In this document: piece by piece, positions 1-64,000 of the stretch
Layout: the number at the start of each line of letters is the position of its first letter
Numbering within the stretch: position 1 is the first letter of the stretch
Assembly (NCBI RefSeq): GCF_019649055.1
Contig: NW_026570226.1
Location: forward strand, 992,001-1,056,000
Length of the DNA stretch: 64,000 nt
Direction: 5' to 3'
Origin: Paramacrobiotus metropolitanus
Taxonomy: Eukaryota; Tardigrada; Eutardigrada; Parachela; Macrobiotidae
Translations under genes and position numbers: made by a program
The notes under the pieces: model-generated
Database searches by the model: none
What the model was told of the DNA's origin: nothing
Seen by the model: the letters and a program-made list of their open reading frames with translations, nothing else

Positions 1-467
1 AGATTGTACTTATATAGTATTATATACATGCAGAGGTACCGAGGTACTGCTGTTTATAAAGTGATGTGCAATTATTTATTGTTGACAAAGAAAGGTTCGT
101 ACGAAAATTTTTTACAGTAAATGATTAAATGAGAATACATACTCGGAAAACGCATATTGCTTGAGGCTACCATGCAAATTAACAAAGTCTTCTCATAAGC
201 AAAGCGCAAATCGTGCAAGCACTTGTGACTTTGTGTGTCATGTCACTTCTGATAGTGCGTAGTGGGTAAAACATTACCTCATGCGGAAATCAAGCTTAGG
301 CATGCGGAAATCTGTGTTCTGCCACTGTTTTTCGCTTTTCTGATTGAGTGTTTTTTGTGATTTTATATTAATAAACCATTTTATCTGTTTCTTTCTTATG
401 GCGGTAACTCGCAGAAGTGTGACCTTTTTATAAATCGCCTTCGCTTTACCAGGCTGTTCTAATATAG

Positions 468-852
468 GAAGCAAATCTCCGTGTGCACGTTGAAGACAAG
501 AAGATGCTGACATCCAATGCCATTATCAATGAATTCGACTGTGTGATCAACCGTGATCCGGCCCGCGATGAATTTTCCGCCAGCTGGAGTCCGGAACAGC
601 AGTGCATACCGCGTTATCCAAAGGGTGGTCAAATGTAAGCACTTACAACTGTCATTTGCTAGCACATGCAGAGTACTAGCCGCGCGCCACGGTGCCAAAA
701 GTTTTCCGCATCACTTGCTCACCTGGATGATAATTACAGTTGCACAATTTTATAGCCTGACATACAAGTACAAAGTGTACTATGTGGACAAATTTGGCTG
801 CGGATCCACCGATAGGCCCAGCACAACTACCAAAGGATCATGGTTCGGCTAG
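468..852 (+). CDS. Secreted C2-like family protein, last two exons (5' end outside window)
   Basis: Two exons, 468-634 and 756-852, join in phase 2 (acceptor aatatag, donor AT|gtaagc, acceptor tttatag) and end in TAG. The peptide has the pattern NLRVHVED...INEFDC...SASWSPEQQC, then LTYKYKVYYVDKFGCG. This matches the C-terminal half of the two complete genes at 34.4 and 37.3 kb: same LRV.V.D start, same F-N/D-C, same S-W-S...C spacing, and the same phase-2 intron before the last exon. The fold looks like a C2-type beta sandwich, as in the MNNL module of Notch ligands, but that is inference. Earlier exons, including the signal peptide expected from the paralogues, must lie left of the window. 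Function unknown; probably extracellular. Confidence 0.7.
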
Positions 853-2348
853 AAAAAAACGGCCGACATATTTCCTTGACGGGAACCAGTTTGTCAAGGG
901 TGAAAAGCCAAGAGCTAGATTTTAAATTCTAATGAGAGTTTTTATTGTTTTGGGATCGTGTTGCGTGGTGTCTGGCAATACGACTTTTGATTGACTGCTT
1001 GCCGACATAATATTAGTTACTATGTATTGCGTGTGCATTAATTATTGGTTTTGTCTAGAGAAACGTTTGACACCTTTTGGAAGATTAGTTGTATCAAATC
1101 ATGGATAGCAATATGTATCGGTCATTTACAAAGTGACTTATGTTGTCGGTAAAATTCATAGTTACATTGATTGTATTACTTTCTATCAGGGTTTTTAATA
1201 ATATGGTGAGAGAGTAGCAGCGTATAGAAAAACGTTGTAATTCCTCCCAAGTCTTAATAACGGTAATCTTTTCTGACTATACTATTAATTTTATTTACAA
1301 TAATATTATTATAATCAGTTTAAACTTACAATTAAACTTACAATTATTTTTATAGATAATTTTGCTTACAATTATAAATTTTTTGGAAAATGGGTGTGTC
1401 GTAGCTAGATCCAATTGGAAAAAGCATTTCGCTTTGCCATTCAAAGTATCGGGATAAAATAATATAGAATAATATAGCACAGTCCTAAAACTTGAATTTT
1501 CAAATTTTTTTCTTGATAAAAATTAAATGATAAAAGCATACGTCAAGTAGTAAAAATTTACTGATTTACTGGTACCTTCTCCCAATTTCCGACTCTTGAG
1601 TTGCGCTATACATGTTTCTTAACATGTACAAGTACCTTAACCAGATATACGATCATTTGCCGACACAAGATAAAACTTTAAAAATATTATTCGGCAGAAT
1701 TCCTTAACCTTTACAAACAAAATTTACTCGCACATGGTATCATATTACGTGCACATAGGTAGACGGTAAGAAGATGCAGCTGTTTTCCACAGTTACGGCG
1801 GAATAAAAATCAATAGCGGGTGGATAATGATGCTCGGTTGTCTAATTTTCATTCCCGAACATTGGACGGCTATCATTAATGGACCAGCTGGCCTCTCTTC
1901 GACTTGCAGCACTGCCGCACTGGGGTGTGTATAGCCCGGTTCGGTTCCGGCCACCTATCGATCGTCGCCTCTATCCCCCTCTCCCAGGCAATTCCGCAGC
2001 GGACGGAATGGGATGAAATGGCGGCTCCCATGCCATTTCATTCACTGGCACACAGCTGAAGATGAGCCGCGTGTGCTGCTGCATCCATCTGTCCTGTACC
2101 GCAGAGCGCTTCTCCGTGTGCTAAGCTTCATGTTCATCACTAACCCATTTTATCGCCAGCTTCCATATTCGCCGTGACTGCTCTTCTACACACGCTTTGT
2201 GAATGATCGTAGCCATCCCTGGGACTCACTTCATCCGAATCTGGAGTAAACAGTACTGATTGATTGGAAAGGCATACAGTGGCACATTTTGTGCGCGGGA
2301 TTGTTGTAGTGTTTTTTCGCATCCCTTTACAACCCGATTAGCTGTATA
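853..2348. other. Intergenic region and probable tetraspanin promoter
   Basis: No convincing coding exon on either strand. It is AT-rich up to about 1780, with short direct repeats of an acttacaatt-type unit near 1320-1360. The stretch 1780-2340 is distinctly more GC-rich and lies just upstream of the tetraspanin start, so it is the likely promoter and 5' UTR. Confidence 0.5.
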
Positions 2349-5300
2349 ATGATGGGGGGTCACACCGGGCTTAAGGTCCTTGTTTATCTCTTTAATTTTC
2401 TCCTGATGGTAAGTCACTCGAAATGCAAAAGCGTAATTTTAAAGGGCAATAATAATTTTTTTACGTTTTTGATATTCACGTATTTCTTATTTTGCATAAA
2501 TTTTGGCTTGCCAGTGTACATGCTTGTATGTGTACTCCGGTTTTTTACCCAAAATTTGCTGTTTTAAAATAATTGGTTTTGTAATTATAACGTTATTCCA
2601 GTGGTTGTTCATCAAACCGGATGCGCTGAAAAAATACTCGTTAAACGTTTTTCGTAGTTAATGTTTGTCTTCTAAATACTGTGATGTACTTCAAATTAGC
2701 CGATATTCTCATTTCTCATGGTCAGCGGCCATATAAATAAGTATTCTTGTGCGTTTGTTCTACAGCAGCCGGCGACAGCCCGATGTATTTTATTAAACTT
2801 TGTTTATTTATAAATTATCTGGTTCTGTTGTCACCATTGCAGTAGCATTTAAATGTACATGTTAGATTATATCTACCTATTACCTATTGGGCAATAGCCG
2901 TCAAAACATAAAAGGTGTGTTCGCATGACACCACTAATATTTAAAAAGAGATTTCAAATTTGTACTACAAAACTGGTAACCGCTTTTAAAAAATAATACT
3001 TACCTTAACTTTGTTTCGATACCTTAACGATGGCCAGCCTGCCCATATGCAAGCATGATGCAGTTGCTGTAAATTAGTCGTTGAAGATTTTAATTAAATA
3101 AGAACAGCCTTTGCAGGCATCATTACGGCATCGTATTCTTGATATAAGTAAAGTCGAAGGGTCCCGGGGAGCATGTTCACACGTGCACTCGGCATTGATT
3201 GATACTGAGTAAATGCAAATGAACAGCTGTGAAGGATCGATGGGAAAATATCAGACCAATCTTCAAGCGTTTTTAATGGATTTTTGTTTATATACTCTGT
3301 ATATTGTAATAACTACTCTATGGTTTCCTGAGAATCGATAGGCGATAGAAACCAGAAATTATTCTCAAGATTATCTTTCTTTAAATTCTTGTATGTAGTG
3401 TATGACTCCATAAAGTGTGCAGCTCTAACAACATTCAAAAAATTAATAATGGCAAACCCTACAAATATTTTTGACTGCAAAGGTCAAATGGAAATGTCTA
3501 CATTTATCGAGTAAAATTTGCAACCGCCACAAATAAAAATGCCTTTAGCGCAATCAATGCGCTATTATGGTTTTCATCGATCTGAATGTTTCCGTGGTTT
3601 ATTTATAGCTATGCGGATTGGCGCTAGTGGTTGGTGGGACTATTGTCCAGGTACGCACAAACAACAACTGCAAAATGCCGAAGATAATGCGCATTATCCT
3701 TGTGCAATAGCAACTGTGTATAACGGTTGCGTGCAGCATATTGCCTCTGCAACTGCTGGTTTATTACAGTTTTCCCCGGAATACGAGTTAATGCTTCCGA
3801 GCCTGCTAAAATAGTTGTTTTTAACCAGGTGCATTACAATCATTACTTCCACGGCATGGGAATCAAATTCTTCGTTGCTCCGCTGCTCCTGATAATTGCC
3901 GGATGCGTAATGTTCCTGATTGCAGCATTTGGCTGCTTTGGAGTTTGCAAGTTATTACCATGGACTCTCATTCTCGTATGCGCGCGGTTTCATATTCATA
4001 TTTTTTTGAAAATATAACCGTTAGATCATAAATAATGTTAGCATTGATACATTGATATGACTATGTAATCAACTTGAAACGGAAATGCAGTAACTGAGTA
4101 ATTACCAGATACCTAATTATTAACCCTTGGGTAGTATCCTTTTAAGCGCTCTTGCCGGCTGCAGAAGTGTATATCGCTTAATATTACACATGGCCTGGCG
4201 TAAGGAAAAGGACAGTGAGATGAATCAGGAGTCCTGATCCAGGACTAAATAAAAAGTTAATATAAAACCGTAAATATACGATTTTGCAGATTACCAGTCA
4301 TGATTGATTTTTTTAATTTGTAGTTTGCCAGTTTGTTGACGATCGTCTTTTTACTGGAGATATCTGGAGTCATTGCGGCATATATTGAACGAGCAACGGT
4401 ACATAAACACTAAACTCTATTACAAAGAAGTTTTGAATAACCAATAAAGTTCCTATTAAATATCCACATTACCTGCATTTACTCATTAGATATCCACATT
4501 AAATACCCACATTACCTGATCTTGCAATTTATTAGGTTCGTCAGTATATTGAAGCCCATATGAATGCGTCCATTGGTGATGCGGGAACTAGAACTCCAAG
4601 AACCGAAGAACAGGCAAAGCTATGGGACTTCGTGCAACACGACGTAAGAAAACGCTATCGCCGCAAGTAAATGCACAGCTTTACCCTATCGATTTTGCTT
4701 GAAGTAGCAATGCAGTAATTTTCCCTTTCTACAGATAGCAAAACTAATCAGTACAATTATGATCTTACAAACTAATTTTTAACTCTTTTTGTATAATCAT
4801 ATATAGCAAAACTTTCAGAATATCTATCACCTAAACGTCTAGTTTAATTTTAAACGTAACGTTGATTTGTTGATTTATTCGAGATTCAAATCGAACAATT
4901 TCAAATGATGACCGGCATGTACGGCATAAGGTACCACAGTGGTAACAGTCAAATTTCTTTAGTTCAAATGTTGCGGAGTTAAAAGCTACGCCGACTGGCC
5001 AACCACGATCCCCGATTCCTGTTGTCGAGAGGATATCCGTAAACCAGGCTGTGCTAATAAGAGAGCCGACATAATTCGAAACTGTGAAGCAGAAATAAGG
5101 AATAATTGCCCTATCAACACAAAGGTACAGTGCAAGCAAATCAAAAGGCCCTAAAAATTAAAATCGTGCAATATTTGAATAAGGTTTGTTTGATAGGGTT
5201 GCCTTGTTGTTGCGGAAGATTACCTCAGTCAAAACATTGGCGCAATTGGAGGAATCGGTTTAGGAGTTGCCGCATTTCAAGTACAGCACTCGTATATATA

Positions 5301-5555
5301 TCGAAATGTTTAAAAGTTAGAACAGTGACCTTGTAGCAACCGCGGTATAACCGTTTCAGTGCTACTTGAAATGTAATCATTGCAGTATTTCTGATACTGA
5401 TAGTACATACATGTACAAAGCGCAATGCTCAAACGGTAGCACGACTGTATAAATTGTATGAAATTCTAATTAGCTCGAATTTTTTTCAGATACTCGGAAT
5501 TGTCCTCGCCGCTTGTTTAGCAAAACGCATACGAAATGACGCCCTGAATCCGTAG
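2349..5555 (+). CDS. Tetraspanin, 8 exons, 236 aa
   Basis: Exons 2349-2408, 3609-3650, 3829-3950, 4332-4398, 4536-4643, 4963-5124, 5197-5280 and 5490-5555 join without a phase conflict into 236 aa, the usual tetraspanin length. Order: short cytosolic start, TM1 (about residues 8-34, LKVLVYLFNFLLMLCGLALV), small loop, TM2 with IIAGCVMFLIAAFGCFGVC, TM3 with LLTIVFLLEISGVIAAYIE, the large extracellular loop (about 100-200), and TM4. The loop carries the family hallmarks CCG, PDSCC and further single cysteines, enough for three or more disulphides. Tetraspanins organise membrane microdomains with integrins and other partners. The exon 3 donor (AA|gttatt) is weak. The first intron is about 1.2 kb. 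CD63/CD9-like subfamily not resolved. Confidence 0.93.
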
Positions 5556-6450
5556 CAATAACACCCACTTGCTGATGAATTACGATTATCTTCAGCGCCA
5601 TTGGTTCAAGACCAATTTTATAGGAATGTCACCAGATTCTATGCAGTCAAGCATACGATGGCGCAGTTTGGCTGATAATTCTTTACCTTGCTTGCCGTTG
5701 TGTTGTCGAATTGTTATCGGAAATTGGTTATTCGCGGAGTATTGCAGTTGCATGTGTGTTTAAGACGAGCGATGCTTACCCATTTATGACATAACATAAT
5801 ATCAGGCTTACACTTCTCAAATTTACATCATGAACTACTTTTGTATTACAACCTTTTAAAGGCAACGACGTTTTATCGATTTTATACTTCATGTAATTCG
5901 TTCATTAATCTGCGGCAATTATATTTCGTGCATTTTTTTGTATCGTTTTTTGAATAAACGCATTATACACGTGTACATGGACTTCCGTGATATGTAAGAA
6001 AAGATTCATGATCAATTTGTCCAAACTTTCGTTGTCGTTTTTAACCCGGCTCATTTTTAGGGTTAGTATTACAATTTTGTCTCGGAAGTTATGTAACCCA
6101 TAGATAAACATTTTTGACAAGTTACGATGGATGGCCATCCAGCTATTTGTTTGCCGAAACTGGATCGCTTTCATGGTTCGTGAATCATGATTCAGGGAGC
6201 CAACAATATGACTGGATGTATTGTACAATAAATATTACGCGATTAAAAACATACTACAGTTGATGGTACGTACTGTACGAGCTGTTTCCAGGTTTGCGCT
6301 CATATTAGCCAAGAAAATAGCGAAATCGATTTAGTTTGTATTGATCGGTTTATGACACCGATTTTAAAGTAAAAACAGGAAGGGAACAAAAGACCGGCAT
6401 TAATCAGGCGATAACTGGATATGAAACAGATTTGATGCACGTGTTGATGA
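5556..6450. other. Convergent 3' regions of tetraspanin and endophilin-B
   Basis: Between two genes that transcribe towards each other. Only AT-rich UTR-like sequence is seen. A minus-strand open frame of about 107 codons (5905-6228) shows no family pattern or splice context and was not accepted. Confidence 0.5.
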
Positions 6451-8085
6451 TTATTGTATGGCTTCTAATATGTGCATAGGTACATAACCTTGCATGCCAT
6501 CCACTCGTTTCACATACATCCAGTGATCAGGATTTTCGTTACCCGGATTGATATCGAACGCTTTAACTGTTTCTCCCGTACGGACCGCCACTTCCTGTGT
6601 CCGCTTGGGTAGGTAGTCTTGGTTGACCTTTGCCATCACAAAATCGGCATCGATAGTTTCCACTTTGGGGCTTTTTGGTGTTGGCTTATACGGTTTTGTT
6701 GATGTCTGTGATCTGGCATATTCGTTTGATTTACTCATGTTGTGCTTGCTGAAAAGGTCATAAAATACTTTTAATTAAACAGGAGTCTCCTAAAGAACAG
6801 AATTAGGTTCGACGATCTAACTTGCTCATGAGCGCTTTGTGTTTCTCCAACACGGACAATGCGTCACGGTGGTAATCTAACTGAGCTTCTAGAAACTGTA
6901 CTAGAGCAGATAATTGAGAACCCTGTGATTGTTCCACATCATCTAGTACAATACGGACGATCTCGGTTTGCCGGTCGAATTCCACTTGAGCCACCCGGAC
7001 AGCAGTTTCTGCCTGGCAAAAAACTGTCGTGATGTTTGCACAGTTTTTACGTTTGTGGTTGTAGAGTATTATAATTACCGCGGCAATTTGGTCTTGTGTT
7101 TTGGCTTTCTTTAAACGGCCCTTCGCAGCATCCAGATCCAAGCGCCGGTTAATTAAACTGTGTTTTTCTTTCTACAAAAAGAAAAGCACCAGAACAACTC
7201 AGTTTATCGTCGAACCACGCAAACGTAACTTTAAAGTTAATAGTATCCGCGTAAATAAATGTAAAATTAGTATATCTTTAACATAATTAAATTTGCAAAG
7301 TTTGTTTGAACTTTAAATTTTCGATTTTCACCGATGCTTGCAGTAGGTTTTGTCGTAGAAAATCTCTCATGGGACGCAATATTATTTCTGCCGTGCGGTT
7401 CACATGTTTCAGCTCTTCATAACCTAAATCCTCCTCACATTTTCCCAGAACAGAGAGAATGTTGCCTGAAAGAAACTAAAAAATAATGTTGTTTTATACG
7501 GGAAGAAGCTGTGCACTCACCAAATTCCTGATTTTCCTCGATCACTCCGGGAACTGCCGCACCCAACGCTCTTCCTAACTGCATATGGGGATTATATTTT
7601 TCCGCTGTTGTGCATCCAGGAGTGGAATCATAAATATAAAATTCCTTGCTTTGCTCTAGAAGTTTTGGGGGCGGTAAATTTGTATTCACAGTGTGCATGG
7701 AAAGGAACATTTCACGGCTTAATTATTCTTGCCTCGGAAAGGCTTGATGACCTTTTCGACATATTTGACGATGTGAGCGGTTCTCTCCGCCGTATTGTTT
7801 AGATTGATGATTTTCTGTTGAACGTCTTCGGCGATGGGTGTAGTAAGGACATGGGTTAGCTTTTCTTCGGTTCTCTGTGAGGAAAAAACAACATCAGCAG
7901 GTTTAACGTACTCCAGAATTCATCGAATGCACATACTCTTAATCCACGACGCCATGCAAACGCCATGCAAGCTGTAAGCTTCGCTTCTTCAGCATAGTGG
8001 GCTCACGCACAGTAATTATGACACTTACTTGAACACCTCGTGAAATGCAGTCAGATACGCTCCGAGCAATTTTTTTGACATCCAT
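6451..8085 (-). CDS. SH3GLB1: Endophilin-B (BAR + SH3), 7 exons, 349 aa
   Basis: On the minus strand, exons 8085-8029, 7874-7733, 7655-7521, 7465-7332, 7171-7079, 7012-6822 and 6748-6451 give 349 aa in a continuous frame; vertebrate endophilin-B is about 365. The start MDVKKIARSV..ISRGVQ..EEKL matches the amphipathic N-terminus, LDLDAAKGRLKKAK and RVAQVEFDRQTEI the BAR domain (about 20-240), and the last 65 residues an SH3 domain ending in GYVPMHILEA. The ALYDY motif of the SH3 is degraded. The protein bends membranes in endosome, mitochondrial and autophagy traffic. Intron 2 appears to be GC-AG (CGAG|gcaaga), which preserves the frame where a GT donor does not. It is divergent from Sec5 with 399 bp between start codons. 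Confidence 0.92.
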
Positions 8086-8484
8086 GACGTTTTTGCCAGT
8101 TCTCGACGATCTTAGTATAATTATATTATAATGTGTAACTTTTTTTTAATTGTGTAACAATTGAATAAGTAATAAGATTCAGTTTATGATACAGGGCGGT
8201 AGGGCACTTTCATTTCATAGGCTGTGCATATGCCTACCGCCTACGAAGTTACATTACGTGCAGAAAATACGGCGAACGCCCCGGATAAACACGTGTAGGT
8301 AAAATCACTTACTGTATCATACGAATAGACTTTTTGTAAAAAAGACTCGGAATTTTTTTTTGTAAACTGCAGACATTCTCCTACATACGTCTTTTTCTTA
8401 TCTGTGTTCTGAGTAAACATAAATTTGCACCAGAAAGTGAAGTACAGTATATAGAATTTTCCTTCCAGCTTGCAACCGTTTGAA
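8086..8484. promoter_or_regulatory. Shared divergent promoter region of endophilin-B and Sec5
   Basis: 399 bp between the two start codons, with the genes pointing away from each other. No coding signal and no clear TATA element are recognised. Both products act in membrane trafficking, so shared control is plausible but only inferred. Confidence 0.4.
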
Positions 8485-11400
8485 ATGGTTCGCGCTCCAC
8501 CGAAAGTGACTGGGCTATCTCCCAAAGAGGGCCCACCTGGAACCCGTATTGTTATCCGCGGTGAAAACTTTGGAGCGCAGCCCAATGACTTGATTAGTGT
8601 GCTGATTTGCGGGGCGGAGTGCGTCTTCCAAGCAGAGTGGCAGAGTCCTAGTAAAATTTTATGTCGTTCTGGAAATGGGCAAGGTATTGGGGATGTGGTG
8701 ATTACCACCAAATCTGGTATGTGAAGCATTGTTTATTTTTTTATTTTATTTTGTAACAACGAAAATGCATACGTAAACAATTGCGTCTTTCAGCGTGGGA
8801 TTGGCTTTCAGCAATTTATTTCGTTCAAATTTATATTGATTTTCAGGAGGCAGAGGGACGTCGACGGTGCAGTTTCGAGGCTATGTTGATAGTATAGGAC
8901 CGACCAAAGAAAGCGCTGTTTGGATCGATGAATCCAGATTTGCAGGTATTTTTGAAATTGTGCGAATTGTGTCGGGATTTGGTGAAGTTAAAATGTCGAC
9001 GTTCGTTACAATATAGTCTATTTTAGCACATTAATTTTTTCGTCGTATTATCTCTGTTTTGCTTATTTTTCAAACATTGTGGCGTTGATTAAATATGGAC
9101 GTGAATACTCTGTACATCGTAACAAAAATGGAAAGAGTTAAGGTTATGATATAGATACTATTTTGTTATTTATTTAGTCTGCTTGTTTTGGCCAATTTTT
9201 GGTAAACAGTGTTTTTGTACTCCTGCAGATGGACGAGCTGGCAATCAACCACAGTCTCCGGTTGGACTTGCCGAAGGGCAAGATCCACTGGCACTGTCCG
9301 ACGAGCAAACTAAAGAAATCTTCAAGGAAGAACAGTTACTGGAAATGTTTCCGGAAGGTACTGTAGTTATGTGCACACTTAATTTCTGAAGATTTGCTCC
9401 AGATGGCCATGCAGCGCTCGAAAGTTTTTAAGTTTTTTTTATAGGTTCTGGCAATATAACCCAGGAGAATTTTAATTCTGCTTGGTTTCTATTGGAAAAT
9501 CACGGTGGAGCTACTCTGGAAGATTTAAAACATGGACTGCGGCATATGCAGACGCAAAGCAAACAACAGTCTGAAGGTGAAATTAGATAGATTTTCAGTT
9601 TCCTGTGCTCTTAAAATTCAGCATAGTGAATTTTCGTATCGAATCATGCAGCTTAGTTAATAAAATCAAGACTTTTGCTAATTTAATTAGAAGCAGAAAT
9701 CTTTGATTGGCTGTTTTGACTGTGGAGCGTAACTGACTATTAAATAGCTTTCAAAATTATTTGATTGCCACCGTTTAGAAACGTTTGCTTGATTGTAATT
9801 TCAGGTTCTGTCGTGTTCCTTAAGGGCCATTTGGGCTCATATTTTGAATGCATCGATACACTGGACCATCTGGAAGTTCGTTTTGCTGAAGATAGCGAGA
9901 AGTTTGTGGAAAACGTCGACAGCTTGGTGGAGAAAGTGTCCAATGCGCGCGACTTGTCGAATTATACCTATGAAGCAGTATTCAGACGCCGGCAGAAAAC
10001 TGAATTCTACCGGCATTCAATTTCCACTGTACAGCGCTTTCACTATTTCTTCGATTTATTGTCCAGCATCCATAAGAGCATTCGACTGCGAAATTATCGT
10101 GCCATCATGGCGGATTTCCGGAAGTTCCAAAGTATGATCGGTAAAAGTCAGGTGCGAGTATTGCAAAATGTCTACCGAGAAGTGGAAGCCAAGATTGACT
10201 CATTACGATCCAGTTTGCGTGAAGAGCTCAGAGTTATGCCCGGGGACGTGGATAAGCAGATCATGCTGTGTCGTAATTTGGCGGAACTGGAGGACACCGG
10301 GGATCCCGGTTGGGACTGCATTAACACCCTTCATTTGTACATTATGGAAAAGATGTTCGAGATTTACAGTTTTTATTTTGCCGACGTCGGCGCAGCAGTT
10401 GCAGATGTTCAACGGTCCCTCCAGACCAAAGCGTACCTGCACATTGATTTTCAAATTCATGTGGCGTCACCTTTTGACTTAGATTTTGATGTGCCGTCCG
10501 ATATTGAAGGAGCTACCTCCGTTAATCGGGAAAAGCCCGAAGCTATTACGGATTCCGCTTCTGTTTGCCAATTGCTCAAAGTGCTCAGTGATCATATGGT
10601 AAAAGGTGTTCGGCATTTTTTGCGGCTGTCCGAAGCGTTTTTCCAATCAGAAATGCGGGAAAGCGGGAAGGATGTCACGGCAGTGGTTGATCCTGTGAAA
10701 TATAACAGGCAGCGCGAGATGGTCGTAGAGACCGTGCATAACTTTGTCGCTATCGTCCAGTGTGCGGTGCGGCCAAAGGAGACTTTAATAAAACCGGAAG
10801 ACTTTTATTCTGCGGTTTTAGCCATTCAAGACGTTAGGAAAGCGTTAACTGGCCATGGGGAAGGCGCTGCTGTGCTGAAGCAGCTTATCATGCAGTTAAA
10901 GCGCGCGTTGGTGTTAGCTGTTCTGGAACGTGGTGCTGCAGGTGCATTTAGGCTTGGCATGACAGAGCGCTGAACAATTATGTTGTACTTAATATTCCTC
11001 CTTTTTTATAGAGATGGAATCAATTGCTACAAATGCGTCCGAGCGTCCCGATAAAGTTCTACGTTTGGCATCGAAAATGCCGGAACTGTTTACGACCATT
11101 GCCGTAAAAACGTTAGGCATGACCAAGCAGTATTTGGCCGAGGATAAAATACACAACATTAATATTCTAAACGACTCAGCCTTGGTGGATGCAATACTGA
11201 ACAACTGGACGCGATTGTTTAACGTCCCAGTCGACACACTGCACGATTTTGGTGACAGCGGCACGGTAAAAAGAATAAATTAGCCATTATATTCCCTTCC
11301 TTAAATTTTTAGTGTTAATGTACGTACCTCACTCTTCATTTGCACCGGCAGTACTAGGTATTGTTTGTTGTATTCTAAATGGTAATTGTTGTGCTTGTGT

Positions 11401-12541
11401 AAACTTTGACCTTCCTTGCTATAAGAATATGACATATTTTGCGTTGGGACAGGGAGTTGTGGCGTTATTTGCTCTCATGTCCGCTCAAACCTTGCTGAAG
11501 AAAGTCCTTCCACGCTTGTTTAAGATGTTGGACAGTAATATTCCGGAATCCAAAGCTTCCTTCAAAGTGACGATAACTGATCGTTATAATGAACTCGTTT
11601 CTGATCTGGCCAAATCCTTTGTGGAGACAAAAGCGGAACCAGTGATTGGAGTTATTGAAAAGCACATGATTGATTACGGTGTTGACTGGAAACACGCTTC
11701 TGAGCCACAGGGTAACGGATTATTATTCGCTAAAGTTTCAGATTAATTTTGACACAATCTACGAAAAAAATTTGAAAATATCTGTACGAATAATTATGGC
11801 ACAGTAGACTTTTCTAGAGACACGCAAATGCGGACCCTGCAGTTGTAACGTTATAAGAATGCCGACTGGCAGCAGTTTAATCTATGTTGGTTTTTTTCAG
11901 AAGTGAATGCCTACATCACAAGGATTGCTTTCGATCTGAATGCGGTGTACGAGGAGCTATGCGTATTTGTCAGCGATGAGGACCTAAGTGACAATATCAT
12001 GAAAGGAATCATCGTTAAAGTTTGCGAGGAAGTCAACCGCTTATTTTTTGTTGCGTCTGGCTTTAACGTTAATGGTGTGATCCAGGTAACCCTTGCACTT
12101 TCATGCAGCGAAAAGCATGCTGAAATCTATAATCAAAATATATCAATTCAAAAATTAATCAATTCAAACATTCAAATCAGTTCAAAAAGCAGTTCTATAA
12201 TATCGTTTCGCTGTATAAAGTTATTTTAGACGAAAACATGGCAGAACACGTTTCTGAAAATTTTGTTTTACTTGAGGAAAGCATTCAGTAATTGTTGAAT
12301 TTTAACGTTGTGACGTTATAAGAATGCCGACCGACGTTGTAACGTTATATTATTGTAGGGTCAAATTGATCTGGCAGCACTGCGGCTGATAATCGGTCCC
12401 TTTACCAGCAGAGTATCAACAACAATGCTGGATGATGTGGATAAATTATTAAGAGATCAGCGCACACCGCAAAGTGGTGACAAGGTCAATAAAGTGCTGG
12501 ACGAATATACCAGAACACATCAGATGTTGATGTTCAGTTGA
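8485..12541 (+). CDS. EXOC2: Exocyst complex component Sec5 (EXOC2), 9 exons, 869 aa
   Basis: Exons 8485-8716, 8847-8945, 9229-9357, 9445-9576, 9805-10941, 11012-11265, 11453-11711, 11901-12085 and 12359-12541 splice in phase to 869 aa (human about 924). The N-terminus PPKVTGLSPKEGPPGTRIVI, with ICGAECVFQAEW and VVITTKSGGRGTS, is the IPT/TIG domain that binds Ral GTPases. It is followed by ENFNSAWFLLENH and the long helical-rod exon (GSVVFLKG...). The C-terminal exons keep DWKHASEPQ and the NAYI.R...NAVYEEL region. Sec5 tethers secretory vesicles at the plasma membrane as one of eight exocyst subunits. ATG 8485 was chosen because the TIG domain begins a few residues later. Exon 6 joins exon 7 through a 187-bp intron; a nearer acceptor would give a stop. 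Confidence 0.93.
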
Positions 12542-13333
12542 AGTTTGATGGATTTGCATTTGTGACAATTTATAAATTTTTTGGTCCTGACATAGTGTGA
12601 TATCTCGACAGATCGGTATTTTCTGTCGTTTGCGTTTTTCGGTGATTTCAAATTGTAAATGGCTGACCGGAGCTTGTTTTTCCGGCGCAGTTCAAGGAGC
12701 TTTATTGTTCAGCTTTGTCTGCTATACAGTATGAAAAGAGAAATACAGCATACTTCTATGAATATTTTGTTATAATGACGCTGAACTTAGACTCCCGTGG
12801 AGATCATTTTCCCCATTTTAAATGATTCCTTATTACGAACAGTATCTCGCGATCCGTACAATCGCCGTCAGTCTCGTCTTTATTGGCAAGGGATTGGCTA
12901 AAAGTGTTATGATAGATTTTATTCAATAGCTTACGCACGTAAAAAATGTTTCCTTACGCAGATATTTACACAGGAGTGAACAAGTGCGTTACCCGAGTGC
13001 AATTTTGTACCACATAAGCATCGTCTGAGATTCTGATTTCTGGATACTTGTTGGAGTATTCCACTTTCGTCCCGCGATATGAGCGTGTCTTTGTAATTAT
13101 GCATTTACGCACACAACTGACGGAATCTTAGGCGATTGCTTAAAATCGATGACCCACAGTATCAATGTCTATGGTGTTTACTTTATGGATCTCAGATAAA
13201 TCAATTACATGCACAACTTTTCTGTTCCGGATAGTGTATAAAAACAGCGTTGAAAATTTCTAGTTGTTGCATTACTTCTGTTGAAATCGGCATGTGATAA
13301 GGTTAAAATTGTCTCCTGATTTTGGAAGGTGAT
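12542..13333. other. Intergenic region
   Basis: Downstream of Sec5 and upstream of the neuropeptide-like gene. No coding exon, RNA gene or repeat was recognised. The last few hundred bases are the presumed promoter of the next gene. Confidence 0.4.
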
Positions 13334-13894
13334 ATGGATAAAAAGGCTATATGGTTTTTGAACGGAAACACCGGTATCACTATCATTGCAATTATACTGT
13401 CACTCGGTAAGGCTTCACAAGATTTCTGCGTACTACGTATAAACAATCCTAAAGGCTTATTATTGTACTGATAGTTGTTTTTATAATTTGAACTGACGCG
13501 ACGTATTAAATCAGGTTTGCAGACATCTGCCATAAGGCTCTACAAAGCTGACGATGTGCAGCGAGCTGTCGCTTTGCAAAAGACCAGGAACGATATAGTG
13601 ACAATCGGTAGACTGGACTCACGCATTAAGGAATACCAGAACTGGCGAAACAAATTGCTTCGTGACCTCGCCTTGCAGCAACCGGAGTACGCAACGATGG
13701 TAACAAGCGATTTGGATAAGCCAGTCGAAACAACCAACGTCGGCCGCGAGGGGGACACATTCAGGATGCCGCAGAATGTGCCCTTACGACAAGTATCTAA
13801 CTGGAATACATTCAACGATCGCCCTGCATCGTCAGCCCAAGAAGTGGAACCACGTAACATATTTCCACGTCGTTTTCCTTTTCGATTTGGATGA
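13334..13894 (+). CDS. Putative RFamide neuropeptide precursor, 2 exons, 150 aa
   Basis: Exon 1 (13334-13406) ends CTC G|gtaagg; exon 2 (13515-13894) begins after aaatcag, phase 1. The protein opens with a hydrophobic signal (about residues 13-30, GNTGITIIAIILSLG), continues with a charged spacer, and ends PRRFPFRFG followed directly by the stop. A dibasic RR, a short peptide and a terminal Gly is the classic layout for an amidated peptide. Cleavage after RR and conversion of the Gly would release FPFRF-amide. RR is the only clear convertase site. The family (FMRFamide-like, myosuppressin-like or other) is not assigned, since the usual FLRF or RPRF endings are absent. A non-neuropeptide secreted protein cannot be excluded. 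Confidence 0.7.
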
Positions 13895-14645
13895 AATTGA
13901 TGTCGTCGGCTTCCCAGTCAGAACTGTATAATATTTTTGAAATAATCACGTGTCTTACAGAAATGGCTGTCCTGATCAATGATCTAACGAGTCTTTGTTA
14001 TAAGCAGTTTATATTAACGCTACGTCTACAGTAACTAGCCACCCCCGCTCACACTCACTTCAGTATGTTCAGTTACAAGACAATTGAATGTTACGTTACT
14101 AGTACATGTATTTCGCCTTAAAAAAAATACCGTACTAGCATACGCCAGCGGGAACATTATTCACACCCGTAAAGGTCACCGACAAATTTGCGTGTGCCAT
14201 ATTTACATATCAAGGAACTAGATCTATAATATAACTACAAAAAAAGATGAGGCAACGAGATCGGAAAAACCAGAACCTATAAAAAAAAACTGCAAACGTC
14301 ATTAGATTCAGCATGTTCAGAAACTGTGTCACATGCATTTTATTTCTTAAAAAAATTATTTAAACCCGTCCCACCGATGCCGGTTTCGGCAAAACAGGCT
14401 TCGGTAAAGCTTTCAAGGAGACCTTGAGAATAATAGCAGTGCCAGTTGCTTAGAACATTTATAAAAGTGTTAAGTATGTACTACAATAAATTTGTAGTTA
14501 TTTTATTTGCAAACATGCTGAATTTTAATCTCCTGATTGCTGTTCAAATGTTCAATGTTCAAATGCTTAAAAAATCCGATTCCCGAACCATGATTGAATT
14601 AGCCCAGGTTTCGAAGGAAACAAAAGCCAGTGAACACAACTGCTA
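13895..14645. other. Intergenic region
   Basis: Follows the RFamide gene and leads into the minisatellite. AT-rich with poly-A tracts; no coding exon recognised. Confidence 0.4.
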
Positions 14646-15400
14646 AGGCAGTGAGTGACCCAGCTACCGCCACTGTCCAGTAACAAAACGAAATCACTAG
14701 CTAAGTGATGACCGAGCAATAAATCGCTACCCTAGGTGAAGAACATTGTTAGATGAGTAAGTGACTGAGCTACCACCGCTGTCTAGTGAACAGTGAACAA
14801 AGTCGCTGGATGAGTGAGTGACCGAGCTACAACTACTGTCCAGTGAATAAAATCGCTAGGTGAGTGACCGAGCTACCATCGCTGTCCCCTGAACAAAATC
14901 GCTAGGTGACACCGTGAGTGAGTGACCGAGCTACCACCACTGCCCAGTGAACAAAACTAGATGAGTAAGTGACTGAGCTACCGCCACTGTCCAGTGAACA
15001 AAACGAAATCACTAGCTAAGTGATGACCGAGCAATAAATCGCTACCCTAGGTGAACAACATTGTTAGATGAGTAAGTGACTGAGCTACCACCGCTGTCTA
15101 GTGAACAGTGAACAAAGTCGCTGGATGAGTGAGTGACCGAGCTACAACTACTGTCCAGTGAATAAAATCGCTAGGTGAGTGACCGAGCTACCATCGCTGT
15201 CCCCTGAACAAAATCGCTAGGTGAGTGAGTGACCGAGCTACCACCACTGTCCACTGAACAAAATCGCTAGGTGACACCGTGAGTGAGTGACCGAGCTACC
15301 ACCACTGTCCAGTGAACAAAATCGCTAGATGAGTGAGTGACCGAGCTACCACTGTCCAGCGAACAAAGTTGCTAACCCAGTGAGGGACCGAGCTAGACTC
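14646..15400. repeat. Minisatellite with higher-order duplication
   Basis: Degenerate tandem copies of a unit of about 45-50 bp with the core gtgaccgagctaccaccact, followed by gtccagtgaacaaaatcgct and aggtgagtga. A block of about 314 bp is itself repeated: the run aaatcactagctaagtgatg occurs at 14691 and again at 15005 with the same following units. This shows amplification at two scales. Confidence 0.9.
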
Positions 15401-15929
15401 CTTACCTAAGAAGTTCTACAATAACTGCTAAGGCAGTTAGTGAATTTACGAGTATTAACGAATTACTGCAAACGGAATGATCTGTTCAAAGCGGCCGTGG
15501 ATCACAAGAAACGCGGAGGCGAAGCCGCAGCGGTTTCTTGTATAGATATAACGTATGTCTATTATAAATCCTTCAGTTGCGCGCTTTTGCAAATAAATAC
15601 AGATCAGAATTATTACAATGTCTTCCAGCATAATATTGTAGTAGGTAAGTAGGTAAAAGATGGTACTTTCATAAAAAAAGCCCGCAGCCATCGGAGACGT
15701 ACTGGATGCTGTGAACAAATAATACGGAAGCTGCGGGAGAAATTCGTGGGCCGGGTATGTAAGTATATTAAAATCTCACAGATATTAATGATAACCTAGG
15801 AATTTACTTCACTAGTTCAGCTTATTATCACTCACCCTTGTAAGTTTTACCTATGATTTTTTCGTTCTTTTTTTAAAAGCTGTCGTAATATCATTAGCCT
15901 CCCTAAATCTTAATTTAGTACAGTAAAAC
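15401..15929. other. Intergenic region
   Basis: Between the minisatellite and the 3' end of the minus-strand gene. Short open frames exist (for example 15440-15652 on the plus strand) but lack splice or family support. Confidence 0.35.
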
Positions 15930-15935
15930 TTTATT
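15930..15935 (-). terminator. AATAAA polyadenylation signal
   Basis: On the minus strand AATAAA lies about 20 bp past the TAA at 15957-15955. It supports the proposed end of the small membrane-protein gene. Confidence 0.5.
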
Positions 15936-15954
15936 TTTTCTCGCGGTTTCCCGC

Positions 15955-16553
15955 TTACGGGTGTTCGCCTCTGCTGATGCGCCACCGGCACCGTTTAGAA
16001 GTTACGAAACCTCGAATTAAAACCCCAAGCAGCCAGGTGAGGTAGGTTGCGTGGGAAACAGAAAACTACAGCTTTCGGCTTTCCAAATTTTTTGGCCCAA
16101 ATTAAGTACTTACTTACATACAAATAATTTTTGGTTCGAATATCAGGAATAAGCCAATTTGGCATAATTGTTGATGAATTAGGACAAACCAGCATTCAGT
16201 ATTTGTACCTCGAGGTGCTTACGCAAAGTAACGAAAAGAGTTTGTAATTTATCGAATGTTCTAATGGATGCGGGATTGACAGATTGCTTTAATTCGAGTT
16301 GTGTGAGTCTGAGTGATCTTTCATTCGGTTATCGAAGTAACTTTGATTGAAAATTGTTCGTCTTCCCGTAAACAGTCCTTTGGTGTTCCGATTTCGCACG
16401 TCGTTTATCTTGCTGCTTTGACCACTTAGTTTTTGGAACGTTTGTTTTTATATCTGAACTAGACATTATCGACTCAAGGAGTAATATTTGGATAATGATA
16501 TCACAGAATCCCAGCCAAGCTATTGCGAAGGTGAACCAAAGCGCATTATCCAT
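15955..16553 (-). CDS. Small membrane protein with coiled coil (possibly GET1/WRB-like), 3 exons
   Basis: Minus-strand exons 16553-16426, 16317-16209 and 16065-15955 join in phase to about 115 aa, and AATAAA follows the stop. Exon 1 starts MDNALWFTFAIAWLGF, one membrane segment. Exon 2 is a charged helix (LRLTQLELKQS...FDKLQTLF) that loosely resembles the cytosolic coiled coil of the GET1/WRB tail-anchored insertase. Exon 3 carries a second hydrophobic run, TYLTWLLGVLIRGF. Real GET1 proteins are about 170 aa with three membrane segments, so the assignment is tentative. The exon 1 donor (AA|gtggtc) is weak; an alternative would leave only a 24-bp intron. Confidence 0.4.
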
Positions 16554-16621
16554 TCACTGGATGCTCTTACTCAGTAAATTTGAAATGTTTTGAAAACGCT
16601 ATGATGATCTTGAGAGCCATT
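16554..16621. promoter_or_regulatory. 68-bp divergent start-to-start region
   Basis: Only 68 bp separate the start codons of the minus-strand membrane-protein gene and the plus-strand chromodomain gene. If both models are right, their 5' UTRs must overlap or be extremely short. Confidence 0.35.
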
Positions 16622-19607
16622 ATGTCCTCAAACGATTCTTCGTCGGGAGAAGAGTTTGGTACTTCGGGGTCTTCGAAGAGGAAACCGATGAAGGCAAGTT
16701 ACAAGTAACGTGTTAAAAAATGTGGACTTGGATGGCCGTACGTCGAATTTAATGGAAGCTTGAACTAGTTCGTATTTAGAAACGGAGTTATTTTAATAGT
16801 CAGGTTACTGGCTGGTTGGGATTATTTAACTCTGTTAATGTGGGCATTTGCACATTTCAGCATTTTTGTGATGGGCCGCACTAATCGCAGCATCGACGAG
16901 TTTTTGAACCTTGCTCGTTCTTGTTTTTGACTAAATTTCACATTTGACTTATTTTGACAGAAGCCTAAACGCAGGCGCAAATATACGATGAATTTTCCAA
17001 GTTCGGATTCTGAAGACGAGAATTCTGCCGCCTGCACTAGCACCGCTCCGGAGCATCCCGCTTTCCGCTGTCCCAATTGGACTGTGGAAAAATTGCTGGC
17101 TAAGCGACGAAGCCATTTACCCGCGACAAGTGGTGCCTCGCAAATGGAATTTTTTGTGCAATGGAGTGGAGAACCTCTGTAAGGGCTGTTTTAAAAATTC
17201 GACCAAACAGCGGCTGCATTCGACTGATTTTGACCGATTAATCAGTACTATTCAGACTTTATTGTTCATGAGTGATTTATTTTTGGCAGTTTTTTTCAAA
17301 TTTATTTCCTGAATACTAGCGGGTATTTTATTTGCAACTTTATAAATAGGTTTTGTTAATGGCTATTGGCTAGTATTCTACAGGTTTTTGCGTTTTCGAT
17401 ATAGTTTTGAGTTTTTCGGTATCTCCTCGCTTTAAACCCCCTTTTTTTAGCCTGAAGTTGTGTTTTTGCAATTTTTGTAAGTTTTTTATAATATTATTTT
17501 GTGTATGTTGTTGTGTATGTGTTTATAGTATTTCCTTTTTTTTATTTCAGTGAAGCGTCTGCATGGGTGCCAGCGGAATTTATTGACAGCTGGTTTGTTC
17601 AGAGGTTCGAAGATATTCCTGTCTTGACATCGAGCTCGGAAGGCAGTGATACCGATGCCACGTCAATGGAAGAGGCCGCTGTTACCACGCAAAACGATCT
17701 GACACGTGAGCAAGAAAAGTCGAGGTGGAAGAAAAGTGTTTTCTTTTTATTCTAAGCGATTTATTTTTCATAGCCCATCGAAGATTCGAGAGGCAGCGAG
17801 TAGCTGCTGCGGAATCATCAAGGTCTACGGGATCAGAAATTCGTCCGAGGCATTCACCTCTCCGAAATGGAATGGCAGACGGTGGCCAACGTCAAACTGC
17901 ACGTAAAAGAATCACCATACCCGAAAGACGAATTGACAATGGTCAGTGCACTGAAATGTTTTCGATTATTTGCCAGTTTTAAAACGTCTTTGCGCTCAGA
18001 TATTATGCAGACAGATACCGTATCTGTTCCGTTTAGCGTACAGAGCGGGGCTTGAATTACTGTCGAAGGGGCAGTTATTTCGAATTTTTCAGTTCTGAGG
18101 GGTCTCTTATTAAAATGGTTCAGAATCTTCAGATGGGGTAATCATTACTTGTGCACATAATTATGAAGATAATAATATTACGGTTTGCGAACGATGCAAC
18201 TGGAAACATTAGTTTCCTGGAAACTTCATGAATTTATTAAAACTGTACTTAGCTGAGTGTTATCCACACTTAGCAGTTTAGCTGTTTGATAGGCTGCGCA
18301 GTTGGAAGGTTGGTTGACGTAGTTTCCATTTTTGTTCTATTCCTTAGGCGGCGTAACAACTAATTTAGGTAACAACGGCGGCGTCAATACTAATTTAGTG
18401 ACTTTACTACCTGTTGTGTACGAGTACATGAAGCGAAAATAGTGAAGAAATCCCTAGCCTGTTCTGTGGAATCAGTTCTAATTTTGAATATTATTTTTTC
18501 ACAGTTTATTTTCAGCCTGTACTTTGGTGTTTTGGATGCCGCGTGTTAGTGTTAGTGCATGAACTTGAAAGATTCGTGAACTCGTTACGCCTTTAGACCG
18601 AGTAGACTTGTATGAATGTGTTCATTTAATGCGCTAGTTGCGGAAAATTCCGCAGAGTCAACCTCGGCTGAAGACGATGACAGTTCCTCTGAGAAACAGA
18701 ACGGGGCAATAACGGAACCACCAAGGGATTCCAGAGAGACTAACGGGAAGGCCAAATCGAAAAAAATTCGTCTTTCAACCGACCGCAGTCCTTCCAGTGC
18801 TGGTAAAACAGAATTTATGATAACGGTAGAGCACAGTAATACTCTGTAGTTTCACAATTTTCGCTGTGCGCGGAATTGGCTTTGTTTAATTTGTTTACCG
18901 GCTTACTCCAGTAAAATTACAGTAATACCGACGACTGCTGCGGTCAGCTTTGGCAACGGATTTGGAACAACCGAAAATGTTTTTAGGAATTGGGGGTTTG
19001 GAAGAGGATGCGGAAACGTCTTCCACGGACAGTGAACAATCTGGTAAGTAACCTCGAGTATTGCGAATGGATATGATTTTACGTTCGAAGCTGCATAGGT
19101 AAATACCATAGTAAATACATATTTTGCCGTTTCTCCGTTATATACATATTTGAAAACTGTATTTAGTATTAATCACTTTTATTTATTGTTTTATATTTTC
19201 TTGTTCATTCTGGGATCACCTTTTTCCAGGTTTTTGTCTCTGTACAAATTTCATCCGAGTGAAGTTAACGTTAACATGCTTTTCCATTGTAGGTTATTAG
19301 TATTTATTTTTGTTATTTGTTGCTTTTTTGGAAGATGTTTGTTGCTTTATTGATGTCTGATACGGAGAGGTCATATTTCGTTTAGTTAGTGATATGAAAC
19401 ATCTGATTAATTATGTTCGAATTTTTTCATTATATGTGTGTTTTTGCAGTTATGTCCACAGTATCAAACGCTGAGGGTTCCTCGTCTGTGAATGACAGAC
19501 CTTGGCAACCCGGACAAACAGATGATGAGAATGATGAAGAAGTGGATCTTGACAACTTATCTATCGAAGATGATTTGCGTTCTCAGAATTCTGATCCCGA
19601 AGTTTGA
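16622..19607 (+). CDS. Chromodomain protein with acidic C-terminus, 7 exons, 353 aa
   Basis: Exons 16622-16693, 16961-17178, 17551-17735, 17774-17941, 18638-18802, 18948-19043 and 19450-19607 keep one frame. Residues about 62-117 form a chromodomain: WTVEKLLAKRR, then MEFFVQWSGEPL, then WVPAEFIDSWFV. Compared with HP1, the cage positions read W, W and E (WSGE where WKGF/Y is usual), so methyl-lysine binding may be altered. A basic patch KPKRRRK precedes it. Basic and then Ser/Glu/Asp-rich low-complexity tails follow, ending IEDDLRSQNSDPEV. A chromatin role is inferred. Intron 1 is GC-AG (ATGAAG|gcaagt). Intron 3 would be only 38 bp, so that junction is the weakest. No chromoshadow domain was seen. 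Confidence 0.72.
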
Positions 19608-20762
19608 ACGCATTGCCTTTGTTATCAGCCTGGACAGATGGATCTGGAACACTGGCGTTTCATTTTATTATCTAGGTATTCCTAGGAGCTGGGAGGCTAA
19701 TGGAATGTTGCTTCTTGCCTCGAAACTTTTGCTCAAAATTATTGAACAACCACTTATTTGTACTGCGCAATGTGATATCGTTTTAAGACAGCTATACGCT
19801 AACATGAAAATTGATGAAATGCATTGTATACTCACTATAATGTTATATATATGAAGGTTAAAGCGTTTCAGAAGTTATATTGTTTTGTTAAGAAACCGAG
19901 TGGTGCCTCGAAAAGGAGGTAAACAACAGTAAATTATTTCTTGTTCTTTGGTTCGTGATATTTTCATTTTAAATGCAGCATGTATCCAGGTAAAGCCTTA
20001 TTTAAGCGTTTATTTGATCAGTGTGGCAGTCTTATAGTATGACCTTTTGCCCGAATTATTGGAAATTACTGAAACAATGTAAAATTTTATGTTTTGCACA
20101 GTCTCATGGTGAACTGACCACTATGTTCAGAACTGAAACGATGGTACTCTGTAGTTGTTTCGAGTGATGTTAGCGTTTGGGTCATTCGCTTTACGGAATC
20201 TCGCTACGCGGTGTGACAAATCAGAATGTGAGGCGGTATGGCAGTAAAGTCCACCTGATGGGACAGCCTTTTCATGGAAGGAATGATTTTAATTTAGATT
20301 GTCTGACTAATCTTTGATCAAGCCTTGAGAGTGGAAAACACATACACTTACAACTGTGCGTGCTTTCATCGTTAGAATGATACACAAGCAAGAAACTTTC
20401 GTTTATTGCCAGTAACACACAATTACTTAGTGTTTACTTCTAAATCAGAAAACTGCCTTGTGATGCGCCTTATGAAGAAAGCTTGAAATCACTGAAATGT
20501 CATTTGCGTATTTAGGTTAAATTTAACGCAGTTACTGTTGGAAAAAATCACGATTTTTTTAATCATATGAATTCATTCCTACTTTTCCCTGCGGAATGAT
20601 TTGTTGATCGGAAGGGTCGCTGCACTGAAAGCGTTTGTGTTTGTAAAAGCGTTAGGCATTGAAAACGTTTACGTCCGATTATTTACGTTTACGTCCGATT
20701 CTTTACGCTTTAGTGAAATTGATGAACTGCCGCCTTCCAGAATTCGCTCTTATCTGTACACG
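19608..20762. other. Intergenic region
   Basis: 3' UTR of the chromodomain gene and the promoter of the next. Nothing with family resemblance. A short direct repeat, gtttacgtccgatt-type, lies near 20668-20705. Confidence 0.4.
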
Positions 20763-21993
20763 ATGTTGATCAGGATGAGGTTGCTGTTTGTGTTAATTTT
20801 AATGGTAGGTGAGGTTGCGATTCACTTAAATATGTAATATGTTGTACGTGTACTTCCACTCTTCAAGTACTGTTTGTACCTGTTATGGTTGCAAGACTGC
20901 TAAAATATTTAATTAACAAAGCAGTTGTTTATAATGATAAATAACTTTTAGAAATTTCATGAATTATTTATTATTACAGTGTACATCATTAATTTTGTCA
21001 AGCAGTACAGTACATTCGTATTTCACCGCTATTAGTATCGGTATTTCACCGCTGTTTACTCACGGTTTTCATTACTACGTTGTCTGGCATATCTTACGTG
21101 ACAGAAGTGGCTAGTTTTTTTTCATTTACAACTTTCTATGCCTAGTGGTGCAACCCCTCCCCACCATGTAGTTTGTTCTGTTAAACATAGAAAGCGTTTT
21201 AGGGATTACTCTTCTTTTTTGGCAGACGGTCGCAGCGGCTTCCGGGATCGACCTGCAAAGTACTTCCGGGTTGCAGCTTGAAGCCAGGGAACATAAACCA
21301 CCGTTCGGAGCAATGCAACCGGCATCCGTCAATCCCGTGGCATCCTTACCAATTGATTCCAGTAATAATATTACCAGCAGTCCGTTGGTTCGGAATCGGC
21401 GCCAAGGCCTGGCCGGTTTGGAGATCGCCAAAGACCATAACAAAGACGAAAGCTATCCGAAGAGTACGGTCGTCGCGGAATACACCGTAACTCACACGCC
21501 ACTCGACCATCTCGGGTATCGACGACGACGCGAAGGTCGCGAACACGATTTTTTCTTAGCGGTTGCACCCAACACCACCGACACCAGTGCGGCTGGTAAG
21601 AATGTGCAACCCTTAAGCCAGCGCAGTCGGCGCCAGACCGAGGAAGAAGGCACGATCGCCGCTGCCGGTGAGCCGTCACATATCGCCGTCCAACCGACGC
21701 CGTTTCATACGGACGTCACGTTGGTGCCGGTTGATCATCATCACCATGAATTTGTAGATCCCAGTGACAGCACCAACGAGGGCCGGATTAAGCATAGAGA
21801 TAAAACGGTATTAAAGCGACAGGTGGATGAGCACGAGATGACACGGGTGCCTGTCACCAGACGACGCACCACAACGACAACGCTCGGTTGGCTGAAGCGG
21901 ATACAGCAGGATACTAGCAGTGGACAAAGCAGCCGGTCTTCGGGGGCTTCGGGAGGAATACAGACGCCGCCGATACCACTTGGAGCGATTTAA
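20763..21993 (+). CDS. Secreted proprotein with several furin-type sites, 2 exons, about 265-269 aa
   Basis: Exon 1 ends at 20804 (ATG|gtaggt); ATG is at 20763 or, in frame, at 20775. Exon 2 is 21226-21993, after ttggcag, phase 0. The start RMRLLFVLILMTVAAAS is a clear signal peptide. The rest is polar and probably disordered, with clustered basic sites RNRRQ, RRRRE, RSRRQ, LKRQ and TRRRT, a DHHHHEF run and a Ser/Gly-rich end. The many convertase-like sites suggest processing into several peptides, but none ends in an amidation Gly and the spacing is irregular. No family recognised. It could be a pro-hormone, a matrix protein or a defence peptide precursor. Confidence 0.65.
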
Positions 21994-22844
21994 AATTTCT
22001 TATTGCTAGAAAGTGTAAATTTTAATGAATGAAAACAACACAGCTTTTCTGCAGTATTCAAGCTGTGAGAACTGGGGTTCATTATTTTTTGTTATAGACG
22101 GCGGCACATCTTTATTCTTTTATCAATTTTTTTCATCATGAACACGCCAATTGGCTTTTTGGTACACATTACTTTACAGATACCTTGCTGAAACGAATGA
22201 ACAATTGAATTTTTAAAAATTGGAATCAACGCGACCGAACGTGACTTCGGAAACCATATAACGTGCTTGCATTATATGCGTTTAGAAGCTAGTATTTTTA
22301 TTTTATGCACAATTTGCGCATAATCGATTAACTGGTGTGGATTTGGTAGCGAAGTTTTATGTTGATTGGTTACATCATCACTACTTTGAGACCACGGATT
22401 TTAGAAGCTTCGGTGCCAAATCTTCGTTCTCGCGGTACAAATACTGCCGATACGATCAAAGAAGTTGCGAACCAATAAACATTGCACAGCTTGCAATCAA
22501 CTGCTTGCAAGCATTCACGCTTTCTTTTATGGTCACAAATTCGCATGTTTCATGCGCCAGTAAAAAAGTGCAGTATATCTTCAGATTGAAGTTTCTTGAA
22601 CAAAATAGAATTAATTAAGTAATCACTAGAGAAGCAAGTTTCTTTGCGACTGTAATTGGTAATTTTCCGTTAATAATCCGGGAAGCTCTTTGCAATTGGG
22701 GACTCTTTCTGTACAGATTGACGGTTCCTGATCATCATTAATGTTCATATATCGACGCACAGCAGACTTATTGAGGTCGGCGCGTGTAGCGGTAATTCCG
22801 CCAAATTCCAAAGTGCCCAATAGTGACATGAGGCTACGATTATC
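21994..22844. other. Intergenic region
   Basis: Lies between two secreted-protein genes of the same orientation. Short open frames on both strands have no splice or family support. Confidence 0.4.
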
Positions 22845-25029
22845 ATGATGAGAATGCATCGACATACTATCTTGGTTGTGTTATGGGTGTGTGTTTTGGT
22901 AAGTACCGAAGGTTACCGCCAGTGGTCAGTTTTTTCTCTATCCACACCGCGAAAGTCGATTAAAGATTAAAAGTGTGCGCGTTTTGCATAATTATTGATC
23001 TTCGTTTGTGATTCGGGTGAGTCATTTTAGCTCCGGAGCAGCCTTGTTCTGCCGCTTGCCAATGATCATGATGGGTCACCTCCAACAGAAAGCCCTAAGG
23101 TCACGCATTTCTGGTTGTCATGTCCACACAAGGCAGCTTACAATGGAGAACTTAGCATCCCGGAAAGGTTGTTGGCCGGTCAGCCGTATCGCTCGGCACA
23201 GCATCACGTGGACTTGGATCACTATCCCACGGAAGATCCTTCGCACACATATGGACGTAGAAGCACGACGCCGCCACCTGTTCCTGTTGCATATCCACAC
23301 ACAGTCAGCCGAATAACTGCAGACCGATATCGGACAACCCCGCGTGTATCTGCACATGTGCTAAATCCTGCATACTCAGGTGTACTGCAACCTTAGGAAT
23401 TTTTCAATTTAATTTTTTTAAGTTTTAATTTTTTTAAAGCTTTTAATTTTTTGATGAATTTTTGTGTCAGTGATTTTAATGTTAAACTAATAGGGTGACA
23501 GCATAACACCGCAACGGCATTTTTCTTTCACCACAGTGGCGAAGATGATCATATTATGATCAAAATACGATCATAATATTGTGATCATAATATTATGATA
23601 GCATTATATATAATGCTATTATTACGACGAGAATTCAGTTCTTATGAAGTAGTTTAATTAAAGAGGTTTAAGCTGTAGGAGTATTGCCCATTAAGGTAGC
23701 TTGTTATAACTTAATAGAAATGGGAACATCAAATGTACGGCATTCGCTCACCGCGGATGTGGAAATTTTGCGCTATACGGAAAATGGCGATCCCGAATAC
23801 CCTGGGCAGGTGACCTGTGGTGGAGGCGAATCAGACTGTCTTTATACAGTCTCTGGGCACATAAAACTGTAAGTTATTCTGTGGAACTCTGAGCCGATAA
23901 AGTACTAAGTACGTGTCGGTTAGTTTGTAAGAACTAAAAAATTCCGAACTAATTATTTGTTTATTCTAGCGCTTTTTTCAAGCGCAGTTTGTATATTTTA
24001 TATAAGACATATCAAAAATAAGGAGTATCAAAAACAAGGACTGGAGATGTTTTTAAAAGAATTTTAGGTAATAACCCGAGTCTTAATGTATTTTTTAGAA
24101 ATCAGCGCATCATAAAAGCGCAGAGCGTTATCAATACGGCCCGGGGAAGAGGAATTGTGGACATCAATAAACGTACGTCAGTGTCACTGTGTCTATCATC
24201 ACCTGTAAATCAGGTAAGTAATTAAAGTTACCGACTTATCACAGCAGATTAGTTTTACATAAACTCGTATGTTGTATCATTATAATTTTTCGCCACTCTA
24301 ATAAGTTTCGCACTATGGTTGTTACGTAGGCTGGTAGGCAAATCACGGTGTTCGTTGTAGGAACTGCTCCTTGAAATTTCTGTTATGTCCATAGCGTAAG
24401 TGACCGAACCGCAACTGATTACTGCACTCGAGCAGCTTGTGTTCGATATCATACTAGTAGGCATATAATTTATGTATTTTGTCTCGCTAAAAACTTTTTC
24501 TATTGACCATTCGTTTGAAATTATTATTATACTGACTTTCTTAGTGAAACCGGCACTAATCAGAACAGCTATCAAGAAGCGGAAGATCAATATTCCAGAG
24601 ACAGATACGCTCGAAGTGCGCATCTTGTCCGTTATCTAGCACGACGACAAGCTCCTTCCGGTGCGGTGAAGAAATTTGATTGTCTCGTGGAGCTTCCCGC
24701 CGACATTTTTCACGAGGGTTACCAGCCGCAGTGGCAGACGCCTCGCTGCACCGCACATCCCTCCATTTCCGGTCAAAACAATGAAGAGTACGTGCTGCAG
24801 TAGAAATGCGCAGATGCAAACCTGGATGTATAGTCACAGTTTACAGAAGTTTAGGGTTAATTTATCAAGACTTACAGGCTACCGCTATGAGTTTCTGCTT
24901 CGGTGTTACATGTATTTAATTCTTCATGTCGGCAGGTTGCTCTTCCGCTATGTTGTGTATCAAACGGACAGTGAAGCCTGCAATTCCGACAACATTCAAG
25001 CTGGAGACTGGACGCCGCTGAACGGTTGA
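22845..25029 (+). CDS. Secreted cysteine-containing protein of unknown function, 6 exons, about 321 aa
   Basis: Exons 22845-22898, 23031-23379, 23718-23868, 24099-24176, 24545-24787 and 24936-25029 join in phase. The start MRMHRHTILVVLWVCVL is a signal peptide. The mature part has a Pro/Thr/His-rich region, a central segment with CGGGESDC, a basic stretch with LARRQ and VKK, and a C-terminal part with FDC, PRC and EAC. The mature region thus has six well-spaced cysteines, with a dibasic site before the last three. This suggests a processed, disulphide-linked C-terminal domain. I do not recognise the family; a cystine-knot ligand was considered but the spacing does not match one I know. Exon 4 has a competing donor at 24213 that breaks the frame. 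Confidence 0.65.
23545..23618. repeat. AT-rich palindrome cluster in an intron
   Basis: Overlapping gatcataatatt-type inverted copies end in a perfect 20-base palindrome at 23599-23618. Lies in intron 2 of the secreted-protein gene; may form a cruciform or hairpin. Confidence 0.75.
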
Positions 25030-26002
25030 TGTCGACCAACCACTCCACATTAAATTATTCGCAGCGGCCAACCAGTGCGCTTCTGTTTTTGCGGGCAGAA
25101 GTGCAAGTTCAAAATTAATTGTGATTTAACATAAATGAGTTGAGAATGTCAATATACACAAACCCATGAAATTTAGAAAGGACATGTTTATTAAGGAGAT
25201 TGATTTTCGTCGGCCTCTCCTAAAAATGTTATCTTTGTGGCCATGGGACGTAAGATTACTGGATTTTTGTAGCGTGCATGGATCGGCAAGAGGAACGCAA
25301 TATCTTCCGGGCAAATAGGTTGATAGTTGATACGAATTGTAAACCAAAGCGGAACACAATTTGAGTGATCCCAAATTATCTACAGCATCGTAATTTTTTC
25401 AGATATTATTGTGCTCTCGAGTCTCGAATAAGTACACTGAAACCGAAATACTTCTATACCGAAATAAAAAAATTCAAATAATTCAAACCGAAACCGAAAT
25501 ACCTATGCCGAAGCACAAAAATTTAAATAATTCATATCAACGTTCCCTTCAACAATTTGTGCACCATGTCGGGTCCATACCACAATGTTCTCATGATCAG
25601 TACTCGTATACATTAAAGTACTTGCGAATGGCGTGAGGTACGGTTTTGTTGTACCATGGTCAGCTACGGGAAAGTGGCGGAATACTACGAATAGCAGGTG
25701 CATCACTTCTGGTCCTGTTCTGGACAATTCTGCGTATACTGCATGTGCCAATAGTCTTTTTTTGGCGACGCCGGCATCGCAGACTCGCAAGCTATGTTGC
25801 TGTTCCTTCGCCCAAGTCCAAAGAAGAAACATAAGTGTTGTCCAAAGAAGAATAAAATGTTGCCAGTTGTCTTAATCTGTTGTTGGGCTTGTGCGGTTGT
25901 GCTTAAACCGTAATGTTCAGCTTGCAGGAACGAAACCGGCGCAAGCTGCACAATTATTGTATCAGCTACGCATAACAAAAAGGCGACTGTACTGTTCGGA
26001 GT
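25030..26002. other. Intergenic region leading into degraded retroelement
   Basis: No gene accepted. Short accgaaatac repeats occur at about 25438-25505. Minus-strand open frames (25503-25978) may be decayed continuation of the recombinase but show no catalytic motif. Confidence 0.35.
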
Positions 26003-26578
26003 TTAATCACACATCGAAACAATGCTATCGTTAAGGTCACAAACCAATGAAGCCCCCCGATGTATTGCTGACAAGCTTGAGTGGATTGCAAGCAAGTGAT
26101 CAACAGTGATCGGTAGTCTTTTATTAGGTAACTCTTCGCAACTTCGTTGAACACCATTCAACGTTTGCCGTATAGAGGAATGCTTTAAACTGGGTGAATC
26201 AAAACCATACATAGTATGGTAGGAGGGTAGTGCATGCACGTAGTTAAGGATAGTGCTAAACTGCTTTGATTTAGACAAAAACGCAATGAATAAACAAATT
26301 GTTTCGACAGATGCCGGTCGCGGATTTAACCTGTGATCACGGCAAAAGCTTTCGAAACAGGCCCATTGTGAGCGACGGGTCTTAAACGAGGAAGGAGCTA
26401 AGGCACTCATCCGTAAACGATTCAATCGTTTCTCCAGTGATCGAGGATGTTCGGATAGCTAAAAACAAAATTACGAGGTAACGGATTTCCGGGGAAATCT
26501 GATCGGCGGTACTGTAAGAATCGCTGCTCATGATAGGCACCTTCGGTGATCCGACTTAGAGCATCGGCTTGCACATTA
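26003..26578 (-). pseudogene. RNase H tail and tyrosine-recombinase N-terminal domain, fragment
   Basis: On the minus strand, right after the hAT-like insertion, the frame resumes with SNVQADALSRI, the conserved linker at the end of the RNase H domain in DIRS/Ngaro-type elements. Next comes a frame with RMSALAPSSFKTRRSQWACF, FCRDHRLNPRPAS and FIAFLSKSKQFSTILNY. This is the helical core-binding domain typical of tyrosine recombinases. The frame closes at 26003, before the catalytic R...HxxR...Y set, so the enzyme is truncated or frameshifted. Confidence 0.75.
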
Positions 26579-26586
26579 CTCGTACC

Positions 26587-27282
26587 CAGGCCCGTCTCGA
26601 GACCCCTGTGCAATTTTCAAAAAACAACTCCTCCCACAGTTTTCATCGGAAAATTTTTCTGAATACACCATTGGATTCGTCGTGAAATTCTGAACAAAAC
26701 GGTTGAGGCCGATTTTTGAAATTCGCATTTCCCCCCAGACCGTTACGGCGGGCGGTCGCCAATGCGACAGACCAGTTCTTGGGGCATTCCCCCCTGGCCC
26801 CCAAGGGCAGTCAAAGACATCTTCTCGAGCCTTTTTCAGTGATAAAATTAGTATCTCAAGCGCAAATGGCTTCTCTGTTTCTGAGGGGTCAGGGGGGAAA
26901 GCCCCAAAACTTGGGTTGTGACATAGGCGACCGCCCGGGTGGACGTGCTTGGAGAGGAACGAATTTTGAAATTTGGCCTCAACCGTTTTGTTCAGGATTT
27001 TACGGTGAGTTCAGGAATATTTTCAGAAAAATATGCGATAAAAGCTGTAGGAGAAGTACATTTTTGAAAGTGCCCGGGGGAATTCCCCAGAAGTCAGGCT
27101 GTCGAATTGGGGACCGCCCGTAGTAAGGGTCTAGGGGGAAATACGAATTTCAAAAATCGGCCTCAACCGTTTTGTTCAGAATTTCACGACGAATCCAATG
27201 GTGTATTCAGAAAAATTTTCCGATGAAAACTGTAGGAGGAGTTTTTTTTTGAAAATTGCACAGGGGTCTCGCGACGGGCCTG
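26587..27282. mobile_element. hAT-like foldback element with 8-bp target duplication
   Basis: A 696-bp insertion begins CAGGCCCGTCTCGAGACCCC and ends with the near-perfect inverse (right end read outward CAGGCCCGTCGCGAGACCCC). The inverted repeats extend roughly 200 bp. CTCGTACC flanks both sides (26579-26586 and 27283-27290) as a perfect 8-bp target duplication. The CAGG start and 8-bp duplication fit the hAT superfamily. There is no transposase, so it is non-autonomous. Inside, about 170-bp segments are also repeated directly (cggcctcaaccgttttgttc-type blocks), giving a foldback structure. It sits in the RNase H region of the host retroelement. Confidence 0.9.
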
Positions 27283-27290
27283 CTCGTACC

Positions 27291-28436
27291 CGACGCATGA
27301 GTAGAGCTAAAACGGAAATTATGCCGAATGCTCACGGCAAAAACGGCTTTAAGCCACTTAAGTGCATGCAAATTTTTTGTTGTACCACGGTTTAAAAAAG
27401 CCACAGTCTGAGTATTGTCAGACAAGACGAGGACTTTATGACCGGTAAGGTGCGGTGCAAATATTAAGAGTGGCAGACAGGCAGCTATAAGCTCTAAAAA
27501 ATATTGATATTTTTCACCAATTCTGGGTGTACGAGTGGGCTCGGTAATCAGTTATTGGAAAAACCAACTGGGGGTTGTAGCGGCAACCAAGCGCCGGCAA
27601 AGTAAGTGTCGCGCAAAGCGGCCCCGAAACCGGAAAACGACGCATCTGTATATAGCGTCTTGACCGGCATTGGACACCTAATGGACACGGTACCAGTCCA
27701 TTGAGAACTGTTGAAAATTTATGCCACCAAGAAAGATCTGCGCGAACAACGTCATCGATTAAGAATTTATCGTGCGGCTGTTTGAGACTGGACATAACGT
27801 CGATGAACAACCTTGTAAAAACTCTCGCACTGTAGACTGCTTTCGAGACGTACGACATGTTGCCGATAAGCTTTTGCAAATCTTTTTTTGATATCGCTTT
27901 TGACATTCTATACATGTCCACGTCTTTTAAGAGTTCGGCTAACTTATCTGCTGGAATTTCCAGTGTGCACTTAACGGAATCTATGATGATTCTCAAAAAC
28001 TTAATTCGCTGCGATGGCCCAATCACTTTTTCTCATTTTACATTGAAACCAAGTGAGGTTAGCAGTGAAATGAGACAGTTTTTAACGGCTAAACAGGCGG
28101 CATAAGTTTGAGCAATTATCAGGAAATCATCTAAGTATACCCGTATACTATTATAGTATACTATTATAGTATACCCGCGGTATACTATAATAGTATGCAT
28201 CTAAGTATACTATTATAGTATACCCGCGACGACGCATAAAGTCGGCTATAGCACCTGAAATTTTTTGAGAAATATAAGGCGCATTAGCCAAGCCGAAGCA
28301 TAAAAAATTATCAATGTAGAAATGCTCAGCTTCGTTCGGAAATCGCCAGCGAAAGCGTTGTAACTGGCGATGCGCTGGGAAAACCGGCACCGAACGGTAG
28401 GCTGCAAGGATGTCAATAATTGAAACACCTAACGGG
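27291..28436 (-). pseudogene. DIRS-like reverse transcriptase (C-terminal part) and RNase H
   Basis: The minus-strand frame runs SIIDILAAYRSVPVFPAHRQ, RFRWRFPNEAEHFY, CFGLANAPYISQKISGAIA and reaches VYLD, the start of the RT catalytic loop, where a 70-bp palindromic insertion (28128-28197) breaks it. Downstream come RIKFLRIIIDS, KKDLQKLIGNMSYVSKAVY and an RNase H stretch with LVLSDNTQTVAFLNRG. A TGA at 28035-28033 sits where the family usually has a Trp codon. The beginning of the RT (fingers) is missing here and found inverted at 31.8 kb. Confidence 0.82.
28128..28228. repeat. AT palindrome insertion in RT active-site loop
   Basis: tatactattatagtatac-type palindromes are repeated in both orientations between two copies of catctaagtatac (28128 and 28198, 70 bp apart). 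The length is not a multiple of three, so it frameshifts the RT. Confidence 0.85.
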
Positions 28437-28544
28437 CGGCCACCTCGGGGAGGGGGCCATGTGGCAGGCGGTTCAGGAGCGCATATTTCTTACGCACATC
28501 AATTATACAATTAGCATATGACATAATTATCTTGATTTTTGTTG

Positions 28545-28995
28545 GTTGGGCGCATAAGGGCGCATATTTATAGTATACACGTTACTCTTATGTCACCTCC
28601 CTCGAGATGGCAGTAAGTTGTTAGTTGAGTTGGGCGCAGTTGGGCGCAGTTGGGCGCATATTTATAATATACACGTTACTCTTCGTGTCACCTCTCTCCG
28701 TATGGCAGTAAGTTGTTAGTTTAGTTGGGCGAGGTTGGGCGCATATTTATAACATACACCTTACTCTTAATGTCACCGCCTTCCAGATGGCACCAAGTTC
28801 TTGGTTGGGCGCAGTACGGGGTATATTTATATTAGCGGTAGTTGTTAACCACATTATTATACGATATTATACGATTTATGTCACTACCTTCCAAATGGCA
28901 ATTATTTGTAATTCAGTTGGGCGCAGTTGGGCACATATTTATAGCCTAAACCTTACTTTTTTGTCACCATCTTCCAATTGGCAGTCAATTATTGG
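28545..28995. repeat. About 100-bp tandem repeat, roughly five units
   Basis: Each unit contains ttgggcgcatatttata, then cac/gttactct, then gtcacc, then ccatatggca-like sequence and aagttgttagtt. Starts lie near 28560, 28660, 28740, 28820 and 28920, with increasing divergence. The block lies just inside the left breakpoint of the apparent inversion. Confidence 0.8.
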
Positions 28996-29388
28996 TTAGA
29001 ATGTACTATTATAACGCACAGCATAATCATATTACACTTCCATTCATTACTGTATTTTTATTTATTTTACAATACTTATTATACACAGATTATACACAGA
29101 TCCTAACTTATTGTAAAATAAAAATTTTATTAAATTTTAGTTACACCGTAGTCATGATTTTTTGAACCTTCACATCACAACAGTAAAATTATTATGATAC
29201 TAATGTACCTAATATAATAGTACAAAAATCGGGCATAATCAATTCACCATAATAATATAAAATTCATACAAATAGCATACCACTAATGAATTTAGCTAAT
29301 AATACAAAATGATACTTGTACTGGTAAAAGAATATTATCATGTTATCCAAATTCAAAGAATTTGGACCATTCAGTTCTGCTTCGCAGT

Positions 29389-30029
29389 TCAATTCCACTT
29401 TTCCACACATTTATTCCGTTTTTTCGGAGTAACTATATACAAAAATACATATTCAAATTCATATAACTTATTTGTATTTAATTTCTTACCATTCAATCGT
29501 TTGCTGCACTCAGGTTGCACTGTCGTTGTTTGCTCTTCGCTGACACCAATATCCATAGCTGAACATGGATTTTCTTCTACAAAAACAAAATAATTTCATA
29601 CTTAAAATTTATTGCGTTTTCAGTTTAAAATAATATTATACCAAGCTTCTTTTCTTCCATATAAGTTACACTGATGCTTTCTTTGCTGCGGCCTTGTAAT
29701 AACATTTATTTAACAATAGTAATATTATCTGTTCATAAATATTTATAATAAATACTAATATGTATTTAACTATATTTAATAAATATATTCATACATATAT
29801 ATCCATTCATACATATTTATAATAAGTATTAAAATGTAGAACTTCAACTTACTTCAATATTACTGTAAGCCTGCTTCAGAATGACACGATATTGCTTATT
29901 CATAACTGAAAAATTGTTAACTCCAATCAGTCCACTTTGATGGGCAGCTGCTGAAGGCCCAGATAATTGTTGTTGAATTTGATTATATGCCATGACATCA
30001 ACGACTCCACTATCGTCCGAAATTTGCAC
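29389..30029 (-). CDS. RPA-like OB-fold protein, last four exons (5' end not found)
   Basis: The first exon seen, 30029 to 29853 (or to a donor about 10 bp earlier), reads VQISDDSGVVDVMAYNQIQQ, then GLIGVNNFSVMNKQYRV. This matches the single-strand-DNA-binding OB fold of replication protein A: SGxI/V...A.N...L.....G....NNF....NKQY. Later exons end at 29642, span 29576-29490, and span 29432-29389, with consistent phases. The last encodes a PKKRNK basic run, a possible nuclear signal, before TGA. Consistent splicing argues for a real gene and not chance ORFs. The exon 1 donor is ambiguous between GAA|gtaagt and TACA|gtaata; only the latter keeps the phase. It may be a host gene, or cargo of a retroelement or Helitron. 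Confidence 0.5.
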
Positions 30030-31766
30030 CTGTACAGAGATATTTTTAATATACATTAAAAATTTTTTTCACTAAAATTAAAATCACATTTAACGCTTGA
30101 AAACAAATGCAATTGCAGACAGTTTCGGCTCAGTCAGACAATTTCCGCAAAAATCTTTGTTACTTAAATACAACAATCATACGGATCGTTACACCCACTT
30201 TTTTCTTCAAAATACTTTTATCGCATCCACAATCATCCATAACACCATCATCCATAACACATAAACATCAAATATCATATTTATTCCATAATTTATCCAC
30301 ATTCTCAGCATAAAACCATTCAACCAATACTAAATTTGCTATACACCAAACCATACGGAACACTACATCCACCTGATTCTTCAAATTTATTTTATCAACT
30401 TCAATATCGACACACCATGACTCTATAATGCCACATAAATTTTCTGTATTTAGCTTTACCATTATTTCGAACGGTTACACTATGCGAGTCAATATTTCTA
30501 ACACTATGTCACGTTCACAGTCACTCAAGCGGGCTAATTGAAATGAGTACAGTGACCTAAACTGCAATATCTAATATGCGGTGTAGCACGTTAAAACTGA
30601 TTAAATACGCTCCATAACCTCACTCCATAATTTTCTACACATTGCACGCAATATCTTAATCCACACTTATTAACTCTATCCATTGTATCAAACCACTCCG
30701 TATCACTTTACAAAATATTGAATTTCTATAAATGCCCTAATTTTTAAGTCAACCTTTAATTCCGCAATACATAAATCATCCATTACAAAAATATACACCA
30801 ACAAATTTTCGCACGCATTTTACTCGGACTAACAAATTTCAGTCTATTAACCCTAGTTTAATTCTCTTACTAAATTCTAAAAATTAATAATTTAAATTAC
30901 CGTAATACCGATGCAAATAGCATTTCAGTTCAACCGCTACCACAATAGCTAATTCTTCTTAAACACCACACCAGTAAAATATAAATTCAACACACAAACA
31001 TATATTATCACACTTCCATATCAACTTCAACAAACTAACACAAAACATTGACAAAATACCACTCATTAACACACATACATCAACACACCATCTGCCTCTC
31101 ATACATATACATAAACATATCTCCAAGTAATAAATAATATTATTCCAGTACAAATTCAACTAAAGTTAAATCTCTTAACACAATATACCACTTTTCGTAT
31201 ATAGAATCATTTTAACCATATCAAACCAATACCTAGTATTATCGTATGCTAATCAACATACACAAATAATTTCTTACCAATCAAATGTTTCCTAGGCAAA
31301 AATCCACCGAAATCCTTCTCACACCACTTTCCACGCAATGAAGATCAATTCACCCTCTCCACCCTATTAAAACAAAATTTACAATTCAAACAATTAAAAA
31401 ATAAAACATTTAAAAAATACCATTAAACAATTACCAAATTTATTCCACCAGAAATCCCAAAACTCGCGACGCAACCATAAATCAAAACTCTATTCACACA
31501 ACAAACTTCTCATTCCAGCAATCTCACCAATTGAATTCTCACCACACTCCGCGTCTCCTTTATATACCCAAAGCTCAACTGCGCTCGAAAAACTACCAAT
31601 CCTCAACAAATACCAACCCCTCCATTCAAAACCATCCAAGCCAAAATCATTTCGTCAGAGAACTTCAAAAGCGGCCTCATTTATATCGAAATACCCAACT
31701 CAGAATTAGTCCTTGACAGGACACATATGGCCAAACTACAGCTTCTACACAAAAGACTACTCTAGA
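30030..31766. other. AT-rich, G-poor region
   Basis: The plus strand is strikingly poor in G and rich in A and C for more than 1.5 kb (runs such as caacacacaaacatat). Missing 5' exons of the RPA-like gene may lie here; minus-strand frames at 30268-30462 and 30959-31159 are candidates without proof. Confidence 0.5.
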
Positions 31767-32165
31767 AGCGTCCGCTTTTTCGTGGGGATGCCGGCAATCA
31801 ACGCGCCGGCACAATCCGCTATAAGTTTACCTGCTGCTATACCGTAGTTAATGATATTGACAGTGTCCCATCAGCAGATTGTCGAAATTATTCTTCGGCT
31901 TTGAGTGAGACTGCCAAGCCGATGCTGGACAAACTGTTCAGAGCAGAGCTTGATAGTGGGAAAATATCTCGTCAATTAATCAAACCCAAACGCATTAACG
32001 CAATTAGAGCTGTACCGAAGAAAGGCGAAAATAGCCTGCGTCCAATCACAGACTGTAGCCGCCCTGTCGACAACTCTTTAAATAATTATGTTGAAGCTGA
32101 ATGCTTTACTTTCGATACCGTCGATAAAGCTGTATCGCTTAGTCATAGCAATTGCTATTTTCCGG
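31767..32165 (+). pseudogene. N-terminal part of DIRS-like reverse transcriptase, inverted fragment
   Basis: The plus-strand frame reads KPMLDKLFRAELDSGKISRQ, KRINAIRAVPKKGENSLRPI, TDCSRPVDNSLNNYV and FTFDTVDKAVSLSHSNCYF, then loses similarity at about 32165. These are the fingers and N-terminal palm of a DIRS-type RT. It ends just where the minus-strand RT at 28.43 kb resumes with GVSIIDILAAYR. The two pieces therefore look like one RT split by an inversion. Confidence 0.75.
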
Positions 32166-32200
32166 CAGGCGATGGGGGTTGCCATCGCGACAGAGGGTGT

Positions 32201-33034
32201 TTAGCACCCGAGACCATATGGGCTCTGCTGTGTAGGTTTTGTATTTTGTGTTTTCCGATCAACATCGAGATCACAACGACGCGATTTCGCATGAAAATAT
32301 TTATCGTTTAGGGCAGACCGTTCATGTGAATCAGAAAGACTTAGACCATCATGAGTGGCCATTTCACGAAATTCTTCGTCAAATTTCAAGACTGCCTTAT
32401 CGTCGAAATCACGCCGACGTATGGCCAGAAATTCTAAATATTGCAAATATTCAGTAAGCGACTGATGGTATTTGCCAGAAACAGTCCGTGCAAGTTTCAC
32501 GGCTGTTTTCAAACCGTATACCATAAACTCGTCGTACGATAAATCCGTTGCAGTGGGTCGGCTGCGTTTGCCGCTATGCAAGGTGACCTTTGGAGCTTGC
32601 TTATGTGGTAACGGCAATTTACGGGCGTTCTCGGCATTGTTGTTACGGGAGCGCAGCAGTTGGCGGAGATCGGAAACGGCAAGCGGTGCTCGGTGATTGA
32701 TGAAGATCTGAATCTCGTTGCGATCGGCAGGAAGCTTGATGAAATCCAGATCTTTCGGATAGGACTTACTTTGATGAAGGCGGAGAAGTTTGTCCAGGTC
32801 GGCTAATGGTCCGGCGGCAGCTATTCCTGCTGGAGGTCCAACAGGATGGTCAGTCGGTGCGATGGCGCCGTTGGCATCCACAGCGCCTTCCATGCGTGAT
32901 GGCGGGATGTCGTTGTGGTTATACAAACGTGCCAACAAGACTTTCCTGACGCCGGTATCATCCAGACCAGCATCACGGCATGCCTGCTTGAGCTGTGGAA
33001 CCTTCAACTTCTTCAGTTCGTTCTTCGAGACCAT
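32201..33034 (-). CDS. SAP-domain gag-like ORF of the DIRS-like element, 278 aa
   Basis: One uninterrupted minus-strand frame. It starts MVSKNELKKLKVPQLKQACR, and residues about 5-40 (LKQACRDAGLDDTGVRKVLL) form a SAP DNA-binding helix pair. The middle is Ala/Pro-rich. The second half is helical and charged (KYHQSLTEYLQYLEFL, KFDEEFREMA), as in the nucleocapsid-like first ORF of tyrosine-recombinase retroelements. An in-frame ATG 36 bp upstream would extend it by 12 residues; the SAP-proximal ATG was preferred. Order and strand match the RT and recombinase to the left. It is the best-preserved part of the element. Confidence 0.7.
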   Translation of the reverse strand: MVSKNELKKLKVPQLKQACRDAGLDDTGVRKVLLARLYNHNDIPPSRMEGAVDANGAIAPTDHPVGPPAGIAAAGPLADLDKLLRLHQSKSYPKDLDFIKLPADRNEIQIFINHRAPLAVSDLRQLLRSRNNNAENARKLPLPHKQAPKVTLHSGKRSRPTATDLSYDEFMVYGLKTAVKLARTVSGKYHQSLTEYLQYLEFLAIRRRDFDDKAVLKFDEEFREMATHDGLSLSDSHERSALNDKYFHAKSRRCDLDVDRKTQNTKPTQQSPYGLGC

Positions 33035-33514
33035 TATTAGACCGTTGGCGGTTATTATTAAAAAGGTCACAGAACGTTCTAAAGGCTAACGATGTAAAAG
33101 CTAAGTATCTGCTAGTAGCAGGCTAATTTGCTAAATTGCTAACAAAAATTTTGCTAACTGCGAAGGTAGGAGCAATGATTATGCACTGTGTGCAGTGAGT
33201 TGCTTATATACCTCATACAGACACTGACCGCTGGCCAATCTCCAAGCGGGCGGGCTTAGGTTGCGCCGCTAGCCAATAATGGACAGATTCCCTTTTCCGG
33301 GGGAATCTTGTCTATTAACCCATGAATGCATGTGTTTAACGTCAATACAGTTTTTTTTAACGTGAAAAAACCTATACAGTGGATAAGTCAGCCGCTATAT
33401 GCATGTGTACAGTGTACAACTCTCTCCCAGTGAATTTTGATTCGGCTAGTTGGCCATGCAGTACACAATGACAACACGCCTGCGCAGATTCACACTAATT
33501 AAAATGATTGAATT
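33035..33514. other. Retroelement flank
   Basis: Upstream of the gag ORF. May hold the element's terminal repeat or promoter; no repeat pair was demonstrated. Confidence 0.35.
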
Positions 33515-33960
33515 TTAAACATTAAAAAAACACCCAAAATCGTTAGTGTCATTACGGGCACGTAGTGTACCCAAAACAGCCGCTGCATTTCCTCTGACTA
33601 CTGCGAGGCTTAAACGCTGTCTGAGAAAGGCCGTAGATCGAGGTTCTCCGGTAACATCACGGATCTTCCGGCCGACGAAACGGATCAGCTCAGCAAAAGA
33701 AGTTCCAAATGTCCCGAACGTCTCGACTGCCAGAGGGTAGAAGAAATATCTCAACTGTTCGACGATCTAGGCGTATTTTCCGTGCTTACTGCCTTCAGCC
33801 AACTGCGCAACGCTCCCGGCTTTCTTCGAGCTAGCTCTTACATGAGACACGGCCACTGTGTCCCAGCAAGTCGCATCCCACACAACCGCCCTGCCATCCC
33901 GATGACCTTAATTGTGGTGGTTCCGTGTTTGTCGACGCGGTGGCAGTGAGCCCTATCTAT
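33515..33960 (-). pseudogene. Non-LTR retrotransposon C-terminal fragment
   Basis: The minus-strand frame VWDATCWDTVAVSHVRASS, then GSVAQLAEGSKHGKYA, a stop codon, then YPLAVETFGTFGTSFAELI and GEPRSTAFLRQRLSLAVVRG. This is the well-known module after the RT in many invertebrate LINE-type elements: WDxTxxDT...A...AE..K..KY...F.PLAxET.G.WG...FLRQRLSIAVQRGNA. The internal stop and missing RT show a dead 5'-truncated copy. Confidence 0.75.
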
Positions 33961-34402
33961 AAGCCATCCGAAGTTAACTGAATACTTTTAAGTATTGATA
34001 ATTACGTAAATGTGTGACTGTAATATTTGGTGTTATCAAATCTGTGTTCTGATCCCAAAGACAATAGCAAATTAGGATAATATTTGGGAACCTATCAACT
34101 TAACTAAACAACGTTGCTGTAATTGCTAAAGTCGGTGATTGGCCGAACAACGTTTGTGGGCTCCATTTGAGTGAACGCCTTACTACTCATGACTCACGTG
34201 CTGACAGAAAAAATCATCAGGAGGTCTGCGTTGTTTCACTCTCAGCCTTCGGCTTTATTTGACATGCCGTAATTTTGATTTTGAGCACCGCAAAAATAGT
34301 CGTGCAGTCGAATTTCTACTTATTAAGACAGTTGTTTTTTTTTAGGAAATTCGGTGAAGCTTAGTGATAAAAATAGTTTTAGTTCGTTATTGGCAGTGGA
34401 AA
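33961..34402. other. Intergenic region and promoter of C2-like gene 1
   Basis: No exon seen. Confidence 0.35.
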
Positions 34403-36231
34403 ATGGAACCGAAAGGAATCGGTCGTGTAACCCTCTTTGCCGTGGTAAGCTTCAGCCAACTGGCCGTCGCGTGAATTACGTTTTGGGCTGATTGTCAAGT
34501 CCTGTTAGTTTCAACGAAGAATCGTATGCTCGACAGTTAATAATGATTCGGATGGATTCGCTGCGGTTAGCAGTCATATGAGGTAATCCCGTACACCTTT
34601 CTCCTTATGTTGCAGATTGTTTACCTGGGTGTGATCGATGGACAGCTGCTGCCGAACATGAGGGCAGCCGCACAAGTGTCCGCATCGACCGATTCCCGGA
34701 ATTTGCCGTTAGAAATCGAAGTGCTCCTCTTGCGTTTCGACAATCCCCATGGTATCGTATACAGCGGGAAGAAGTGCGATTTCTTCTGGTGGGGATGCGA
34801 CATTAAGGCGTTGGGATATATTGATGTGTAAGCGATAATTGCATTTTAACTAGCGAAAAATTAATTGCATTACCGGATTACGCATGCAACAGTATTAATC
34901 GCTTGCTCACAATCGGAATAGGAATTTTTGCGCATTACTCACGGAGTTGAACTTACTTTTTTGAGAACGGCTTTCAGAGCCCATCCTTAAACAATTGCAA
35001 GCATGAGTGCATGCTGTTCGGGCAGGCCGTTGTCGTAAATGTGTAAAAATCAGGTTTTGCATGGGGTGCGTACTCTGCGCACTATAGGGTTTCCCATTAC
35101 ATTGGTCTAGATAGTGCGTCGAGGTTAACGCATGCGTTTTGATTGCACACTGCATGCATGTTATTATGTTACATAAACAAAATCTCTATTGACATTTAGC
35201 ATGTTGGCGGTAAATTAAACAACAGGTTTAGAGTAGTGCAGTCATTGGAGTCTGGTTAATTTTTGCTCGTCATGAGAGATGTGGAACATCTGTTTCAGAC
35301 TGCAATTTTTTTGTCTTATGACGCGATAATTATTTAATATGTATTCAGTGCAAAGTGGATAATTAATATAGGCCATTTTATAAATTTTTATGCTATGCAT
35401 ATTCTAATATAACAAGGTGTTTTGTTATATTAGAATGTGGCATTGCAACCCGGTGTGTATAATTTAATCGTGCGATTTTTATGTTGTTTTAATCTCGGTT
35501 TCGCATTGTAATTGTTGATGACTCGATCATATGATTGTTTTTCACAATAAAACTGACCGCACTACCGTCGTGAGTGTAAAGTGTAAACAGAAGTGGTCGT
35601 GAACTGCTGCCACATATTTTATGACTACCTCAATATTTTTAAATGTGCATTTGTGCAGGGAGAAACCTTATGACGACTGGCCTGGATCTCGTGAGCTTTT
35701 GCCATCGGATTATTTTTGGTATCGAGGCGAGGAAAGTTCACCCAAGTTCAATCACATTTTCCGCAAGACAATCTGCGATACAAATTCCTTTAAGGTACTG
35801 TTATTGATATCTGAAAGCGTCGCAGACGGAAGTCATAAAAATATGAATTTATCAGGCCGGAAATCTCAGAGTGAATCTCATGGATGTAGATGGTGGACTG
35901 CGTGGAGCGGATGATTTGTAAGAAAAACTATGACTGTTTACATGTGAAGATGTTGCACAAACGTGAAATACGATAGGCGGTGTCTGGTGGCAATGACACG
36001 GAGTATCAGCTAATTGATATGTAATGTTAAAATTTCTAGCATCAACAACTTCAATTGCATTTTTACGAAAGTTCCCAATATCGCGGATAGTGCGATTTCC
36101 GCTGGGTGGTCAAAAGAGATACCCTGCGATGCCATGTATTCCAATCCATTAATGGGGTGAGCGCGGCAGTATTTGCGAAACTACGATAATATTGCAGGAT
36201 CTCGTATGCCTGTCGTCGTTTGATAATCTAA
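34403..36231 (+). CDS. Secreted C2-like (MNNL-like) protein, tandem copy 1, 6 exons, 200 aa
   Basis: Exons 34403-34444, 34616-34827, 35659-35794, 35856-35917, 36040-36156 and 36198-36231 splice in phase. A hydrophobic leader (RVTLFAVIVYLGVIDG) spans the first junction. The mature domain reads LEIEVLLLRFDNPHGIVYSG, KKCDFFWWGCD, WPGSRELL, FRKTICDT, NLRVNLMDVDGG, ADDFINNFNC and SAGWSKEIPC. The pattern L.V.L.D.D...DD.I..F.C and the early hydrophobic strand plus paired cysteines resemble a C2 sandwich such as the MNNL module of Notch ligands. There is no DSL or EGF module. Function unknown. The last exon is shorter than in the paralogues, so the C-terminus is less certain. It has one more intron than copy 2, inside the C2-like half. 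Confidence 0.7.
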
Positions 36232-37263
36232 AAAATAGTTGAATTTTGAATGGTTTTTCGGTCTGCTTTTTTTGTTTATATTATTGTGATTAGTAACAAG
36301 CGTCTCGTTCCAGTTTTGTTGATGTAGGGCATTTGCAGGTCCATTTGCTTTTGATAAGCAGAATACTTTTAAGCATGCCTTCCAAAATATTTCCCATAAG
36401 CTGACAAGATGATATTTGACCCATAAGCTGACAAGAACTTTCACAAAAGTTATGCGTAGTTTGGATTCCCTTTCTACTCGTAGCATTTTTCCTCATTTTG
36501 GATCTGCAAGTTTCGTTTGTCTGTTGTTGGCGAAATATAATAGTTTGAAGCTTTTCTTGCGTAATAACAGCACAAGATTCTAGAAAGATTGCGACCTGTG
36601 CCTCTTTTCGGTGGCATCGATTGACGTCAAACTTTGAAATTTGTAGGATGGTCTTCAAATACAGAATGTACCGTAAATCGTCCAGGGATGGATGTCCGGC
36701 CTGAGCGATTTTTTCGCTTGTGATATCGGCGGAAAGATCTTAATTTCCTAATCATTTGCCAAAAATTTGATCTGACAATTGCTGTCGGTTTTTGTAGTAT
36801 GAAATGTACATTTGGAAAGTTTTCTTGAGGATAATTGGAAGACGGTGATAATTGTCTGATGTTTCATAGTCATAGATGTGGTTATCCTTCTCCTGTCAGT
36901 GGCTTTCACCGATGTCACGTCCGAGATTCCGAATCATATGTTATTTAATGCACTTTGTAACAGCCCTTGTGTAATGTAAATTAATTTGTTGTTATCTTGT
37001 TCAAAATACAAGATAATATCAAAACCGAGTGTTGCAGCCGACGGGTCCGGAAGCACGACCGATCTGTAGATTGTGCGTTCCTTTGCGGTACACAATAATT
37101 TACCAGCGGCAGCGAACAACAGCATCCTTAAATATTTTGAAAATAAATGGCTAAATCGTTCTTGGTTAATGCGTCGGCAGTTATTTGAGGTATTTCTTAA
37201 CCTTGCAATGTAACAAGTATTTCGTACAAATACATAGTGCCTATTGTACTACATGCATTAAAA
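36232..37263. other. Spacer between tandem paralogues
   Basis: No exon accepted. Contains the probable promoter of copy 2. A minus-strand frame at 36934-37125 has a weakly hydrophobic start but no other support. Confidence 0.35.
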
Positions 37264-38548
37264 ATGCCGCTCTTTTCTTTCGCTGTTTGTGTGTTCGTAA
37301 TCTGCATCCGAGTTTTGGAGTTTTCATGTCTGCCAGTTGGTGTCTACGGTGCCAGTGGATTGCGGTACCAAGTGGACATCGAATTGCTGAGATTTGAAAA
37401 TGCGCAGGGGCTGGAAATAAACGGCTTGCCGTGTGACCCCATGAAACAGGGATGCGACACCAGATTTTTTGCGTATTTGGACTGGTGAGTTCAAGAACTA
37501 GACCGCGCCTTTTTATCGTCATTGCTCGGCACCCTGCAATTGGCTAGAGGCACATTGAAAGATTGTTGCCAGATTACTCTAGGATCAAACCAGACGAAGA
37601 ATGGCCGGGATTTCGAGATTTTGAGGAAGATGACACAGTCTTCGAGGTGGCGGAAGCGGTGCCAACATCGTTCGATATAAATAAAATATTCATTGCGCAG
37701 CTCTGCACCGGAAACCATTCTCAAGTAACTACCGGTTGTTACATATTCTACGAGTAGAATATACCGTACATAACTTTAATTTGCCAAAATCATTGTACGC
37801 AGTTAAATGCATCAAAATTATAATTTTTTATCATGCTTGAATTTTTCTCAGAAATTTTAACAGTAAAATCAGTTGAGTACAGTCGGATGGCGTTAAGTGT
37901 CCTAGGTTTTTGTACACGATATTATGGTTATTTTATTATGCTTTTGCAATTTAACTGGTCTGTAAGACGCTGTATGCATGCTGACAGGGGCATCCGCTCA
38001 TTTCTTCGATTGTGAGAAAAATATTTGCAATTTCTTTAGAACAATATTACGTTACGGGTAAAAGTCCAGGACGATGACAGGATTTTTCGGGGTTCCGATG
38101 ACCTTATTGGCAACTTCAACTGCCGTTTTGCCGTATCGCCGGAGAAAAATGTGTATACTGCATCATGGAGTGAACCCACTACGTGCGAGGCAGTGAAATA
38201 CCTTTCTATCCAACCAACGATAAGGTATTTGATGTTGTATAATTATTTAATTTGGCGTAGCGGCTTTTGATAGCAACGATAGGAACATGTAATTCGCACT
38301 TCGCAGATACACAATTGCAACGTGTTTGTCCCGGTTTTATATACAGAAGAAGATATTATGGCTTTCTCGTATTATAGGATTATTGCAGTAGTTCATAAAA
38401 TAATGACTGACAGATGCTCCATTTGTTATGATGGCTTGTCGCGTTATTGTTCCTGTGTAAGTAAGCTTTTTTCAATATTTGCAGGCTGACATTCAGAACT
38501 AAAATGTTTTTCACGGAAGGAGAATGTGTCGATCTCGAACATCGCTGA
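37264..38548 (+). CDS. Secreted C2-like (MNNL-like) protein, tandem copy 2, 4 exons, 203 aa
   Basis: Exons 37264-37484, 37583-37724, 38040-38224 and 38485-38548. Starts MPLFSFAVCVFVICIRVLEF, a signal peptide. The mature domain reads YQVDIELLRFENAQGLEING, CDPMKQGCDTRFFAYLD, PDEEWPGFRDF, LRVKVQDDDRIFRGSDDLIG, NFNCRFAV, ASWSEPTTC and LTFRTKMFFTEGEC. It aligns along its whole length with copy 1, and its last two exons align with the fragment at 468-852. The exon 1/2 junction is phase 2 in both copies, and the intron before the last exon is phase 2 in all three genes. Six mature cysteines keep similar spacing. Extracellular; role unknown. Confidence 0.75.
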
Positions 38549-39422
38549 ACAAAAAAAGAGCCGTGCGCCGGAAAAGAAGTCTCGTAGGGCTGCGTGCTGG
38601 ATGACCCAAACCGCGAAGAGTGCAAGGCTGCAAGCGCAGCATCATGCAGGCCATGCACATTGCACATACCTATCTGTATGCAGTTTTAGCTTGCACACAT
38701 ATACAATTTAAAAATAAATTGCAGAACTGAAATTGAAAACATCGCATTGTCCTCTACTTTAATAGAATGTGCAAACAAGTGTGGACTGGTTCCAGATTTC
38801 ATTGCTGTCTGTTCTAGATTCTGGTTTTTGAAATAGCGATAATTAATCAGTGAAATCAGAAGCGCGTCAGTTCACTGCGGATGCGCCTTTTACGCTAATA
38901 AATTATCTCTTGAATGAATTCCTGGGTAAATTGGTAAATTTTTTTTACACAATGATCTAACAGTCTCCACCACAATATTCCCAACATTTCGCTGAAATTT
39001 AAAACGTCCACAGCGTACAGACCTCTCAAGGTCAGTCTACATTTACCACCAACAGAGGGGAAGTACAGAATACATACAAGTGAGCAGTAACTCATTCAAA
39101 AAGAAACCATTTACCCTAGGATGTAAAATACATAACAACGTGCAAAGACATAAAATTGATTAATCGAGTTTTGACGAAACAAATACTGTAGGCACCACTT
39201 TCCATTATGCCAGCAATCGGTAGTAGACTCATTGTCGGCCTACCATCTAAACTAACAACGGAAGGACATAAACCACCAAAGTGAAGAACTCAAAACAACT
39301 GGAGAGTGGAGCGGATTCCCAAGGTAAAGAGTTCAGAGATATTCAGGCAGGAGTTCCGTATAAGAGAAGAATTACTCGACGCCATAAAACCGAAAACGAA
39401 TTGGCAAACATGCAGTCAGAAA
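38549..39422. other. Convergent 3' regions
   Basis: Between C2-like copy 2 (+) and the Ser-rich gene (-). AT-rich with no coding support. Confidence 0.4.
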
Positions 39423-41924
39423 TTAAATTCGGCCAGAGTCTTCATTGCCTTCCGCAATTCGCGGGATCAACTTATGGTATAGTGGATGATCCGGATTGAG
39501 TGACCGCTTAACAATCACACGCTTGCGCATCTTCTCGTTATACTGCCAGTCCAAATCAAATCCCGAGCCCTGCTTAGAATCAAAGGGCATATTCAGCTTA
39601 TTCCCATGCACATCATCGAAATTCTGCGCGCGCACTTTTCGCGGAACGTCCTATAAACAAAGCACGTTGTCATTGTAGAAACCACCAGATTAAAGGTTTT
39701 TTTCATAACCTTAAAATCACATATACAAGAACGAATACGATGAAACATTCACTAAACATGAAATGTAAAAACCCTGTTGTTGTATGTCATGACCTGGCGA
39801 GGTTACGGCTCAGAAAAACACCCCGGAAATTTAAAAATCCCCTTATATAATTATGCACACCCAGCTAAATTAGACTACACGTGACCTTGAGCGTTTATCT
39901 GCAGGTCACGTCTTCCGGAAATTCCGTCTGACAAATGATTATTTGATGCTAACCGGATGTATCTGTGAATACCAGTCGAAGATTGAATCTATGCGAAAAG
40001 CATGTGACCACACACATGATACAGCAACGGAATACATTTTATACTAGAGAATGATCCAGAACATTTTAATTTTTTAAATAACCAAAAATGCGATTAAAGC
40101 GTACGAAGTACACTTGGTACCGCACAGCAGTACTCGTACTGCCACACGATTATTTCGCGCAATTACTAAATAAATGTGTAGCAAAAAAAAATGTGTAATG
40201 CAAAATAAATGTGTAGCGAAAGCCGATTTGGAGATCTTTGGGAGGAAAACCCGTCAATATTAAAAACCTGCATTAAAAGAACGCTTAATGCACGAACCTT
40301 GTGATAGTTTCCTCCAAAGGTCGTCGGGGACATCCCGTCGTAAGCGTCCGTATAAGCTCCTTCCAGACTGGTGGAATACGTGGAGCTGAGAGAATCATGG
40401 CGATAACGCACAGGAGCGCTGTTGCTGCGCTGCACCGACATGTGGTGTTCCTGGCTGCTGCAGGTGGGTGAACGGCACTCGTGCGGCGTGATCAGCGGAT
40501 CGGAGTGGACGCTGGCCACCGGGATACTGTTGGCGCGGCCCGGGGATTTTTTGTGGCTGCGGTGCTGACTGCTCTCGTGGTTTCCCATTTCCTCAGCGGA
40601 GATATACTCTAAAGAACAAGTCTGCACTTCAAACCACATTCCCCGCATGAAAGCGTAATAAGACAGCAACCCAACCGTGTTTGTACTGCGCAAACGTCTG
40701 GTACTAGTCTGGGCCGTGGAACTTGAACAACAATGCATGGAGAGCGAGACAAAATCGTGAGCACTATCGCAAGAAGAGTCACCTGTAAGCAAAGCCACTT
40801 AGAAAAATGCAAAGCACTGACGAAAACTGTTTTGAATTGCAAATAAAATGTGCGACAAAGCAACACAAGGTCTAGGATGCGTACGCAATACGCTGACCGT
40901 ATAAATTTTGAAATGTCAAAACCACAAGTACCTCATGTTTGGCAAAAAGTGTAATGTTTATAGTTTATACGTTATAATTGATCGATTATTGAGTCAGACT
41001 TAGAAAAAATTCCCAAATTCACAATTTAGAATATTTCACGTTTTCATTTAAAAGACCAGTATTCCGATGAATTTCCTGGAAACAAAAAAGTGAATAAATT
41101 ACGCGATTACCGACCACAAAAGCATACTCTTTAACGTTGAATTAACGATAAATATATAAACGCAGCAAGACGACAAACGAAATCAATCATACGAAAATTT
41201 ACTGTTCTCTACTCATATTCCATTTTATTTTAATTTATCAACTGTAATTTAAGAGGCACCGCACGAGCAAAAGCAGAACTAGACTTATTAAAGCCTACAG
41301 AAGATTTGCAAAACTTGAAAATTTACATACGAAGTATATCATGTATGTAACTGTGGTATAATCAGTCAACAGTAAGCCACTAGAAAATAATAAAGGCTCA
41401 CAAAAGTGACAAAACCCAACAAAAAATCGCTGACGGAGCATGCTTGATTATCAGTACCGTTAAAAATTAGCTAGATTTTATCCCTGTCAGGTTTTCAACT
41501 CTTGACCAGAGTATTTCTTGCAGATGAGCAAATCAGAGAAATTAGCCGTAACCTACAACCATTTGTTTATGCAGTTCCATACCTTTTTCCAAATTTTCCT
41601 TTTTATAACAGTTCAAGAAACAGCAAATTAAAAAGCTTCAAAATAGTAGAGTCCAAGGCGTGTAAATATCTACAGAGTATGTGGTCTCAAACACACAAAT
41701 AAAACAAAAATTATGCTTTGTTCCGCAAACGAGCAAGCAACTTATGAAGAGAGCAAGTTTACCACAAAGTCACAAACCGATAGAACAGGTTTGAAACTGA
41801 AAATGTATGCTTCAAATTTGTTAGAACTGCCTGGACGTACTGAAACGTAGCAAGTCAGTGGAGCACTTACTGAAATTCTGTATGGTTTGGAACGATAGTT
41901 GTTGTTCGGTTTCAAAATCCAAAT
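39423..41924 (-). CDS. Ser-rich cytosolic protein of unknown function, at least 3 exons, 5' end not found
   Basis: Minus-strand exons 41924-41871, 40782-40298 and 39650-39423 share compatible phases. Exon a reads LDFETEQQLSFQTIQNF. Exon b is Ser/His/Arg-rich (SSQHRSHKKSPGRANSIPVA, SVQRSNSAPVRYRHDSLSS), with several RSxS-type sites that could bind 14-3-3 or kinases. The last exon has FDLDWQYNEKMRKRVIVKR and SLNPDHPLYHKLIPRIAEGN before TAA. No signal peptide, membrane segment or catalytic domain was seen. A 54-bp in-frame intron may lie inside exon b (donor ACG|gttggg, acceptor gtgcag), since the intervening residues are unlike the rest. No family recognised; possibly a scaffold or adaptor. Confidence 0.5.
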
Positions 41925-42644
41925 CTGTCAGTGGCCGTCACATGGGTCAATCGGTTTGCGTTTGCAATAAATACACAGTGCCGTAAGTACATACTGTACT
42001 TCCATCGACCGGTTCCAGTTTCCTTAATCCAAATAAACAGTGCCGAGAATTGCGAAACGTACGTGGGTTTTGCTCTCTTAAAAATTTACTGCGTCAAGAT
42101 TTTCGCTAAAATTCATCAGCTAACGGAACTAACAACTAAAAGTGACTTCAAATTTTTAAAATAAACTGCAAACAAACAGCAGTTAAACTCAATATATTAA
42201 ATTTGTGGAAATTTAAATTGCTGGATCTATTCCAATCCAATCATTGGATGGATTTGTCCATGTTGCATTCCAATTCCAATGATAAAACGGATGCTGATAT
42301 GTAAACGGAAACAGGCAAACAGCCGTGCAGATTGCCAAAAGAAACATGCAATGTACAGTGTACTGTACGAGTATTGTTAAAAAACGTTTAGAAATATCTG
42401 GCTTTTCTTTTGCAGTCTATCCTGAATATTATCGTCGAGAGGTTTCATTTTAATTCATCTGGTCTTCCGTTTTGCATGATGTTACTAGGATCTTGACGTT
42501 CTGTTATGGACTGCTTGGATGTGTTGATTGGGTCTTGATAGACTGTTGTGAATTTGAAATGCAGTATTAATTAATAGCTGTGTGGTTCCATTTTGTAATT
42601 ACTGACATCTGAAAGCCTCTGTTTGGTTTTGTACATTTCGTTTG
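41925..42644. other. Intergenic, probable divergent promoter region
   Basis: Between the 5' ends of the Ser-rich gene (-) and the NTPDase gene (+). Further 5' exons of the Ser-rich gene may lie here. Confidence 0.35.
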
Positions 42645-45600
42645 ATGGCATCCATTCATTCCGAAAAAATGCTTAGGGTTCAGATTGAAAGTTTGGTGGC
42701 AGGAATCGATGGCGCTGAAACCATTATGACTAGCGAGAGCGCCACTGTGGGAAAGTGAGTTTCTGAGGATGCGTTTGTTTTTCCATTGTAACATTGTTTA
42801 TATTCCACTTCGTATTGTTTACGTGTAGGTGATAGGTAATTTGTGATTTTTCGCTTGAGTATGTTTGTCATCAGTTGATATTATTCTACTGCTGGGGTGC
42901 TGGAAATGCTAAAGGTTTCTTTAAGCAATCGTACGGAAGGTGCAGAATCCAACAATACTGGTATATTTGCAGTCTTATAGCGGGATTCATTATTGAACGG
43001 AGGCTTCGTACGGATATCGTTTCTGAGTTCTGTGTTCAAGGTCAGATTAGTATCATTTTATTTTATGTTTTTGTCATATTTCCTTGTGCACGACATAATT
43101 CCAGGTGATTTAATCACTACGATTGTTAATTATATGATCAATGCTGCCAATTGCTGCAACTTTAAACACGGATTGCCAGTTTCCTACTTGTTGTTTTTAT
43201 TTATGGAAGTCCTCCTTGTTTATTTAGATCCGAAGGGAAACGTTTTGAAGAATCATCGGACAGTGGGCTCGTATGCAATTCGAGATGGTGATAAACTTTT
43301 CCTAGCAAAACGTATGAGCATTTTTTGTTAATTTTTATAAACATTAGTTTGCCCGCCTGCAGCCATGCGTGCCATGATTGCCATCCAATAAAAGGTGTTT
43401 ATTTTTTGTAGGAGAAACAAGAATTTTGTTGGGCTGCAAGAACTGGTTTGCGCTGGCTGCTGTGGCCTGTTGTGCATCGCTGATTGGGTTTGCGGTGATG
43501 ATCTACCTTTATGCACGATCTGGAGCAGTACCTGTGGACTTTGTGGTGGTCATCGATGCTGGCTCAACGCACACTGATTTGTATGTTTATCAGTGGGATG
43601 GAATGAAAATCCGAGGGACAGGATTGGTGAAGCAGAACGCTCATACTCGCTGCGAAAGTGAGTAGCTTCTTTGTTTACCGTATGTCGAAGCAGATCGAAA
43701 CTTTATCGCCAGTTAATTTTACCAAGAGACACACTTGTCTCTTTAAAATGTGAAAATGTTTCCAATGTTGCAAGCATAATTTGTTGTAAAGGCGACGACC
43801 ACTGCAATGCTTTTACATGAAGTCATTATTTAATTATCAGTTTCGTTATTTTAAGGCTTAATTTTTAGAAATTCGTTGCAGATCATGGATTGGAAAATTA
43901 TGTCGATCCGCGAATGGCTGCCAGAAGTTTGGAGACATGTATGGGTTTCGCAAAAGATAGCATTCCTCGGCCATCTTGGGATAAAACCGAAATTTATTTG
44001 GGAGCCACAGCTGGCATGAGACTGCTTGAGTAAGTTCAGGAGTTCAGGGCGAGCACTAAAACCAGCGGTGCGATTTTGTCAACTCGATAAGCAAATGTAT
44101 GCCGATTTCTTTTAGAGCGACGAATGCCACTATGGCTGCATCAATAATGGATGCCATAAGAACGGAAGTTAATGGAAATTATCCTTTTAAATACTCGGCA
44201 GAACATGTCAGAATAATCTCTGGAATCGAGGAAGGGATCTATGGATGGATAACCGTTAACTACCTTGCCAAAACGCTGTTATTTGTACGCGAAGAATAGC
44301 CTCTAGCGTAATTGTACTTGCAGATTTCTTTTACTTGATGCTGATGTCTTTTTCGCCGTTTCACCACCTTTTAAGGGGCTTGCAGATACGCCGTAGTTGA
44401 TTAATTATTGACTTTTATTCTTCTGCTTTGATAGGACCACATTGCACCGAAGTCGTCCGTGGGAGCCCTTGATCTTGGCGGAGCTTCAGCGCAGATTACA
44501 TTTGATTCCGAAGTCAACTACACTCAAACGGCAACGTTGTTTCAGGAAACTTATGATCTGTATTCGCATAGTTTCCTCTGCTATGGTCTGCGTGAAGCCG
44601 AACGCCAGTTCAAGGCGTTGTTGGTGCAAGAACAAAATCAAAGTGTCATTTTGAATCCCTGTGCTCCAACGGGAAATACCACTGTTGAGCCCATGAATTC
44701 TGTCTTTGGACATTATTGCACCAGCGGCTTCCATTCGGATGTGAAATCAGATAGCCTCAGCTTCGTTGGCACCAGTAATTCAACGGAATGTTCGGCTATG
44801 GTTGGAAAATTGTTCAACAAAACGTATTGTCCCTACTCGGGCTTTGATCGGTGTTCGTTCAATGGCGTGTACGAAGCACCTCTAACTGGAAAGTTTATGG
44901 TACTGGGCTTGCATACTTGCAAGACTCATTCCCTGAAACGCAAGCTGACTGCTGTTGTTGTTGTAGGCATTTTCTGGATTCTACTTTGTGATGGAATTTT
45001 TTAATCTAACCAATGTTAATAGAAGTGGCGGAGTCGTTCCTCTTCCGCTCTATAGGGAAGTGATTAAAGATTTCTGCCTAAAGAATTATTCGGAGGTGAG
45101 TTCTGTTGATCGAGTTTGGCATTTTGTTGGTTTGGTTATCATGGTTTTGACTGTGGCGTTTTTCTGGCAGTAACTATCAAGGCACATTCGCGTGGAGCTA
45201 CTTAGAAATCATTAATAAAAAATTGATAATTGACTATCTTACTGGTTTGATACAGACATTTTACGTCTTTATTTTGATTACATCGAGCTTATTAATTTAC
45301 TCCACAGATTAATATTCTGAATGCGAGTGATCCACATTCGCCGTTCATTACCCAGTATTGCTTTGACGCACATTTCGTGGACAATATCTTGACATTGGGA
45401 TATGGATTTAATGATACGACATTCGAGCAGATCCGATTTGTACCCGATGTATGTATTCAGTAGTGAAATTGAGTATCATAAAGAAAATTATGTTTATGCG
45501 TTCAATTTGATTAGATCGATGGCATGGCGCTTGGATGGACGTTAGGATTAGCTTTGAATTCGACTAATGCGCGAGACAATGAGCCACCGGAAAATCTCGT

Positions 45601-45742
45601 GTCGACGGCAGTCTTTATATCATTGATGGTCGTGTTTACCGTTCTACTGATTTTTGCTATGGTGTTTTGTCTGCGAGCGGTGAAAGCAGCGCGTCGCTAT
45701 CGTGATTACGAGTCAATTAGCTCGACCTACGGTGCTATCTGA
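42645..45742 (+). CDS. Ecto-NTPDase (CD39-like) with ubiquitin-like N-terminal extension, 10 exons, 595 aa
   Basis: Exons 42645-42754, 42973-43040, 43228-43311, 43412-43657, 43882-44029, 44116-44284, 44435-44899, 44967-45095, 45308-45448 and 45515-45742 form one frame. From residue 100: TM1 (FALAAVACCASLIGFAVMIY), ACR1 (VVIDAGSTHTDLYVY), ACR2 (GATAGMRLL), ACR3 (EEGIYGWITVNYL), ACR4 (GALDLGGASAQITF), a cysteine-rich C-terminal lobe with FSGFYFVMEF and GMALGWTLGL, TM2 (about 551-573) and a short tail. This is an intact two-membrane-segment enzyme that hydrolyses extracellular nucleotides. Residues 1-88 look like a ubiquitin fold: LRVQIES, a helix (IAGFIIERRL), then DPKGNVLKNHRTV and YAIRDGDKLFLAK. 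No ATG precedes TM1 in its exon, which supports joining. An AATAAA at 43387 in intron 3 leaves a two-gene reading open. Confidence 0.85.
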
Positions 45743-46480
45743 GTCAACCTGACCATGAGTTACCTGACTCTTTTTTGTATTTCTGATTGTAATGATCGCG
45801 AATTTTTATTCGGGCTATTTGTGATAGTTGCTCTTTTATTTTCGTTTTAATTCTCCGTTTTAGGGATGAGTTTTTGTTTTTATTTAAATGTGCGCCATGC
45901 CTTGGATCTTTTCGTTTCATTTTGTTTTTGAATATGATTTATTGAGAAGAATCTATCGTCTTTATGTGAACAAAGTGCTTAATGGTAGATACAGTACAGT
46001 ACTAGATACATGTTTTCTTTCACGCTTGATCTTTCGGCTGACCAAGATATGCGAGCATAATGTATCGCTTACAAGCACCTAAATAAAATTTGGCAAAGGT
46101 CAAATTACGTGCAGTCAGAAAACTCAACAAAAAAAAGCGCTCAACAAAAAAACTTTGTACGCAAGTTAATGTAAAAATTTTGGGAGTGGAGAAAAGTAAA
46201 ACTTTGGTTTGGTGTCACAAAAGTATACTTACAATTAAGTTTTACCAGATTGTATTTAATCCTCAATTTGCTATAAAGTATCGATATCGTATTTGTATTC
46301 GTTGCAATAATGTGGTTTCCTTGTGTTTATTTCCGTGATTACAAATCCATGCCGAGTTCGTTGTATAAAAAAAACTACTTTCTAAAGTTTTGGACTAACA
46401 ACTTTGTGACTACTCCAAACGCAGCTAGCAAAACTTGACAGAAAGACAAATCATATTGCGTAACAATGTGGCATACAAAT
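45743..46480. other. Convergent 3' regions of NTPDase and Gly/Ser-rich gene
   Basis: AT-rich UTR-like sequence. An AATAAA lies near 46081, about 340 bp after the NTPDase stop. A Lys-rich open frame (46090-46338) is not supported. Confidence 0.45.
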
Positions 46481-48524
46481 TTAGTAGCCCCCGCGACTGC
46501 CTCCAGACTGTACCGCATAATTCGTTCCAGAACTGCCACTTGAAAGGCCACTGCTGGAGCTATATCCTGCTCCGGACTGACCGCTGCTGGCACTGGGTTG
46601 GCTGTATCCGTTCGAGCCCGAAAATCCTGTCTGACCGAAGCTGGATCCCAAGCCACCAGTTGCACCAGACATCTGACTACTGGCGCTGTATCCGGATCCA
46701 TTAGAACTACCACCGCCGTACGGCTGCATGCCACCGCCGAGACCGCTGCTACCGGAAAATGATCCTCCGTTGCCTCCCATTCCGGAGTACATTCCACCGG
46801 AGCTGCCGAAACCGGATAATCCCGAGTTGCCGGAGTTGTATGACCCAGATGACCCGGCACCGTTGCCGGAGTAGCCACTACCGCTGAACCCTTGCTGCTG
46901 TCCTCCTGATCCATAACCTTGACTCATACCGGAAAAACCGGAAGGTTGACCTCCACCGCTATATCCTTGCGAGGATCCCGAATCGCCACCAGAAAAGCCA
47001 GAGCCGCTCATTCCACTACCGTACTGACTGCCGCCGCTCATGCCGGAACTGTACTGGCCCCCGTTACCACTGCCTCCGAATCCCGACATCCCTCCGAAAC
47101 TGCCAAACGCATTGCTACCACCGTTGCTGTAGCCATTCCCGCCGCTGAGCTGCGAGGCCATGCCGGAACCGGATAATCCCCCGAAGCCCCCACCGACGCC
47201 GCCCAAACCGCCCGAGCTGTAGCCGTTGCTCATGCCGCTTCCGGAATACGATCCACTTCCCAGGCCACTGGAGCCGCCGCCGTTGTACGAACTCATGCCG
47301 GAACCACCGCCGTTCTGATACGATCCACTGCCGCCGCTGAATCCCTGGCTGCCACCATTGTAACCCTGGCTGCCACCGCTGAAACCATTGCTCATACCCT
47401 GGCTGCCACCGTTATAGCCGCCGCTCATGCCTTGACTGCCTCCGTAACCGCTGCTCATGCCTTGGCTACCACCGTATCCCGACTGTCCACCACCGAAGCC
47501 GCTTTGCATCCCGCCGAAACCCGTCTGACTGCTGCCACCGTATCCACCGCCACTCAAACCGTTCTGACCGTTACTGTATCCCGCTGAGCCGCCGCTTAAT
47601 CCTGATTGACCTCCGAAACCGCCTCCCATGCCGGAACTGTATGAACCACCGGACAATCCTCCTCCCAGTTGGCTGCTGCCGTAACCCGCACTGCTGCCCA
47701 GTCCAGATCCAGACTGGCCGCCATATTGACCACCGCTGCTCAAGCCACTCTGACCACCGTAAGATCCCGAGCTTAAACCGCTTTGACCGTTAGAGTATGA
47801 GCCGGAAGAGCCCATGCCGCCGTACGAACCAGACGCTCCGAGGCCGCTGCTTCCACTGGCGTAAAGTGAGCTGGATAATCCTCCCGTGCTGCCGGAGGAA
47901 TAACCCGAGGATGCGGGCTGCGATCCGCTGCCGTATGACGAGCCACTGGAGCTTCCATAATTAGATCCAGTTCCGCTTGATCCTGTAACCGTCATTAAAC
48001 TAGTTAACTCAATTCCCAGCTAAACTAATACTCAAAGTGTGACAAACATTGGATAAAAAACCAAAAAAACTTGAGGAAAAGCACGCTTTTAATTCTATTA
48101 GCGAAAATTCGGGAAAATCTTTCAGAAAAATTTGAGTAACCGGATCAGCATAATCGGTGTAACCACTAGCTAAAGATCCGGACAAAATTGTTGCAAAGCT
48201 CTGTAACTGATACGAGTACTAACTTTAATTAATATTTTATTATCCTATACAACATGTGTAGCTACATAAATTAATGGAGATATCCTTCCTGTCTTTGGTT
48301 GGTGACCTCCGGCTATATTGATAAGCAGTGTACGTACACGTTAGCGGGGTCAGCTGCTTACCTGACGAATAAGCTTGTCTCACGCGGCCATTCGCCGGCG
48401 CGGCGACTTGGGATGAGACGGATGACCCGGCTGCCACTGCATCTGATACATTTTGGCCGGTAGCGATGGTCAGGACGAATGCGGAAATTCCCAGCAGGAT
48501 AACACCATTCTTCCACTGCGACAT
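46481..48524 (-). CDS. Secreted Gly/Ser-rich low-complexity protein, 2 exons, 554 aa
   Basis: Exon 1 (48524-48362) encodes the signal peptide KNGVILLGISAFVLTIATG and a short Ala/Ser spacer with GRVRQAYSS. A phase-1 intron leads to one 1.5-kb exon (47982-46481) composed almost only of Gly, Ser, Tyr, Gln, Asn and Met in short motifs (GSSGSYGG, SGGSQG, GMSSGYGG, SGFGG). It ends GSRGGY. Cysteine, Lys and acidic residues are nearly absent. Composition resembles silk, cuticle or adhesive proteins and phase-separating domains. Extracellular structural role inferred. The neighbour upstream has the same exon architecture. The Gly/Ser exon is notably GC-rich compared with its surroundings. Confidence 0.8.
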
Positions 48525-50513
48525 TCTCGCCGTTAGTCCTTGCTCTTACTGGATTAGTGGTGCAAATGAAAAATCCTTTATCCGGTTAGTTGTCGCTGTT
48601 AGAGAGACAGTTGACCAAGACTGAATTAGCAGACAACAGACACGGGGACTGATGGCTTTGGCCTAACGGTCGTGAGAATTAAATAGCGATGAGAAGTAGC
48701 GAAGAGGAGATGAGCATTTGCTGAGGTTTCTCAGACATCACACATACAGTACGATCGTAACTGCCAGTGTCAGCAGTGGATCCACTCCACAATCACTGAT
48801 TATGACAAGACACGCTAGAACCGGCTGTTTACCAGCGGTCAAGAACGTGGCCGTCGGTCGCACGTACGTCTGCACCAATTGGTATTGGTCAGCATCGGAT
48901 GTGTATGTGTGCACTGTCACTGTGTGTGTGTGTGCAGGGGTCTCGAACGGAGGAGGGGGCAGCTGTTTGTTTGTAGCAGCTCCCGCGCTCGCTCGGATAT
49001 TGTATGATGAATATGGACGTGATGGTTACGCAGGCCATTTGTTATGCAGCACTTCAATGCTAGTTCGTTGTTTGTATTCGGGATTATGTGATAATCTGTG
49101 CATCTCATCATCCCCGCCAACCGGTTCGCTGGTGTCAACCATCGCGTCGCACCGATTACAAATTGGCCGTCTTCTCTTCCGCGATTACGCCGGAGTCGGC
49201 CGGACACAAACCCTAATTATGGTCAATAATGCACTGGCTGTGCGCGGCGACCACTTAACAATATGGAGAATTTTTGGAAATATCGTTTCTTATGCAATTT
49301 CGCGTGGAAACTGTTGCTTCACCGAAGTGGAGTGCTTGATCGCATAATAAAGACAACGATAACAGTCTGCCGATTACATTAGTGTACAATACATAATTGC
49401 AAAATATTTTATTTTTTCCAGTATCGACAGTTTAGTATTGTTGTCACCAGCAAAAATTCCTCTAGTGTCTGTACTGTGATTTGAGATTCATACAACACTT
49501 TTTTCACAGCGGTTGCAGTAATTTGTTGCACTTGTCACTTTATTCAGTGCTGAACATCCCAGTTCTCCTGATTGTGCCGTGCCAGTAAGTACATTATGTA
49601 CGTAATTTTAATGGCCAGTACAACAGAGATCTGTTGTTACTGCTGGCAGTGGGAACAGTGTAAGGTTTCATTCCTTGATTTCCGTTCGTACGAGTACTGA
49701 CCACGTTGAAGGCCCGCCACTAGTACTAGTAATCTTTGGAAGTTTCTCAATTCACCTGTGACCTTTCCAGTTGTTTGATTTAGCTTTGTTGTTCCTCAAA
49801 TGATTATTACCATGCCTTGGGGTTTCATTATTATACTTCTAGAGTACTTGCGATTTACAGTTTCGGTACTTAAAAGACTTCCAGTAATAAAAAAACTTAC
49901 AGCTCTCCAGCGTTTCTTTGCCTTACGCCCTTACCGTTCTTTCTTGAACACGTATACAATCTTCAAGTTCTATTTATGACATCCGCTGACAACTAGTGAA
50001 AATAACCAATAAAAGTAATTTGGAATTTTCTTTCTAGGTTCTTCTCTATGTACGATAATAATAGTATTCTGTTGTAACATACATTTAAGTCATTTTAGTG
50101 ACTGCGCTGATCGTTTATCCGGTTTGCGGTTTATAATCAAAATGGAATACAGTTACCGATAAACTCGGAAAAATTCACAGTTCGATAGTCTACGGATTTT
50201 ATTTTAAAAGTCAGTTTAATTCGCGACGTACTCTGTACATACGTATGTAACATATATATATTATGGAGTACAATCTGCAATACGACTTCGAATTCGCCAT
50301 TTCTGTCTGCAACTGTACGAAAATGCCTTTCGAATTTCTGTAATCTGGAACAATTTATGTGTACACAATATTCGATCTGTTTTATTGTGGCAGGCAAAAT
50401 TAATAACGTTTTAGCTCCATTGGTCATAAATCTCTGCAAAACGAAGAAAGCATTTAAAAGTATTAGGCAGCAACTAAAAAAACATTGCAAATAGCTTGTA
50501 TCACGTATTATAA
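48525..50513. other. Intergenic region between the two low-complexity genes
   Basis: Promoter of the Gly/Ser gene and 3' region of the Gln/Asn gene. The first 800 bp are GC-rich and hold an open frame of about 209 codons (48718-49347, plus) that opens on TTG; judged chance. It also has a short tg-dinucleotide run near 48906-48937. Confidence 0.4.
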
Positions 50514-53500
50514 TTATCGATAAGAATTTCCTCTGTTCAAAGTTGCATAGGTCACTGGCTGATTAATGTTCTGCTGCTGTTGTCCGGTATTGACAGGCTG
50601 TACACCACCAGTGTTTGCGGTGCCGATATTCTGCAGTCCTCCACTAGCTTGTTGTCCAAATCCTCCGCCAATGCCTTGACTCACCGGGATACCGCCTCCC
50701 AAAGAACCAGTATTATATCCTCCAACGTTTCCCACATTTTGTGCTTGATTCACCCCGGTCTGCGGCTGCTGAGTGACCTGATTCACTCCGCCCAACCCAA
50801 ATTGACCACCGGTCTGTTGAGCATTGCCAAACGCCGGATTGATCTGTTGACCCGGTTGGCCACCCGTCGCTTGCTGCGCACCGAACTGCGAACCCAAAGG
50901 AAATTGTGCGGATGGCTGCTGCATCTGTTGATTTGACGTGGCTTGCTGTCCAGCCCCAGCCGAACCGACTTGTGTATTAATTCCCTGGTTACTCGTGGCA
51001 ATGGTGTTTGACACCGGCACACCAGGCTGTACCGTCGGTGTTATGACCGGAAACGGGTTGGACGATGTGGTAGCTGGTTGACCTGTGGTGGTGGGTCGCG
51101 TTACGCCTAATTGCTCTTGAATGCTTTGTGCCAGTGATCCCAGTCCACCGAATCCCGAAAAGGGTGTGGTTGTGCCCGGATTCTGCACCAGCACATTGGG
51201 CGCGGTGATGGCAGTGGTAGGATTTTGCCCTAAATTTGCCGGTGGGATAGGAGTCTGAATGGAAGCCGCGGTATTCTGTCCACCTTGACCGGCGGATAAA
51301 ATAACCGGCGGAGCGGATGCCGGAATCTGTACCGGTTGGTTGTTCACTGGCTGTCCGCCGGATGCCTGGCCGTAGCCGCCCTGGAGACCGGGAACGCTGA
51401 TGCTTGACTGCTGGACTTGCTGGTTTTGAATTTGGTTGGGTGTAGCGGGAATGGCGGGAACTTGATTGTTTGGCTGGTTTTGGACACCTGAAGGGAACTG
51501 CTGTTGCTGATTTATTCCCTGTTGACCAACTGATCCGATATTGGTGTTCTGTGGGAAACTTCCCGCGCCTGGATTGATATTATTTTGGTTGCCATAGCCA
51601 GATTGCTGTGACACTCCCGAATTTACGTTGCCGACATTGTTGCCGAATCCTAGATTCGGGTTTTGTTGGTTTTGAGGCTGACCGATTTGTTGATTCTGGT
51701 TTGGTACTCCCTGAAAGCCGAACCCAGATTGTTGCTGCTGTTGCACAGGTTGTTGACTATTGACCACTCCACCAAATCCCGTTTGGCCTCCTTGGATAGT
51801 GTTACCCCCTTGGTTCGCAAATTGATTTTGGACTTGCTGATTAGGCACACCACCACTGTAACTGCTGCTCCCGTAGTTTCCTTGGCTGTTTGTTTGCCCG
51901 GGCTGCTGTCCAGTGCCCAGCTGCTGCTGTTGACCTTGCGGGGCGGCACTGCCGAACGGTCCCGTTCCATACTGTTTTTGTTGCTGATTTTGCGCTTGAC
52001 TGTTAACGTTGGTATTTTGTACCGGCTGTAGACCTTGGAATCCACCACCAGCACTAATGCCGCCGCCGCCGCCCAGGAAAGCCGTATTGGCCTGGGCCGT
52101 TGGACCGCTGTAGCCGGCGGCATTCTGCGTGTTACCGCTCTGAGCATTAAATCCGCTGTTCGGCTGCTGATTATTGTTCACGTTCTGGTTATTGACGGCA
52201 GGTTGAACGACTTGCTGCATGCTGGCTCCGCCGCCGTACCCCGTGGTGGGTGGCGGCAGAATACCTCCGGGACCGGACTGCTGAGGACTGGCGTAGTACC
52301 CCACCGGCAGAGGAAAGCCGCTGGTCATCTGGTTGTACGTATTGGAATTAATGGGCAACGGCGTTTGTAAGTTCATGGGTGGCGTCGGTGCGGCGGTGAA
52401 TCCCGTTAACGGCTGGGGCGGGAACGTGGGAGCGGCGGTGAATCCGGTTGGAAGGGGCGTGGCGTATGTTGGCGGGAAATTGTTATTAGGGATGCCACCG
52501 GCACCACCACTTCCGTAACCACCCTGCTGCTGCTGATTCTGTATTAAGGGTTGCTGAGGCTGCTGAATCGGCTGCTGGATCGGCTGCTGACCAGCGCCGC
52601 CGCCTCCATACCCACCCTGTTGATTCTGCGCCGGCAACGGTTGTTGCGGTTGCTGGATTTGCTGTTGTCCGATATTATTGCCTCCGTAACCGCCTTGTTG
52701 ATTTTGCAACAGGGGTTGTTGCGGTTGCTGGATCGGCTGCTGACCAATATTACCAACTCCGTAACCACCCTGCTGATTTTGCGGTAACGGCTGCTGCGGC
52801 TGCTGGATAGGTTGTTGCTGCACCGGTTGTTGCATCGGTGCTTGCTGGATGCCGACTGTACCTCCGCTTCCGTATGAACTGGCAGGTCTCGATGGTCCCA
52901 GGTACTGCTGCTGATTGGTCACTCCCACGTTATTTTGCATTTGCTGGTTAAAATTGGATCCAAAGTTGTTGAGTTGATTCTGCTGTGCTGGATTCTGTTG
53001 AGCGCCGGAAAACTGGTTGCCGCCGATTCCGGATATTCCACCGGTTATTTGATTCTGATTAGATGAAAATTGATTACCAGTATTAAAGTTTGTGTTTCCT
53101 CCTGCGAACGTGTTGGGCTGCTGGATGATTCCTCCCGCGTTGACACCTTGAGACGGCTGCTGCCCGGAAAATCCGAAACTGTTAATTCCCGTTGGCTGTG
53201 TCTGGACTCCGACCCCTCCGTATGCACCACCAGCTGGAAGGACCGCGAAGTTTTGGTTTACGGGAGCGGGTGCCGGTTGCTGGGGTACTTGTCCGGGTAG
53301 GTTGGACGGGCCGCTTTGAGCCGCCTGTCCGGCACTGTATCCAGACTGCTGACCCGGAAGACTAGCGGATATAGCGGCGCCCGCTGCCGGTGCTGCGACC
53401 CCGGCGGTCGCCACGGCCGGTACGCTGGACGCTTGACTGGGAACGGTCAGTTGTTTATTGGCCGTGTTGATAACGGCCGCCAGTAGAGATGCCAGCGTGG

Positions 53501-55202
53501 CATTGTCCGCCAGGAGGTCAGATAAATGGAATGTTGGTGTCGATGGTGAAGAGGTCGACGGTGCTGTGGTGGTGGATTCCTGAGAGGCGACCGGGTCCGT
53601 TTTGACACGCAGTGTTTCAGAAATGGGAGTAATCACAGGTGGGAACATTGTCGGAATGGGAATGCCGCTTAATACACCGGTTCCTGTGTGCCCATAAATC
53701 ACAATGGTTTCAAGAGGACAAATATTTCTTCACATCAATTTAAAATTAAGTCCATTGTGTTTACAAACTTCCTACAAGAACTCATACGAACCTTATATGC
53801 AAAATCCCGTTTCGTGAAACGAAAGTCTACAGTCATATTAGTACTCTGTATGTGCTCTGTACATGTATACTGGAAACACGCAAGAAACACTACCAACCTT
53901 ATCTTTTCCAACATGCACATGCTTCAAAGAACGTATATTATAAATGCTTTGTCAGAAATCTATTTTCATAATTAAAACAAACATTTAAAGATTTAATACT
54001 GTTCTGCTTACATAAAGATTTATTTCTATGCAATGGCAGAAATCTGGAATTTTTAACTGTCAAGCTACAAGCCCATCCAACAATTCTTTGACCGCTGTAA
54101 GCGGGAATTTAAAGAAACGTGGGCTTGAGCCATTTAATGTGCTTCGACACGTCACGCCACATGGGTCTGCGTATAAGCAACAAATCTGCATGTGTTGCAG
54201 TTACTGTATCTGTGATATATATTATAATATGTTTGGCATTATTTATTGCCATCATAATTGATAATAATTTTATGCTTTTGTTAGTTTTGTAACAGTATTA
54301 TCTTTGCTTTGCAATACAATATCCATACGGCGGCTAGTGTACGAAATTTTTTCGAGAGAGAGGGAATCATTGTGGCCGACTGGCCCGCGCGGTCTCCGGA
54401 TCTAAACGTGATAGAAAATTTATGGACTGTGATGAAACAATATATCACCCTTTTCCAGCCACAGAACCTGGTGCAGTTGCGTCATCTGATAAAAGAAGCC
54501 TGGGTGATGTCTGCCACAACAGAATTCTGCCAGAATCTTTACAAATCTATTCCAGTGAGATATGAGAAGGTCTTCCACGCGGGTGGCGCTCGAACTGAGT
54601 ACTGATATTTCGTTCCATATTTCGTTTTATGGATGGTAGTTCATAAACCGATCTGTTTCTTTTGTAATTACTAATAATTTAACTGTGATAATTCTAACTG
54701 CGATCTGTTTGGTTTTGTTGATTAACCTGATAATTTTAACTGTGATGATGGCTTTATCGGTGATTAATTGTGATCTAATTTATTATTATTGGTTAAATAT
54801 TGATAAATATATCTGCCACTACACTACGATGCGTATTTGCATTACTGTGCGCGATTTATATGCGCTGCGCTTACAGCGGTCAAAGAATTGTTGGATGGGC
54901 TTGTATATATGTACACCTTTCCTGAGCAGCGGATGCCACGCATGTTTGTTACTCTATAATCTGCATGGTAACATAATAATACAATAATTTTTATGTTACA
55001 AAAATAATGAATCTAGACTGCTCTTACCGTTAAGGTTAATTCCTTGAAGTAATTTTGGAGTATTAGTACTAGAAGAAGAAGTGGACGTCGATGCGGTACC
55101 AGTAGACGCATGAGTACTATTTTGAGCGAAGGCAACATTCCCAAAGGTTATGCATAGTATCACAGTGTTCATCCATGTCGATAGCGGCAATCTTAAAATC
55201 AT
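50514..55202 (-). CDS. Secreted Gln/Asn/Gly-rich low-complexity protein, 2 exons, about 1114 aa
   Basis: Exon 1 (55202-55028) starts MILRLPLSTWMNTVILCITF, a signal peptide ending near NVAFA, followed by a Ser/Thr run. A phase-1 intron of 1.3 kb, carrying a Tc1/mariner remnant, leads to a single 3.2-kb exon (53683-50514). Residues after the junction (about 59-160) form a more ordered part with LSDLLADNATLASLLAAVIN. The rest is dominated by Gln, Asn, Gly and Pro, with about four copies of a unit of about 28 residues (QQPIQQPQQPL..NQQGGYGG, genomic about 52490-52810). It ends TYATLNRGNSYR. Almost no cysteine. A prion-like or matrix-forming extracellular protein is inferred; no domain family recognised. 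Confidence 0.8.
54068..54903 (+). mobile_element. Deleted Tc1/mariner element with inverted repeats
   Basis: Perfect 36-bp inverted repeats (left start CAAGCCCATCCAACAATTCT, right end its inverse) bound an 836-bp element flanked by TA on both sides. It lies in the intron of the Gln/Asn-rich gene, on the opposite strand. It encodes only the C-terminal part of a transposase. Confidence 0.9.
54309..54605 (+). pseudogene. Tc1/mariner transposase C-terminal fragment
   Basis: The frame has NFFEREGIIVADWPARSPDL followed by NVIENLW, the hallmark around the last catalytic acidic residue of Tc1-type DDE transposases, and ends near the right inverted repeat. The upstream motif that is normally QDNA reads QYNI, so the second catalytic Asp is lost. 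The N-terminal DNA-binding domain and first Asp are deleted. It cannot be active. Confidence 0.88.
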
Positions 55203-58200
55203 CTTGAATAATGAAGATATGTAATCGTTCAGGGAAGTTCATTAAATGATGCGTCCCGACATAATTGAACCGTGGCTCATGATGATAGATAGACACGCTG
55301 TCCATTAAAATCCAAGGCTCAAAGATAAACGTAATTCAACATTTCGTATATAGCGCACAACAAAACGTTGCCGCGGTATAACCATCTACTTTAGGTGAGT
55401 ACGACTAAGACAAACCATAACGATGTTTACGGGTGACTGTTTGTTTTAAGCATCTTAAAATGAGATACTGGAGTTCGTCTACCATTGTCTAAACAGCGTT
55501 ATAGATCAATTTTTTATTAGCCGTCAAAGGATGCTATAAGACAATCCGGCGCGGAAGGTAAACTTTATTCATAATATTTGAGATCATCCGTTTGTTCCTC
55601 AATCCAACCCGGTCGTTCGCGTGTCAAAAAGCTAAGCAGCTGTGAAATGATTTTTTACAGCGACGATGGCCAGTCTGTCTGTACATCTGGGAAGGACAGC
55701 GAACTGTGTATTAGAGGTTGACGTTGTGTATGCAGATGTATCATAATTGCGGTGACGTAACCGAGATGATGAAAATAACGCTGTACAAGATAATTGAATC
55801 ACATATAGTATCCGCATATTCATTAGCACATCTGTCAATGCTTTTATTATCGTTTGTAACTCAATCAGTAGCTGATACACCAGATTACGGACTTTTCTAC
55901 TGTTGAAGTGATCGTTAAACTTGTAAATGCAGAATCTAGTTAAATAGAATCACTGGCTAGTGCGCAGCATGTACTGTAACTTATGCAAATAAAGCGCAGA
56001 AATAAAAAACTGTCTGACTGTTGAGTGTTTATTAGTGAATTACGAGTATTTTGTATTCGTGGGTCAACCTGACGTTAACTTTTTGTGCCGTATGTGGTAC
56101 TGCAGTTGTGTACCTCACTGATATTCTGTTTCATTTTTTCTTTGCTTATACAATATAAATATGCAGTTATGCAAGTAAGAAAAGAAAGAAAATACAAGTA
56201 TAAATACATTAATTACCACAAGAACATAACTGTAAGCTCTAAATTTTTTGTCACAAAGTAAACTTCCGGTAAATGAAACATGATTGCAGTATTCGCGTAG
56301 CTGCCGCTGCTTATAGCAGCATCATAATAAACCAGGATATCTAAATTTCGGCAACAAACGGATAACAAATGATTTTAGGGGCTGGTCGGGTTTGATATTT
56401 AAGGGTTTTTAGGTCCCAAACATATTATGTGGCATTAATCGAAAATTTCTCTACATTTGATTTAAATTTCTAATATGGGTGTACAAAAACAGTAATTCTA
56501 GGCTTCTATGTAATGTTAATCAAAGTTTGTTTGGTCATCGTTTTCGAATGGTAGAACATTTCTTCGTGCCCACAGATATAATGATACGTTTAAATTCAGC
56601 AACATAATTGCGCAAACAATCAAATTTTATAAAACTGAAGCAATTTCGATTGCAAATTGCTCCCAACAAATTAAGTGTAATCCCGTGCAAAATTGCATCC
56701 CTTACGCTGCTTATTATGGGTATATGCTTGTACGGGTAATGCGAATAATTATTGTTACCTAAACTTGTCTTAATAGTATCATGTGCATCTCTTTAACTGC
56801 GTCTGACTTTTTCTAAAGCGGTGTCTAAAAACTCATGTGGTCCAGTTTCAAGCAATGCGATACTATAATTTGATCTGGGGAGTAATGCGGAACAATAGCG
56901 GGTTCAATTAGACTGTGCGACAGTGCTAAAGGCCACCGGAAATAGCCTATATCATGAGGATACAGCAGTAAAATGTAGCCGGTCTACACCTGAACGATGA
57001 TGCTTGTGTTTGTAAGATATACTGCCTTGTGAGTAATTTAATGCTCCTCGATGGGCAGCGCGCCAGCGATTACCCAACTCATTTAGGGTTATTGTACATA
57101 GAGAAAGAGTAATCCCGGTCTTAGATCCCGCCGGTGATTCTTCCTGTGTGCTACCCGAGTATTATATGTGATATCACCTCACTAGACACGCCGGAGATAC
57201 TGCCCGATCAATGTCCACGTCAGGCGCACAATATTAATTTTCTTCAATACATATGCGATGTCGCTCACTGAGAATGCGGATGCATGTGTTGATCGGGGAA
57301 TATATGGAATGCTTAAGCGGGAATTACACACAGGGATGTGGGAGATGATGAGCCAGCCGGGGGAAGAAGAGAGGAGGCATGATAGTAATGTGATTATCCG
57401 TGAGCTATATTTTCATGTAATTGTATGCTTAACGCTTCATCTCATCTTGGAGACTTATTACTGGAGTCTGGATCCCCTTTGCCACACGGACAAAATGAGT
57501 GGAGACCAACTGCTGTGTGATGCTGCGTAAATGCGGATAATCATCTTCTCTCTTCAGGCCATTCCGGCTCTTGATCAATTCGCATTGTTAGCTTAACTGC
57601 AAAACTCCGTAATACAACCGTCAAATGAACTGACTCGGTGGGAAATATCATCGCCCAAACTGTTAGAAATACGCAGTCTTCCCCGGTCGGATGCAGGAAA
57701 AGCCTGTGTACAAGAAACATGTATCTGTTTCTTGCTCCTCATTTCCCAAACGTGCTTGCAGAAGTTACAGTACATTACGCACAACACCGGCTGCCTGGCA
57801 TGCACCACAAATCAACACAATCATAAATTAATTTCGATGCATTATGATTAGTGGGTTAACTGGGTTTCGAGATTGATAAGTATATTACTATACATGCAGT
57901 TGATTTTACATAAGCACAATTCAAATTCTTCATATATTTTAATATTCACTGTATCTGCAGTATGCAAAACTATATACTATACTAAAGCGCTCAGATCTTT
58001 CGCAGCTCCTACTCTAGTAAACGTAAACTAGTAACAATAATGCTGTTATCAAATCGGAATGCATCGAAATCTGCTGCAATGCTTAAAGTTGAACAATTAC
58101 AGGACTTGTAGTAGCCACAATTACCGCAAATGTCAATACGTAAAACTTACGGCGCGAAAATTATAGCATGCAATTGTGGAAGAGATATGAGCCTAAATTA

Positions 58201-61200
58201 CCTAATATGCTATATTGAACGGGAACTGCTTTGCACGAACTGATAGCGCTGCAAAACGATTGAGTACTTAATTTGTGTCTATACGAAAATACGAAAATCT
58301 TAAGAGAAAATGACGAAGATCGCAATTGCCATAAAAATTACGTGTACTAGAATAAACATGTAATAGTGATGTTACAGGCTCCTTTTGAAGACGAATGATC
58401 AGCTGCAGCCAGTACCGCAATAATTAATAAGTGCATACGATGCAACACAGATCAGTTTGAATAAGTTAGCTGCAGTTATTTTTTGCAGTGAGTAATAATA
58501 TCCAATTATAAATAGCAGCGGAGTTGTTCGATATTCACATTTAACCTTATTTATTTTTGAACGCTTACGTGTTATATTAGTTTATACGGTTTTATGGTTG
58601 CGGTCCAAAGGGGTATTCATCTTCGGCAACATTTTGCCTTGTACCTTTCACTTCTGAAATTAATCAGCTTTTACACTGCACCGAGACGAAAAACGGGCCG
58701 AATAATCGGAAATCGCTCATGTAATTTAACTAATATTTCTGCCAAAACAGAAAAAATACGAAGGCTACACAGTATAGGTTTTCAGCATTGCATACGGTAT
58801 TTAGCCGCATCCGTGCAGAACATTTCAGACATTTTGCGTGGCATTTGGTTTCCCTTTGTTATTAAGCTTGCGACCTAAATTGATCTGGAGAATTAAAACC
58901 AAGTAAAGCAAAACATTTTGTTTCAGCGCAGTAGCTTGAATAAACCGAAGAGCGTTAATTTTATAGTTTCGCTTACTTGTACATTATGGTAGCGAATCTA
59001 TACATACATTTTAAACATTCGTGTAGGTTGCTTCAGTGATTAATGGTATAAAACCATCTGCAACATGTGAATTTGTTATGCCTTATGACCTTTACTGTAA
59101 ACAACTTCTCGCGTAAAATACTTCCTGTGCTGTCGCACTGCGAAATTAATTAGAAGTACTGACTGTGTGACTCTTATGATCTGCACTGCGGCATGTGTTT
59201 TTGTGCTGGTGATTGCTACGGTTTGAAATCAGCACAGTTGATTGCCGTCGACATATCTGACCTCTAGGCATTAGAGATGGAGAGTATTGATTTTTTACTG
59301 ACATACTACATGACGGTATATACGCACAAACGGCAACCGGTTCAATACATATAGATCAGATTCCAGAGGTCACTTAAAATGGTTGCATGAGCATGAATTA
59401 ATGGTTACAAAAGAGCAAACATACCCACCGGCTCCTGCTTTTCAAATGACAATTATTTCCAACAAATATTCCTCAAAAGAATGTGAACCGAGCGGAGAGG
59501 AACGCTTCGATTGCCACCGTTGTTTGCTTTCTTAAACGACTTTCGCACAAAACTGAGCCTCAAAAGTGTTATTGACTTAATAGTGGTTTTTTCGTCAGTG
59601 CATTAATAGCCGGCTTCGTCTATTGTCAGAATTTCGATTTCCTGCTGTATTCAGATGGATTACGGAGCTCACCCGCACATGCGGAGTGTTTGCTAATACG
59701 AGTATAATCGACCATCGTCACAGCTTCTTGTTTCACATAATACTGTTATGAGCTTCTGCAATGATATTTATCACTATACTTCTGAATATAACAGTACATT
59801 ATTATAATGTGTTTGTAGTGGTTTTTGATAAAAGCGATGCTAAGTTTCTTTTACTATAGTTTTCATAAATTTCAGTTGCAAGTCTTTAATTTAAAAACGT
59901 AGCGAAGTCAATATTTTTACTGTTGAGCTGCAAAAAAGTGTGTGTCAGGGATGCATAAGCATATCGTTAAAGTACTGTGTTGCTAACTGGGAGCGTTACT
60001 GTAATCAAAAGTTTTAGTATGAGTGAAGTACTGATGGCAGGTATCTTGTATGGGTAGAATATTACACTACGTAATGTGAATACATAATTTATTATAATAC
60101 TGTACCTTATGACCTTCCAAGTGACCGATTGGAAAGACGTTTATCAATAAATCAAAATAACTCTTGTAAACGAAAATATTATTTTACATACTTTTCTTTA
60201 TTTTTTGAATCGTATAAAATCATAAGAAAGTCGGATAACTGCGGTCTTAATTATGTTGTGCGCATTGGGCTAATATAACAAGCAGTTTATGCAAAAACGG
60301 AGACCGCTCGCTAGCTTGTTTAAAGAACGGTTAAACACGTGCATCGAGGCACAACTAGTGCTGGAAACTAGTGCTGGAAAAAAACATTTCAATTTATTGG
60401 GCAGTATGATAGCCGTCATATAACATATTTTGAGGGACTTTTTGATCACAGTGTGGTCTCAAAACACCGAAGAATATGCTGATAAATTTGCATGGGTTTA
60501 TATAGCCGTCTAATAACTAAATTGTGGCAGATTTTCAAGAAGTTATCAAATCTGAAGCTGTATTTGATAAAAACACTTACAGCTCACAAAGTTTGATTCT
60601 GGCTGTGTAGTGTGTATGCAATCAGGCACAGAAACCATTCTCTGATTGAATCGCCATGACTTTAAATTACATAGAGCGCAGCAGGATACGGAGCTCGTCC
60701 AGAAAATTAGATTATTGAATTTCTTCGTGTTGCCCAATTTGTTACAGAGCTTAGCTATTTTGCCATCATCTCTATCGACCCAGTGCAATCATACGCCATT
60801 AATCCACCATCCCCGGCATTGGGGTTTGCAGTAAATGAGGACATATACGGGATAGGCGATGCCCTGTAAAAGAGACGCACAATTCACTTAAACAGGATAT
60901 CTCGGGATTCTGCCCGTTAAATTATAGATGCATCCGCTAAATCTTATAGCGTGAAGGGATGAGTTATCGAGTCATTACTGAAACTGGCTACAATTACACT
61001 GCAATATACGTGATAACATATGTTACAGCAAATAAGCTTCTAATGAGATCGTTGTACAGCGGCTTCCGTCGTATAAATTAAATGCCTGCAATGCGTGAAA
61101 ATGTAGGGCACATGTAATACGGCTGCAAGCCTAGTCCGATATAAACCAGCTACACACTCTATATATAATATGACCACTGCAATTATCACTCAGATATTAT

Positions 61201-62400
61201 TAAGCCGCAATTTGCCATGGCTATCGATATGAATTTGACAGTTTTTATTGTACTTGATGCCCGGTGTCAATCAGGCGTTTGTGAACAGCAGTCTATAACG
61301 TCGGCCATGGAGATGTTTTTCACGATTATATGTCGCCCAGCTGGCAGTTATTGCTGAGTGCTTTAAAAGCATTTGGCTCGTCCGTGGTGTGTGTTATTCA
61401 CAAGAATGTGATCGAGCCGCACGATTCCATTTCGGAGTTAGGAGTATTAGCGTTATTATATGCCATCTATATCTGGCATCGGTGCCATATGATTGCCGCC
61501 ATTGGATGTGGGCGGGCAGTAACAAAGCCAATCACCAGCTAGACGAAATAAGCTACTTGTAATCGGCTTAAAACTCCAATTGTCGCAGCTGGAACACACC
61601 ACCCGTTCGCATGGCGCTACTGCGGGCATCATACAGTAAAATTTGTTAATCCCACTCTAACTGCTAACCATACTAGCGATGCGCAACTTTATTTTAAATA
61701 ACAATTAATAAAAATTTTGTAATACAATACCGAACACAACTTTAAAGGGGAGCTGCGTAATGCACGATACGGCTCAATTTGCGGTTACCATACACCGCAT
61801 CAAGCGGCACGAGCGGAAATACGACAATCTTAACGGTTTAGCGGCGTTGATCGTACAGCGGCAGCGATCGCTTACTTAACCGGCGGTCTCCTACACACAG
61901 CGCGTACAGTAGTTGGTTTGAATAAACATTGTACAGTAGCGCTTTTATTGGAACTGCTAGCGATGCGGTGGTGTCAGTATACAGACAACCGTGGCTCGCA
62001 CCCTTATTGGCTCCATGCAAAGCCTTAGCTGAAGCAAATAGGCCAGTACGCGTATTCTTTACAACTTTAAGCACTCCACCCCTATCGTTAGCGATAATGA
62101 TGCCGTCCAAGTTAATTTAGACTCTTGTGGGCCGAAACTGAAAGAAGGAAGGCATTGACAAACGACTGAATCGCAGATCATACACACGTATATTGCTCAG
62201 GATACTTTTCCTTACCCAGGTCATTCTCAACCCCACCGTCAATGATCTTCACTTGACAGTTGTCGATTCCCTTTTCTCCTTTTCTCGTACATATGTGACT
62301 GGGTTACTAATCTGTCTTGTGGTCAAATGGCCGTATACACGGATAAAGGTCACTTGAAACATTAATTTTGTGTTAGTGCCAGCCGCACTGCTGTACCATC
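55203..62400. other. 7.2-kb gene-poor region upstream of Six3/6
   Basis: No convincing multi-exon gene on either strand; AT-rich with scattered short open frames. One small frame, 55766-55906 (plus, MMKITLYKII... then HLSMLLLSFVTQSVAD), has a hydrophobic stretch and AATAAA about 80 bp downstream, so a tiny secreted protein is possible but unproven. Other frames (57258-57530, 58594-58878, 61330-61542) have no family resemblance. The region is the likely cis-regulatory landscape of the homeobox gene. Confidence 0.4.
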
Positions 62401-63104
62401 ATGGCCTTCACACCAACATCCTTCCGTGGCCTCCCACCATTTCCCTTTCATAACCAAATGCACATGCAGGCCATGGCCGCGGCGGCGGCGGCCCATGCGG
62501 CCAATTCGGGAATGATTCCTACGGTCGCACCCGGCCTTGGTCTTGGTTTGTCCGTACAACAGATCGCCAAAGTGTGTGAAGCGTTGGAGGAGAGTAATGA
62601 TATTGAACGGCTAGCTCGCTTCCTCTGGACACTGCCATTGTATAACAACGCCAGCCCTCAGGCCATGGAAGTGCGGAAACACGAATCGGTCCTCCGTGCT
62701 CAAGCCATTGTTCTCTTTTACAGCGGAGATTACCGGAATCTCTATTATTTGCTGGAGAATCACCGCTTCAGTAAGGAACATCATCAGAAATTGCAGAGTA
62801 TGTGGATGGAAGCGCATTATCTGGATGCGGAAAAGTTGCGCGGACGACCATTAGGCCCGGTCGATAAATACCGGGTGAGGAAGAAGTATCCGCTGCCGAA
62901 AACTATCTGGGACGGCGAACAGAAGACGCACTGTTTTAAGGAGCGGACAAGAAATTTATTACGGGAATGGTATCTACAGGATCCCTATCCTAATCCACAG
63001 AAGAAAAAGGAACTGGCCCATGCCACCGGCTTGACACCCACCCAAGTGGGCAACTGGTTTAAGAACCGCAGACAGCGCGACAGAGCGGCCGCAGCCAAAA
63101 ACAA
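62401..63104 (+). CDS. Six3/6: Six3/6 (Optix) homeobox transcription factor, first exon
   Basis: Starts [16 protein letters not shown] with a poly-Ala stretch. The SIX domain (about residues 51-160) shows [28 protein letters not shown] and [20 protein letters not shown]. The homeodomain (about 166-227) has [17 protein letters not shown] and [20 protein letters not shown]. The [15 protein letters not shown] string marks the Six3/6 subfamily, not Six1/2 or Six4/5; members pattern anterior head and eye. The frame reaches TAA at 63106, but AA|gtaagt at 63104/63105 is a perfect donor placed just after RAAAAKN, where vertebrate SIX3 also has its intron. The coding region therefore probably continues in an exon not identified here. 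Confidence 0.95.
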
Positions 63105-64000
63105 GTAAGTGATCCCGTTGCACATCCAAACTGCTTCCGCAACCATTACTCGGTAGTGCTACTCGGTTCCTGTTGCTACTCGGTAGTGAAAATTTGACAT
63201 ACAGTTTTAATCAAGTACAGAAATTCTGAAATATAATAACAATTAACAACCCATGTGCTCTTAAGGTAATTTAGTCGGTGCTATAAATTTTTCGTGGTTT
63301 TGATTACACTCATTATTGACTGCGAAACAGTTTTATATGGCATTTACGAGTATCATGACAATAAGCACGTATCAAAACAGGGAAACTAAAAAAAACAGGA
63401 TAATAGAAGAAATTTATTACTGAAGTACCGCAAAATTGTAAATCATGGAAGTATCTGTCAATGTGCTATAAATTTAACATTATGGTGGGTATTAAACTTA
63501 CATATTCCAAATCAGATGGGTACGTTTTTTAGCAAGAACAAGGTTTTATTGCATGGCTTCAATCAAAACGCAGAACGAAAATACATTATAATCTACAAAT
63601 GCGTATCTTATTTGCGTTTTTGTAAGATACCCAATATATATTTTCGGTATACAATAGGTAACAGTAAAATTTTAGTTACTTTGGTATGGAGTGCATGGGT
63701 GCATTTTTGCAAAGTTATATTTGAGTAAGGGCACAAAACTCTCGATCGGCGACTATAAAGCTCAATACATTTAATCAATGCAGAAAGTGATCTATATGCA
63801 GACTGCAGTGGTTAATTTTCGAGCTTATCGAATACGGAGAAAACAAACAAGTAGTCTGTATTTGGCCCGGAACTATTTTCTTTTGCTTGGCATGTTTGTT
63901 GCGTGAATATCGTTGAAGAGATCATTTCCGCGATGTCGTTAGTGATGCGGGGATTTTTGATGGGGTCGAGACAAATTGGATCTCGCTAACGTTTACATAG
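63105..64000. other. Probable Six3/6 intron, running off the window
   Basis: AT-rich sequence after the donor. No acceptor followed by a Six3-like tail could be recognised before the right edge. A plus-strand frame at 63516-63728 shows no family resemblance. Confidence 0.4.

What the first reader, a model, noticed from the sequence alone, without database searches (positions are those of the whole stretch)
42645..45742. Ubiquitin-like domain fused to the cytosolic end of a CD39-type NTPDase
Three upstream exons with compatible phases add about 88 residues with a ubiquitin-fold pattern ahead of TM1. Known ecto-NTPDases have only a short cytosolic tail. The TM1 exon has no upstream ATG, which favours a real fusion. 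It could couple nucleotide-hydrolysing membrane enzymes to trafficking or ubiquitin-receptor systems.
Basis: partly seen in the sequence, partly recalled or inferred. Interest (0 to 1): 0.75.

Follow-up and report, generated by a model that had tools for sequence, protein, structure and literature searches.

The report
Tardigrade CD39-like enzyme with ubiquitin-like tail
A tardigrade gene for a cell-surface enzyme that breaks down ATP outside the cell appears to begin with extra exons for a small ubiquitin-like module on the inside of the membrane; the enzyme is clear, the fusion is plausible but unproven.

Summary
The enzyme is real. Seven exons (43412-45742, + strand) encode a complete CD39-type ecto-NTPDase: GDA1_CD39 E 1.1e-87, two TM segments, 12 N-glycosylation sequons. 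By assembly statistics the genome is the tardigrade Paramacrobiotus sp. TYO or one very near it.

The three upstream exons (42645-42754, 42973-43040, 43228-43311) are open, phase-compatible and coding-like. The TM1 exon has no ATG before TM1. A paralogue (contig C30) also enters its TM1 exon through a phase-1 intron, so an upstream coding exon is expected.

The ubiquitin-like claim is only partly borne out. Pfam's two best hits are DUF2604 (2e-4) and ubiquitin (2.9e-3), both below curated cut-offs. Nearly all the signal lies in exon 3. Exons 1-2 alone hit nothing, and shuffling them with exon 3 fixed reached the observed profile score in 20 of 300 trials. I had no transcript, relative or structure. 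In-frame ATGs at 43134 and 43203 also permit a shorter, non-ubiquitin tail. AATAAA at 43387 is uninformative: another lies inside intron 8 of this gene.

Best reading: one fused gene (about 0.5), a new variant of a known enzyme. I saw no such module at the five other CD39-family loci found in this genome.

The parts
42645..42754 (+). exon 1: start codon (alternative in-frame ATG at 42669) and putative strands beta1-beta2 of a ubiquitin-like domain
   Evidence: open, donor GTGAGT, phase 2 end; best codon score in the model's frame; no family hit for exons 1-2 alone
42973..43040 (+). exon 2: putative helix and beta3; a weaker donor after 43007 gives a variant 11 residues shorter
   Evidence: its end adds 3.4 bits to the DUF2604 match; variant
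43228..43311 (+). exon 3: the ubiquitin-like signature (beta4-beta5); phase-1 end
   Evidence: Pfam ubiquitin 4.7e-4 for the exon 3 piece; profile match to residues 62-86
43134..43311 (+). rival first exon: open frame from ATG 43134 (or 43203) straight into exon 3
   Evidence: hits ubiquitin only through the exon 3 part
43387..43392 (+). AATAAA in intron 3, not discriminating
43412..43657 (+). exon 4: cytosolic linker, TM1, first nucleotidase motif (DAGST)
43882..44029 (+). exon 5 of the NTPDase
44116..44284 (+). exon 6 of the NTPDase
44435..44899 (+). exon 7 of the NTPDase (LDLGGAS motif)
44967..45095 (+). exon 8 of the NTPDase
45308..45448 (+). exon 9 of the NTPDase
45515..45742 (+). exon 10 of the NTPDase: last motif (GWTLG), TM2, short cytosolic end, stop

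Best explanation
The gene is a CD39-type (NTPDase1/2-like) ecto-nucleotidase whose transcript begins with three exons for a cytosolic ubiquitin-like domain (about residues 9-88), joined through a phase-1 intron just before TM1. Shown: an intact nucleotidase gene; open, phase-compatible, coding-like upstream exons; a ubiquitin-like signature in exon 3; a phase-1 boundary before TM1 in a paralogue. Inferred: that exon 3 is spliced to exon 4 in mRNA; that exons 1-2 complete the fold; the topology (domain and both ends in the cytosol, enzyme outside). Most likely it works as a non-conjugated docking module on the inner end of TM1 that controls ER exit, surface level or endocytosis of the ATP-hydrolysing enzyme. 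This step is inference only.
For: Model and phases; GDA1_CD39 1.1e-87 with DUF2604 2e-4 and ubiquitin 2.9e-3 at the N-terminus; profile of 34 ubiquitin-like segments of this genome 11.8 bits against a best of 5.3 in 200 shuffles; 0 of 600 random regions reach it at either of two settings; codon score best in the model's frame for all three upstream exons; no ATG before TM1 in exon 4; phase-1 intron at about the same place in the C30 paralogue.
Against: No RNA, relative or structure. Pfam scores are below curated cut-offs. The signal is nearly all in exon 3; 20 of 300 with exons 1-2 shuffled do as well; 11 of 1000 full shuffles equal the plain alignment to ubiquitin; hhalign probability only 3.7%. 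Other starts exist. A 2% share of random regions reach its coding score.
Confidence: 0.5

Rival explanations
1. The upstream exons are spliced to the NTPDase, but the N-terminus is an ordinary long cytosolic tail, like that of the C30 paralogue, and the ubiquitin-like look of exon 3 is chance or a decayed relic.
For: Exons 1-2 carry no detectable similarity; C30 has a predicted tail of about 103 residues without a Pfam match.
Against: The two best Pfam hits out of 24,736 models are both ubiquitin-like (that DUF2604 belongs there is recalled). No chain from 600 random regions scores as high. The order and spacing of predicted core residues fit by eye.
Confidence: 0.2
2. The NTPDase starts at ATG 43203 or 43134, in one exon that runs into exon 3, giving a tail of about 40-60 residues that is not a ubiquitin fold; the upstream exons are an alternative or a false model.
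For: Both ATGs are in frame with exon 3 without a stop. Alternative first exons at this point of human CD39 are recalled.
Against: The stretch before 43228 looks like a polypyrimidine tract and acceptor, and the ubiquitin-like signature in exon 3 would then be a coincidence or relic.
Confidence: 0.15
3. Two transcripts: a short free ubiquitin-like protein ending in intron 3, and an NTPDase started from another first exon.
For: Read-through of exon 3 reaches a stop six residues after LAK, near the natural end of such a domain, and AATAAA lies 76 bases after exon 3.
Against: The hexamer is common (57 on this strand of the window) and also lies in intron 8. A stop soon after a donor is expected in an AT-rich intron. 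There is no Gly-Gly.
Confidence: 0.13

Closest known systems
CD39 / ecto-NTPDase 1 and 2 (GDA1_CD39, PF01150)
   Same: Whole catalytic part, two TM segments, conserved motif strings
   Different: About 88 extra residues before TM1 with a ubiquitin-like signature; human CD39 has a short cytosolic tail (recalled)
C30 paralogue in the same genome (L004)
   Same: CD39-like; phase-1 intron just before the TM1 exon; long predicted cytosolic N-terminus
   Different: Its tail is charged and low-complexity by eye, with no Pfam match
Membrane-anchored ubiquitin-like proteins (TMUB1/2, HERPUD1)
   Same: A ubiquitin-like domain on a membrane protein; named in passages of PMC12765900
   Different: They are factors of ER degradation, not ecto-enzymes; no sequence relation was tested
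DUF2604 (PF10790)
   Same: Best family hit for the N-terminus, 2e-4, residues 42-87
   Different: Below the curated cut-off; only the last half of the domain aligns

Membership tests
CD39-type ecto-NTPDase | GDA1_CD39 domain over the curated cut-off | tested here: met
   294.9 bits against 24.9
CD39-type ecto-NTPDase | Two TM segments flanking a glycosylated ectodomain | tested here: met
   Hydrophobic windows at 98-123 and 545-580; 12 sequons, all between them
CD39-type ecto-NTPDase | Conserved nucleotidase motifs (apyrase-conserved regions; names recalled) | tested here: met
   DAGST 136, GATAGMR 210, EEGIYGW 257, LDLGGAS 287, GWTLG 527
CD39-type ecto-NTPDase | Nucleotide hydrolysis outside the cell | not testable with these tools
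   needs an enzyme assay
Ubiquitin-like domain | Match over a curated family cut-off | tested here: not met
   DUF2604 22.1 of 25 bits, ubiquitin 17.8 of 25.4 bits
Ubiquitin-like domain | Similarity above chance over the whole domain | tested here: inconclusive
   Exon 3 yes; exons 1-2 no hit, 20 of 300 shuffles as good
Ubiquitin-like domain | Beta-grasp fold | not tested
Conjugated ubiquitin-like modifier | C-terminal Gly-Gly exposed for conjugation | tested here: not met
   The domain runs on as LAKRETRILLG into TM1
UBL-NTPDase fusion | One transcript joins both parts | not testable with these tools
   No RNA data; splice sites and phases permit it

The most novel reading that the evidence does not exclude
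A lineage-specific fusion puts a non-conjugating ubiquitin-like domain on the cytosolic end of an ecto-ATPase, through a phase-1 intron slot before TM1 where this family can swap N-termini, and so ties extracellular ATP clearance to an intracellular sorting or quality-control receptor.
Probability: 0.4. Interest if true: 0.6.

Novelty: new variant of a known kind. Interest (0 to 1): 0.4.

Why it matters
If real, the cell could control an ecto-nucleotidase from inside through a built-in docking domain. It would also suggest that the 5' end of CD39-type genes is an evolutionary slot for adding cytosolic modules, and it would give a natural construct for asking what the inner tail of these enzymes does.

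Tried and rejected
Paralogues of the upstream exons were sought in the own genome: only the three exons themselves came back at E up to 10. DUF2604 in the own genome gave one sub-threshold hit, on C83, and not this locus. A viral-contig scan with the exon 7 protein and a prokaryote-contig scan with residues 1-151 confirmed no relative. A UBL-like ORF piece upstream of the C30 paralogue (8.6 bits, E 0.29) was read and set aside as chance.

Operon or trans-splicing was considered. The main text of PMC5531438 holds none of 'trans-splic', 'spliced leader', 'operon' (term counts); a search for tardigrade + trans-splicing gave nine papers, of which I saw the listing only. I disfavour it because exon 4 has no start before TM1. 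The same paper says that a few tardigrade genes were misannotated by fusion with a neighbour (passage): a general caution against models like this one.

A lipocalin/FABP gene, fetched to check the organism, matched animal fatty-acid-binding proteins among the 60 rows shown of 238 and did not help. A shorter exon 2 (donor after 43007) scores higher on UBL profiles but has a weak donor and would remove the modelled beta3; it is kept as a possible variant. The coding-score control is weak: its regions include real genes, and 60 of the 192 regions with a chain (60 of 3000 in all) reach the model's score. A search on ENTPD1 first exons listed two papers, not opened.

Full report
WHERE IT IS. The window is G000:C6:992001-1056000 in a genome of 169,799,020 bases and 533 contigs; contig C1 is 4,484,719 bases. 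The published Paramacrobiotus sp. TYO assembly has 170,483,395 bases, 684 scaffolds and a longest scaffold of 4,484,941 (passages of PMC8277472). I take the organism to be that tardigrade or one very near it; this is inference from assembly statistics, and no tardigrade marker was tested with success.

THE ENZYME. Ten exons give 595 residues, ending at the stop at 45742. Residues 130-542 match GDA1_CD39 at 1.1e-87. The best solved relatives are NTPDase1 (3zx3, 8e-80) and NTPDase2 (4cd3, 1.4e-73). Two hydrophobic segments, five conserved motif strings and 12 N-glycosylation sequons between the segments fit an intact ecto-enzyme with both ends in the cytosol. Basic residues flank both segments on the inner side (by eye).

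THE UPSTREAM EXONS. Exons 42645-42754, 42973-43040 and 43228-43311 are open, have GT-AG borders and end in phase 1, as exon 4 requires. A codon score trained on 4853 codons from this genome is best in the model's frame for each of the three, though exon 2 scores close to zero (0.3 bits). The same test fails for one undoubted exon, 44967-45095. Joined, they score 0.19 bits per codon; 0.87% of 3000 samples of non-coding DNA do as well, but those samples come from the stretches used as background. Of the nine well-formed splice chains in this region, the best by coding score are a 3'-shortened twin of this model (19.3 bits) and then this model (16.9). Of 3000 random regions, 192 have any such chain and 60 reach 16.9 bits, real genes included.

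IS IT UBIQUITIN-LIKE? The 98-residue N-terminus hits DUF2604 (2e-4) and ubiquitin (2.9e-3), below curated cut-offs, and no other family at E up to 10. A profile of 34 ubiquitin-like segments of the same genome (35 fetched; one dropped for an internal stop) gives 11.8 bits, against a best of 5.3 in 200 shuffles. The best spliced chain of the region scores higher than any from 600 random regions at each of two donor settings. Among 2363 ORF pieces of the window, the one with exon 3 is the best match (E 0.015; next 0.73).

Against this: the aligned stretch is only residues 62-86. The exon 3 piece alone hits ubiquitin at 4.7e-4, while exons 1-2 alone hit nothing. The global profile score of 26.2 is reached by 20 of 300 sequences with only exons 1-2 shuffled (by 0 of 300 with everything shuffled). 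A plain global alignment to ubiquitin is equalled by 11 of 1000 shuffles. hhalign with the single sequence gives P 0.0037 and probability 3.7%, score 16.4 against a best of 15.1 in 100 shuffles. Matches to solved structures are weak, the best being designed ubiquitin variants at 0.067. A whole-genome scan with the ubiquitin model listed 69 matches and not this exon. The end of exon 2 adds 3.4 bits to DUF2604 (19.1 to 22.5), the only family-level support outside exon 3. RTVGSYAI aligns with RTLSDYNI of ubiquitin, Val70 is Ala, and there is no Gly-Gly. So it is not a conjugated modifier, and the usual binding patch is not clearly kept.

IS IT ONE GENE? Exon 4 has no ATG before TM1, so something upstream must supply the start. 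In my model the C30 paralogue enters its TM1 exon by a phase-1 intron about 13 residues before TM1 (here about 10) and has two upstream coding exons. The junction is thus a normal place for coding exons to join. But one search lists nine candidate first exons with an ATG and a phase-1 donor between 40.9 and 43.35 kb; four of them start at 43134 or 43203 and run into exon 3. Alternative first exons of human CD39 are recalled, not tested. AATAAA at 43387 does not argue for a separate gene: it occurs 57 times on this strand of the window and once in intron 8 of this gene.

UNIQUENESS. Searches found five other places with CD39-family matches (C30, C157, C41, C10, C224). I read the first-motif exon and 700 bases upstream at all five and saw no such module; only the C30 N-terminus was also put to Pfam. 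The UBL profile over 4180 ORF pieces of these five loci and the window gave one hit below E 0.1, this one; an exon-split module could be missed. Literature searches, listings only, found nothing on such a fusion: NTPDase + ubiquitin-like domain; ubiquitin-like + ectonucleoside triphosphate diphosphohydrolase + cytoplasmic tail; tardigrade + apyrase; GDA1_CD39 + ubiquitin; tardigrade + ectonucleoside (one paper, one table passage read). Other tardigrade genomes were not available.

MECHANISM. Most likely the domain sits on the inner end of TM1 as a docking module for sorting, quality control or regulation of the ecto-enzyme. Leads, not tests: RanBPM is listed as binding CD39 and, by the title of the cited paper, modulates its activity (table entry and reference in PMC5493780; the paper itself is not held). 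Membrane proteins with ubiquitin-like domains act in ER degradation (passages of PMC12765900).

VERDICT. A known enzyme, probably with real extra cytosolic exons, and a ubiquitin-like identity supported for about the last third of the domain. The fusion as stated is about as likely as not (0.5).

Noticed in passing
G000 contigs C3, C63, C83, C158 and others: The genome has many ubiquitin-like ORFs: 69 matches to PF00240 at E up to 0.1, many single-copy and divergent, in clusters on C3, C63, C83 and C158. This looks like a lineage expansion of ubiquitin-like proteins.
   Followed up: partly
L006 (G000:C10:1969000-1978900), about 2289-3330, minus strand: A truncated near-copy of the C30 NTPDase (TM1 exon and one later exon only), with its upstream intron apparently missing; probably a pseudogene.
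   Followed up: partly
L004 (G000:C30:377500-387400), minus strand, coding-oriented about 4892-5534: A CD39-like paralogue with a predicted cytosolic N-terminus of about 103 charged, low-complexity residues.
   Followed up: partly
window 46481-48019 and 50514-53729, minus strand: Two long low-complexity ORFs (512 aa Gly/Ser-rich, 1071 aa Gln/Gly-rich) beside the NTPDase.
   Followed up: no
window 62377-63105, + strand: A SIX-type homeobox gene: SIX1_SD 5.6e-45 and Homeodomain 1.3e-14.
   Followed up: no
window 9765-11743, + strand; 6806-7171, - strand: Exons of the exocyst subunit Sec5 (4.6e-39 and 1.7e-5) and a BAR-domain exon (3.2e-16).
   Followed up: no
window 25500-33100: ORFs that by eye resemble a recombinase and a reverse transcriptase of a retroelement (three tested, no Pfam hit at E up to 0.01), and a SAP-domain ORF at 32204-33085, minus strand (6.1e-12).
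   Followed up: no
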